Positions 1 to 51,040 of a DNA stretch of 51,040 nt are shown here, one piece after another (positions within the stretch are counted from its first letter, which is position 1; each line of letters opens with the position of its first letter). Source of the stretch: Candidatus Dadabacteria bacterium (GTDB lineage: Bacteria > Bdellovibrionota_C > UBA2361 > J046); assembly GCA_003696425.1 (NCBI GenBank), contig RFHI01000259.1, positions 1 through 51,040 on the forward strand. The letters are read 5' to 3'. The notes beneath the pieces were generated by a model. It was not told where the DNA came from. It ran no database searches and saw only the letters and a program-made list of their open reading frames with translations. A program made the position numbers and the translations under genes.

Positions 1-2
1 AA

Positions 3-899
3 AAATATCTGGTCCCCAGACAGCTTGAGGAGAACGGCCTGGCCGGCCAGAAAATTGCTTTTCAGAAAAATGCACTTAAGTTTTTAATAGAGCATTACAC
101 CCGTGAGTCGGGTGTAAGAAACCTTGAACGCGAGATTGCCTCGCTCTGCCGCAAACTGGCGCGTCGTTTTGCTGAAAATAAAAAGCTCACCCGCAGAGTA
201 ACCCCGAAACTGGTGCGTGAGCTGCTTGGTGTTACCAGATTTGATCCGGAGCCTGACGAAGATCGCGATGCGGTTGGGCTTGCGCGCGGGCTGGCCTGGA
301 CAGTTTATGGTGGTGAAGTAATGCCGGTTGAGGCTTCAGTTGCAAAAGGAGCGGGAAATCTCTCACTTACCGGCCAGCTCGGTGATGTAATGCAGGAGTC
401 GGCCCGGGCTGCCCTCTTTTATGCCAGGGCAAATGTCGATCTGCTTGGAATCGATAAAAATTTTCACCAGAAGTTTGATTTTCATGTGCATGTTCCGGCC
501 GGGGCGACTCCCAAGGACGGACCGTCTGCAGGTATTACTATAGCTACCGCGCTTGTATCGGCTCTTACCGGAAGAAAGGTTGCCCGTGATATTGCCATGA
601 CAGGAGAAATTACCCTGCGGGGTAACGTGTTGCCGGTTGGCGGGCTTAAGGAGAAATCACTGGCAGCCTTAAGACACGGTATTAAACGCATAATAATTCC
701 CTTTGCCAACATAAAAGATCTTGAAGAGATTCCTCCTGAGCAGCGCAGGAAAATTAAATTTATCCCGGTAAAACATATCGCAGAGGTACTTGAAATTGCT
801 CTACTTGATAGACGTGCGGGTGCTCGGGCTGGTAAGGCAGCAAAGGAACAGGGAAAGCGCAGAGGAAAAAAGGCATCTGTAAGAGTTTCTGTCAGTTAA
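3..899 (+). CDS. lon: ATP-dependent Lon protease, C-terminal part (5' end outside window)
   Basis: Frame 3 is open from the window edge (KYLVPRQLEENGL...). Lon P-domain signatures present: GNLSLTGQLGDVMQESARAAL, PKDGPSAGITIATALVSALTG (catalytic Ser), TGEITLRGNVLPVGGLKEK (Lys dyad). Confidence 0.97.
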   Translation, partial: KYLVPRQLEENGLAGQKIAFQKNALKFLIEHYTRESGVRNLEREIASLCRKLARRFAENKKLTRRVTPKLVRELLGVTRFDPEPDEDRDAVGLARGLAWTVYGGEVMPVEASVAKGAGNLSLTGQLGDVMQESARAALFYARANVDLLGIDKNFHQKFDFHVHVPAGATPKDGPSAGITIATALVSALTGRKVARDIAMTGEITLRGNVLPVGGLKEKSLAALRHGIKRIIIPFANIKDLEEIPPEQRRKIKFIPVKHIAEVLEIALLDRRAGARAGKAAKEQGKRRGKKASVRVSVS

Positions 900-901
900 T
901 C

Positions 902-1906
902 ATGTTCCTTAATTGTAAAAGACTGCTTAAAGTACTTTTTGTTGCAGTGGTTTTGTTTTGTAACAGTGCGGCTGCTGATGAGTTGTGTTTTTACGTAAAC
1001 TCATCGGGAAAAGTTAAGCAGGTTAATTCAAAAAAAGATATTCCTGGAAAGTACAGAAAATCTGCCCGCTGTGTTAAGGCACCAGGCAGTAGTAATCTCG
1101 CTGCTCCGCAGGATGTGGAGCTTGAAGGGACCACGCGGCATGAAAATATGGCCTCCTCTGTAGGGCGCATTCACCTTCGCTGGCCCAGAAAGGTTGAGAA
1201 AATTTTTGGCAGAACTCCGCAGCGTGCCATGGCAGATGCAGCACGGGCTGTAAGCCGCGCCCTTAAAAAAGGTGGTTGGCCGATAGAATTACAGCGGCTT
1301 GATATTGAGTGGCAGGTGGTTTTTCTTGATGAAAATCTTCCGGAGCACCAGATTCCTTCATATCTGGTAAATAACTGTCATCCCGGCTGGATGACTCCGC
1401 CTGCAAATATTTATATTGTTGCCCAGCGGGCAGCTGCGGGTTGTGGAGGTGGCAGGGTAAGTACCTCTGAAGCTGATGCTCGCCTGGCCCAGGTGATAAT
1501 CCACGAAATGGGGCATGCGGTTGAATACCAGCTTTTAAAGGACTTTAACCCGCTAAATCGCATGCGCTCTGAGGGTTTTGCCTGCTGGTTCGAGCAGTAT
1601 GCATCGGATTTTTCAAGTGTGATTAAACGCGGCAGGGTAAAGAAGTTTTATATGGCCCTGGCCCGCGAGGCGATTAAGACCAGTCCGGGGAGTTTTTACT
1701 TTCGGGGCTCAGCTTATGACTATGCGCGCGCTTCTCTTTATTTTCATGCAGTCGTAAGTAAAAAACGGATAAGAGGGCTGATGGATGTCTACCGTTTGAT
1801 TAACAGCGACAGAATCCCCTTCTTCCAGGCTGTTGATAAACGCCTTAACTGGTCGAGGAAAAAGCTTGAAAACGAGGCCAGGAAAATCGCCCTGGGTCCT
1901 TTTTAA
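902..1906 (+). CDS. Predicted secreted zinc-metallopeptidase-like protein with DUF4124-like N-terminus
   Basis: Sec-type signal (KRLLKVLFVAVVLFCNSAAA), then FYVNSSGKVKQVNSKKDIPG (DUF4124-like) and an HExxH motif in VIIHEMGHAVEYQL. Starts 2 nt after the lon stop. Confidence 0.6.
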   Translation: MFLNCKRLLKVLFVAVVLFCNSAAADELCFYVNSSGKVKQVNSKKDIPGKYRKSARCVKAPGSSNLAAPQDVELEGTTRHENMASSVGRIHLRWPRKVEKIFGRTPQRAMADAARAVSRALKKGGWPIELQRLDIEWQVVFLDENLPEHQIPSYLVNNCHPGWMTPPANIYIVAQRAAAGCGGGRVSTSEADARLAQVIIHEMGHAVEYQLLKDFNPLNRMRSEGFACWFEQYASDFSSVIKRGRVKKFYMALAREAIKTSPGSFYFRGSAYDYARASLYFHAVVSKKRIRGLMDVYRLINSDRIPFFQAVDKRLNWSRKKLENEARKIALGPF

Positions 1907-1986
1907 TTTATTTTGTGTTTTGACTGAAAAGTTCAGCCTGTTAAAATAGTTCCTGGAACTTTGGTACGCAGTAAAATTGTGTAGTT

Positions 1987-2994
1987 GTGGATCCTGGTAG
2001 CGCTTCTCAAATAATTTCCGTGGAATCGTCCCGGGCTTCAGTAGGGGAGGCCGGCACATCTTATGATGGGATAAGAACGCCCCCGCGGCAGCAGGTTGTT
2101 CTTCCCACCTTTGAACTTCCCAGACGTTATCCGCATTCGCCCGATTCTGGCTTCAAAAAAGAAGATGAGATGGTTCGCTTTGAGGGAATTACTGCGATTG
2201 GAACTGATCTCGATGGGGTTTGGCTTAACTACCGTGATTATGCTGAAAGTGCCAGCCAGCTAATGCTGGCCAGGTACGGCATCCACTATCAGTTAGACGA
2301 GCTCAGGCGCTTACGTGAGAATAGCGATGATCTTTTTGAAACCACCATACGACTGGTACTTGAAAAACTCGGACGTGTTGGAGATTTAGATACTGATAAT
2401 AAATTGCGCGATGAGCTGGTAGCAATTGAAAAGGAAAAATTCGGACACTTTCGCGATATTTTGCTTGTTTGTGATATTGCCAGAGACTGGCTGAATAGTG
2501 AGTTACCTGTGCCGTTTTTTGCAGCTACCAATCGCATGCCTGATGCTGCCTTTGAAGGCATTTATCATATAGGCATAGAGAGACTGGCCGATGCTTACGT
2601 AAGTCAGGATCCTCTACGGGGTATTCGACGTAAGCCGGAGGCTGACATGTTTGTTGAAGCCATGAATCGTTTAAATCTTTCAGGAAAAGTTATTTATCTT
2701 GAGGACACCCCTTCACATCATGCAGAGCTGAAGAAAAATGTGCTTAATGCTACAGATGGGCGGATTGAGATTGTGCCGATAGGTATATTGCCTCCAGGAT
2801 TTGGATACAGCAAGCAGTTTGAAGATTTACATTTTAAGGGCGGCGCTGTAGCAGTATTTCCGACTGTTACCCATTTTTTCAAGGATCTTGCAAAAGGGCT
2901 GAAGAAGTTCTGGCTCCACGAGCTGATTAAAGAGGATATGCAGCTTCACCGCCGGTCGCTGGGCCGACAGATGGGGGGACGCTGGGAAGTTTAG
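1987..2994 (+). CDS. HAD-superfamily hydrolase-like protein (start may instead be ATG at 2170)
   Basis: HAD motif I-like TDLDGVWLNY, Lys motif RRKPEADMF, acidic motif VIYLEDTPSHH. The first 61 aa from the GTG start are low-complexity and precede an in-frame ATG at 2170. Confidence 0.6.
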   Translation: MDPGSASQIISVESSRASVGEAGTSYDGIRTPPRQQVVLPTFELPRRYPHSPDSGFKKEDEMVRFEGITAIGTDLDGVWLNYRDYAESASQLMLARYGIHYQLDELRRLRENSDDLFETTIRLVLEKLGRVGDLDTDNKLRDELVAIEKEKFGHFRDILLVCDIARDWLNSELPVPFFAATNRMPDAAFEGIYHIGIERLADAYVSQDPLRGIRRKPEADMFVEAMNRLNLSGKVIYLEDTPSHHAELKKNVLNATDGRIEIVPIGILPPGFGYSKQFEDLHFKGGAVAVFPTVTHFFKDLAKGLKKFWLHELIKEDMQLHRRSLGRQMGGRWEV

Positions 2995-3202
2995 CAAAGG
3001 CTTCTTTTAAGTACATCATCTCAAATGTTTCACGACTGATAATGAGGCTGGCGACTTTGCTAACCGTCTTGCTAAATACTTACCGTTGTTTGTCTGGTTG
3101 GTTTATACAATGATCTTTGCCTGCTATGTACCCATTAACAGAAGAAGCTAAGTATAAGATAGTTTTCACACGATCTCTTTTTTCTGCTGTTACAGCATGT
3201 TT

Positions 3203-4708
3203 TTAGCGTTTCAATCTTAATACCCAAACTTTTCCAAAGTGTTTTATCTTAACTGGTTTATACCCATATTGTTTAAATATATTTACAAATATGTTGCTGA
3301 TTTCTACATCGTTAAAGGAAATTATATCACTTCCCATAACAGTTAGAGTTATGTGTGAGCTAATAACAGGTTCAATTTTGTCTTTCCAGTACTCTCTTGA
3401 TTCAGGAGAGGCAGGAGCCAGAGGCAGCAATATCAATGGATCCTGGTACCTGTAAAAATAAAGAGGAGCGCTAAGATAATCGTGGTGTGATTTATTCTTC
3501 AGCCAGTCTACATTCTGACTTTCCACCAGAGCGGAGTAATACAGCAATGGCGTTCTATCTACTGAAGGTATCGTAGAAAGATATTTTACAGCATCGCGAT
3601 AGTTTTCTGTTCTGATAGACCTGCTGAAATCAAATAATGTAGCTGTGATAATAAATATCGCAATTAGTGTGCGTTTAGTCTTTTCGGGGGCTATCTGGCT
3701 AATCAATGTAGCCATAACCAGGGCGGCGGCTGGTTCTGTCCAGTAGGTATACTGTTCTTTAAATAATGAACTTGCTGACAACAACACAGATAGCAGATAT
3801 AAAAGTGGTGCGGGCGCGAGCAGCCATATTAAAATCCAAGACAACTTTCTGCTGAATAAAGTTTTAACTGCCTTCTTCAGGTATAACTTTCCTGGTGTCA
3901 CAACTATAGTGTACAGGTAAGCCAGCAAAAGAATTATCGGTGTATATGGACGTATTACGGAAGTCATTAGCTGATATGTTGTAATAACACCGTTAACGGC
4001 TAACAGGTTCATCCTGTTGTGAATATAAAGCAGATGATAAATGCCGGGGCTGGTAAGTACGGCCATTGCCAAGAGTATGACTATTACTTTCAATGCATTT
4101 AGAGAGGGCCTGGGCTTAAATGTTAAGAATATAACAATGTGAATTAGCCCAACCGCCCCATAAAGATAATGACTGTAAAATGCCAATAGATATGTCAGGG
4201 CATAAAATAACAAAGCCCGGCGCTTTGCTTTTAAGAGCCAGAGAAGTAAGTAATAGATTGAAGCCACTGAGAATAACAGAGCTAGGCAGTAAGGGCGGAC
4301 ATTGCTGGCCGCAAAGGTAGAACCTTCCAGCGTTATGAATATTCCTGTAGCTGAGATTGCCGACAGACGATCAAGAAGTAAATTTCCGAGCCTGTAGACT
4401 ATTATTGCACTGGCTGCAGTGCATATTACAGACGGAATCCGAAGCCCAAATTCGCTGTTGCCTGCAACGAGACGGGCAAAATATAGGATGACATAATATA
4501 AAGGGCTCTGTCCCTGGTATTTAAATGCTCTTAGAACAGTTTCGTATAAGCTGCCACTGGATGTCCAGTATGCAAGCGCCTCATCGAGCCATACAGATTC
4601 AAATAGCCTGTGTCCCCATATCCATGTAGCGCATAGAACGATCAAGTAGATTAGCCTATCATCACTGAGAGTGTGTGTAGTACCGCTTTGTGAGTTGTCG
4701 GTCATCAA
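3203..4708 (-). CDS. GT-C family integral membrane glycosyltransferase (PMT/ArnT-like)
   Basis: 501 aa, many hydrophobic helices, N-terminal acidic motif FESVWLDEALAYW and LRAFKYQGQSPLYYVILYFARLV typical of PMT_2-type glycosyltransferases. Confidence 0.75.
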   Translation of the reverse strand: MMTDNSQSGTTHTLSDDRLIYLIVLCATWIWGHRLFESVWLDEALAYWTSSGSLYETVLRAFKYQGQSPLYYVILYFARLVAGNSEFGLRIPSVICTAASAIIVYRLGNLLLDRLSAISATGIFITLEGSTFAASNVRPYCLALLFSVASIYYLLLWLLKAKRRALLFYALTYLLAFYSHYLYGAVGLIHIVIFLTFKPRPSLNALKVIVILLAMAVLTSPGIYHLLYIHNRMNLLAVNGVITTYQLMTSVIRPYTPIILLLAYLYTIVVTPGKLYLKKAVKTLFSRKLSWILIWLLAPAPLLYLLSVLLSASSLFKEQYTYWTEPAAALVMATLISQIAPEKTKRTLIAIFIITATLFDFSRSIRTENYRDAVKYLSTIPSVDRTPLLYYSALVESQNVDWLKNKSHHDYLSAPLYFYRYQDPLILLPLAPASPESREYWKDKIEPVISSHITLTVMGSDIISFNDVEISNIFVNIFKQYGYKPVKIKHFGKVWVLRLKR

Positions 4709-4796
4709 TTATTTAATAGTTCTTTGGTTAATGTGACTGATGGTTCTATTATCACCGGACTGCATGCCGGCATCAATCTTTAATTTTTTTGGGCCA

Positions 4797-5363
4797 TTAA
4801 GTCTTTTGTTTAGTATTCTGCAGTAGATTGCCAAGAGTGACCCTGCTCTTAACAGATTCTTCAAACCCGGGTGTCTTTCCGCAAATTTTACAGCTGCCGT
4901 CATCCTTTCGTGGAGGTTTAAGATAGAAGCGCAGTGCCAGGATAATGCTTTCCTGAAGAATCTCTTCTAAGTCTATGTGGTCTCCATTATAATATATCAG
5001 CCCGATATCATCGCTGTATTCATCATTATCTTGAATAAAATCAGGTCGGTGCTTGAATATATAATCAGCTCGTACTGTTAACTGTTGTTCGACAGGTTCT
5101 GCGCACAGGGCGCACGGCTGAATATATGTACTTGTTACACTGCCGCAAGATTCAGCACCATCAACATTTCTAGTAATTTCAAGATCTACTCTGGGTTCTA
5201 GTGTAAAGAGAATATCATTGTCTCTGCCTTCCATCATGCGGCGGTTTAGTGCCTCAAGCGAAAGCGTATCTGAAATTTTTAATCCTTCCGGTGGTATGGA
5301 ACTTATTCGAATTTTCATGATTTTGTACTCCTGCCCGGCATTTATACCCTGAAAATCGTTCAT
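4797..5363 (-). CDS. yceD: DUF177 / YceD-family protein (start may be internal, MKIRISSIPPEG)
   Basis: Pattern PCALCAEPVEQQLTVRADYIF ... IDLEEILQESIILALRFYLKPPRKDDGSCKICGK matches the YceD/DUF177 family, including the Cys pairs. Confidence 0.8.
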   Translation of the reverse strand: MNDFQGINAGQEYKIMKIRISSIPPEGLKISDTLSLEALNRRMMEGRDNDILFTLEPRVDLEITRNVDGAESCGSVTSTYIQPCALCAEPVEQQLTVRADYIFKHRPDFIQDNDEYSDDIGLIYYNGDHIDLEEILQESIILALRFYLKPPRKDDGSCKICGKTPGFEESVKSRVTLGNLLQNTKQKT

Positions 5364-5593
5364 ATTAAAGTGTAATCCTGTTATAGTTAGGCGAGTGTCT
5401 ATTCAGACATAAATACGACTGGCTAAGATTTTAACCAGGCAACTTATTCGATATGCTGTCGAATCTATCCGGTAGCACGGGTAGTGTTTTAAACAGGCAA
5501 ATATACCGGCAGCTTTTGATGCCCGTTGCATTTTTTTGAAGCTGCTGATTATTATAGATTGTATAAACTTTATTATTGGAGAGTAGAACACAA

Positions 5594-6049
5594 ATGAGCG
5601 TTAATAAAGTAATACTGCTTGGCAACCTCGGAAAAGATCCTGAACTACGTTACACAGCATCGCAGATCCCTGTATGCAGCTTCAGTATGGCAACTAACGA
5701 GCGCAGAAAAGACCAGTCCGGCAATTGGAGCGACCACACCGAGTGGCATAATATTGTGACTTTCGGTAAAACTGCTGAAAACTGTGCCCAGTATCTGAAA
5801 AAAGGGCGACAGGTTTATGTTGAAGGTAGGCTTCAGACGCGCAAGTGGGAAGATAAAGAGGGGCGCGCAAGGTATACAACAGAAGTCCTTGCAAACACAG
5901 TTCAGTTTATAGGCAGCCGCGCTGATGAAGCAGTTGAAAAAACTTCGAGTGCCTTAGATTCAGTAAAACCGGCTGACGAGGTTGCAGCAGCTGCTGTAGC
6001 CGCTGGTGCTGAAGATATCACATTTGACGACGACGATATCCCCTTTTAA
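5594..6049 (+). CDS. ssb: Single-stranded DNA-binding protein
   Basis: [71 protein letters not shown] plus acidic tail DDDDIPF. ATG at 5594 preferred over the ORF start at 5576. Confidence 0.97.
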
Positions 6050-6060
6050 AGCAGCAGGGT

Positions 6061-7119
6061 TTGGATAGAGCCGGTCGCTTTAAAGCAGCTTTAACAACAT
6101 TAGTGCTAACAGTATTGCTGTGTGTTCAGGCAGCTAAAAGCGACCCTCTTCATCAGATTGAATTTATTATAGATCTTTCAAGCTCAATGTCCGAATCACT
6201 CGGCGGGCACAGTAAAATTGATCTTTTGCGCGGGCTTTTAAAGGACGGGTTTTTCAGTGCCCCCCCTGGCTCGCTTGTAGCGCTTAGAGTCTTTGGCCAC
6301 AGGGCATCTGAATACGAACACGATAAAAGCTGTACAGATAGTGAGCTGGTTCTTCCGTTTCAGCCCAACGGGCTTTCACAAATTAGTCAGGTTTTATCAA
6401 AGTTAAAACCGCACGGTTACAGTCCGCTTGCATATTCAATCAGAAAAGCTGCAGCAGATTTTACTGATGATGCAGAGGTTATTCGCACTTTAGTAATTAT
6501 TAGCGATGGTCAGGATACCTGTGGTGGCGACCCGCTTAAGACTGTTAAGACGCTCAAAGAAAAAGGTTATGACATCAGGCTTCATATAATCGGCTTGGGA
6601 GTTAAAGATAAAACCGCAGAAGTTTTTAAACGAGTTGCTGAAGCTGGAAGAGGAAGTTTCCACAGAGTTAACGGCCCTGCTGAGTTCAGCGTTACTATGC
6701 AGCTGGTCTTTGAAGAGATTGCTGAGAGCAGGCCAGCCGCAAGTTACGGCGACCTGGGCCGAAGCGATGATGCCGGCTCTTCGCCACAGGAAGCTATGCC
6801 GATTCAGGTAAGGAGCTATGATAACAGTTTTCTTGGCGGTGAAGACAGAAGCGATGTGTATGAATTTTATGGAAGAGTGGGGCAGAAATATTACGTAGAT
6901 CTATACCTTCAGAGCCTGCAGAGTGGTGTTTCAGTGAAAATAACTGACTCTGATGGAGAAGTTTTACTTGATGAAAAATCTTCTGCCGGCCAGAAGCTTA
7001 AGGGCTCAATCTTTCAGATAGAAAAGAACGGAAGCTATTATATTATCGTTGTGCCCACAAAGGAGCTGCCACAAAAAACAGCTTATTCAATTGAGCTTGC
7101 CCGGCAGACAGATTACTAG
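6061..7119 (+). CDS. Secreted von Willebrand factor A-domain protein with C-terminal pre-peptidase C-like domain
   Basis: TTG start, signal peptide, MIDAS motif IIDLSSSMSES, VIISDGQDTCGG. The C-terminal region DRSDVYEFYGRVGQKYYVDLYLQSLQSGVSVKITDSDG resembles PPC domains. Confidence 0.75.
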   Translation: MDRAGRFKAALTTLVLTVLLCVQAAKSDPLHQIEFIIDLSSSMSESLGGHSKIDLLRGLLKDGFFSAPPGSLVALRVFGHRASEYEHDKSCTDSELVLPFQPNGLSQISQVLSKLKPHGYSPLAYSIRKAAADFTDDAEVIRTLVIISDGQDTCGGDPLKTVKTLKEKGYDIRLHIIGLGVKDKTAEVFKRVAEAGRGSFHRVNGPAEFSVTMQLVFEEIAESRPAASYGDLGRSDDAGSSPQEAMPIQVRSYDNSFLGGEDRSDVYEFYGRVGQKYYVDLYLQSLQSGVSVKITDSDGEVLLDEKSSAGQKLKGSIFQIEKNGSYYIIVVPTKELPQKTAYSIELARQTDY

Positions 7120-8210
7120 AAAATCAAAGTGTCATCAGGTGCGTGTCTTTCAGGCAAAAATTCTCTAGTTGATAGGGGATTAAAAATTAACTTGAGAGAG
7201 TCACCAGCAATATCTTTAATTACAACAGGTTGTTCATTTATAAGCGGTGCATCGAGGCCACTTTCGAATGTCTTGGGAGCTTTAAATATCCTGGCTTCGT
7301 CCCACAGGTTTTTAGAAATGAATGTATTTAAAAGCCTGCTTCCGCCTTCGACTAACAGTGAGAGTATCTTACGCCGGTATAAATCACCTAAAAGGTTTTC
7401 CAAAAGATTTTCGTCAAATTTAATCTTTGTGTACTGTTTTGATCCTGAAATTTTCTCAAGCTGTTCGTTTACAATAATAGTTTCATAAGGGTCGTTTAAA
7501 AGCTTAAGCTGGTCATTAAGGCGGAGGGTGCGATCGAGTACTATTCTTAGCGGTTGCCTTACTGCAGGGATATGCCGCACGGTCAGCTCAGGATTATCGT
7601 AAAAGGCTGTGTTTGTGCCCACCATTACAGCGCTTTCCTGTAGCCGCCAGTGGTGAACAAGTTTGCGGGACTGCTGAGAGCTTATCCATTTAGAGCTGTA
7701 GTCTTCTCTGGCTATGAAGCCATCAGCAGTTTCAGCCCACTTTAGAATAATGTATGGACGCTTCAAGCTGTTAAAAAGATAAAAGCGGCGGTTAAAGTAT
7801 TTGCATTCTTCCTCCAGGACTCCGCAGATAACATTGATGTTATGTTCTTTAAGAGATTCTATCCCTCTGCCGGCAACCTCCGGGTTGTTATCAGCCGCAC
7901 CGATTATTACTGATTTTATACCGCTCTTAATGATTAATTCACTGCAAGGTGGAGTGCGACCCTGGTGACAGCACGGCTCAAGGTTTACATAAAGAGTTGA
8001 ATCTTTAAGGAGCTCTTTATCTTTTACTGCATTAATTACTACAGCTTCAGCGTGAGGCTCACCACAGGCCCTGTGATAGCCCTCTGATATAACTTGGCCG
8101 TTACACACTATTAGCGCTCCCACCATCGGGTTGGGAGAAGTGTGCCCGGCTGCCTTTGCAGCCAGCTCAATACAGCGGCGTATATAGCAGGTGTCTTTTT
8201 TGTCTTGCAA
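7116..8210 (-). CDS. ribD: Bifunctional diaminohydroxyphosphoribosylaminopyrimidine deaminase / reductase
   Basis: Deaminase zinc motifs PHAEAVVI and LEPCCHQGRTPPCSELI; reductase domain KWAETADGFIA and LLVEGGSRLLNTFI. Confidence 0.95.
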   Translation of the reverse strand: MQDKKDTCYIRRCIELAAKAAGHTSPNPMVGALIVCNGQVISEGYHRACGEPHAEAVVINAVKDKELLKDSTLYVNLEPCCHQGRTPPCSELIIKSGIKSVIIGAADNNPEVAGRGIESLKEHNINVICGVLEEECKYFNRRFYLFNSLKRPYIILKWAETADGFIAREDYSSKWISSQQSRKLVHHWRLQESAVMVGTNTAFYDNPELTVRHIPAVRQPLRIVLDRTLRLNDQLKLLNDPYETIIVNEQLEKISGSKQYTKIKFDENLLENLLGDLYRRKILSLLVEGGSRLLNTFISKNLWDEARIFKAPKTFESGLDAPLINEQPVVIKDIAGDSLKLIFNPLSTREFLPERHAPDDTLIF

Positions 8211-8277
8211 GATGCCCTTTATTTATTAATGAAAAGCACATAGTATCAAATTTGAAAAGCAAATTGTAAGCGATATT

Positions 8278-9903
8278 ATGCCTGATAGTAACTATTTTGA
8301 TTTTCTGGTTATCGGGGGCGGTATTGCCGGACTTACCTATGCTCTCGAGGTGGCTGATTACGGTAGTGTGGCGGTCCTCTTTAAGAAGGGCCTAAGTGAC
8401 TCATCGACAGCATGGGCCCAAGGCGGCATTGCTGCTGTAAGCGCTGAGGATGACAGCATTGAGCTACACCTCGAAGATACGCTTCGGGCCGGAGCAGGGC
8501 TATGCAATCCTGAGATTGTAAAGATAGTTGTCAATGAAGGACCGGCAAGAGTAAGAGAGCTCATAGGCAGGGGGGCGCATTTTGATAAAGACGGCGCCAA
8601 TTATCATCTTAACATGGAAGGCGGACATTCGAGACGCAGAATTTTTCATAATGCTGATGCCACTGGATATGAGATACAAAATACACTTTTAAAGCGTGCC
8701 GGTGAGCATTCTTCGATAACGTTTTTCCCGTACGCAAATGCCGTTGACTTAATTACTACCCATAAGCTGGGAGTGGATCGTGAAAACAAGAACAGGGCGG
8801 TTGGTGCTTATATATTGTTTCAGGATGGCTGTATTAAAGCTGTGCTGGCCAAGCACATAATGGTTGCTACAGGTGGTGCAGGTAAGGTTTATCTTTATAC
8901 TTCAAATCCTGATGTAGCTACCGGCGATGGCATTGCTATGTGCTTTCGAGCTGGAGCGCGTGTAGCCAATATGGAGTTTTTCCAGTTTCACCCGACCTGT
9001 CTTTATGATCCGAGAGCCAAAAACTTCCTGATTACGGAGGCTATGCGCGGAGAAGGAGCTGTGCTTAGAAGGCAGGATGGGACAGCATTTATGAAAAAGT
9101 ATCATCCGGATGGAGAGCTTGCGCCGCGTGATGTTGTTGCCCGTGCAATTGACCATGAGATGAAAGCAACTGGTGATGAATATGTGCTGCTTGATATTAC
9201 TTCGCGCAGTGCTGATTTTATTAAGGGTCATTTCCCTACGATTTATGAGCGTTGTTTAAAGCTTGGCTATGACATCACCAGGGAACCAGTTCCGGTAGTA
9301 CCAGCAGCTCATTACTGTTGTGGGGGAGTGTTGTCTGATAAAAATGGCTGTACCGATATTGAGAGGCTCTATGTAGCTGGAGAGTGTGCATGCACCGGGC
9401 TTCACGGTGCTAACCGGCTGGCGTCGAACTCATTACTTGAGGGGCTGGTTTTTGCATATCGGGCAGCAAAACATTCATTAAACACTCAGGGGCTAAATTC
9501 TTCGTTTTCTGTTCCTGATTGGGATCCTGGTTCTGCACGTGACAGTGATGAAGAAGTTGTTATTACCCAGAACTGGGATGAGATCAGAAGATTTATGTTT
9601 AACTATGTTGGCATTGTGCGAACCAATAAGCGTCTTGAGAGGGCGCTTCACCGCGCGGAATTGATAGAGCGGGAGATAAACGAATACTACTGGAACTTTA
9701 CGGTCACCTCCGATCTTTTAGAGCTTAGAAATTTAAGTCTTGTTGCAAGGTTAATTATTAAAAGTGCTATCTGCCGTAAAGAGAGCCGCGGGCTGCATTA
9801 TAATCTTGATTATCCTGAAGCAAGGGATGATCAAAGGGGTAATACAGTCCTTACACCGGTAAGAAACCATGAAAAGATAGAGATTGCGGCAGCTATTGAA
9901 TAA
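8278..9903 (+). CDS. nadB: L-aspartate oxidase
   Basis: FAD motif DFLVIGGGIAGLTYALEVA; SSTAWAQGGIAAV; EGGHSRRRIFHNADATGYEIQNTLL; HFNRAHY-type active-site region (PAAHYCCGGV); GLHGANRLASNSLLEGLVF. Confidence 0.95.
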   Translation: MPDSNYFDFLVIGGGIAGLTYALEVADYGSVAVLFKKGLSDSSTAWAQGGIAAVSAEDDSIELHLEDTLRAGAGLCNPEIVKIVVNEGPARVRELIGRGAHFDKDGANYHLNMEGGHSRRRIFHNADATGYEIQNTLLKRAGEHSSITFFPYANAVDLITTHKLGVDRENKNRAVGAYILFQDGCIKAVLAKHIMVATGGAGKVYLYTSNPDVATGDGIAMCFRAGARVANMEFFQFHPTCLYDPRAKNFLITEAMRGEGAVLRRQDGTAFMKKYHPDGELAPRDVVARAIDHEMKATGDEYVLLDITSRSADFIKGHFPTIYERCLKLGYDITREPVPVVPAAHYCCGGVLSDKNGCTDIERLYVAGECACTGLHGANRLASNSLLEGLVFAYRAAKHSLNTQGLNSSFSVPDWDPGSARDSDEEVVITQNWDEIRRFMFNYVGIVRTNKRLERALHRAELIEREINEYYWNFTVTSDLLELRNLSLVARLIIKSAICRKESRGLHYNLDYPEARDDQRGNTVLTPVRNHEKIEIAAAIE

Positions 9904-10649
9904 TAATCGGATGAATCTTTCGTATACAGTCGACGATTTTGGCCCGCGACCGACCAGATCTATTCGCTACGGCTGTTATAGTTGAAGAGAGGCTGGCTAT
10001 TAGGGTGCATTACATTTACGTGGGGGTAACCGTCAGGATTGATTGGTTAACATACTGTTATATTTTAAGAAGAGTGAATTATCAGGGCAGATTTTTCTTA
10101 AGTAAACCGGTGCGTCGTGGCTAAATTGCAGCCAAAGAGAGTTTTTTGTATTAGTTATGTCCGGAGTTGTTACCCTTTAATAGATGAATGCAGCCAGTTT
10201 ACTGGCTGCAAATTTACAGCTGGCCAGTGAGCTTTAATTTACACCTGGCTTACGCCGGGCGTACTCATCCCCTTATTAGCGAAAACAATGTGCGCCTGAC
10301 CACTGTCTAACGAGTAAACACCCCATACGATTAAACCAGCTGCTTCTTATATCCGAACTTAGCTGCTTTGACGTTGCTACCCCAGCCCGGCGTCTTGACT
10401 CCTCCCTCTGTGCTTATATTTCTGCGAATTTACCCGCGCTAACATAGAACCAGGCAAGCCTGACGGCCACTTCTACGGATTTTATTCTCTACAGCTATCG
10501 GGTTGATTGTATGACGCCTTATGAGTTGTTAGATATGTTAATTTTATGTAGGGAGTGGCAACTGAATATATTTAATTACTTCCATCAATTAGTGGGCTAA
10601 CCTGATTTTTTTGTTGATAGTTTTAAAAGGGGCACGATATAAGAACGGT

Positions 10650-11339
10650 ATGGATATTCCCACAGACAACCAGAACGTAGCGGTTACTTCCTCTGATACG
10701 CCTGCCTCAGATTCAGGTGGAAGTGATATTAATATAGGTGTAGTACTGAAAGAGTCATGGAGACTTACTTCAGGAGTGAAGGGCAAGTTTATTGGCGCTG
10801 TTGTTGTTGCTGTGGCAATTACTCTTGTGCTTGAAGCCCTGCTGGGTATTGCAAGTAATTATGCAGGGGGAATAGTAGCGGTAATAGCAGTTTTTATATA
10901 TGTGGGCATCACGGCTGTCTTTATGACCGGTATTATGGTTATGGGAATTAAAAGGGCCAGTGGTCAAGAGATTGTTGTTAATGACGTTTTTGCATTTTTC
11001 CCGAAGTTCCTGAAGCTGCTCTTTACCTATGTTGCAGTGGCAGTGCTGGTAATGGTGGGGACGGTTCTTCTGGTGCTTCCAGGGATTTATCTGGCAGTGG
11101 CATATATATTTGCTTTGCCGCTGGTTGCCCTTGAGGATCTGGGGATCTGGGAAGCTCTGGAAAAATCCCGTAAAAAAGTGACCACCTACTGGTTCAGCTA
11201 TTTTGGCTGGTCTTTTGTGATTATGATTATTTTGTGGCTAAGCGCACTGCCGCTTGGAATTGGTCTTATCTGGACTTTACCGATGGCCTGTATAGGGTAC
11301 GGAATTCTTTACCGTAATGCTTTTTCTGGTCGCGGCTAG
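10650..11339 (+). CDS. Small integral membrane protein of unknown function (DUF975-like topology)
   Basis: About 230 aa with several TM helices and LVLPGIYLAVAYIFALPLVALEDLGIWEALEKSRK, typical of this membrane-protein class. ATG at 10650 preferred over 10611. Confidence 0.6.
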   Translation: MDIPTDNQNVAVTSSDTPASDSGGSDINIGVVLKESWRLTSGVKGKFIGAVVVAVAITLVLEALLGIASNYAGGIVAVIAVFIYVGITAVFMTGIMVMGIKRASGQEIVVNDVFAFFPKFLKLLFTYVAVAVLVMVGTVLLVLPGIYLAVAYIFALPLVALEDLGIWEALEKSRKKVTTYWFSYFGWSFVIMIILWLSALPLGIGLIWTLPMACIGYGILYRNAFSGRG

Positions 11340-11357
11340 CACGATATTTTTTGTTTT

Positions 11358-13307
11358 TTACTGTTCCTGTAGTTCCGGTATGTCTTTAAAAAGCTCAAGT
11401 GCCTCAGGGTTTGCAAGCGCTTCTATATTTTTAACCTGACGGTTATGGACTATATCCCTTACAGCCAGCTCTACAGTTTTACCGCTTCTGGTACGCGGAA
11501 TATCAGTGACCTGAATAATCTTTTTTGGCACATGAAAAGGTGATGCACCACTTCGTATTGTAGCTTTTATCCGATCTGTTAGAGCCTGGTCTAACTTAAT
11601 ACCAGGCTTTAGCACGACAAAAAGCACCACACGTACATCGCCATCCCACTCCTGCCCGATTACAACGCTATCAGTAACTTCAGGAATTTTCTCTACCTGG
11701 CGGTATATCTCTGCTGTGCCGATTCTAACACCGCCCGGATTAAGAACAGCATCAGAGCGGCCATAAATAATCATCCCTCCACTCTCTTTTAATTCAACGT
11801 AATCGCCGTGATGCCAGACACCGGGAAAGCGCTCAAAGTAGGCCCTCCTGTAACGCTTATTATCGGGGTCATTCCAGAATCCGATTGGCATGGAGGGGAA
11901 AGGGGCCGTGCAGACCAGCTCCCCTTTTTCACCTACTACGGGTTTGCCCTGTTCATTATATACTTCAACTTTGTATCCCAGACTGCGGGTCTGAAGCTCG
12001 CCCCGGATAACCGGAATAAGCGGACACCCCAGCGCAAAGCAGCCGATTATGTCAGTGCCTCCGGAAATTGAGGAAAGCCTTACCCCGGGATTTATTTTCT
12101 CATAAACAAAATCAAAGTTTTCCGGAAGAAGCGGCGAGCCGGTTGAGAGCATGGTTTTGATTGAGTTTAAATCAAATTCCTCTGCCGGAACCAGGCCGGA
12201 CTTTTCTACAGTTGAAAGAAATTTGGGGTTTGTCCCGAAGACAGTTATCTTTTCTTCTTCAGCAATTTCGAAGAGAATCCTGTTATTTTTGTGTAGAGGT
12301 GAACCGTCATAAAGCACAACTGTTGCACCGACAGCCAGACTCGAGACCAGCCAGTTCCACATCATCCATCCACAGGTAGTCTGGTAAAAGATACGGTCAT
12401 CAGACTTAAGATCAGTGTGAAGTGATAATTCTTTTAAATGTTCAATAAGTGTTCCGACGGCACTGTGTACTATGCATTTAGGTTTGCCGGTTGTGCCGGA
12501 GGAGAACATGATATAGAGCGGGTGAGAGCCGGGCAGCTGCTCAAAATTTATCCCTGCTTCATTAAATCCAGCAATAAAGTTATCCCAATAGACAGCGTTG
12601 GGTATATCCTGCAAGGAAAAATTTTCACGCGTATAGGGGAACACGACTGTTTTCTGAACAGATGGAATTTGTGCGGAGATTTCTTTTAGTTTTTTAAGTG
12701 AATCAATCTGTTTGTCTTTAAAAAAGTATCCATCAGCAGAAAAAAGTATACGCGGCTCAATCTGGCCAAAGCGATCAAGCACACCAGCAACACCGAAATC
12801 AGGTGAGCAGGAGGACCAGATCGCTCCAAGCGAAACAGTGGCAAGCATGGCTATTACTGCTTCAGGTGTGTTTGGTACAAACCCGGCTATTCGATCCCCG
12901 GCTTTTATTCCTTCTGCACGGAGAGCAGCAGAAAGTTTACTTACTGCCTGATAGAGTTCGCTGTAAGTAAGAGTGCAACGTATTCGATCCTGTCCCCGAA
13001 AAACAATTGCTGGGTGGTCATCGCGGCGGGCCAGGAGGTTTTCAGCAAAATTAAGCCTTGCTCCCGGAAACCATTTAGCTCCCGGCATCTTATCAGGATG
13101 ATCCAGGATTCTGTCAGGCTCCTTTGAACAGCGGATGTTAAAGAATTTCCAGAGCGCCTCCCAGAATGTACGTGCTTCACTTATACTCCATTCATAAAAG
13201 CATCTGTAATCACTCTCTGGTGCGCCGAAATGCTCTGCTGCAAAAGCTATAAAACGGGTAAGGTTTGCACCTTCCTTAATACTCTTATCAGGGGTCCAGA
13301 GAATCAT
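11358..13307 (-). CDS. Acetoacetyl-CoA synthetase (acyl-CoA synthetase family)
   Basis: AMP-binding core YIMFSSGTTGKPKCIVHSAVGTLIEHLKE, FYQTTCGWMMWNWLVSSLA, SGGTDIIGCFALGCPLIPVIRGELQ, C-terminal IPRTRSGKTVELAVRDIV. N-terminus matches the acetoacetate-CoA ligase subgroup. Confidence 0.88.
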   Translation of the reverse strand: MILWTPDKSIKEGANLTRFIAFAAEHFGAPESDYRCFYEWSISEARTFWEALWKFFNIRCSKEPDRILDHPDKMPGAKWFPGARLNFAENLLARRDDHPAIVFRGQDRIRCTLTYSELYQAVSKLSAALRAEGIKAGDRIAGFVPNTPEAVIAMLATVSLGAIWSSCSPDFGVAGVLDRFGQIEPRILFSADGYFFKDKQIDSLKKLKEISAQIPSVQKTVVFPYTRENFSLQDIPNAVYWDNFIAGFNEAGINFEQLPGSHPLYIMFSSGTTGKPKCIVHSAVGTLIEHLKELSLHTDLKSDDRIFYQTTCGWMMWNWLVSSLAVGATVVLYDGSPLHKNNRILFEIAEEEKITVFGTNPKFLSTVEKSGLVPAEEFDLNSIKTMLSTGSPLLPENFDFVYEKINPGVRLSSISGGTDIIGCFALGCPLIPVIRGELQTRSLGYKVEVYNEQGKPVVGEKGELVCTAPFPSMPIGFWNDPDNKRYRRAYFERFPGVWHHGDYVELKESGGMIIYGRSDAVLNPGGVRIGTAEIYRQVEKIPEVTDSVVIGQEWDGDVRVVLFVVLKPGIKLDQALTDRIKATIRSGASPFHVPKKIIQVTDIPRTRSGKTVELAVRDIVHNRQVKNIEALANPEALELFKDIPELQEQ

Positions 13308-13563
13308 ATGCTCTACAAGCTAATAGAATGTTTTTGGAGAGACGGGCTTAAGGTTAGCAGAAGCATGAGCTTAACTTCAAACTGTACCTGATTAACCCAA
13401 TCTGCTTATGCAGCCGCAAGCCGGCGAGAACCACGAAATTAGAGACGCTGTTTTATTTATTTTGGCAGTATAGTTTCTTTTTATAATTTGCATAGGTTTA
13501 AAAGTATGCTTTTTTACGGTATGAAATTTGAGTGTGATTTAGGCTGATACATATTAGTAAATT

Positions 13564-14211
13564 ATGGCGCGTAAAGTTTCTGGTATAGTGATTTTTGTTG
13601 TGGTCGTTACAGGTTTTATTGGACTTTTAATGGTCGCATATCCGCTTAAAGCTGATCAGTCTTCCAGCTATAACAAAATTGGCAAGAGAGCCGGAGTTTA
13701 TAATGACGGCCAGGCAGCACTCTGGGATCTAAATATTCTCGATCACTTTCACTACTTTGGGCCTGAAGCGCGTGCCCGCGGTTACCGGCCTGAGCAGCCA
13801 ATTAAGTTCAGTCACGTAACCCATGTTCAAAAAAATAAAATTGAGTGCCAGTTCTGTCACTGGTCGGTAACAAAGTCTCCCTATGCGACAATACCTGAAG
13901 TAGAAGTCTGTATGGGCTGCCACAAGATGGTAAAGGGTACAAGCGATCAGCAGAAAACTGAGATTGCTAAAGTCGAAAAATACTATAACGAAGGAAAAGC
14001 AATTCCCTGGCAGAAGGTTCACGTAATGCCTGATTATGTTCATTTTAATCATAAGAGGCATATTAAGGCCGGGATGGGCTGTCAGGAGTGTCACGGACAG
14101 ATTCCTGAGATGCCTGTGGTGGAGAGAGTCTCATCGATGAAGATGGGCTGGTGCGTGTCGTGTCACAGACATGAGGGCACAAGCATTGATTGCGCAACCT
14201 GCCATTATTAA
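13564..14211 (+). CDS. actA: Alternative complex III subunit ActA, pentaheme cytochrome c
   Basis: Five CxxCH motifs (CQFCH, CMGCH, CQECH, CVSCH, CATCH), N-terminal TM anchor, first gene of an act-ordered cluster. Confidence 0.9.
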   Translation: MARKVSGIVIFVVVVTGFIGLLMVAYPLKADQSSSYNKIGKRAGVYNDGQAALWDLNILDHFHYFGPEARARGYRPEQPIKFSHVTHVQKNKIECQFCHWSVTKSPYATIPEVEVCMGCHKMVKGTSDQQKTEIAKVEKYYNEGKAIPWQKVHVMPDYVHFNHKRHIKAGMGCQECHGQIPEMPVVERVSSMKMGWCVSCHRHEGTSIDCATCHY

Positions 14212-14255
14212 AAAGGGAATATTAATACGGGTTTTCTAAGAGACTGTTAAGAGTA

Positions 14256-17252
14256 ATGGAAAGTAAACTGGTAAAAATCAACAAACGCAGGAAAGCCGAA
14301 AAAAAAGAGGGGATTTCAAGGCGTAGCTTTATTAAATCGCTTGGGGCGGCCGGAGCTGCTGGTATAGCGGGTTGCGCTGATAACCCTGCACAGAAAATCC
14401 TGCCCTTTGTTAAAGGGGATACTACACAGATCCCGGGTGTTGCGGTCTGGTACAGTTCGACCTGTAAGGAATGCAGTGCAGGTTGTGGCATTCAGGTCAG
14501 AACGCGTGAGGGGCGTGCAGTTAAGATTGAGGGTAACAGGGAAAATCCTGTAAATCGTGGTGGCCTCTGTGCACTCGGCCAGGCAGCACTTCAGAGTCTT
14601 TACGATCCTGATCGCATCAGGGAGCCGCTTAAAAAGGTCAGTGAAGGTGGCCGCGAGATTTTTAAACCAATCTCCTGGGAGGACGCATTTTCTGAAGTTG
14701 CTGAAGCCCTGAAAGAAGAGGGTTATAAAGCTTTTCTTGCAGGTGAGCTGACAGGCACTGTGGCGGATCTCTGGGACAGCTGGTGTCAGGACCATGATAT
14801 TCAACAGGCTGTTTACGATCCGATGCAGCCGGTTGATCTTGCAAGAGCTTCTGAGCTTACCTTTGGCCACTATGGAATTCCCAAATACAATTTTGAAAAG
14901 GCCGAGGTAATAGTAAGCTTTGGTGCAGATTTTTTGGAAACATGGATCTCGCCTGTTGAGTATGCCCGCGGTTGGGCCGCTGGAAGAAAACCTGGTAATG
15001 TTTCACGGGTAATTCATATTGAACCAAGACTCTCTCTTACTGCAGCCAATGCAGATAAGTGGATCAGATCAAAGCCTGGAAGCGAAACAGCTGTGGCGCT
15101 GGCTGTTTTAAAACTTTTAGTAGAGAGAGGAAACGGCAAGAATTTAAGTGAGTCCGTAATAAACAGGCTTAAAAAGCTTGTTTCAAAAGTCAATATCGAA
15201 GAGGTGGCATATGTCAGCGGCATTAAAAGGTCTACAGTACTTTTAATAGCTGACTATCTCCATCAGGCTCGTAGTTCACTGGTGCTGGCAGGAGGTCCTG
15301 CAGCTTCAAAAGAGAGGCCGCTAGGGCTTTTTGTTGCAGTTAATTTTATCAATATGGTCCTTAAGAACGTTGGCAGGACTGTTGATATCAGCCGGATGAG
15401 AAAGCCGCGAACGTCAGTTAGAAAAGTATCAGAGCTTGTGGCTGCAATGGATAAAGCCAAGGTTAAGACTCTCTTGGTTTATGCTACCAACCCCGCCTTC
15501 TCTTTGCCACAGAGCTATAATTTCCGCTACGCAGCTAAAAAAGTTTCTAAGATTATCAGTTTCGCAAGCCATATGGATGAGACTGCAAAACTGGCGGATA
15601 TTATTCTGCCTGCGCATCACTCACTTGAGGAGTGGGGTGATGCTCATCCCTTTAATGGTGTTTATGGGCTGACGCAGCCCGTTATGCGACCTGTCTTTAA
15701 TACCCGTTCCTTTGGGGATATGCTGATTACGCTTTCTGAGAAAAGCGGGAATAAAAAGGCTGCTTACGGTGCTGCAAATTTTGAAGAGTATTTAAAAAAT
15801 GCATGGAAGAAAATTCATGTTACCTCGGGAAGTGCGGAGAGTTTTAAGTCTTTCTGGCTTAAGGCTGTAGAGAGAGGTGGATACTTTGAAGATCTTGAAA
15901 AACACATTCCCGTAAGAGTTTCAGTAAAAGATGAGGCTTATACTGTTGTAGCTGAGAGTTTTAAAGAACCGGAGCATGATCACGGGTTAATGTTGTATGC
16001 GTATCCTTCGGTTCGTTCATTTGACGGGCGTGCAGCTAACAGACCCTGGCTGCAGGAGCTTCCCGATCCGGTAACAAAGATTGTCTGGGACAGCTGGGCT
16101 GAAATTCATCCTGAAACTGCCGGGAAAGCCGGCATTAAAAATGGGGATCTTGTGGCAGTAAGAAATAAATACGGCGATCTCAAGCTGGCTGCCTATATAA
16201 CGGAAAATGTAGATCAGGGCATTGTCGCCGTTCCGCTCGGGCAGGGTCATACAGAATACGGTCGTTATGCGCGGCTTGTTAAGGGCGGTAATGTTTATGA
16301 TCTGCTTCAAACAGGAGAGGATTCCGATGGGGTCGTTCTGCTTGGCTCTCATGTTGAAATTAAACGTCTGCCAGGGCGTCCAAAGCTGGTTAATACCCAG
16401 GGTAGCGATTCGCAGCACGGTCGTGGACTTGCCCGTACAGCTATAGTGGCGGCCACAGCAGCTTCGCACTCAAATGGACACAATGGCGGTCATCACGCCC
16501 ATCAGGAAGGTCACCATGAAATTAAGCAGATGTATGTACAGAGAGAACATCCTGTATATGAATGGGGTATGGTGGTAGATCTCGCTGCTTGTACCGGGTG
16601 TTCTGCCTGTGTAGTTGCCTGTTACGCTGAAAATAATATCGCTGTTGTCGGAAAAGACGTTTGCTGGCAGGGACGTGAGATGTCCTGGCTGAGAATTGAC
16701 CGTTATTATGAGAAAAAGGGTGAGGAGCTGCGGGTAAGTTTTCAGCCGATGATGTGTCAGCACTGTAACAATGCTCCCTGCGAACCGGTTTGTCCGGTTT
16801 ATGCAACCTATCATAATGAGGACGGGTTGAATGTGATGGTTTATAACCGTTGTGTTGGTACGCGTTATTGCTCAAATAACTGTACCTATAAAGTACGGCG
16901 ATATAACTGGTATGAATTTAAACTTCCTGAGCCACTTAACTGGCAGGTTAACCCGGATGTCACCAAGCGTACTGCCGGAGTGATGGAAAAATGCACTTTT
17001 TGCATACAGCGTATAAATGAAGCTAAAGATATCGCAAAAGATCAGGGCCGGCTTGTTGAGGACGGTGAGATTCAGCCCGCCTGTGTACAGAGCTGCCCGA
17101 CAGAGGCGCTGGTGTTTGGGAATCTTAAAGACCCAAATAGTCGTGTAAGCAGGCTGGCGAAGTCAGGACGAGGCTACAAGGTGCTAGATCATCACATTAA
17201 TACACAACCTTCGGTTACATATCTTGAGGATTTAAAGTGGGAGATAACTTAA
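14256..17252 (+). CDS. actB: Alternative complex III subunit ActB, molybdopterin-oxidoreductase-like plus Fe-S subunit
   Basis: Tat-type RRSFIKSLGAAGAAGIAGC, CKECSAGCGIQVRTREGRAVKIEGN, then a ferredoxin-like C-terminal part with CTGCSACVVACYAENNI, CQHCNNAPCEPVCPVYAT, CVGTRYCSNNC, CTFCIQRI. Confidence 0.92.
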   Translation: MESKLVKINKRRKAEKKEGISRRSFIKSLGAAGAAGIAGCADNPAQKILPFVKGDTTQIPGVAVWYSSTCKECSAGCGIQVRTREGRAVKIEGNRENPVNRGGLCALGQAALQSLYDPDRIREPLKKVSEGGREIFKPISWEDAFSEVAEALKEEGYKAFLAGELTGTVADLWDSWCQDHDIQQAVYDPMQPVDLARASELTFGHYGIPKYNFEKAEVIVSFGADFLETWISPVEYARGWAAGRKPGNVSRVIHIEPRLSLTAANADKWIRSKPGSETAVALAVLKLLVERGNGKNLSESVINRLKKLVSKVNIEEVAYVSGIKRSTVLLIADYLHQARSSLVLAGGPAASKERPLGLFVAVNFINMVLKNVGRTVDISRMRKPRTSVRKVSELVAAMDKAKVKTLLVYATNPAFSLPQSYNFRYAAKKVSKIISFASHMDETAKLADIILPAHHSLEEWGDAHPFNGVYGLTQPVMRPVFNTRSFGDMLITLSEKSGNKKAAYGAANFEEYLKNAWKKIHVTSGSAESFKSFWLKAVERGGYFEDLEKHIPVRVSVKDEAYTVVAESFKEPEHDHGLMLYAYPSVRSFDGRAANRPWLQELPDPVTKIVWDSWAEIHPETAGKAGIKNGDLVAVRNKYGDLKLAAYITENVDQGIVAVPLGQGHTEYGRYARLVKGGNVYDLLQTGEDSDGVVLLGSHVEIKRLPGRPKLVNTQGSDSQHGRGLARTAIVAATAASHSNGHNGGHHAHQEGHHEIKQMYVQREHPVYEWGMVVDLAACTGCSACVVACYAENNIAVVGKDVCWQGREMSWLRIDRYYEKKGEELRVSFQPMMCQHCNNAPCEPVCPVYATYHNEDGLNVMVYNRCVGTRYCSNNCTYKVRRYNWYEFKLPEPLNWQVNPDVTKRTAGVMEKCTFCIQRINEAKDIAKDQGRLVEDGEIQPACVQSCPTEALVFGNLKDPNSRVSRLAKSGRGYKVLDHHINTQPSVTYLEDLKWEIT

Positions 17253-17258
17253 GGCGCT

Positions 17259-18611
17259 ATGGGAGAGGCAGCAAAAAAAGAGATAGGCTATAAGGACGTA
17301 AACGATCAGGTTTTGCGTATGCTGGAGCCGCCCGGAGCGGGCTGGTATATTCAGCTGTTTATCTGCGTTGCGCTGGTGATTGTTGGGTTTTTCTGTTGGA
17401 CCAGGCAGCTTCTGTTTGGAATGGGAATGGCTGGTATTGCCCATCCGATTATGTGGGGGGTGTATATTACTAACTTTGTATTCTGGGTTGGTATTGCGCA
17501 TTCAGGTACGCTGATTTCAGCAGTACTTTATCTTTTCCGAGCAAAGTTCCGCCAGCCGATTTACAGACTGGCAGAGGCAATGACAGTTTTCGCTGTAATG
17601 ACTGCCGGGCTTTTTCCGATAATTCACGTTGGCCGTCCGTGGTTTGCATACTGGCTTATGCCGTATCCGAATGAACGTGCACTGTGGCCAAACTTCAGGT
17701 CACCGCTGGTCTGGGATGTCTTTGCGATTTCAACTTATTTTACCGTTTCAGCGGTGTTTTTCATAGTGGGCCTTATTCCCGACATTGCTGCTGCACGTGA
17801 TCGCGCTAAAACTTTTTTCAGGAAGATGCTTTACTCGATCACATCCGTGGGCTGGACCGGAAGCCACTCAAACTGGCGCCATTACATGGCCGGGTACCTG
17901 CTTTTTGCAGCATTTGCAACGCCGCTGGTGGTTTCAGTACACAGTGTAGTGTCGTGGGACTTTGCTATGGGTAATGTGCCTGGCTGGCATGCCACTATAT
18001 TTCCGCCTTACTTTGTGGCTGGTGCAATTTTTTCGGGGGTTGCAATGGTGTTGACGCTTATTATCCCCTTAAGGCGGGTTTTTAAGCTGCACGATCTTAT
18101 TCGCCCCGAGCACTTTGATGCTATGAGTAAGCTTATAATGCTCACAAGCGGGATAGTTACTTATTCTTATCTGACGGAGTTCTATACGGCCTGGTTTAGT
18201 AATAACATCTTTGAGCGTTACCAGTTCTGGTTCAGGCCCTTTGGAGAATTTAAGGCTGCATTTTGGGGGATGGCCTTCTGTAACTGTATTGCGCCGCTTA
18301 GCCTCTGGATAAAACCGCTCAGGACCAACATTACGCACCTATTTATTCTCTCTATTATTATAAATATTGGTATGTGGCTTGAGCGCTTTAATATTATTTT
18401 CACTTCGCTTGCGCGCGAGTTCGTTCCTGCTGCCTGGGGAGGGTATAACTTTTCCTGGGTGGAGTTTGGAATAACTATAGGTGCTTTTGGCTGGTTTGGA
18501 ATGTGGATGACGCTTTTTATTAAGTTTTTTCCGGCAGTGGCAATTACTGAAATTAAGGAGGTTATGCCTGTTCCGATGAGGAACCCGGAAGCTGCCGGGC
18601 AGCATCATTAA
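17259..18611 (+). CDS. actC: Alternative complex III subunit ActC, NrfD/PsrC-like membrane protein
   Basis: 450 aa multi-TM; WIGIAHSGTLISA-like region (FVFWVGIAHSGTLISAVLYLFRAKFR), HVGRPWFAYWLMPYPNE, SVHSVVSWDFA; position after actB. Confidence 0.9.
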   Translation: MGEAAKKEIGYKDVNDQVLRMLEPPGAGWYIQLFICVALVIVGFFCWTRQLLFGMGMAGIAHPIMWGVYITNFVFWVGIAHSGTLISAVLYLFRAKFRQPIYRLAEAMTVFAVMTAGLFPIIHVGRPWFAYWLMPYPNERALWPNFRSPLVWDVFAISTYFTVSAVFFIVGLIPDIAAARDRAKTFFRKMLYSITSVGWTGSHSNWRHYMAGYLLFAAFATPLVVSVHSVVSWDFAMGNVPGWHATIFPPYFVAGAIFSGVAMVLTLIIPLRRVFKLHDLIRPEHFDAMSKLIMLTSGIVTYSYLTEFYTAWFSNNIFERYQFWFRPFGEFKAAFWGMAFCNCIAPLSLWIKPLRTNITHLFILSIIINIGMWLERFNIIFTSLAREFVPAAWGGYNFSWVEFGITIGAFGWFGMWMTLFIKFFPAVAITEIKEVMPVPMRNPEAAGQHH

Positions 18612-18630
18612 GGACTCATTGAGGAGAGTG

Positions 18631-19143
18631 ATGAAAGGCGAGAAAGCAGTTGTAGGTGTTTTTACATATATGGACGATCTGCTTACTGCGATCGAAAAAG
18701 TGAAAGCTGAGAAAAGGGATTTCCGGGTGTATTCCCCCTTTGCGCACCACCTGATTGAGCATGCAACTTCTCCGGGAAGAAGTCCGGTGAGATTTGTAAA
18801 TGGTACGGGAGCAATGCTGGGGTTAATTGCTGGCTTCGCTCTGGCAATCTGGTGTGCAATGGACTGGCCGCTAAGAGTAAGTGCCAAGGATGTGGTCTCT
18901 ATCCCCGGCTTTGTAGTTATCGGTTATGAGTGTACAATTTTGATAGGCTCGCTGGCGATTCTCGCTGCAATTTTTCATTTTTGCCGTCTTCCGAATATCC
19001 TGCGCAAAGTCGGCTATGACCCCAGGTTCTCTGATGATAAATTTGGTCTTGTGGTTGGATGCAGCAGTGGTGAAGTTGATAAGGTCGAGGCTTCACTAAA
19101 GGATGCCGGTGCTGATGAAGTTGAGGTGCGCGATGGACTTTAG
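18631..19143 (+). CDS. actD: Alternative complex III subunit ActD (DUF3341)
   Basis: VGVFTYMDDLLTAIEKVKAEKRDFRVYSPFAHHLIE and two TM helices; position between actC and actE. ATG at 18631 with upstream GAGGAGAG. Confidence 0.88.
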   Translation: MKGEKAVVGVFTYMDDLLTAIEKVKAEKRDFRVYSPFAHHLIEHATSPGRSPVRFVNGTGAMLGLIAGFALAIWCAMDWPLRVSAKDVVSIPGFVVIGYECTILIGSLAILAAIFHFCRLPNILRKVGYDPRFSDDKFGLVVGCSSGEVDKVEASLKDAGADEVEVRDGL

Positions 19144-19645
19144 GACGGTAAAACAATGGGCGCTGCTGACAGCGTTATTGACGATTATACCTTATAATGC
19201 AGCTCAGGCTCTGCCGTTTAATGATGATATGGTAGATTCCCAGCTTAGAACCGGTTCAATTATGCGGCCCAAGGCCGCCGATAGCGTCCCGCTTGGTTCG
19301 CTCGCGTTTAGAATTGAGAAAAAAGAGGATGCTTTTGATTTAATTAATCCCCAAAAAAGAGATGCTGCTTCTGTCGCACGCGGAAAGCGGCTCTTTGCGG
19401 TCAACTGTTTTCCATGTCACGGCAATATAGAAGCCAAGGAGTATAAGGGTGGCCCGGTATCAGCCAAGTTTATGGTTCCCCCTGATATCTCCGGTGCATA
19501 TTACAAAAATAAAAGTGACGGATATATTTTCGGTACAATCAGATTCGGTGGGCTGGCTGTTATGCCGGCTCTTGGCTGGAAGCTCTCTCAGTCGGAGACC
19601 TGGGATATAGTGAATTATATTAGAAGTGTTCAGGATTCTAAGTAA
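19133..19645 (+). CDS. actE: Alternative complex III subunit ActE, cytochrome c
   Basis: Signal sequence, MVDSQLRTGSIMRPKAADSVP, one CxxCH (CFPCHG), WDIVNYIRSVQ. ATG at 19133 overlaps the actD stop. Confidence 0.87.
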   Translation: MDFRTVKQWALLTALLTIIPYNAAQALPFNDDMVDSQLRTGSIMRPKAADSVPLGSLAFRIEKKEDAFDLINPQKRDAASVARGKRLFAVNCFPCHGNIEAKEYKGGPVSAKFMVPPDISGAYYKNKSDGYIFGTIRFGGLAVMPALGWKLSQSETWDIVNYIRSVQDSK

Positions 19646-19659
19646 GGAGATAAGGGTAA

Positions 19660-20940
19660 ATGTCCCATGACATTGTCTTAAACATTGATATTGATGAGGC
19701 ACTCGAAAGCGAACCGCTTAATACTGATTCTTCTTTGAGGAAGTTAATGTGGTTCTGTGTTGCTGTAGCGGTCGTAGTATTTTTTATTGCACTTGCTACA
19801 GACGATCCGCGTCATGTATGGGGAGCTTTTTATACCAACCTCGTATTTTTTATGGGCCTTGCTGCCGGGGGTGTAATGACCACTGCTATTTTTCAGATTG
19901 TGAGAGCTAAGTGGTCACCGCCGATCAGGCGCTTTGCCGAGGCTAATGTTGCATTTCTTCCCTGGGCTTTTCTTTTGTTTCTGGCAAGCTACGCCGGTAA
20001 AGAGTATCTTTTTAGCTGGGCTCAAAAACCTATGCCAGGTCGTGAATGGTGGATGCAGCCTTGTTTCGTGTATGCCCGTTTTTTTGTACTTTTTGGACTG
20101 CTTTATTATCTCTTTTACAGATTTGTGTGGACCTCTCTGCGAGGTGACATCGGCATGCTTAGGGAGCAGTCTAAAAACGCCTCGCGCTGGAAGGGTTTAA
20201 TATACAAATCTCTGGCCAAGGACTGGAAGGGTGCCGATGTTGAAGTGCCGGCTCTGCAGCGCAGAATGTCGTATTGTGCGCCAGTACTGGTTGTAATTTA
20301 CGCAGTTGTTTATACGCTCTTTTCCACAGAGATGCTGGCCGGGATGAATGAGGTCTGGTTCAGTAATATGATTGGGGGTTTCGAATTTCTCGGTAATATA
20401 TATATGGGGTGGGCTGTAACGGGCCTTTTTGCAATTTACTATGCCAGTCGTAATAGTGCTTATGAAAAAATTCTTGATAAGCAGCAGCTGTGGGATCTCG
20501 GTAAGCTATGTTTTGGGTTTTGTATGTTATGGGGCTATACTTTTTTTAGCCAGTTTTTACCGCAGTGGTATGGTAATATGCCGGAAGAGACTCAATGGTT
20601 AATTCTTAGAACCCGCGAATATCCCTGGAGAGAGTTTGGCTGGTTTACCTTCGCAATGTGCTTTGTAATTCCGTTTATACTGCTTGTCAGTGAAGACCTT
20701 AAGAAAAACCCCGTCACTTTTTCACTTGTAGCCTTTATTATCTGTATCGGTCTCTGGTGTGAAAAGTATATTATCATCATGCCTGAGCTTAGTGGTGCCA
20801 GTATACCCTTCTCATATGTTGAGGTGGCGCTATTCTTTGGTTTTTTGGGTGCTTATATTTTAAGTATCTCAGCTTTTCTTAGAACTTTCCCGTATGTGCC
20901 GCTGTCGCATCCGCTTACACGCGGAAGTACTGACTGGTAG
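19660..20940 (+). CDS. actF: Alternative complex III subunit ActF, NrfD-like membrane protein
   Basis: 426 aa multi-TM; FFMGLAAGGVMTTAIFQIVRAKWSPPIRRFAE, HVWGAFYTNLVFFMG; last gene of the act cluster. Confidence 0.9.
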   Translation: MSHDIVLNIDIDEALESEPLNTDSSLRKLMWFCVAVAVVVFFIALATDDPRHVWGAFYTNLVFFMGLAAGGVMTTAIFQIVRAKWSPPIRRFAEANVAFLPWAFLLFLASYAGKEYLFSWAQKPMPGREWWMQPCFVYARFFVLFGLLYYLFYRFVWTSLRGDIGMLREQSKNASRWKGLIYKSLAKDWKGADVEVPALQRRMSYCAPVLVVIYAVVYTLFSTEMLAGMNEVWFSNMIGGFEFLGNIYMGWAVTGLFAIYYASRNSAYEKILDKQQLWDLGKLCFGFCMLWGYTFFSQFLPQWYGNMPEETQWLILRTREYPWREFGWFTFAMCFVIPFILLVSEDLKKNPVTFSLVAFIICIGLWCEKYIIIMPELSGASIPFSYVEVALFFGFLGAYILSISAFLRTFPYVPLSHPLTRGSTDW

Positions 20941-20965
20941 CTGCAAGCGAACTTGAGCTTGCAGC
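20940..20965. terminator. Candidate hairpin immediately after actF (weak as intrinsic terminator)
   Basis: Perfect 9-bp inverted repeat gctgcaagc - gaacttga - gcttgcagc directly at the actF stop. No T-tract follows. Confidence 0.4.
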
Positions 20966-21045
20966 CTTAGCTGTGTTATAGTGCCAAATCCGGTGTAAAA
21001 ATAAGCAGTAATACTAATTTTGTGTAATGGTTTCAGGTAATTAAA

Positions 21046-21234
21046 ATGGCTGTTCCAAAGAAGAAAACATCAAAATCAAAACGCAATATGCGCCGTTCAC
21101 ATGATGCTCTAAGGCAGCGCTATGCGATTATCTGCCCAAACTGTGGTGAACCGATGCAGCGCTACCACGTATGTACAAGTTGTGGCCAGTATCGTGGACG
21201 CCAGGTGCTTAAGGTTGCAGCGGAAGTTGAGTAA
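21046..21234 (+). CDS. rpmF: 50S ribosomal protein L32 (zinc-binding C+ form)
   Basis: MAVPKKKTSKSKRNMRRSHDAL and CPNCGEP...CTSCGQYRGRQVL. Confidence 0.97.
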   Translation: MAVPKKKTSKSKRNMRRSHDALRQRYAIICPNCGEPMQRYHVCTSCGQYRGRQVLKVAAEVE

Positions 21235-21333
21235 ACCCGGTTGCCGCGGTCAGGATACCTGCAGTACCGACGGCAGTGTTTGCACGGTCGTGCATCTAAT
21301 TTCTAACTGGAAGGGGCTAGCGTATAAAACCCG

Positions 21334-22509
21334 ATGGTAATCAGCGAAGAGAATAGCCGTGAGACGCTCCCGGTGGCCGTGGATGTAATGGGCGCTGATC
21401 ACGGTCCTGAAGCTGTAATTGATGGAGCTATTTGCGCTTTCAATGAGCTTGGTATTCGTACGGTTCTTGTCGGAGACCAGGAGGTCATAAAAAAAAGGCT
21501 GCGGGCAAAGCAGCAGTCAGAGTCTGATTATATTATCCGGCACACGGATCAGTTTGTCGGGATGGACGAGAGTCCCTCGCTTGTGATTCGAGGGAAAAAT
21601 AAGGCCTCTGTCAGAGTAGCATTTGAGCTTTTAAAAGAGGGGCGTGCCTCCGCGGTTGTTAGCGCAGGCAATACAGGGGCAATGATGGCGGCCGGGGTGT
21701 TTGTATCGGGCACGCTTCCAGGGATAGTTCGTCCGGCGATTGCTACGCTTATTCCACGGGTAGGTCGTGATCAGCCGACTGTCTTTTTAGATAGTGGTGC
21801 TAATGTTGATACGCACGCCTTTCAGCTGGTGCAGTTTGCTCTAATGGGCAGTTTTTATGCCCACATGGCGTTTGGTGTTGATGCTCCCAGAGTTGCGCTA
21901 CTTTCAAATGGAACTGAAGCCAGTAAGGGAACAGATATGCTGCGTGCTGCCGCGCAGATGCTCGGTCAGATGAACAATCTTAATTTTGTTGGCTATGTCG
22001 AGGGCCGCGACATCCCCCGCGCTGTAGCTGACGTTATTGTATGTGATGGCTTTGTAGGGAACATTGTGCTTAAAACAATGGAGGGCAGTATAGAGCTTGT
22101 GCTTGATTCTATTCGGCATTATGTTGAAGGCTGCTTAAGAGGTAAGCTTGGTATGTGGCTTGCAAAGCCTGTTCTTAGATCCGTCTTTAATCACAAGCTT
22201 AATCCGGCAGCTTATGGAGGAGCGCCTTTATTAGGACTTAAGGATGCTGCAATTGTCTGTCACGGCTCTTCAAATAGCAGAGCTATAAGAAACGGTATCA
22301 GGGTGGCTGATAAGATGGTTAGAGAGAGCTTGCTGCCCAAGATGTCAGAGTCTCTTGGAGCTCTTGACCTTGATGTTGCCGGAGAGTATGAAAATGGTCT
22401 CTGGAACAGGATGGGGCAACGGCTTGAAAAAAACACCAAATTGAGCCGGGAAGAGCTTAAAAATAGTGTTGAATCAGTCGAGCAGACAGAGGCTACTGAT
22501 AACGAATAG
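21334..22509 (+). CDS. plsX: Phosphate acyltransferase PlsX
   Basis: PVAVDVMGADHGPEAVIDGAI, SAGNTGAMMAAG, YVEGRDIPRAVADVIVCDGFVGNIVLKTMEG. Confidence 0.95.
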   Translation: MVISEENSRETLPVAVDVMGADHGPEAVIDGAICAFNELGIRTVLVGDQEVIKKRLRAKQQSESDYIIRHTDQFVGMDESPSLVIRGKNKASVRVAFELLKEGRASAVVSAGNTGAMMAAGVFVSGTLPGIVRPAIATLIPRVGRDQPTVFLDSGANVDTHAFQLVQFALMGSFYAHMAFGVDAPRVALLSNGTEASKGTDMLRAAAQMLGQMNNLNFVGYVEGRDIPRAVADVIVCDGFVGNIVLKTMEGSIELVLDSIRHYVEGCLRGKLGMWLAKPVLRSVFNHKLNPAAYGGAPLLGLKDAAIVCHGSSNSRAIRNGIRVADKMVRESLLPKMSESLGALDLDVAGEYENGLWNRMGQRLEKNTKLSREELKNSVESVEQTEATDNE

Positions 22510-22512
22510 GAT

Positions 22513-23262
22513 ATGAGCATGAGCAAAGATAAAAAAATGGCTCTTGTCACTGGCGGTTCGCGTGGAATCGGTAGAGCTGTTTGTATAGAGCTGGCCAGAG
22601 CAGGTTACCATGTGATCGTAAATTATGCCTCAAATTCTGCAGCGGCGGAAGAAACTGTAAGCAGCTGCGAGGAAGCTGGCGGTAGCGCAGAATATTGCGG
22701 TTTTGATGTATCAAATAGTGAAGAAGTGAGCCGGGCTTTTTCAGAACTAAAATCTGCACATGGCAGTCTGGCGGTGCTGGTCAATAATGCCGGCATAGCA
22801 AAAGACGGCTTACTTTTGCGTTTAAAAGATCAGGACTGGGATAGAACGCTTGATGTAAACTTAAAGGGAGCTTTTCTCTGTTCACGTGAGGCTGCTAAGC
22901 TGATGGTGAAAGCGCGTAATGGTAGTATTGTTAATATAAGCTCGGTTGTAGCCGAAATGGGAAATCCCGGCCAGGCTCCATACTGTGCTTCTAAGGCAGG
23001 TCTGATAGGTCTTACCCGCTCAATGGCCCGCGAGCTGGCATCGCGCGGGATAACTGTAAATGCGATTACTCCCGGATTTATAAAGACAGATATGACTGAC
23101 GCACTGGGTGAGTCCTTAAAAGAAGAGCATCTTAAAGCCATACCGCTGGGCCGTTATGGCGAGCCCCGGGAAGTTGCTTCGCTGGTGCGATTTCTGTGCA
23201 GCGGGGATGCTCGTTATATTACCGGTCAGGTGATTGGTATAAACGGTGGGATGTATATGTAA
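22513..23262 (+). CDS. fabG: 3-oxoacyl-[acyl-carrier-protein] reductase FabG
   Basis: SDR motifs TGGSRGIGRAVCIELA, NNAGIAKDGLLLR, YCASKAGLIGLTRSMARELASRGITVNAITPGFIKTDM. Confidence 0.93.
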   Translation: MSMSKDKKMALVTGGSRGIGRAVCIELARAGYHVIVNYASNSAAAEETVSSCEEAGGSAEYCGFDVSNSEEVSRAFSELKSAHGSLAVLVNNAGIAKDGLLLRLKDQDWDRTLDVNLKGAFLCSREAAKLMVKARNGSIVNISSVVAEMGNPGQAPYCASKAGLIGLTRSMARELASRGITVNAITPGFIKTDMTDALGESLKEEHLKAIPLGRYGEPREVASLVRFLCSGDARYITGQVIGINGGMYM

Positions 23263-23695
23263 ATAGCCGGTAAGGACTTATATACCCAACTTAAGAGTTG
23301 TAAAGAATAAAAGCCGTAACGTGGCCGCCTGCGTGAACGCTTTGTGTTTATGACAACGTTGACCTTACTTCCCCCTATTGCTCTTCCGCAAACACACTCC
23401 AGGGTATTTTGCAGCGGGTGACTGTATCAGCTTTAGTGAGGAATTTGCGCAAACATAATTAAAAAACACTAATAATATTAAGTGGTTAAATCTGCCTTTT
23501 CTCACTTGTATTTCCAACATAACTCATTTAGGCTTTTAGCTTATGAACTTTCGGGCATCTTTGAATGCTTGACTATTTTACCTGTTAGTCTATAAAGAAA
23601 GTTCTGTCTGAATTGGAAGGTGCTTTTAGTACTGACATTTGTATCGGTGCACCGTCCAGTTTGTGCGTAACATTTTTAATTTTGGAGAGGCAAGA

Positions 23696-23938
23696 ATGTC
23701 GTCGGGTGAGGAAATTGCAGAGCGTGTAAAAAGCATTATTGTTGAACAGCTTGGTGTCAGTATGGAAGATGTTAAGCCCGAAGCCTCGTTTATTGAAGAT
23801 CTGGGAGCCGATTCGCTTGACATCGTAGAGCTTATAATGGCCCTTGAGGAGGAATACGATGTAGAGATTCCCGACGAGGATGCCGAAAAAATTCAAACTG
23901 TACAAGACGTTATAACCTACGTGCAGAGTCGTCAGTAA
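23696..23938 (+). CDS. acpP: Acyl carrier protein (ORF opens upstream at 23639)
   Basis: [79 protein letters not shown] phosphopantetheine site; GGAGAGG upstream. Confidence 0.96.
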
Positions 23939-24242
23939 ACTGGCATATCCTTGAAGAAAGTTTACAGAAGTTGCGACCCACAGGGACGACAGATCCAAAT
24001 CGAGAGTTTTAAAGAAAAAATTCGTGGACGTAGATGTTCACGTAAAGGTAATCGACTCTATAGGTCGGGAACCGGTTGTATTATTGGTTTTCCTGAATTT
24101 ATAGCCTCTCTAAGGCACATATAAGGGTTCTTTTAACCCGTGTTCCGAGGGGGATTTTTTGCGTTCTAAGAGACATCTGGCACAATCTGTAGTATAATCA
24201 CTTAACTCTAATTTTGGCTAAGTTATCTTTCAGGCGGCTGGC

Positions 24243-24749
24243 ATGCAGTGTCCTAAATGTGGATGTGAACGCTCTTCGGTTGTAGACTCACGTGGCGATG
24301 GCCAGGCCATTCGCAGGCGCAGAGAGTGCCAGGAGTGTAGTTTTAGGTTCACTACCTATGAGCGAATTGAGCGTCAGCTACCTATGGTAATTAAAAAGGA
24401 TGGCCGTCGTGAACAGTATGATCGCGAGAAATTAAAACGCGGGATTATGAAAGCCTGTCAGAAGCGGCCTGTAAGTATTGAAGAAATTGACCGGCGTGTT
24501 GATTTGATTGAAAAGGATCTACAGGACCTCTGTGAGAAGGAAATCCCCAGCAGACAAATTGGGGATTTTATCATGTCGGAGTTAAAAAAGATTGATCAGA
24601 TAGCATATGTTCGATTTGCTTCGGTCTATAGGGAGTTTTCTGACGTTAACCAGTTCGTTGATACACTTAAAAGTCTGGATGATGATAATACTTCGGTCGA
24701 TTCCCCAGAGGTGCATAAAATAGCAAATCACGATTCTTTGAATAAATAG
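24243..24749 (+). CDS. nrdR: Transcriptional repressor NrdR
   Basis: [43 protein letters not shown] zinc ribbon plus ATP-cone. Confidence 0.96.
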
Positions 24750-24757
24750 CAGCTATT

Positions 24758-25369
24758 ATGTTTTCAGGAATAATAGAAACAACTGGAACGATCGTTTTGA
24801 TTGATAGAGATCGCAAGCCAGTATTAGCTCGAGTAGATACCGGCCTTGATCTTAGAGAGACAAATATCGGCGACTCTGTTGCAGTCAATGGGGTATGCCT
24901 TACGGTAGTAGGACTTGATGGCAGCTGTGCTGATTTTGAGCTTGCCGAAGAGACATTAAGACGGACTACCTTTAAGGACGCTGAAACTGGAGATCTGGTT
25001 AATATTGAACGATCTCTTGTTGTTGGGGAACGCCTTCACGGGCATTTTGTGTTTGGACACGTCGATACTACGGTGAGGCTGCTCGAAATAAAAAATGAGG
25101 AGGCCAGCGAACGTTTTAAATTTGAACTGCCCTCAAGATTCAGGAAGTTTATCGCTGAAAAGGGGAGCGTTGCATTAAATGGTGTGTCACTGACAGTCGG
25201 TGAAGTTGAGGGAAGCAGCTTTAATGTCTATATCATTCCACATACTCTTGAAGTTACAATGTTTTCAGGCCTTCAAGAAGGAGATCTTGTGAACCTGGAA
25301 GTAGATATGCTCTCCCGATATGTTGTTAGCTTTTTAAATAATTGCTCTCTTTCAGGATCAGTATTGTGA
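24758..25369 (+). CDS. ribE: Riboflavin synthase alpha subunit
   Basis: MFSGIIETTGTI, GDSVAVNGVCLTVV, VVGERLHGHFVFGHVDTTV, GSVALNGVSLTV; two lumazine-binding repeats. Confidence 0.95.
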   Translation: MFSGIIETTGTIVLIDRDRKPVLARVDTGLDLRETNIGDSVAVNGVCLTVVGLDGSCADFELAEETLRRTTFKDAETGDLVNIERSLVVGERLHGHFVFGHVDTTVRLLEIKNEEASERFKFELPSRFRKFIAEKGSVALNGVSLTVGEVEGSSFNVYIIPHTLEVTMFSGLQEGDLVNLEVDMLSRYVVSFLNNCSLSGSVL

Positions 25370-26568
25370 AAGACATTAAACTCTCAGATTTTAAGGAAGT
25401 ACTGAAGGCTTTTTCCTCAGGTAAGCCGGTTATCATAGTTGATGATGCTGATCGTGAAAATGAAGGTGATCTGGCGGTTGCATCATCAAAGGTTAATGCA
25501 GAGAATATAAATTTCATGCTGCAGCACGGCCGTGGCCTGGTATGTGTAACACTGACCTCCGAGCGGGCCGGGCAGCTGGGTATCCCACTGCAGGTACTGA
25601 ACAATAATTCTCCTTTTAATACTCAGTTTGCTGTTACTGTCGACTGGCAGGGTGTAAGGGACAATGGTGTAACAGCAGCTGGTCGTGCCCGAACTATAAT
25701 GCATATGCTTGATCCACGAGCCGCACCCGGTGATTTTATTTCACCGGGTAGTGTGGTTCCACTTATAGCTCATCCATCAGGAGTGCTGGGCAGACAGGGA
25801 CAGACAGAGGGGGCCACTGACCTGGCGCGGCTTGCAGGCCTTCCGGCTTCCGGAGTTATCTGTGAAATATTAAACCCTGATGGCAGTATGATGCGTGGCA
25901 AAGCTCTCGCTGAGTATGCTTACAAACACGAGCTGCCTGTTACGAGTGTAGCTGAAATTATTAAGTACAGGATACAACACGAAGTATTTGTTCGTGATGT
26001 AGCAGTTTCAAACCTTTCGACCAAGTTTGGAGTTTTTCAGGTGCATGTTTTTGAGGACGATGTTGCCCGTAAGGAGCATCTGGCGCTGATCTATGGAGTG
26101 CCGCCGATAGACTCTGCTGTACTGGTGCGGCTTCACTCTGAATGTCTGACGGGTGATGTCTTCGGCAGCAGACGCTGTGATTGCGGTCCCCAGCTTGAGA
26201 TGGCTTTAGAGGCAATTGTGAAAAATGGCAGCGGGATACTTCTCTACCTGCGTCAGGAGGGGCGAGGGATTGGGCTCAGTAACAAGCTTAAGGCCTATAA
26301 ATTACAGGATCAGGGACATGATACCGTTGATGCCAACATAGTGCTTGGCTTTTTACCCGACCAACGGGATTTTGTAGTAGCAGCGCGTATGCTGCAGAGT
26401 CTGGGAATTGAAGAGATTAATCTTTTAACCAATAATCCGCGTAAAGTTAAGGAGCTTGAACAGTCGGGCATTAAGGTTGAAAAGAGGGTGCCGCTTAGAG
26501 TTAAACCAACTCCCGATTCAGCTGCGTATCTCAGAACCAAGCGCGACAAGCTGGGGCATATACTTTAA
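25366..26568 (+). CDS. ribBA: Bifunctional 3,4-dihydroxy-2-butanone-4-phosphate synthase / GTP cyclohydrolase II
   Basis: RibB: VIIVDDADRENEGDLAVA, GHPSGVLxRxGxTEG-like region. RibA: RLHSECLTGDVFGSRRCDCGPQL, YLRQEGRGIGLSNKLKAY, LLTNNPRKV. GTG start at 25366 overlaps the ribE stop. Confidence 0.94.
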   Translation: MKDIKLSDFKEVLKAFSSGKPVIIVDDADRENEGDLAVASSKVNAENINFMLQHGRGLVCVTLTSERAGQLGIPLQVLNNNSPFNTQFAVTVDWQGVRDNGVTAAGRARTIMHMLDPRAAPGDFISPGSVVPLIAHPSGVLGRQGQTEGATDLARLAGLPASGVICEILNPDGSMMRGKALAEYAYKHELPVTSVAEIIKYRIQHEVFVRDVAVSNLSTKFGVFQVHVFEDDVARKEHLALIYGVPPIDSAVLVRLHSECLTGDVFGSRRCDCGPQLEMALEAIVKNGSGILLYLRQEGRGIGLSNKLKAYKLQDQGHDTVDANIVLGFLPDQRDFVVAARMLQSLGIEEINLLTNNPRKVKELEQSGIKVEKRVPLRVKPTPDSAAYLRTKRDKLGHIL

Positions 26569-26793
26569 TGAGCTGATCGTCTAAAAGCAAGTCAGGATTT
26601 ACGAGTTCTTCCCCGGACACAGGAAATCAACTATATATTATTATTTCAAATAGGTGCTATCGACCTACGAGGGACCATTCTGCAGCTTTCCTGAGTTGTC
26701 GGGCATCTAATCATTAGATAAGTTACCCGGGATAGGTTGTAAAGAAGTTTCTAGATGCCGAAAATCATTATTTAATCTTTGCGGACGGGGTGT

Positions 26794-27546
26794 ATGGGAC
26801 CTGATATAAAATATTTAGATCGGGAGGATAACAGTCTCAGGCCCAGCTGGAGCGTTAACCCGGGATATGTAAACGACTTGCATCGTGAGATTTATGCCCG
26901 CACTGATCATATCCCTGGCTGGCAGATGGAGGGCGATACATACAAACTGTTTGAGATGGGGTATTTTTGTGGTGATGTTATCCTTGAAATAGGCATATAT
27001 GCAGGTCGCTCGGCGTCAGTGGCTCTTCACGGTGCTCTGAGTAACCCTGGACGGAAAGCAGCTCCTCAGTATTTTGGAGTCGACATTGATCCAAATGCAA
27101 TTAAAAAAACCAGAGAAACGCTGACCCGGCAGGGGCTTATTGAATATGCCATGATTCTGTGGGGCGGTATTGAAATGGTTACTGAATTAATTGATATAAC
27201 TCCCACAATGGTTTTTGTCGATGGAGATCATTCCTATGAGGGTTGTAAAAAGGATCTTTACACACTTAATGAGCTGCTTTCAGCAAATACTCCGGTGCTC
27301 TGTCACGATTGGAAAAACAAACAAAATCAAACTGGAGAATACGGAGTATTGCAGGCATGTAATGAATGGGAACAGGATGGATATGCACATTTTGCTGGAG
27401 TTTTTGGCTGTTCGGCACTATATATTACCTCAGATAAGTGTAATAAAGTCCGCGGTGCTCTTACAGCCCGCCGCTTTCGTCAGTTAAGAGATGCTGTCAG
27501 TGAAAATATAGATGAAGCTATTAAAGAGACGCTTCAGCAGAACTGA
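26794..27546 (+). CDS. Class I SAM-dependent methyltransferase-like protein
   Basis: VILEIGIYAGRSASVAL (motif I-like), YFGVDIDPNAIKKTRETL, MVFVDGDHSYEGCKKDL. Confidence 0.7.
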   Translation: MGPDIKYLDREDNSLRPSWSVNPGYVNDLHREIYARTDHIPGWQMEGDTYKLFEMGYFCGDVILEIGIYAGRSASVALHGALSNPGRKAAPQYFGVDIDPNAIKKTRETLTRQGLIEYAMILWGGIEMVTELIDITPTMVFVDGDHSYEGCKKDLYTLNELLSANTPVLCHDWKNKQNQTGEYGVLQACNEWEQDGYAHFAGVFGCSALYITSDKCNKVRGALTARRFRQLRDAVSENIDEAIKETLQQN

Positions 27547-29033
27547 CTCATCAAATACTCAAGATCCAGTTCAGGATAAACCGGGTAACGACGTAAAAGC
27601 TCGCCAGTTCTGGCTCTGGCCTCCGCTTTTACTTTATCATCGATCTGATATTTAGACTTGCCAGGCTTGCCGCTTTTAAGGACAGCAGGTTGTGTTGCCG
27701 TTAAAACTAATTTAATAATGGCAGCAATTTCCGGCATTTCCCCAGTGCTCATGCCAAGGGTGGTAAGAGCAGGCGTCCCCAGCCTTAGGCCGCTGGTATA
27801 CCAGGCGCCGTTGGGGTCGAAAGGAATGGAGTTGCGGTTCAGCGTGATTCCACATTCACGCAGAGCCTCTTCCGCCTGTCTGCCGGTAATTCCAAAATTT
27901 GTTACATCAATCAATACAATGTGATTATCCGTGCCACCAGTTAGTACCTGCATTCCTTCATCAATACAGGCTTTAGCAAGTGCTTTGGCATTTAACACAA
28001 TTTTTCCGGCATAGTCCTTAAAATCTTCACTTAAAGCTTCACTGAATGCCACTGCTTTTGCAGCCAGTACATGTGGAAGTGGACCGCCTATGACAAGCGG
28101 ACAGCCCTTATCTACCTGTTCGGCAAATTCTTTACGACACAGAATCAGGCCGCCGCGGGGGCCGCGCAGGGTTTTGTGAGTAGTACTGGTAACAACATCA
28201 GCAAATTCAACCGGATTATTATCACCACTAAACACTTTTCCGGCTACCAGGCCCGCAAAATGAGCCATATCAACCATAAGAACAGCACCTGCTTTATCAG
28301 CAATCTCTCTTAATCGCCTAAAATCAAGTGCACGCGGGTAGGCGCTGTAGCCAGCCAGGAGAATAAGAGGCTTTAATTCAAGTGCCTGGGCTTCTATCTG
28401 GTCGTAGTCAAGAAGTCCTGTTTCTTTAGAAACAGTATACGAATGTGCTTCAAACATCTGTGCGGAAACATTGTAGCGGTAGCCGTGAGTAAGGTGTCCT
28501 CCTGAAGCATAGTCGTGGCCCAAAAGTTTTTGGCTTCCGAGTGCCGATCTGAATTCTGCCCACTGTGCGTCAGAAAGATCTGTAAGCTTGGTCTGGCCAA
28601 ACTTTTCCAGAAGCTTTGAACCAACGCGCGTGTGCAATATAGCCCAAAACGCTATCATATTTGCGTCAGCACCACTATGAGGCTGCACATATGCATGCTC
28701 AGCTCCGAACAGTTCACAGGCACGCTTGCAGGCAAAAGATTCAATCTCGTCTACATTTTGGCAGCCTGCATAAAAGCGATGATAAGGAAATCCTTCGGCA
28801 TATTTATCTGTTAGCAGGTTCCCCATGGCAAGCTGGGTAGCAGGGGAAGAGTAGTTTTCACTGGCAATCAATTTCAGGTTATTCCTCTGGTCTCCAAGCT
28901 CTCTTACAATACTGGCTGCAACGGCCGGAGCCCGCTCAGCGATTAATGAAAGACTGCTGAGATAAGCCAGCATTGCAGGATTAATATTACTCTCTTGTTT
29001 CGCAAGATATTCTCTAATGGCTGAATAGTTCAT
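27534..29033 (-). CDS. glyA: Serine hydroxymethyltransferase, long form (499 aa)
   Basis: LKLIASENYSSPATQLAMGNLLTDKYAEGFPYHRFYAGCQNVDEIE; PLP lysine motif VVTSTTHKTLRGPRGGLILCR. Confidence 0.95.
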   Translation of the reverse strand: MNYSAIREYLAKQESNINPAMLAYLSSLSLIAERAPAVAASIVRELGDQRNNLKLIASENYSSPATQLAMGNLLTDKYAEGFPYHRFYAGCQNVDEIESFACKRACELFGAEHAYVQPHSGADANMIAFWAILHTRVGSKLLEKFGQTKLTDLSDAQWAEFRSALGSQKLLGHDYASGGHLTHGYRYNVSAQMFEAHSYTVSKETGLLDYDQIEAQALELKPLILLAGYSAYPRALDFRRLREIADKAGAVLMVDMAHFAGLVAGKVFSGDNNPVEFADVVTSTTHKTLRGPRGGLILCRKEFAEQVDKGCPLVIGGPLPHVLAAKAVAFSEALSEDFKDYAGKIVLNAKALAKACIDEGMQVLTGGTDNHIVLIDVTNFGITGRQAEEALRECGITLNRNSIPFDPNGAWYTSGLRLGTPALTTLGMSTGEMPEIAAIIKLVLTATQPAVLKSGKPGKSKYQIDDKVKAEARARTGELLRRYPVYPELDLEYLMSQFC

Positions 29034-29307
29034 AAGATAATCCCCAGAAAATTTTTTCAGCAGGCCGGTTTTGTCATCAGCAAAGTAGCACGATCAATTA
29101 TAGCCATACAATATGAGCGGCGCTGTTCTAAGGGACTGTAATCAAGAGAGTTTTTAAGTTACTTTAGCCTCTTAAGGTGTTGAAATTAATAATCATGTGG
29201 GTTATTTATAAGTTGGCCGGTTACCTTACTGGTTCGGGTAGCATAACACTTAGTGAAGAATTTTTAGGCGGGTAGAGAAACACTGTTGAATGCTGGTCTT
29301 TTAGTTT

Positions 29308-29790
29308 ATGGCACATCGCACTATTCAGGCTGAAACCGATGCTTCAGGCGCAAAGTTTGCCGTGGTAGCCGGGCGTTTTAACAGTTTTATTTCAGAAAAA
29401 CTTGTTGATGGTGCCATAAAAGCTCTGGTTGAATGCGGAGCTTCAGATGATGCCGTGACAGTTGTATGGGTGCCTGGAAGTTACGAAATCCCTTTAATAA
29501 GTAAAAAACTTGCGGAAACAGGGAAGTTCGATGGTGTGGTTGCAGTCGGCGCTGTTATACGTGGAGAAACGCTGCATTTTGAGCTGATTGCCAATGAACT
29601 TTCGCGCGGGCTTATGCAGGTATCAATGGAAACTTCAGTCCCTGTGACTTTTGGAGTTATTACAGCCGATACGGTTGAACAAGCAACTGCCAGAGCCGGT
29701 GGAGAAGCTGGAAACAAGGGCGCAGAGGCTGCGGTTGCCGCTGTCGAGATGGTAAATGTGTTGCGGACTATTAAGAGAGGTGAGCTATGA
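29308..29790 (+). CDS. ribH: 6,7-dimethyl-8-ribityllumazine synthase
   Basis: VVAGRFNSFISEKLVDGAI, VWVPGSYEIPL, VAVGAVIRGETLHFELIANE, FGVITADTVEQATARAGGEAGNKGAEAA. Confidence 0.95.
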   Translation: MAHRTIQAETDASGAKFAVVAGRFNSFISEKLVDGAIKALVECGASDDAVTVVWVPGSYEIPLISKKLAETGKFDGVVAVGAVIRGETLHFELIANELSRGLMQVSMETSVPVTFGVITADTVEQATARAGGEAGNKGAEAAVAAVEMVNVLRTIKRGEL

Positions 29791-30266
29791 AGTCACGCAG
29801 AAAAGCCAGAGAAGCCGCTTTGCAATTACTTTATATGTGCGATACGGCACGTAATTGGGATCCGCAGCAAATTGATATTTTCTTTGAGGCCTTTGTGCTC
29901 TCTGACGAAGAAAATAGTGAGGTTGAAAGGAAAAACACAAGCTTTTCCCGCCGCTTGATGCGGGGAGTGTGTGAAAATGTTGAATACCTTGATTCAATAA
30001 TTAATCAGGCTTCAACCCGTTGGAGCGTAAGACGTATGGCTCGTGTGGATCGGAATATTATAAGGCTTGCCACTTATGAGCTTGCTTTTGAAGATGAAAT
30101 CCCGACTAACGTCAGTATTAATGAGAGCATAGAAATCGCCAAGCGTTTCGGGACCAAGGATTCACCGGTTTTTGTTAACGGGGTACTTGATCACGTTGCC
30201 AGACTTGTTAAAGAGGGAGCTGCTACTAAAAGTAAGCAGACCATTAAGAAGCTGGCGGTCTCCTGA
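29787..30266 (+). CDS. nusB: Transcription antitermination factor NusB
   Basis: MKSRRKAREAALQLLYMCD, RMARVDRNIIRLATYELAFEDEIPTNVSINESIEIAKRFGTKDSPVFVNGVLDHV. ATGA overlap with ribH. Confidence 0.94.
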   Translation: MKSRRKAREAALQLLYMCDTARNWDPQQIDIFFEAFVLSDEENSEVERKNTSFSRRLMRGVCENVEYLDSIINQASTRWSVRRMARVDRNIIRLATYELAFEDEIPTNVSINESIEIAKRFGTKDSPVFVNGVLDHVARLVKEGAATKSKQTIKKLAVS

Positions 30267-32085
30267 TTTTTGACTGTCTTTTTGGCCGCTGTTGCCTGTT
30301 TCTGTTGCGCTTTCTTTTTTGGGCAAGCTCTACCTGAAGTTCTGCAACTGACCATTCAAACTTTGGATGCTTGCCTGTTTGAACTACAAGCAAACAGGAT
30401 GTTGTTAAAGGCTCAGAAAAATAGAGCGTTACATCACTCTGTCCGCCATAATAGGGGTACCCCTCAGGGGTAACCTGCACAGGACCCTGCCAGTTGGGTT
30501 GACTGTATACCGTTTTATAAGATTTGAATCGATCCATCTGCTTGGTTCTTCCGTGAAAGCATTTGTCGCCAGTCTTTACGGTAATGCCACGTGGAAAATC
30601 AGCAAGATAAATACCCGGATCAAGCTTTAATGCACCAACTTTAAGCGGTTCTTTAAAGTAAATGTGCAGCCACTCGCCACCAATTTGTCGTCCCAGTGCA
30701 GTTGACCAACGTGTAGCGGGATTTGAATCAAACATTTTTTTTAGAACCTTTCGATTATTATGATGTGAGCTATAAACTCTAATAATTTTTCTGCGTTTAA
30801 GCAGGTGCCTAAAAGATAAAATCCTCTTTCGGTGCTTAATAGCCCAGATGCCCTCATTTAAGATTACATTGAGTGATGGGGAAGCAATGATCTTGCGTTC
30901 TTCTGCGCCGGAAGCAGCGTAGATGCTATGTGGCGCTTGCTTCTGCAGAATTGCCGCAGGCTGCTCCCCTGCCTTTGTGGCTAACAGAACTGCAATAAAT
31001 ACTGGTAGAACAGTTGCAACTGCAATATGGCTCCTTAAACTTAGCTCTGCAAAATAAATAATGGCCAGTGAAAAAAAGATCGGTAAAAGTGGAATAAAAA
31101 ACAATCCTGGCAGCAATCGCCCTATTACCGCTACTGGCATAATAGAGGCAATCGATTCAGCGGGAAGTGAATCCAGCAAAGAATTTCCGGCCAGCAGGCA
31201 GAGAATAACAAGTGTATCTCGCGTAGCCTTGTTTGAGTTATACAGGATGATTAGTAAAATCAAGGCAACTAAAGTCAGAAGAAGTGAAGGTGCAAAGTAA
31301 ATAGATTTTAATCCTGCACGATTAATAAACGGAATTGATGGAGCTGAACTGATTAGTGGTGTAATAATGCCGGGTAGTCCATCGTCCGGTACCACATGAG
31401 CCAAAAAAGGGTAGTCCGGGATATGGGGCGCAGGGAAAACTATACCCGTGTAAAACATTATTGCCCCCGATGTCAAAAGGACCAGTTTAACTGTTGTATT
31501 AATGGGGGAGCTGTGTTCTTTAGAATAAAGAGCAATGAGCAGCGCCAGGATGTAAAGTAATAACGCCAGCGGGCCAGTTGCCAGTGCAGATACAGGAGCT
31601 GCTAAAACCACCAGCAGTTTCCACAGCAGCGCTGAATGTTGTGAGTTTAGTAGCTTGTCTAAAATGACACTTAGCAGCGCAAACCAGCTGATAGAAGCCA
31701 GTACGACCCGATCGCTTCCGAAAAGGATAATTACTGCGCAAGTAAGCAATAGAGTCCCTGGAGCCGCTAGGAGTCTTCTATCTGTTGGTAATTTAAAAAA
31801 TAAAAATATATAAACTGATACAAATAAAATAAATACCTCTGCTAGCAGGTAAGCCTTACTCGGTTGGGCCAATAATTGTTGCAGGACCTCGCCGATCAGC
31901 CTCAGAATTGGGCCGTCACGCCAGAGGTGATAAGCATTGTGGGTTGCGCTTGCAATAGTGTAAATACTGCCATCAACAGGTTTTAGCGGATAGGTAAGAT
32001 AAGGATCAAGTAAAGGTGCACAGAGCAGATATGCAAACCATAATGCAATCAGCAGGTAAATCGGTGATAAAATATATTTATTCAT
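30244..32085 (-). CDS. Integral membrane protein with C-terminal discoidin/F5-8C-like domain
   Basis: 613 aa, about ten hydrophobic segments, then FDSNPATRWSTALGRQIGGEWLHIYFKEPLKVGALKLDPGIYLADFPRGITVKTG, a pattern typical of F5/8 type C domains. Basic C-terminal tail. Confidence 0.6.
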   Translation of the reverse strand: MNKYILSPIYLLIALWFAYLLCAPLLDPYLTYPLKPVDGSIYTIASATHNAYHLWRDGPILRLIGEVLQQLLAQPSKAYLLAEVFILFVSVYIFLFFKLPTDRRLLAAPGTLLLTCAVIILFGSDRVVLASISWFALLSVILDKLLNSQHSALLWKLLVVLAAPVSALATGPLALLLYILALLIALYSKEHSSPINTTVKLVLLTSGAIMFYTGIVFPAPHIPDYPFLAHVVPDDGLPGIITPLISSAPSIPFINRAGLKSIYFAPSLLLTLVALILLIILYNSNKATRDTLVILCLLAGNSLLDSLPAESIASIMPVAVIGRLLPGLFFIPLLPIFFSLAIIYFAELSLRSHIAVATVLPVFIAVLLATKAGEQPAAILQKQAPHSIYAASGAEERKIIASPSLNVILNEGIWAIKHRKRILSFRHLLKRRKIIRVYSSHHNNRKVLKKMFDSNPATRWSTALGRQIGGEWLHIYFKEPLKVGALKLDPGIYLADFPRGITVKTGDKCFHGRTKQMDRFKSYKTVYSQPNWQGPVQVTPEGYPYYGGQSDVTLYFSEPLTTSCLLVVQTGKHPKFEWSVAELQVELAQKRKRNRNRQQRPKRQSKIRRPPAS

Positions 32086-34307
32086 GACCTGAAAAGTAAT
32101 CTCCGATAAGCTGGCATGCTTTTCAAAGTGATCGTACGGTTAAGCGGACAATTTTCAAGCTCCACAAGCACCACCTCTGGTGCTGCTTGGTATGGTTTGA
32201 CTGCACATCCAGTAGCCTCAAGAAACGGAAAGTAATTGTATTTAATAACTGCATCTTTACTTTTCAGCTTAAGGGTTACTGAGTTTGAATTTTGTTGCAG
32301 CACCTTACCCTGGCCCTTTAAAAAGTAAGAACTCTTGAAATCCTTACGAACAAAGAGGTGAAACCTGCCTTCTGTGGCCACCCGCACAAACTTTTCAGGG
32401 TGGTTTGTAAAAAATTTTTTCCAGCGCCGTTCATGTGCAAAGATTGCTGATACATTGTACAGATCCAGGTACTCTTCGATTCCTTCAAGTCTTCTATTAA
32501 TAAAGCTGTGCGGGAATAACTGCTTATACCTCCACAGATTGTGCACGTAGCTTGAGGCCATAAGAGGCTTGCCGGTCAAATATGCAAGTGGCGCCAGATG
32601 AGCATGGTTTAACTCGTGCAGCACAAAGCCGGAAAAGGCGATACGTCCACCAACTGAAAGATTCCGAATAGTTTCTATCAGGTGATCGGTTTTTGGTTCT
32701 TTAAAGTAATATTTTACCAGTGAATGATTAACAGTAATAGCTGCGGTCGCAAGTGGACCGCTTAACAGAAATCCACTAATAAGGGCCACAAGGGAACGGC
32801 TTATTATTCCTGACTTTTCTGTCACATTTCTTTTCATTAAAGTTGAGATTGCAGCAGCAGCAGGAATACATGCGATTATTTGTAATATCACCAGCATGCG
32901 ATCCAACTCAAGCTGTGGTTTTAGAGGAGATAATCCAGCCCCCATTATTAGAAGCCAAAGCGATGTAGCGGCAATAAGCCAGCCAGACAGGCCCCCGATT
33001 AATGTCAGACCTGGCAGCAACATAAAAATAAGCAAAGGATTTGTCGAAATAGTTTTTTCACGTAAAGCTTTCAGGCTATCTTTTAAATTCAAGCTAGCTG
33101 CATTTTTTTTAAATGTTTTGTGCTGGCCTGTCAGAGATGCTTCCGCCTCCTGAGCCATGCTGGTATAAGCCGGCTTTTCGGATTTTATAAATTTAGAAAC
33201 GTTTGATACTGACCAGAAAATGGAGATCCATGGAAGATTAATCGCGATAATTGCGACAGCCAGAGGAATTAGCAGACGTTTTTTTAACAGAGCACCGCGG
33301 CCGCAAAAGGCCATTACAACTTTTGCTAAACCAATCAACATAGCCGGGATAAGTACCAGCCCCGAAGGCGACCATAACAACACCAGAGAAAACAGCAGTA
33401 CATACAAAATAGCTTCAGTCAAGGTTAACCTAATATGCTCATTCAACAATCTGCAGGTAAGCGCTAAAAGAAGTGGAAGTAGCGAGGTGCTTGTTACAAA
33501 TCCCATGGTGCCATACTTTAAACCCCACTCAAACCATGTCAGGCTGGTTGAAACCGACAGGATCGAAGCAATTGCCGGGGCGGGATGCTTGAGATTCACA
33601 AGCCTGCAAGCGCAGTACGAGGAAAGCGGCAGCAGCACAAATAATACACCCACCACGATAAAATTATATATCTGCTCAACGGGGTAGAGATAGATAAGCG
33701 GAGAGAAGAGTAAAAACACATTAAGCGCGCCCGTAGCAAAAAAATCGCGGTTATCTATTCCGCCATTCCAGAATGGATTGTAAAAGGGGATAGAAGGAAA
33801 ATTTTCTTTTAGAAGTTCCAGTCTATACAGAAAAGTGGAGTGATCGTCAGAGAATATAAGGCGGCCAGCGCTCTCCCAGAAAAAACAACCTATACACAGT
33901 GTGATCGCCAAAATGGCAGTTACGGGTAAACTTTGTTCGGGAGCTTTATTGACAAAGAAAAAACTGCAGAGCGACATGAAAATTATCTCTCCGCGGATGG
34001 AAGGGCCTTGAAAAAAATTGTAGCGGTGGTTTAGCCAGTCGCTGAGAAAAACCAGACAAATTGCGAACGCAAAGAGCTCTAACATTATCAGGCGACCTGA
34101 CAGGTTTAAGCCGTTCAGTAGTATGCCCAGAACGCAGAGAATCGCTCCCGATACCAGCACTGCTTTTGCGTTGGAATAAAGTGTTAACCCGTTGTGATCC
34201 CATAGGGCAAGGGATTTGATGGAGAGAGAAAATATAAAAAGCAGTAGTCCACCTGATACTAGCAGGGTTGCGAATCTATTTTTTGTATCGTAGCCGGAAT
34301 GTTCCAT
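32082..34307 (-). CDS. Large multi-TM membrane protein, GT-C-like
   Basis: 741 aa, more than ten hydrophobic segments, SDDHSTFLYRLELLKENFPSIPFYNPFWNGGIDNR. Its stop overlaps the start of the downstream gene (ATGA). Confidence 0.6.
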   Translation of the reverse strand: MEHSGYDTKNRFATLLVSGGLLLFIFSLSIKSLALWDHNGLTLYSNAKAVLVSGAILCVLGILLNGLNLSGRLIMLELFAFAICLVFLSDWLNHRYNFFQGPSIRGEIIFMSLCSFFFVNKAPEQSLPVTAILAITLCIGCFFWESAGRLIFSDDHSTFLYRLELLKENFPSIPFYNPFWNGGIDNRDFFATGALNVFLLFSPLIYLYPVEQIYNFIVVGVLFVLLPLSSYCACRLVNLKHPAPAIASILSVSTSLTWFEWGLKYGTMGFVTSTSLLPLLLALTCRLLNEHIRLTLTEAILYVLLFSLVLLWSPSGLVLIPAMLIGLAKVVMAFCGRGALLKKRLLIPLAVAIIAINLPWISIFWSVSNVSKFIKSEKPAYTSMAQEAEASLTGQHKTFKKNAASLNLKDSLKALREKTISTNPLLIFMLLPGLTLIGGLSGWLIAATSLWLLIMGAGLSPLKPQLELDRMLVILQIIACIPAAAAISTLMKRNVTEKSGIISRSLVALISGFLLSGPLATAAITVNHSLVKYYFKEPKTDHLIETIRNLSVGGRIAFSGFVLHELNHAHLAPLAYLTGKPLMASSYVHNLWRYKQLFPHSFINRRLEGIEEYLDLYNVSAIFAHERRWKKFFTNHPEKFVRVATEGRFHLFVRKDFKSSYFLKGQGKVLQQNSNSVTLKLKSKDAVIKYNYFPFLEATGCAVKPYQAAPEVVLVELENCPLNRTITLKSMPAYRRLLFRS

Positions 34308-34366
34308 TCCGGCTATTATAGTGGCTGATTACACGATGATAAAGGGTTGCAATGACAGATCCGGCA

Positions 34367-35434
34367 TCAATGGGCAATCTTGTCCAAACCAAGCTCCCTG
34401 TAAAAGGGATCGAAGTTAAAGACAGCTTCAGCAAAACAGTCCAAAGCCTGGTCGTTATCGTGCTTATTTAAAGCTTCAAGGCCCTGCTCAAGGCGGGAGT
34501 TAATAAGTTCCAGGTTGTCCGGATTAAAGGTGATATAGCGGTTCTTACCGGAACGCGATGTTTTACGAAGTTCATACTGCTGAAGACTTGACACCAGATT
34601 GGCTACAGCTCCAAGTGTTTCTCCTTTTCTTAAAGAGATTAAGGCGCGTAAGGCCAGGGAGCGGGGACTCTCATCAAGGGTGTCTCCTAACTGCAAGCAC
34701 TCTAATGCAAGATCCAGGCTGCCGAGACTTATAAAGTGAGCAGCAAGGGTGTGGTAACAAAGAGCTGCGCACTCTTCCTGGTGAGAATCCCAAGCCTTAT
34801 CAGGAAAGAGCTCTTCTATATTGCAAATATTAACCGCGTTATGCAGGGCACGACTCAAACTTTGCTCATCAAGAGGCGCTGAATCCTGCCCTGATTCTGA
34901 ACAGGACGACCTGATTAGCTGCTGTCCGGAGTTCAAAGCTGCAATCATAGCCGCCATGATGAAATCTGTAGCATTCTCTATCTGAAGCTCTGAGTTTAGT
35001 GTTCCTTGCAGTTCTGTTGTGATGCTTATATGTGCTGCAGGAGCGCTTGGTCGTCTCATTATGTAACCAACCAGCATATCTGTATTATTGATCGGAAATT
35101 CAGGGGAGTTCCCTTCTATAGCTGTAAAGAGTAGGGCATCATTGGTAAGCTCGCTGGCTTCAGCGATTAATGCTTCAACGGCCTCGCTATTCCAGACAGC
35201 AGCATCAATAATCACAAGTCGGTTGGCGTTACCGTTGTTAGTTACATTTGAGATTGCCTCGAGTATTGAGACATGGGCCGGATTAAATACAACAACATCT
35301 TTTAACAGCCGATCCTGATTAATGGTACCAATAACGCTTACGTCACTTACAGCGTCCGCACCAGACAGACCGTTAATTACCTCTACGATCCGATTATCGT
35401 TAGCTCCGTTCTGAATAACAATAACGCTCGACAT
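34367..35434 (-). CDS. Hypothetical protein with TPR-like C-terminal region
   Basis: 355 aa; CYHTLAAHFISLGSLDLALECLQLGDTLDESPRSLALRALISLRKGETLGAVANL and HDNDQALDCFAEAVFNFDPF look like helical TPR-type repeats. Confidence 0.5.
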   Translation of the reverse strand: MSSVIVIQNGANDNRIVEVINGLSGADAVSDVSVIGTINQDRLLKDVVVFNPAHVSILEAISNVTNNGNANRLVIIDAAVWNSEAVEALIAEASELTNDALLFTAIEGNSPEFPINNTDMLVGYIMRRPSAPAAHISITTELQGTLNSELQIENATDFIMAAMIAALNSGQQLIRSSCSESGQDSAPLDEQSLSRALHNAVNICNIEELFPDKAWDSHQEECAALCYHTLAAHFISLGSLDLALECLQLGDTLDESPRSLALRALISLRKGETLGAVANLVSSLQQYELRKTSRSGKNRYITFNPDNLELINSRLEQGLEALNKHDNDQALDCFAEAVFNFDPFYRELGLDKIAH

Positions 35435-35937
35435 GACTAACCTCTAACTAACATAACACGCACTTCCTGTGCTGTCCCGTATTAAAATAGCTTTTCGCTG
35501 CCGTCCTGCAGCAATAATAACCTTCTTAGTGCTTTTTGATGCAGCGACCGAAAGAAAGGGTACAAAATTCAACTATTTTTAGACATCTACTTGAAATTAC
35601 AAACAAAAATTTTGCCTGTTACATGCAGTGGCTTCTGAGGCCAGGCAGTGGTTATTCTAGTAGAATGAATGTTTTAAAGATTTTTTTAAATGGATTAAGA
35701 ATGTTAGCTTGACTATTGAAAGCGGGGTCGGCGTGGGGTCACTTTATCATTTCTGGTTGTTTTAAAACCTAATAATATAAACGGGTAACAGGGTAGAGCA
35801 TCTTTATCGGCGGCACCGGTTCTAATTCGAATTTAACTTTTTTAGAAATTTGGTTTTAAGCCAGCGAGGGTGATTTGTTGTCTGCTATTAGGCGGAGGGG
35901 GACGAACCGTAAGTATTTATTTTAGCAGGAGCATCTC

Positions 35938-36411
35938 GTGGAAACTTTTAAAAAAGTCTTTTTAAATGGGAATGTCAGGCATAGCAGCTTAATGAAACGT
36001 AAAATAAGTGACCTTTTTGATACGGGTATAGTTTCGATAAGCGCAGATGCGTCGTTGCATGATGCGTTGGAAAAGCTTATCGAATTTGATGCCCAGGAAG
36101 CGCTGGTTCAGGATTCGCCTGATACCATTGAAGGGGTTTTATATAAATCTTCTATTTTGAAGCTACTTGATACTCCGGGTAGTGATCCATTTAATTTTAA
36201 GGTTCGCAGTCTTGTCGATCGTCGTATGTGTCTTGAGCCTGATACTGCTACGTTTGGTGAGATTGTCTCAAGAATGGCGCTGGGGCTTTGCCGCTCAACA
36301 GTTGTCGTTGATCGGCTTGGCAGACCCGTTCAGATTTTAACACCCGCCAAGCTTTTATCGCTTCTCGGAGGAACTCACTATCCAGTTCCCGCTGAAAAGG
36401 CATACTCCTGA
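35938..36411 (+). CDS. CBS-domain protein
   Basis: GTG start; KISDLFDTGIVSISADASLHDALEKLIEFDAQEALVQD and STVVVDRLGRPVQILTPAKLLSLLG. Confidence 0.65.
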   Translation: METFKKVFLNGNVRHSSLMKRKISDLFDTGIVSISADASLHDALEKLIEFDAQEALVQDSPDTIEGVLYKSSILKLLDTPGSDPFNFKVRSLVDRRMCLEPDTATFGEIVSRMALGLCRSTVVVDRLGRPVQILTPAKLLSLLGGTHYPVPAEKAYS

Positions 36412-36607
36412 AACAGTGTGTCATTGTATTGTCTATGATTTCAGATTACGGAGATAGCTACCTTCAGAAAAACCAGGAGTATCATTAAATGTTACTTCCA
36501 CAGGTTCGTGTTCCCCGGTGTTTCTCCCCTCAATAGTGGCAAGCGCACATTACTTTGCTGATAAGGGAACGATTATACTCAGCGTTAGCTGCGTGTAAAA
36601 ACAAACT

Positions 36608-36621
36608 GCGCTGGCCAGCGC
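36608..36621. repeat. Perfect 14-bp palindrome between convergent genes
   Basis: GCGCTGGCCAGCGC is its own reverse complement; it lies just beyond the 3' end of the fusion gene. Confidence 0.5.
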
Positions 36622-36651
36622 TCAATGTGCAGCCGGCACGCTGGTGCATTA

Positions 36652-39600
36652 TTAAAACGCACTTCCTATGCTGAAGTGGAAACGAAACGACGGCTCACCA
36701 GCGCGCTCATCGAGCGGATGACCTATGTCAAAACCGATTGGACCAATTGGTGAGAGATAACGAATTCCAATTCCAGCGCTTTCCCTCAGATCCCCGGAAG
36801 ATATCGAGCGATCCTTTAAGAAGACCGTGCCTGCATCAAAGAAGCCGATTAAAGAGGTGAAATCATTTAATCTGTAACGAAGCTCTGTGTTTTGCTGCAG
36901 CAGTAAATCCCCACCAATAACGCTCCCAGCGACTCCGCGCGGTCCAAGTGAGTTTTCCCTGAATCCTCGGACTGAAGTTCGACCACCGAGATAATATCTC
37001 TGACTTATAGGAACATTGTCTGTGCCGTTAAATGTCCACAGTGATCCGGCTCTGGAGTTAAATGCAAAAGAGATACGGCGATCAAATAAAGGTAGTGGTT
37101 TAATAAAAGAAAATTTACCCTCCAGTCCAAAATAACTTGCATCAGAACCTAATTTTTTGGTGGCCAGCAATGCATCTAGCGAGAGATTAAACCCACGCGT
37201 TGGATTAAGGCGGCTATCACGACGGTCATAGTTTAAAGATGCGCTAACGAAACTGAGCTTGACTGTACCGGTATCGAACTTTCCAATAACTGCATCAGGG
37301 GAGACGTTATCAAGGTTCTCTTCAAGTAAAGTGTGGCCAAGAGATAGATCAAAATCATCACTAAAGGATCTTAATACGAACGAAGTCAGCGAGATGCGGT
37401 CAAGATCAAATTCCTGATTAGCAAGTTCCAGCTTTTGATATCTGAGATCTTCTGTTAGCCGGTAATTACTATCAAACAAAAATGGGTCTGAATAACGCAG
37501 ACTTGCAATGCCTTCAGTTACAGACGCGACAGTAGGGTCATAATAAAGATCGGCTCTCATAGCAAGGCCGCGGCCATCTGCAAAAATACCGCGATCTGTA
37601 AATTCGCCAAAAAGATGTGTTCCAAATTCAGAGTGGACACCGCCACCGATTTCAAGTGTATGGAGCGAACGCTCTATAACTGTGACTGTCAGCTGCTCAG
37701 TTGGCTGATCAAGAGAGCCGTCGGACGGTTCAAATTGAACTCGTGAAAATAATCCCAGTCGCAATAATCGCTTACGCGATAGATCAATTAACTCCTGATC
37801 CCACGGGTCTCCCGCTTGCACCAATAGTCGACTTTTAATTACTGAAACATCAATATTTTGAGCGCCCTTAATAATAATAGAGCTTATCCTTGTCCGCTTG
37901 CCGGGATTGATTAAGAGAACAGCCGGTTCATTGGAAGCCTTCATCTGAGTAGTTATTTCGGCCTTCAAGTAGCCGGCACGTATAAGTTTTTCAAGCAGTG
38001 TTTCAATATAGCTATTGATTTTTGGCACTGAAATGGGTTTATCAGGTTTTTTCGGTAGTTGAATTTTATCGGGCCAGTTTTCAGTTATTATTTTGCTGGC
38101 TATCAGCCTGTCCCCTTCGGAAATGTGATAAATGATTTTTACACTTCGCTCGTCTTGATTAGGTACGATTCGATACTTAACCATCGCTGCAGGAAACCCC
38201 TGCCAGACATAAACCTCTTTAATCGCCTCACTGTTGTGTCTTAGCATTTCATCTACAGCAAACTCAGGGCTTAAAATATCATCGCTAAATTCTGGAAAGC
38301 GCTCTTCGATCAACTTCGAGAGATTTTCCGAACTTAGCGACTTATTTCCTTTAAACTCAACTCCTGAAACCGGGACGCGCTCTTCTTCTATGATATTTAT
38401 CCTGTAATTTATACGATTATCAGTGCTAACATCCCTGGTGTAGCTAATGGTTGCATAAAGGTAGCCGGCTTCTCGGTATAGTCGTTCAATATTTTCAATT
38501 AATATATTGATTGTGTTAGCACCAAATGGTTGTTTGCGTTTAAAAAGATTAATGGTGTTTAGGAAATCGTTTGCAGAGAATACCGTGTTGCCGCTGAAAT
38601 AAAAGCTCACCGGCGCACCACTATAAACACTGAGCACAAGCTTGGCTCTGGAGCCGCGCAGTTTTTTATACTCTGCTGAAACGCGTGCCCCAATGAAACC
38701 TTCAGAGCGTAATTTGTGTAAGACCAAATTCTGGATTTTGGTCAGATACTGGCGAGTAGCGACTGTGTTTTTTGCTGGTTGATCTACAATGTTATTAACA
38801 AACTTAGGGAGGTTTTCACCTCTTATTATAATTTTAGAAATTGTATAAATTGTACCTTCCTTAACGGTTATAGATAGTTTTTTGCAATAGTCTCCCCCAA
38901 GCTCGCACTTGACCAGAGCAATAGCATCCATGTATCCGGTATTGTGGTAATAATCTTCAATGCTGCGTTTGATCTTATCAAGAGCGCTTTCAGGTATACG
39001 CGATGTGTTGTTTAGCCTTAAATGTGTAAGCAGCTTTCCCCTTGAAATGGCTTTATTGCCATTAATGTTTATTTCTAAAAGTTTTTTCTGCGAGCTTAAA
39101 ATAGTGTATGTTAGGTCAAGGGCCAGTGCATCACGCTGATTATTGTCGACTGTTTGCAACATGCCGGCAAGATTCAATTCATCAGTAAGATCGTAGCTTA
39201 GGACCAGGGACGATTCGGAGTTGGCCGCACTGATAAAGCTCTTGGCAATTATTGCAAGCCGGTTGCTAAGATTTTTTTGTGCTATTATTTGAGGTTCAAT
39301 AACGCCACGACGTCTGTTGTAATTAGGTTCAAGTGAAAGTGTGTCAATAGATGTCAGTCGTGAGAACAGCGCGCCGAGTAGAGAGCTTTCTGAGGAATCT
39401 TCTGCATCCAGGAGAAGAGGCTCGAAATCCCGCTCTGCTGAGCCTGCTCTGGTTTGCCTTATATCCCGCCCGCCAGTCGTAATTAAGGTTAGCAGTTCTT
39501 TTTGAGAATATGGGCTGTCAGAACTTAGTTCAATCGTAGGCGACGTTAGTGGTCCGTGTGCTTCGAGAATAACAAGAATATTATCCCCTTCTCTCGATCT

Positions 39601-42354
39601 AACATAAGTTTCGGCAAGCATGTTTAATTCTGGTTCCCTGGTTGCAGGTGAAAACCTGATTTCTCCCGAGGTAATCTCGAAACGCCTGCCCTTTAAACCT
39701 AACCACCCCCTGAGAGAATTCATTGTACCGCTAATGCGCGGCTTGTCGAGCGTCCCACCTATATGAACGTCTGCCCGGAATTCAGCTCCCAGCCAGTTGG
39801 TGAGAATAAAAATATTTCGGCCGGCAGTAAGTGAAACATCCAGATCCAGTGATGGAAGAGCATTTAACTTGATCTGTGAAGACCTGTTTGTAATCAGATA
39901 GTCTCTAATGGTTTCAACCAGCGTGAGTAAATCAAACTTGCGTTTAAACTCCGCATTTTCTATCTCAATTTCGCCGGCGATAGCTGTTCGTCCCAACTCA
40001 TTTTGAGTTAAAGATAAAGAGCCTGATAGTATAACAGGTGTCTCTTCAAGCAGCTCCAAAGACATATTTGAAAACTTTAGATCACAAAAAGATTTTTCGA
40101 ATGTAAGTGGGAAAATTTCAGCTGCAATTTGAAAGCGCCCGCCATTAAGCAATCCAGTAAGCTTTTTAACCTTTATAAATTTCTGGCTAAGAACGATATC
40201 ACCGCTGATATCGTGCGAACTTATATTGGCAGATTCTATAGAGAGCTCGCCGTTGTTAACGGTAAATGAACCGCTTAGTTGCGGATTATCTAAAGATCCG
40301 TTTATAGTAGCATGCCCTTTAATGTTACCTCTTATATCATCCACGTTAGGCAGGAGTGGCAAAAGAGTAGCAAGTTTCAGTTTGCCGGCTAATTCGATTT
40401 GATACCCTGATTTTTGGCTGATACTTCCATCCAGAACAAAGTGACTCTGTTCTCCGCTAAGCACAATCTTATTGAGAGTAAACCTTCCTGACTGAATTGG
40501 CAGTTTTGTAGGGTTCTTCAACGAGACAGTATAGGGTTTGCAGCCAATCTCGATATTATTAAGATCAATCGAGCCATCTCCAGCCAGCACAGCCTGTAAC
40601 GGAAAATTATAATTAAGATCAGCAGAGATTCTTACGCACTGAAGCTCAGGATTATATTCTTTTGGTTTAAATTCGTTTAATATTAACGAGAGTGTCCCAC
40701 GGTTGCGATTTTTAGCGGTAACTGTGATTTTTGAGCTAATGGAGCCACTCTGATTTGAAAGGTTTAGAGTAAGTATTCCTGAGGTTAATTTTAGATCGCT
40801 ATTCAGTGCAGCTTCCCCCTTAAAATGCCTCGAAGCAACTTTGAGTCTGGCGTTGAGAGATAGCCCGCTAAAGTTTAACGCTCCGCTACCCGAACCACTG
40901 CCTGTTATGAAAATCGGCTCTCTGAACAGCAGATCTTGTTCAGGTAAAAATGACAGATATAAGGGAAGGGCGTCTGTTTTAAAATTCAACTTCTGTAGCG
41001 TAGGTGAATCAGTCAAAATCACATTGCCGCTGGCAGAGAGCTTATCTTTATTTAGGCTGTCGGTTAGTAAAAAATTAAGATGCGCACCTTTGACACTAAG
41101 CTGAAGCAGTAAATTCTTTAACATCATTCCAGTGTATCTGACTGTTTTAACGCTGGATCGCCACTTCCAGACCGGCTCATCTAACTTGCCTCCAAGCTTT
41201 AACATGCCGCTGATACCTGAGATCTCTCCATCAGGAAGTTTAATGCTGCCAATTTCTATATGTACGGCTCCCCGCAATTCATCGTCATTAAGCTTCAATG
41301 GTTGCTGAAGTTTTAGCGCCGCTAACGGCCCAATGCCGTTAAGAGTCTCTATCGAACCTAGCGGTTTGCCGTGATTAGTATCAAACTTAAAACTTCCATT
41401 AACTTTCTCCAGATCGAAAAGTTTAAGTGTGCCAGCAAAAATGCCCGCTGATTCCTTCGCGGGTAATGAGAACTTCCCTTTGAGCGCCGGACTGCCAAGC
41501 GTGCCCCCAAGCGAGGCACTTCCTTCGATATTACTGTGAATCATTTCAGGTGCTCCCAGAGCGCGCTGATCGAGAAAAAAGCGTACTTTTCCGGACAGGG
41601 AGTTCCCCTGATCTGTTAACGACCTTGCTATTATGTCCACACGGGACTTAAAACGGGTCAGAAAAATTTTACTAAAATCAATCAAGCTATCATAAATTTC
41701 AAAGGTCGAGTGTACTTCGCCGAGATAAATTGCTGTGGGTTCCTGGCTCTGCCTGTGTTTAGTTAACTCCAGCGAGAGTTTTTTTATAAACGGAGAAAGC
41801 ACAAAATTGTTACGTTTATTTCTGATCATTTTCAGACCCACACCAGAACCCCTGAGAGTTGAGCGGCTAAATGGCTCGCTGAAGGCGGAATCTATAACTG
41901 TCAGGTTGTGGAGTTTTAGCTTAATGAGCGGAGCTTTGCCGGACGACGATGGTTCAGATAGATGGTCAATAAACTTAAAGGTTGGACTTTCGGGGCCGAC
42001 CCCATCAGCGTAGCCGTTAATCAGTTTCAGTTCATCAAGGTGAATTACATGCTTAAAAATATCTCTCAGGCTGAAACTGGCAGTGATTATCGGAAAGTTA
42101 AGAGCTTTATGGCCATCTGCAATTATGGCTGCATTTTGAGCTTTAGCCCTGAGTGTGATCAGTGACAGGCTAACAGTGTCTACTTTAAATTCGCATTCGC
42201 ACGATGCAGCTACTTCGTCGGCCAGCAGGTCAACAAGCTCAAGTGCCAGATAACGCTTAAGACCTAGGATAGAAAATCCTATTAAAACACCAAACACAAG
42301 CCCGGCCATAGCCAGTCTGGTTCCGCCTCTTTTTTTATAAATTGTGTTTGGCAT
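36652..42354 (-). CDS. TamB (AsmA/DUF490)-like protein fused to an Omp85/TamA-BamA-like POTRA plus beta-barrel
   Basis: Single 1900-codon ORF. N-terminal TM anchor (GGTRLAMAGLVFGVLIGFSILGL). TamB repeats and DUF490 (GGTLDKPRISGTMNSLRGWLGLKGRRFEITSGEIRFSP...ILEAHGPLTSPTIELSSDSPYSQKELLTLITTG). POTRA repeats from about 39085. Omp85 barrel from about 37670 (YYLGGRTSVRGFRENSLGPRG, IGPIGFDIGHPL, C-terminal F). Confidence 0.88.
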   Translation of the reverse strand: MPNTIYKKRGGTRLAMAGLVFGVLIGFSILGLKRYLALELVDLLADEVAASCECEFKVDTVSLSLITLRAKAQNAAIIADGHKALNFPIITASFSLRDIFKHVIHLDELKLINGYADGVGPESPTFKFIDHLSEPSSSGKAPLIKLKLHNLTVIDSAFSEPFSRSTLRGSGVGLKMIRNKRNNFVLSPFIKKLSLELTKHRQSQEPTAIYLGEVHSTFEIYDSLIDFSKIFLTRFKSRVDIIARSLTDQGNSLSGKVRFFLDQRALGAPEMIHSNIEGSASLGGTLGSPALKGKFSLPAKESAGIFAGTLKLFDLEKVNGSFKFDTNHGKPLGSIETLNGIGPLAALKLQQPLKLNDDELRGAVHIEIGSIKLPDGEISGISGMLKLGGKLDEPVWKWRSSVKTVRYTGMMLKNLLLQLSVKGAHLNFLLTDSLNKDKLSASGNVILTDSPTLQKLNFKTDALPLYLSFLPEQDLLFREPIFITGSGSGSGALNFSGLSLNARLKVASRHFKGEAALNSDLKLTSGILTLNLSNQSGSISSKITVTAKNRNRGTLSLILNEFKPKEYNPELQCVRISADLNYNFPLQAVLAGDGSIDLNNIEIGCKPYTVSLKNPTKLPIQSGRFTLNKIVLSGEQSHFVLDGSISQKSGYQIELAGKLKLATLLPLLPNVDDIRGNIKGHATINGSLDNPQLSGSFTVNNGELSIESANISSHDISGDIVLSQKFIKVKKLTGLLNGGRFQIAAEIFPLTFEKSFCDLKFSNMSLELLEETPVILSGSLSLTQNELGRTAIAGEIEIENAEFKRKFDLLTLVETIRDYLITNRSSQIKLNALPSLDLDVSLTAGRNIFILTNWLGAEFRADVHIGGTLDKPRISGTMNSLRGWLGLKGRRFEITSGEIRFSPATREPELNMLAETYVRSREGDNILVILEAHGPLTSPTIELSSDSPYSQKELLTLITTGGRDIRQTRAGSAERDFEPLLLDAEDSSESSLLGALFSRLTSIDTLSLEPNYNRRRGVIEPQIIAQKNLSNRLAIIAKSFISAANSESSLVLSYDLTDELNLAGMLQTVDNNQRDALALDLTYTILSSQKKLLEININGNKAISRGKLLTHLRLNNTSRIPESALDKIKRSIEDYYHNTGYMDAIALVKCELGGDYCKKLSITVKEGTIYTISKIIIRGENLPKFVNNIVDQPAKNTVATRQYLTKIQNLVLHKLRSEGFIGARVSAEYKKLRGSRAKLVLSVYSGAPVSFYFSGNTVFSANDFLNTINLFKRKQPFGANTINILIENIERLYREAGYLYATISYTRDVSTDNRINYRINIIEEERVPVSGVEFKGNKSLSSENLSKLIEERFPEFSDDILSPEFAVDEMLRHNSEAIKEVYVWQGFPAAMVKYRIVPNQDERSVKIIYHISEGDRLIASKIITENWPDKIQLPKKPDKPISVPKINSYIETLLEKLIRAGYLKAEITTQMKASNEPAVLLINPGKRTRISSIIIKGAQNIDVSVIKSRLLVQAGDPWDQELIDLSRKRLLRLGLFSRVQFEPSDGSLDQPTEQLTVTVIERSLHTLEIGGGVHSEFGTHLFGEFTDRGIFADGRGLAMRADLYYDPTVASVTEGIASLRYSDPFLFDSNYRLTEDLRYQKLELANQEFDLDRISLTSFVLRSFSDDFDLSLGHTLLEENLDNVSPDAVIGKFDTGTVKLSFVSASLNYDRRDSRLNPTRGFNLSLDALLATKKLGSDASYFGLEGKFSFIKPLPLFDRRISFAFNSRAGSLWTFNGTDNVPISQRYYLGGRTSVRGFRENSLGPRGVAGSVIGGDLLLQQNTELRYRLNDFTSLIGFFDAGTVFLKDRSISSGDLRESAGIGIRYLSPIGPIGFDIGHPLDERAGEPSFRFHFSIGSAF

Positions 42355-42941
42355 TGATTTTACAACTGTAAATATCCAGGGACTGGTAGATAGTAAAAGA
42401 GCTCACAAAGTTAAACCAGTGGTAGGATGGGCAGTGCGGCGGCGATAATATTCTGAAAATCCAGAAAATACAAACAGGGTTTTAAATAACAAAATATTCC
42501 TGACTGGCTGTCACTGATGAGGGGCTGTTTTAGTTTAAGTCTGTAGATCGAAAGTTCGAGTTTCTTATCGGGGCTGAATATTTTGAAAGGTCGAAAGGTT
42601 ATGAGACTTGCAAAAGATTCGTCTGCCGTGTCCACAATAGAGCTAGCGCGCCTAAATGAAGTCACTGATGATTATAAGGTGATAACAGCTGCTTGGGGAC
42701 ATTAAGAGTTAAGATTAACCCCCGCTTGATTAGCCTGCTATGTACGTAAGCGTTGGCGTAAACGCGAAATATTTATGCTGACGTCGGTGAATTTTTATTT
42801 CTTGTTTCTGTAACAGATTCTATAATTAATTATTTTATTTATAGTAAGTTATAGTCATTGGCTGCGTAAACTCTGTTCGGGGATATGCTGCTGGCTGCAT
42901 TAAGAAGTTGTGAACGTATGTAAATATAACGGAGAAGCCCT

Positions 42942-44513
42942 TTGTCATTACCCGCATTACCCGATTTTCCCCTGCAGGCAGACCTTAACAGCGATTCGGA
43001 CAATCCGTCGATCATGCGCTTCTGGTTGCGCATGGTTTCAGAACTAAAAGTTTTTGAAGCTGATGGCCTGTATGCTGTTCCGCATGAAGAACAAGCTATT
43101 CAGTTGCAGGTAAAACGGAGGGAATATTTCCTTAAAAAAATAAACGTAAAAAAGGAATTAGTAGCTCAGCTCGTTGGATTTCTGTACAGCAGGGTTTCAG
43201 TTGTGCTGGCCGATCTGAGTGGCGCTAGCGGTCTTTTAAAAAGTGACGAGCAGGAGTTTGAGTTTGTAACCGCAATTTCTGCTAATAAAAACGTTTTGAT
43301 TGCAAGGGTTAGTGTAAATATAGCAGAAAGAACATTTCATATGACGAATTTTCGCTGGTTGGAAACCGATAGAGCACTTGAGGTTTGTGGACTGTCGGAT
43401 TTTTACAGGACAGTATTTTTAAATATAATAAGTGTGTCTTGTCGGGAAGAAAGACCTGTCATAATTGCGGCTCCTTCTGAGGAGCATCTCCTGTTGCTTG
43501 GAGCGTTGGTCAGAACATTTGTCAACTCAGAAAAACTGAATATTGAAGTTACCGCTCCTGCCATCGTGAAAATTACTGAAGATGACAGTATACGAGCTCT
43601 TGGCAGGTTTATAACTGATAGTGAACCGCATGGAGCGAAACCAGCTGGAGTTATATGTGGCATGTTTCTGGAAGCAGCCGCTTCAGGCACAAAACTTTCA
43701 TTTAAATTGACCGATCTGGAGAAACTGCCTGTAGCACTTTCGGATAAGCTTATAGGAGCAGAAAGTTCAAATACGCTAATTGCAAAAGAGCCAGTGGGGG
43801 CTGGAAGCTATACGGGTATTTTTAGTCTTATTCCGCCAGGAGAGATGCTGGATCTTATCTTCGATGACCGGGCAAGCTTAGAGAATATGGCCGCAATGCT
43901 TTATCCGCTTGGCACACGTGCGTTAGTTGAAGATGGTATCGAGAAGATTTTATTAGGTAGAGTTAACCCGCACGATGTTTTTGATTTGTTGCCTGAATTG
44001 CCGGAATATTATCTTAAATATTGTGGGAGACATAAGGCCCTTGAAGCTACCGGTGGAGCCTTTTCAGACAAAGATCTGGCTGCCGCAATAACAGCCGAAG
44101 AAATGGAGGCAGACAGTGAAGAAGAACAGGCCGGGGACAGTAGACGAATACTGGTTGTAGAGGATGATAAGGATCAGAGACAAATTCTTGAAATGGTTTT
44201 GAAAGCTGCTGGTTATGAGGTAACACTTGCAGAAGACGGTGAACGTGGACTTGAACTGCTTAATAAGCATGGGGCTGATCTTGTAATTACTGATTTGATG
44301 ATGCCGGGCATGGATGGAGCAGAGCTTATAAAAAGTCTGCGTTCATCAGATAAATTTAAGAGACTGCCCATACTGGTTCTTACTGTGGTTTCAGATGATG
44401 AAAGAGAGTATGAACTGCTCGAACTAGGTGCCGATGATTTCTGTAACAAGCGCATACAACGCCGCTTACTGCTGACACGCATTTCAAAGTTGTTGGACAG
44501 GCCTAGGGCGTAA
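42942..44513 (+). CDS. Degenerate PilB/GspE-like ATPase fused to a response-regulator receiver domain
   Basis: The C-terminal REC domain from about 44140 has an acidic pair (VVEDDKDQ), phospho-acceptor LVITDLMMPGMDG, LVLTVV, and Lys in GADDFCNKR. The preceding region GSYTGIFSLIPPGEMLDLIFDDRASLENMAAMLYPLGTRALVEDGIEKILLGRVNPHDVFDLLPEL follows the PilB/GspE C-terminal pattern. Confidence 0.7.
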   Translation: MSLPALPDFPLQADLNSDSDNPSIMRFWLRMVSELKVFEADGLYAVPHEEQAIQLQVKRREYFLKKINVKKELVAQLVGFLYSRVSVVLADLSGASGLLKSDEQEFEFVTAISANKNVLIARVSVNIAERTFHMTNFRWLETDRALEVCGLSDFYRTVFLNIISVSCREERPVIIAAPSEEHLLLLGALVRTFVNSEKLNIEVTAPAIVKITEDDSIRALGRFITDSEPHGAKPAGVICGMFLEAAASGTKLSFKLTDLEKLPVALSDKLIGAESSNTLIAKEPVGAGSYTGIFSLIPPGEMLDLIFDDRASLENMAAMLYPLGTRALVEDGIEKILLGRVNPHDVFDLLPELPEYYLKYCGRHKALEATGGAFSDKDLAAAITAEEMEADSEEEQAGDSRRILVVEDDKDQRQILEMVLKAAGYEVTLAEDGERGLELLNKHGADLVITDLMMPGMDGAELIKSLRSSDKFKRLPILVLTVVSDDEREYELLELGADDFCNKRIQRRLLLTRISKLLDRPRA

Positions 44514-44645
44514 CTCCCTAATATTAATTGTATTTAATAAAAGTGAAGATTAGGTTAGCAGCTGTTTTGAGGTTATAATTAGGTGACAAAGGAGTTGCGG
44601 CCTATCCGCAAGGTCTGTCAGATAAAATTTTGTGGTTAATCAGTT

Positions 44646-46595
44646 GTGCTCCAGTATCCCCCAGATAGAGATGTTTCTAAGCCGGCTGATGGTGGTGCTG
44701 ACCTTTCAGAAAATACTGCTGGCTTGGGGCAAGACAGGCTGCTTGAGCAGTTTAAGCCCGAGGTAGAAGTTGAGGCGCCGAATTTCAGGGGCAATCAAGC
44801 CAAACGAATACGTGATACTGCTTACCGGATCAGAAAAAAGTTTGGTGTGTCAGTAGTTACCTCCAGGCTGCTTGCCGTAAGAGGTTTTGGTGCAAACAAA
44901 TCTCTGGAAAAACACCTAAGCCCTGCACTGGAGCATTTACCCGATCCTGCAAAGTTAAAAAACCTTGAGCGAGCAGCAGAAGAGATTGCCGGCGCTGTAT
45001 TGCGCGGCGAATCTGTTGCAATATGCTGTGATTACGATGTAGATGGAACATCAAGTGCTGCGATTCTCTCTCGCTTTCTAGAAGCTGTTGGTGGACAGGG
45101 GGCTGTATTTGCGCCTGATCGCTTTAAAGATGGATATGGCCTGAATAATAAAATGGTAGAAGATATTGCCAGCAGCCCTGATGCGTTTAAACTTCTTGTA
45201 ACTTTAGATTACGGCACTAAAAATGAAACCGAACTGTCGCTGGCTTCTAAATTGGGTCTGAAAACAATTGTAATAGATCACCATCATAAACCTGAAGGAG
45301 CAGAGACAGCCGGTGACGTTATGGTTAATCCCAAACAAGAGGGTTGCGGATTTGCCGGTGAAATTTTGTGCACAGCCGGACTTAGCTGGTATCTTGTGAA
45401 TGCCATACGTGAGAAGCTTATCTCATTCGGTGACAGAGATATTGCTAAAAAGGCCTCCGAATTTTCTACTGATCAGCTACTTCCCTTTGTAGCACTTGCC
45501 ACAGTTGCTGACGTGGTTCCCCTGGTTGGTGCTAATCATACCCTTACAGCACTTGGAATGCGAGAGCTTGAGCGAACAGAAATTGTTGGCCTTAAAGCTC
45601 TTCTTGAGGCTGGCCGGCTCAGTGATGATATCCGGGCAGAACATATAGCCTTCAGGCTCGGGCCGATGATTAACGCTGCCGGACGCGTGCTCTCTGAAGC
45701 ACAGGAGGGTAGGCCCGGCGCATTGTTCGTTGTCGAGCTTATGACCACGGGAGATTTTGATCGTGCCAGAGAGCTCGCCAGTATGCTGTTTAAGGCCAAT
45801 CAGGAACGTAAGGAGGTAGAGCGTAATATGAAAGCGCAGGCTCTAAAGCTAGCGCGTGATGAGATCGCCCGCTTTGGGGGGCTGCCCTCTGCTTTTGTGC
45901 TCTACGACAGTTCTTTCCATGAAGGTGTTGTAGGCATTACAGCTGCAAGATTGGTAGAGCAGTTTAATCGGCCTGTTATAATACTGAGTAAAGATCAGGA
46001 TGGGAATTTAAAAGGTTCGGGGCGCGCACCTGAAGGGGTTCATCTGGCAGAGATACTTGAGGAGTTAAAAAATGATCTTTTAAAAGGTGGTGGACATGCA
46101 AAGGCGGCGGGTCTTACTCTTCCAGAGGAAAACCTGGAAAGGTTTCGCAGCCATTTTATAGAAGCCTGCGAGCGAGCGCTTGCAGACATGCCTGCTGCTC
46201 TTAAGGTTAGGGCAGATCTCAAGATTACGCTCTCGGAACTTAAACAGTCAGGTTCTGTGCTTTACGATGAGCTGAAAAAACTTGAACCCTTTGGTGAAGC
46301 GAATCCTGCTCCGCGCTTTCTGGTTGAAAATGTTCAGATTGTGCTCGTTGAGGACCTTGGAGCAAGCTCTCAAAGTTCAGGGCACAAGAAATTTATCCTG
46401 CGGCAATCCTCAAAAGATGGTACTGACACATATCTGACGGCCGTATGGTGGCATTCCTCTGATCAGACAGTTCTCAAAGAGGGAGATGTTATTGATCTGG
46501 TGTTTCAGCCGGCCAGGCGTAAGGGTTTAAGATTTCATCTTAACCGAGAAGACCTGGTTTTAAATATTAATGCTGCTGTAAAGAAAAATAATTAA
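44646..46595 (+). CDS. recJ: Single-stranded-DNA-specific exonuclease RecJ
   Basis: AICCDYDVDGTSSAAILSRFL, IDHHHKPEG (DHH), GPMINAAGRVLSEA, GSGRAPEGVHLAEILEELKNDLLKGGGHAKAAGLTL. Confidence 0.94.
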   Translation: MLQYPPDRDVSKPADGGADLSENTAGLGQDRLLEQFKPEVEVEAPNFRGNQAKRIRDTAYRIRKKFGVSVVTSRLLAVRGFGANKSLEKHLSPALEHLPDPAKLKNLERAAEEIAGAVLRGESVAICCDYDVDGTSSAAILSRFLEAVGGQGAVFAPDRFKDGYGLNNKMVEDIASSPDAFKLLVTLDYGTKNETELSLASKLGLKTIVIDHHHKPEGAETAGDVMVNPKQEGCGFAGEILCTAGLSWYLVNAIREKLISFGDRDIAKKASEFSTDQLLPFVALATVADVVPLVGANHTLTALGMRELERTEIVGLKALLEAGRLSDDIRAEHIAFRLGPMINAAGRVLSEAQEGRPGALFVVELMTTGDFDRARELASMLFKANQERKEVERNMKAQALKLARDEIARFGGLPSAFVLYDSSFHEGVVGITAARLVEQFNRPVIILSKDQDGNLKGSGRAPEGVHLAEILEELKNDLLKGGGHAKAAGLTLPEENLERFRSHFIEACERALADMPAALKVRADLKITLSELKQSGSVLYDELKKLEPFGEANPAPRFLVENVQIVLVEDLGASSQSSGHKKFILRQSSKDGTDTYLTAVWWHSSDQTVLKEGDVIDLVFQPARRKGLRFHLNREDLVLNINAAVKKNN

Positions 46596-46730
46596 ATAAT
46601 CTGAATTCAGGAAGTTAATTGCATATGATCGCGAAGGCCACGGGCCTTCTCTGATGTCAATTCGGGCATTTTTTGTATTGTCGCGGGACGTAGTAATAAT
46701 TTGTCATAGCGTGATATGCCGTGACAGTTG

Positions 46731-48782
46731 TCACTGATACAATTTTCCGAACGCAGGCCAAATTCTGAGAACGGGTTTTTTACGACCGCGCTCTGTTTTT
46801 AGTTTTTCAACCAGGTTTTGTTGTTCGGTGTTGGAAAGCCCTTTTTCGGCGAATGCCTCTTTCAATTTTTCCTGCGACACTTTAACTTTTATTAGGGGCT
46901 CGACAAGTTCCGGATGCCTTTTTTTTAGCTCTTCAAGGTTTAATCGTGTAATTGAACGGCTGCGTATCTGTACTTCGCCGCTATCAGTGACAAAAGTAAA
47001 TGATTTACGGGATTTGTTAAGCTTAGAAGCCAGTTTTTCTTTAAGCTGCGCTTTAATATGTTTTTGACGAAGCTGCTCAACACCCAAATCATTACCGGCG
47101 TCATTGTTTCTCATTAGTTCTATAATTTTTGCTCTTTCAGCAATTATTTCGTGAAGCAAAGTATCCAGTGCGGTATGCAGCTCTTTTTCAAGTTTGCTTC
47201 TGCGACTGTTATCCGGACGGTCCTTAAGAAAGAGGGTGCCTTTTTTGGCGGCTTTAGCAATTTTAGCAGCCAATCTTTCAACATTAGTGACGGGGTTCTC
47301 AGAGGTATATTCAACGATTGAGCCCAGCGTACGGTAGAGAGCATTAATTGCTTCAGCGTTAAATATCTTTTGTTGCCTTGACGCTTTCGCCCCTCTATGG
47401 ATACCTCGCAGTTTAACACCTGCGATCTCGCGACAGCAGGCTACCAGCGAATGATCCGGAAGATCCGGAAAAAGTTCAGCAGCAATTTTAAGAGTAGCTT
47501 TTAAGTGATCTTGATGAATCTCAAGAGCTGAACGGTCAACTGCTTTAAGCACCTGTTCCGTATCAGAATAGCCGGAGCCGTAACGTTCTTCCAGATTCAG
47601 GTTAATTCGACCAATCCAGGGAGCAGCAATCCCTGATTCAACAAAGATACTGGCCAAATCTTCTTCTATCATTTTTTTGTTATAGCCGGCGTCGGACTTT
47701 GCTTTTTGGGAAAGGTGTTTTTTTAATTCAGTTTTTGAGAGCGCAAACTCAATAACTTTACTGCCAATCTCAGGATGCAGCCTTAAGAGCTTCTCGGGAT
47801 CAATCTCTGTAAGTCTATCGGCTTTAAGAAGTACGCTGCCATTTTCCCCTTTATAGAAGAGGCGTCTTTCAGGATCCTGAAAAGCTGCTGCAACCAGTGT
47901 AGCAACTGTTGCTTCAAGCTCTTTAATGCGGGCGCTATGTTTGGCGAGCTTAACACCTAATCCACCGTTTTCAAGGATCTCCAGAGAATGAACCACAGAT
48001 TCTTTAAGCTCACTTAAAAGCTCTTCTGTTGTTAAGCTTGCCGGCACAGCTGCTTTTTCAATCATGCCAATAAGAACATTTGCTAACTTGAATTCTCCTT
48101 CAGCATCGAATGCAGCATAATCCTCCTGGGAAGTGCTTAAAATATCTTTAAGCCAGTTGCTTGTTTGCTCGCCTTTGTTAATTTGGAATCCGATTATTTC
48201 TGCAAAGCAAGCCTTGAACGAATGTGAAGGTAAGTCAGGACGAAGCTTACGGGCCAGTTCAAGGGTGTCAACTGCGCCATTCAGGGCAATGCCATATTTT
48301 TGAAACTGATTTTCTTCAAATGATGCGTTGTGTGCCGCTTTAATTACGCCGCTGTCTTCAAGGACATTGCGCAAGGGTTCAAGTGGATTGATTTCATGAC
48401 CGGCATTTCTCGATTCATCGGCAGCCTCCTTTTCTAGCTTTTTTACGTCAATTAAATAAACCTTTCCCTGCTGTTTGAGCGGGTCATTAGCCTGAGGAGT
48501 TTTGGCTAGTCCGATTTGTATCAGACATAACCTTTCGTTAAGAGGTTCGTTTAGTTCTGCATAGCCGCCAGTCTCGGTATCGATAGCTATAAAATTTTGT
48601 GACTGAAGTATTGGTACGATCTTTTTCAGCTCAGCCCTGCTTGTGATCCATTCTCTCTCCCAGGATGGGCCCAACTCTGGTAGTGCTGGCAGAATATCCG
48701 TTTTGCCGGAATGATGTTCCACTCCGGACTGATTGTTACCAAAATTTTGAAGGTCTCCGGTATGATCATTAACAATCTGCAC
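46731..48782 (-). CDS. Ribonuclease D / DEDD 3'-5' exonuclease-domain protein with long duplicated C-terminal region
   Basis: Exo I FIAIDTETGGYAELNEPLNERLCLIQIGLA, Exo II IKAAHNASFEENQFQKYGI, Exo III EDYAAFDAEGEFKLANVL; about 450 further residues carry an internal repeat. Confidence 0.75.
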   Translation of the reverse strand: MQIVNDHTGDLQNFGNNQSGVEHHSGKTDILPALPELGPSWEREWITSRAELKKIVPILQSQNFIAIDTETGGYAELNEPLNERLCLIQIGLAKTPQANDPLKQQGKVYLIDVKKLEKEAADESRNAGHEINPLEPLRNVLEDSGVIKAAHNASFEENQFQKYGIALNGAVDTLELARKLRPDLPSHSFKACFAEIIGFQINKGEQTSNWLKDILSTSQEDYAAFDAEGEFKLANVLIGMIEKAAVPASLTTEELLSELKESVVHSLEILENGGLGVKLAKHSARIKELEATVATLVAAAFQDPERRLFYKGENGSVLLKADRLTEIDPEKLLRLHPEIGSKVIEFALSKTELKKHLSQKAKSDAGYNKKMIEEDLASIFVESGIAAPWIGRINLNLEERYGSGYSDTEQVLKAVDRSALEIHQDHLKATLKIAAELFPDLPDHSLVACCREIAGVKLRGIHRGAKASRQQKIFNAEAINALYRTLGSIVEYTSENPVTNVERLAAKIAKAAKKGTLFLKDRPDNSRRSKLEKELHTALDTLLHEIIAERAKIIELMRNNDAGNDLGVEQLRQKHIKAQLKEKLASKLNKSRKSFTFVTDSGEVQIRSRSITRLNLEELKKRHPELVEPLIKVKVSQEKLKEAFAEKGLSNTEQQNLVEKLKTERGRKKPVLRIWPAFGKLYQ

Positions 48783-48979
48783 TTCGGCTGCTCTCCCGCG
48801 ATTGGGATGAGGCTTCCAGCTAGTATTTTATCCGTTACAGCCTTTCTAACCGAGTAAATTTAAATTTTTTTGCCGGGCCGGTTATAAGCCGGTCTCAGCG
48901 TTGAGCAATTCCGAATTATTGCAACTGGTTATAGCTTTTAACCATTCCAGCACTTTAAGGCTGTGCAGCTTGGATTCGG

Positions 48980-49879
48980 TCAGTAAGTCGGCTGGTCAGA
49001 GGTATGTTTCCAGGCGTGATAAGAGCTGCGTACAAGCGGGCCTGATTCTACAAATTTAAAGCCGCGCTTTAGACCCTCCTCTTTATACAGCTCAAACTCT
49101 TCAGGGGTGATAAAAGCTTTTACCGGGAGTTGTCTTCCGGTAGGGCGAAGATACTGGCCGATGGTCATAATATCTACATTAGCCCAGCGCAAATCATCCT
49201 GAAGCTGCAAAACCTCTCTTGTTGTTTCACCTAATCCGACCATTATTCCGGATTTTGTCATGACAGAGGGATCAAGTTCTTTAGCCCATTTTAGAATTGC
49301 AAGCGAGCGAATATATCCCGAATATGGCCGTACTTTTCTGTAAAGACGGGGCACTGTTTCTACGTTGTGGTTGAGAATGTCAATACCGGATTCCATAATA
49401 ACTGCCAAATGTTCACGAGATCCGGCCATATCTCCAATTAAAAGCTCAATCCTGCAACCGGGCGCCTGATTTTTTATGGCCCGTACAGTCTGGGCCCAGT
49501 GTGCTGCGCCAAAATCAGGTAAATCATCACGGTCTACAGAAGTCACAACAACATGTTTAAGACCTAGTTTTCTAACCGCTGCACCGACTCTGGCAGGCTC
49601 AAGTGGATCCAGTGCAGGCATGCTGGTGGGGTCCCCCTTTTTTACGGAACAGAAATGGCAGCGGCGTGTACAGACGTCTCCCATTATCATAAAAGTTGCC
49701 GTAGAGTGTGCCCAGCATTCACCTATATTAGGGCAGTGGGCCTCTTCGCAGACAGTGTGCAGGCTAAGGCCTTTAACAATTTTTCTGGTTTCCATATAGT
49801 CAGGAGACCCGGGTGCCTTAACTTTCAGCCAGGGAGGTTTCTTGGGCTTTTTTTCACTGCGTGGAACTGTAATAGCCAT
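48980..49879 (-). CDS. lipA: Lipoyl synthase
   Basis: CEEAHCPNIGECWAHSTATFMIMGDVCTRRCHFCSVKKG (both Fe-S cluster motifs), LNHNVETVPRLYRKVRP, TKSGIMVGLGET. Confidence 0.96.
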   Translation of the reverse strand: MAITVPRSEKKPKKPPWLKVKAPGSPDYMETRKIVKGLSLHTVCEEAHCPNIGECWAHSTATFMIMGDVCTRRCHFCSVKKGDPTSMPALDPLEPARVGAAVRKLGLKHVVVTSVDRDDLPDFGAAHWAQTVRAIKNQAPGCRIELLIGDMAGSREHLAVIMESGIDILNHNVETVPRLYRKVRPYSGYIRSLAILKWAKELDPSVMTKSGIMVGLGETTREVLQLQDDLRWANVDIMTIGQYLRPTGRQLPVKAFITPEEFELYKEEGLKRGFKFVESGPLVRSSYHAWKHTSDQPTY

Positions 49880-49892
49880 TTTTTAAACCTCT

Positions 49893-51040
49893 TTAAATCA
49901 TTAGTAATGCCGGGTTTTCCAGCGCCATTTTAAAGTGCTTTAAAAACTGTGCTGACATAATACCGTCAATTATGCGGTGATCTACAGAGAGTGTAACCTT
50001 CATAACATTGCCAACCACGATCTGGCCGTTACGTACAATAGGCTTCTGACGGATACTGCTTACTGCCAGCACAGCGCCCTGGCCAGGATTAATGATGGCC
50101 GTAAAATTTTCGACATCAAACATACCCATATTGGAAATGCTAAAAGTTCCTCCTGACAGATCGGTTGAATTTGGCCTGCCTGCTCGGGCGCGTTCTACGG
50201 CTGCGCGCGCTTCAAATACCAAATCTTTAAATGGCAGCCGGTCAGCCTCTTTAATTACTGGTATTAGAAGACCATCTTCCAGGGCTGTAATTATGCCAAT
50301 ATTTATCTGGGCCGGCTGATAAATTTGGTTATCCCTGACAGCACGGTTAACGCGCGGTTCATGCTTCAGGCCATAGCCAGCTGCTTTAATTACAAAATGA
50401 TTAACACTCACTTTGCTGTAATCATCCTGCTCTTTTAAGATTTTTCTAAGCTCCAGAACAGCGCTCATCTCCACACTGGTAGTTGTATAAAAGTGTGGCG
50501 ATTCAGTAACGCTCTGCTGCATACGTTTTGCGATCGTTTCTCGCATTTTAGAAAAAGGTGTAAGCGATCCTGCAACAGTAGAAGCCGGGGCTTGAGCTCC
50601 TCGTGCTGAAGGTTGCGTTTCAGTCGATAACGGTTCGAATCTGTTAGTCGCTGCCAGCGGAGCTTCGCTTCTTGAGGAAATAGCGATCTCGACATCTTTT
50701 CTTACTATTCGTCCATTTGGGCCGCTCCCTTTTAGACTTTCAAGAGCAATGCCGTGTTGAGCAGCAAGCTTTTTTGCCAGGGGCGAAGCTTTAATACGAC
50801 CAGTTGTTGAATCAATATGGGCCACTTCTGCAGCAGGCTTTTTAGAAGCTTTTTGTTCTGCCTGTTCAGATGAGGACATAACTGACTTTTGTTTTTCTTC
50901 AGCATCTTTTGCAGCTCTGCGATCGGTTATACTGGCTGGGACTTCCTCACCAGGTTCACCGAGATAGGCGATAACTTGACCAACATCTGCTGTTTCATTT
51001 TCAGGCACAACGATTTTTAAGAGCGTTCCCTGGTTAAAAG
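49893..51040 (-). CDS. 2-oxoacid (pyruvate) dehydrogenase E2, dihydrolipoamide acyltransferase (N-terminus outside window)
   Basis: Frame open to the window edge (FNQGTLLKIVVPENETADVGQVIAYLGEPGEE, end of a lipoyl domain). E3/E1-binding domain ASPLAKKLAAQHGIALESLKGSGPNGRIVRKDVE; catalytic domain with LSVDHRIIDGIMSAQFLKHFK. Confidence 0.93.
   Translation of the reverse strand, partial: FNQGTLLKIVVPENETADVGQVIAYLGEPGEEVPASITDRRAAKDAEEKQKSVMSSSEQAEQKASKKPAAEVAHIDSTTGRIKASPLAKKLAAQHGIALESLKGSGPNGRIVRKDVEIAISSRSEAPLAATNRFEPLSTETQPSARGAQAPASTVAGSLTPFSKMRETIAKRMQQSVTESPHFYTTTSVEMSAVLELRKILKEQDDYSKVSVNHFVIKAAGYGLKHEPRVNRAVRDNQIYQPAQINIGIITALEDGLLIPVIKEADRLPFKDLVFEARAAVERARAGRPNSTDLSGGTFSISNMGMFDVENFTAIINPGQGAVLAVSSIRQKPIVRNGQIVVGNVMKVTLSVDHRIIDGIMSAQFLKHFKMALENPALLMI

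Follow-up and report, generated by a model that had tools for sequence, protein, structure and literature searches.

We identified a gene whose sequence encodes a complete TamB, a linker of about seven residues, and then the POTRA domains and barrel of an Omp85 protein that relatives encode as the next gene. TamB and an Omp85 barrel are ordinarily separate proteins that come together in the periplasm to supply the outer membrane. The fusion, a chain of 1900 residues, is real and is conserved in one order of uncultured double-membraned bacteria. It lies in a window of 51,040 nucleotides, the whole stretch of DNA analysed. The chain is predicted to begin with an anchor helix and a 57-strand beta-taco, to continue through a six-strand element and about six POTRAs, and to end in a 16-strand barrel; covalent linkage in the same chain would hold TamB 1:1 with its Omp85 partner. 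We consider it likely that the product is a single-chain translocation and assembly module (TAM) that bridges the two membranes at a fixed 1:1 ratio and forms its hybrid barrel in cis. Homology suggests that it is anchored in both membranes, conducts lipid and has insertase activity.

A single intact reading frame joins TamB to an Omp85 protein

The gene consists of 1900 codons, the first of them ATG, and a stop, with no internal stop; given the local base composition, a frame would stay open for this long with a probability of ~1e-48. The first-pass annotation had given this uninterrupted frame its exact coordinates, 36652-42354, and left the strand unstated; the gene is on the minus strand, running from 42354 to 36652. 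Its codon limits, which end TamB near 1090 and the POTRAs near 1560 and close the barrel with Phe, agreed with ours, and a break suspected at 39.0-39.2 kb proved to contain neither a stop nor a frameshift. Promoter and terminator scans gave results at or near chance level. The gene and its parts are as follows.

36652..42354, minus strand: whole TamB-Omp85 fusion gene (intact ORF, Pfam, relatives sharing the architecture)
42256..42321, minus strand: predicted N-terminal signal anchor or inner-membrane helix, residues 12-33 (hydropathy scan; long helix 10-51 in the model)
39520..42201, minus strand: predicted TamB beta-taco or groove of 57 strands, residues 52-945, including the DUF490 core (Pfam, AF2 model, Foldseek and profile matches)
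39097..39342, minus strand: TamB C-terminal six-strand element, residues 1005-1086 (both AF2 models, hhalign, pN/pS, identity)
39076..39096, minus strand: junction, a 7-residue linker, residues 1087-1093 (alignment of 29 fusions; no hydrophobic segment)
37672..39075, minus strand: about six POTRA-like domains, residues 1094-1561, the fifth degenerate (Pfam POTRA, POTRA_1 and POTRA_2; model; conservation)
36655..37662, minus strand: predicted 16-strand Omp85 barrel with C-terminal Phe, residues 1565-1900 (Pfam, model, Foldseek)

The N-terminal half is a complete TamB, in which the TamB domain, the predicted anchor, the beta-taco, and the C-terminal helices and six strands were all found. The Pfam TamB model (DUF490, PF04357) matched residues 738-1084 at 136 bits against a cut-off of 22.4 (E 2.5e-39). 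Residues 12-33 were the only strongly hydrophobic segment of the whole chain in a hydropathy scan, and by prediction they form an uncleaved N-terminal signal anchor. We modelled the chain with AF2 as two overlapping pieces, residues 1-1090 and 701-1900. The first model (mean pLDDT 81, pTM 0.54) consists of the N-terminal helix, 57 successive beta strands, short helices and six last strands (1005-1083). At about 4.8 A per strand, the 57 predicted strands would extend roughly 27 nm, enough to cross the periplasm. Foldseek returned as best match for this half 9xdc_B, which is TamB in the hybrid-barrel state of E. coli TamAB; LPD-3, a bridge-like lipid transfer protein of eukaryotes, came second, ahead of 9xdd_B and 5vtg_A; taking structure and sequence-profile searches together, the E. 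coli TamB entries matched were 9xdc, 9xdd, 5vtg and 23sp. Using hhalign, the C-terminal TamB half aligned with E. coli TamB as far as the last strand (97.4% probability, E 1.1e-11), which reads ALDLTYT in the fusion and ALDLLYQFEF at the E. coli TamB C-terminus.

In the C-terminal half, Pfam recognised four POTRA stretches (E 2.5e-33) and an Omp85 domain over residues 1613-1900 (E 1.2e-49), all above curated cut-offs, and Foldseek matched this half to BamA and TamA structures. The second AF2 model (pLDDT 82, pTM 0.73) again contained the six strands, followed by about six POTRA-like units and 16 barrel strands. HMMs, profile-profile comparison with E. coli TamB and structure comparison assigned both halves. 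The third POTRA (about residues 1251-1330; 38365-38604) had a mean identity of 0.51, compared with 0.29-0.36 in the other POTRAs; possibly the TamB groove or a partner docks there. No signal peptide was found at the junction in the hydropathy scan of the fusion, so an Omp85 half made separately could not be exported.

The junction and the six strands before it are conserved

Searching relatives for the same architecture, as the first-pass annotation had proposed, showed the fusion conserved and in frame in 32 genomes. These comprise all 29 genomes analysed from the order, spanning 13 families, both genomes of the sister family f14, and one genome (G038) from another lineage of the class. The junction was crossed in one open frame in every case; some fusion genes in the order were cut by contig ends, away from the junction. 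Within the order, at about 28-45% protein identity, the alignment of 29 fusions showed a junction of invariant length and no indels between the last TamB strand and POTRA1. Among nearer relatives, both sides of the junction were under purifying selection (pN/pS 0.05-0.35).

The six-strand element had the lowest pN/pS of any segment in all four pairs compared (0.05-0.12), and its mean identity was 0.37-0.52. Across the order, it was more conserved than the other parts of TamB except the DUF490 core, and more conserved than every POTRA except the third. The six strands were likewise conserved in the pair of separate tamB and omp85 genes tested, so the constraint on them is retained rather than new. 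We also tried amphipathic alternation of the six strands as a test; it gave no discrimination, since groove strands alternate as well.

A probable origin in neighbouring tamB and omp85 genes

Other lineages of the class (G030, G032-G035, G037, G039-G045) carry separate genes, tamB first and then omp85, which overlap by 1 or 4 nt or lie 1 nt apart in most and are 14 nt apart in one. The split Omp85 starts with its own signal peptide and the split TamB ends in a C-terminal tail of 15-20 residues, both of which are absent from the order's fusion. Because a lipA or response-regulator gene adjoins both forms, we regard fused and split forms as the same locus, and since the split relatives already have tamB first, no rearrangement is needed to obtain this order. 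The fusion would have originated when a tamB-omp85 pair, of the kind that usually overlaps, lost through deletion the stop codon, the tail of TamB and the signal peptide of Omp85.

The fusion in G038 (L049 2226-7853, minus strand; 1875 aa) differs at the junction, which retains the TamB tail and is longer by about 21 residues but likewise has no signal peptide. In the Omp85 tree, fused and split proteins formed one clade apart from canonical BamA (support 95), with G038 placed among the split proteins. In the RpoB tree, f14 was sister to the order (support 99) and G038 was nested among split lineages. One early fusion, in the ancestor of the order and f14, and one later independent fusion, in G038, explain both trees, which agree on these two origins. 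The genome G039 has two rpoB copies (L102, L103) in different parts of the tree, and its bin is probably contaminated.

Outside the class, no junction-spanning protein was found among the matches listed (to about 51 bits) across 337 genomes, a search that could miss very different junctions. No fusion was found among 9 and 4 genomes of the phyla of G349 and G142, and a scan of named genomes with a single fusion protein returned only distant canonical BamA or TamA. One candidate from another phylum, an open frame of 1679 aa in G216, was rejected because it contains a standard BamA that starts with a signal peptide, and the GC-rich frame is open by chance. Separately, a TamB match in a genome of another phylum (G342:C19:4551-5111) contains an in-frame TGA and TAA, from gene decay, a frameshift or an error in sequencing.

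The Omp85 half groups with TamB-linked, BamA-like proteins

We then asked which Omp85 class the C-terminal half belongs to. The NCBIfam TamA model (NF047950) scored the fusion at 133 bits against a cut-off of 625, the POTRA count is about six against three in TamA, and in the Omp85 tree the fusion grouped with split TamB-linked Omp85s, separated from TamA by a branch of 95% support, though TamA is itself a long branch. The TamL model gave 79.9 bits against a cut-off of 400. For the BamA model (TIGR03303), the fusion scored 338.9 against a cut-off of 297, its orthologue L008 scored 289.9, and the fusion of G029 had no match. A separate bamA, which the first-pass annotation had suggested looking for, is present on another contig (775 aa, 685.8 bits by TIGR03303), and most relatives also have a canonical BamA, in its own clade (support 95). 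The genome also encodes LptD and one AsmA-like ORF; no second TamB was found in it. By model, POTRA number and tree the Omp85 half is not TamA proper, and by the tree it is not a BamA orthologue; it sits in a TamB-linked, BamA-like clade. The original proposal of a one-polypeptide translocation and assembly module was right that TamB and an Omp85 protein share one chain, with the correction that the Omp85 half is not TamA in the strict sense. The product is best called a single-chain TamB-Omp85, probably working in a TAM-like manner.

A proposed hybrid barrel in cis

The TamB-first order is topologically workable, as originally suggested. The N-terminus would be anchored in the inner membrane, and the C-terminal barrel, once folded by BamA, would hold the chain in the outer membrane too. 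Such a permanent 1:1 bridge could conduct phospholipids along its hydrophobic groove, aid the folding of some outer-membrane proteins, or both. The last TamB strand would pair with the first barrel strand of its own chain to give a hybrid barrel in cis, and the POTRA string, attached at both ends to adjacent strands of the composite barrel, would become a closed loop.

This proposal draws on E. coli TamAB, for which a hybrid barrel, crosslinks and lipid filling the groove have been described: the last TamB strand pairs with TamA barrel strand 1, and the remaining C-terminal strands lie inside the barrel (PMC12800296). The reported TamA-TamB disulfides, 267-1258 and 269-1256 (PMC12800296), imply antiparallel pairing, so that TamB terminates at the periplasmic end of TamA strand 1; from there the chain may run on into POTRA1. 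Because the linker is short, a hybrid barrel in cis would need POTRA1 folded back near the barrel. A similar TamB-BamA arrangement has been modelled in Borrelia, with POTRA1 near POTRA5 (PMC13382580). For the fusion, sequence and predicted secondary structure agree with a hybrid barrel. If the six strands were a mere recruitment device, selection on them should have relaxed after covalent attachment, and their low pN/pS shows that it has not. Their strong constraint suggests that fusion did not make docking redundant and favours, without proving, a working hybrid barrel. The fullest form of the proposal is a polypeptide integral in both membranes that is at once lipid bridge and cis composite barrel, with a POTRA loop, permanent docking, and lipid flow and barrel insertion that dissociation could not separate; we put it forward tentatively, leaning slightly against it as a whole.

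An alternative reason for the conservation of the six strands is that they pack on POTRA1. On this account the protein is a covalent TAM in which the six strands pack on the POTRAs outside the barrel, the fusion merely fixes stoichiometry, and the barrel is an ordinary Omp85 insertase. In E. coli and Borrelia, the C-terminal region of TamB is indeed bound by TamA POTRA1 and BamA POTRA2-3 (PMC11014939, PMC13382580), and the short linker sets the six strands directly against POTRA1. The last strand nevertheless keeps the sequence pattern of the hybrid barrel, strongly conserved, and the hybrid state occurs in vivo in E. coli (PMC12800296), which leaves packing outside the barrel unlikely, though it deserves serious weight. 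We regard as improbable that the chain is a precursor cut near residue 1087 into TamB and Omp85 to give an ordinary two-protein machine. The junction has no signal-peptidase-like segment, its invariant length in the order provides no variable linker suited to a protease, and the independent second fusion, with its longer junction, still has no signal peptide. Against this, polyproteins can in principle be processed, degradation of large envelope proteins is common, and the chain could still be cleaved by a regulated protease.

Replacement of BamA by the Omp85 half, which would make the fusion the main outer-membrane protein insertase with TamB attached, is suggested by its score above the BamA cut-off. 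The canonical BamA in the same genome and in most relatives, together with the orthologues that fall below the cut-off or lack a match, makes this very improbable. As the source genome is a 280-contig draft, an assembly or sequencing artefact, or a chance stop loss in one genome, might be suspected; it is refuted by the recurrence of the architecture in 32 genomes with an indel-free junction throughout the order, and we give it negligible weight. A single-chain TAM with a hybrid barrel in cis remains our preferred reading.

Neighbouring genes

Several genes in the window recur beside the fusion. Several families of the order encode, near the fusion, a 355-aa protein with no Pfam match (34367-35434, minus strand; 36-64% identity), which is a possible functional partner; its gene is usually followed by that of a large membrane protein (32082-34307). 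A short CBS-domain protein (35938-36411, plus strand) is convergent to the fusion gene and conserved in some relatives, and a response-regulator protein (42942-44513, plus strand) lies divergently upstream of fused and some split forms. Elsewhere in the window, a gene run at 13564-20940 (plus strand) resembles alternative complex III by reading of the translations, from which we recognised a multihaem cytochrome, a molybdopterin/iron-sulfur fusion, two NrfD-like membrane proteins and a monohaem cytochrome.

Significance and comparison with known systems

TamB might form a stable 1:1 bridge or only a transient contact with its Omp85 partner, a question debated mostly on the basis of E. coli. 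The fusion arose twice and has been kept across an order of 13 families, and this history provides evolutionary evidence that function tolerates stable 1:1 coupling. It also indicates that where TamA is absent, the partner of TamB can be a dedicated BamA-like Omp85. Structural studies would gain in this protein a TAM that already exists as a single chain, and it offers a simple design test, in which parts of a known TAM are fused in the same order. Searching the open-access literature, we found no description of a natural TamB-Omp85 fusion; the words 'fused' and 'fusion' are absent from a 2015 paper on TAM evolution. The fusion is apparently an undescribed variant of a known machine.

Like E. 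coli TamA-TamB, the fusion combines an anchor, a beta-taco, DUF490 and six C-terminal strands, and would be 1:1 with a POTRA-bearing Omp85 barrel. It differs in being one polypeptide, in having the TamB half first (tamA comes first in E. coli), in carrying about six POTRAs rather than three, and in having an Omp85 half that neither model nor tree identifies as TamA. The hybrid BAM-TAM of Borrelia burgdorferi, BB0795-BB0794, and the BamA-TamB pairs of other phyla without TamA (Heinz et al. 2015) resemble it in coupling TamB to a BamA-like Omp85 with more than three POTRAs, and in some phyla tamB comes first, as in the fusion. Borrelia, however, uses its sole BamA and two separate proteins, whereas the fusion joins a second, dedicated Omp85 covalently while a separate BamA remains. 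The split pairs of the class share its Omp85 clade, gene order and neighbours, and differ in being two genes instead of one. In TamL-TamB of Bacteroidota, the partner of TamB is likewise an Omp85 other than TamA, but TamL is a separate lipoprotein. Finally, the fusion resembles bridge-like lipid transfer proteins such as YhdP and VPS13 / LPD-3 in its long hydrophobic groove, predicted here to bridge two membranes; to our knowledge, the known members of that group have no barrel of their own in the acceptor membrane.
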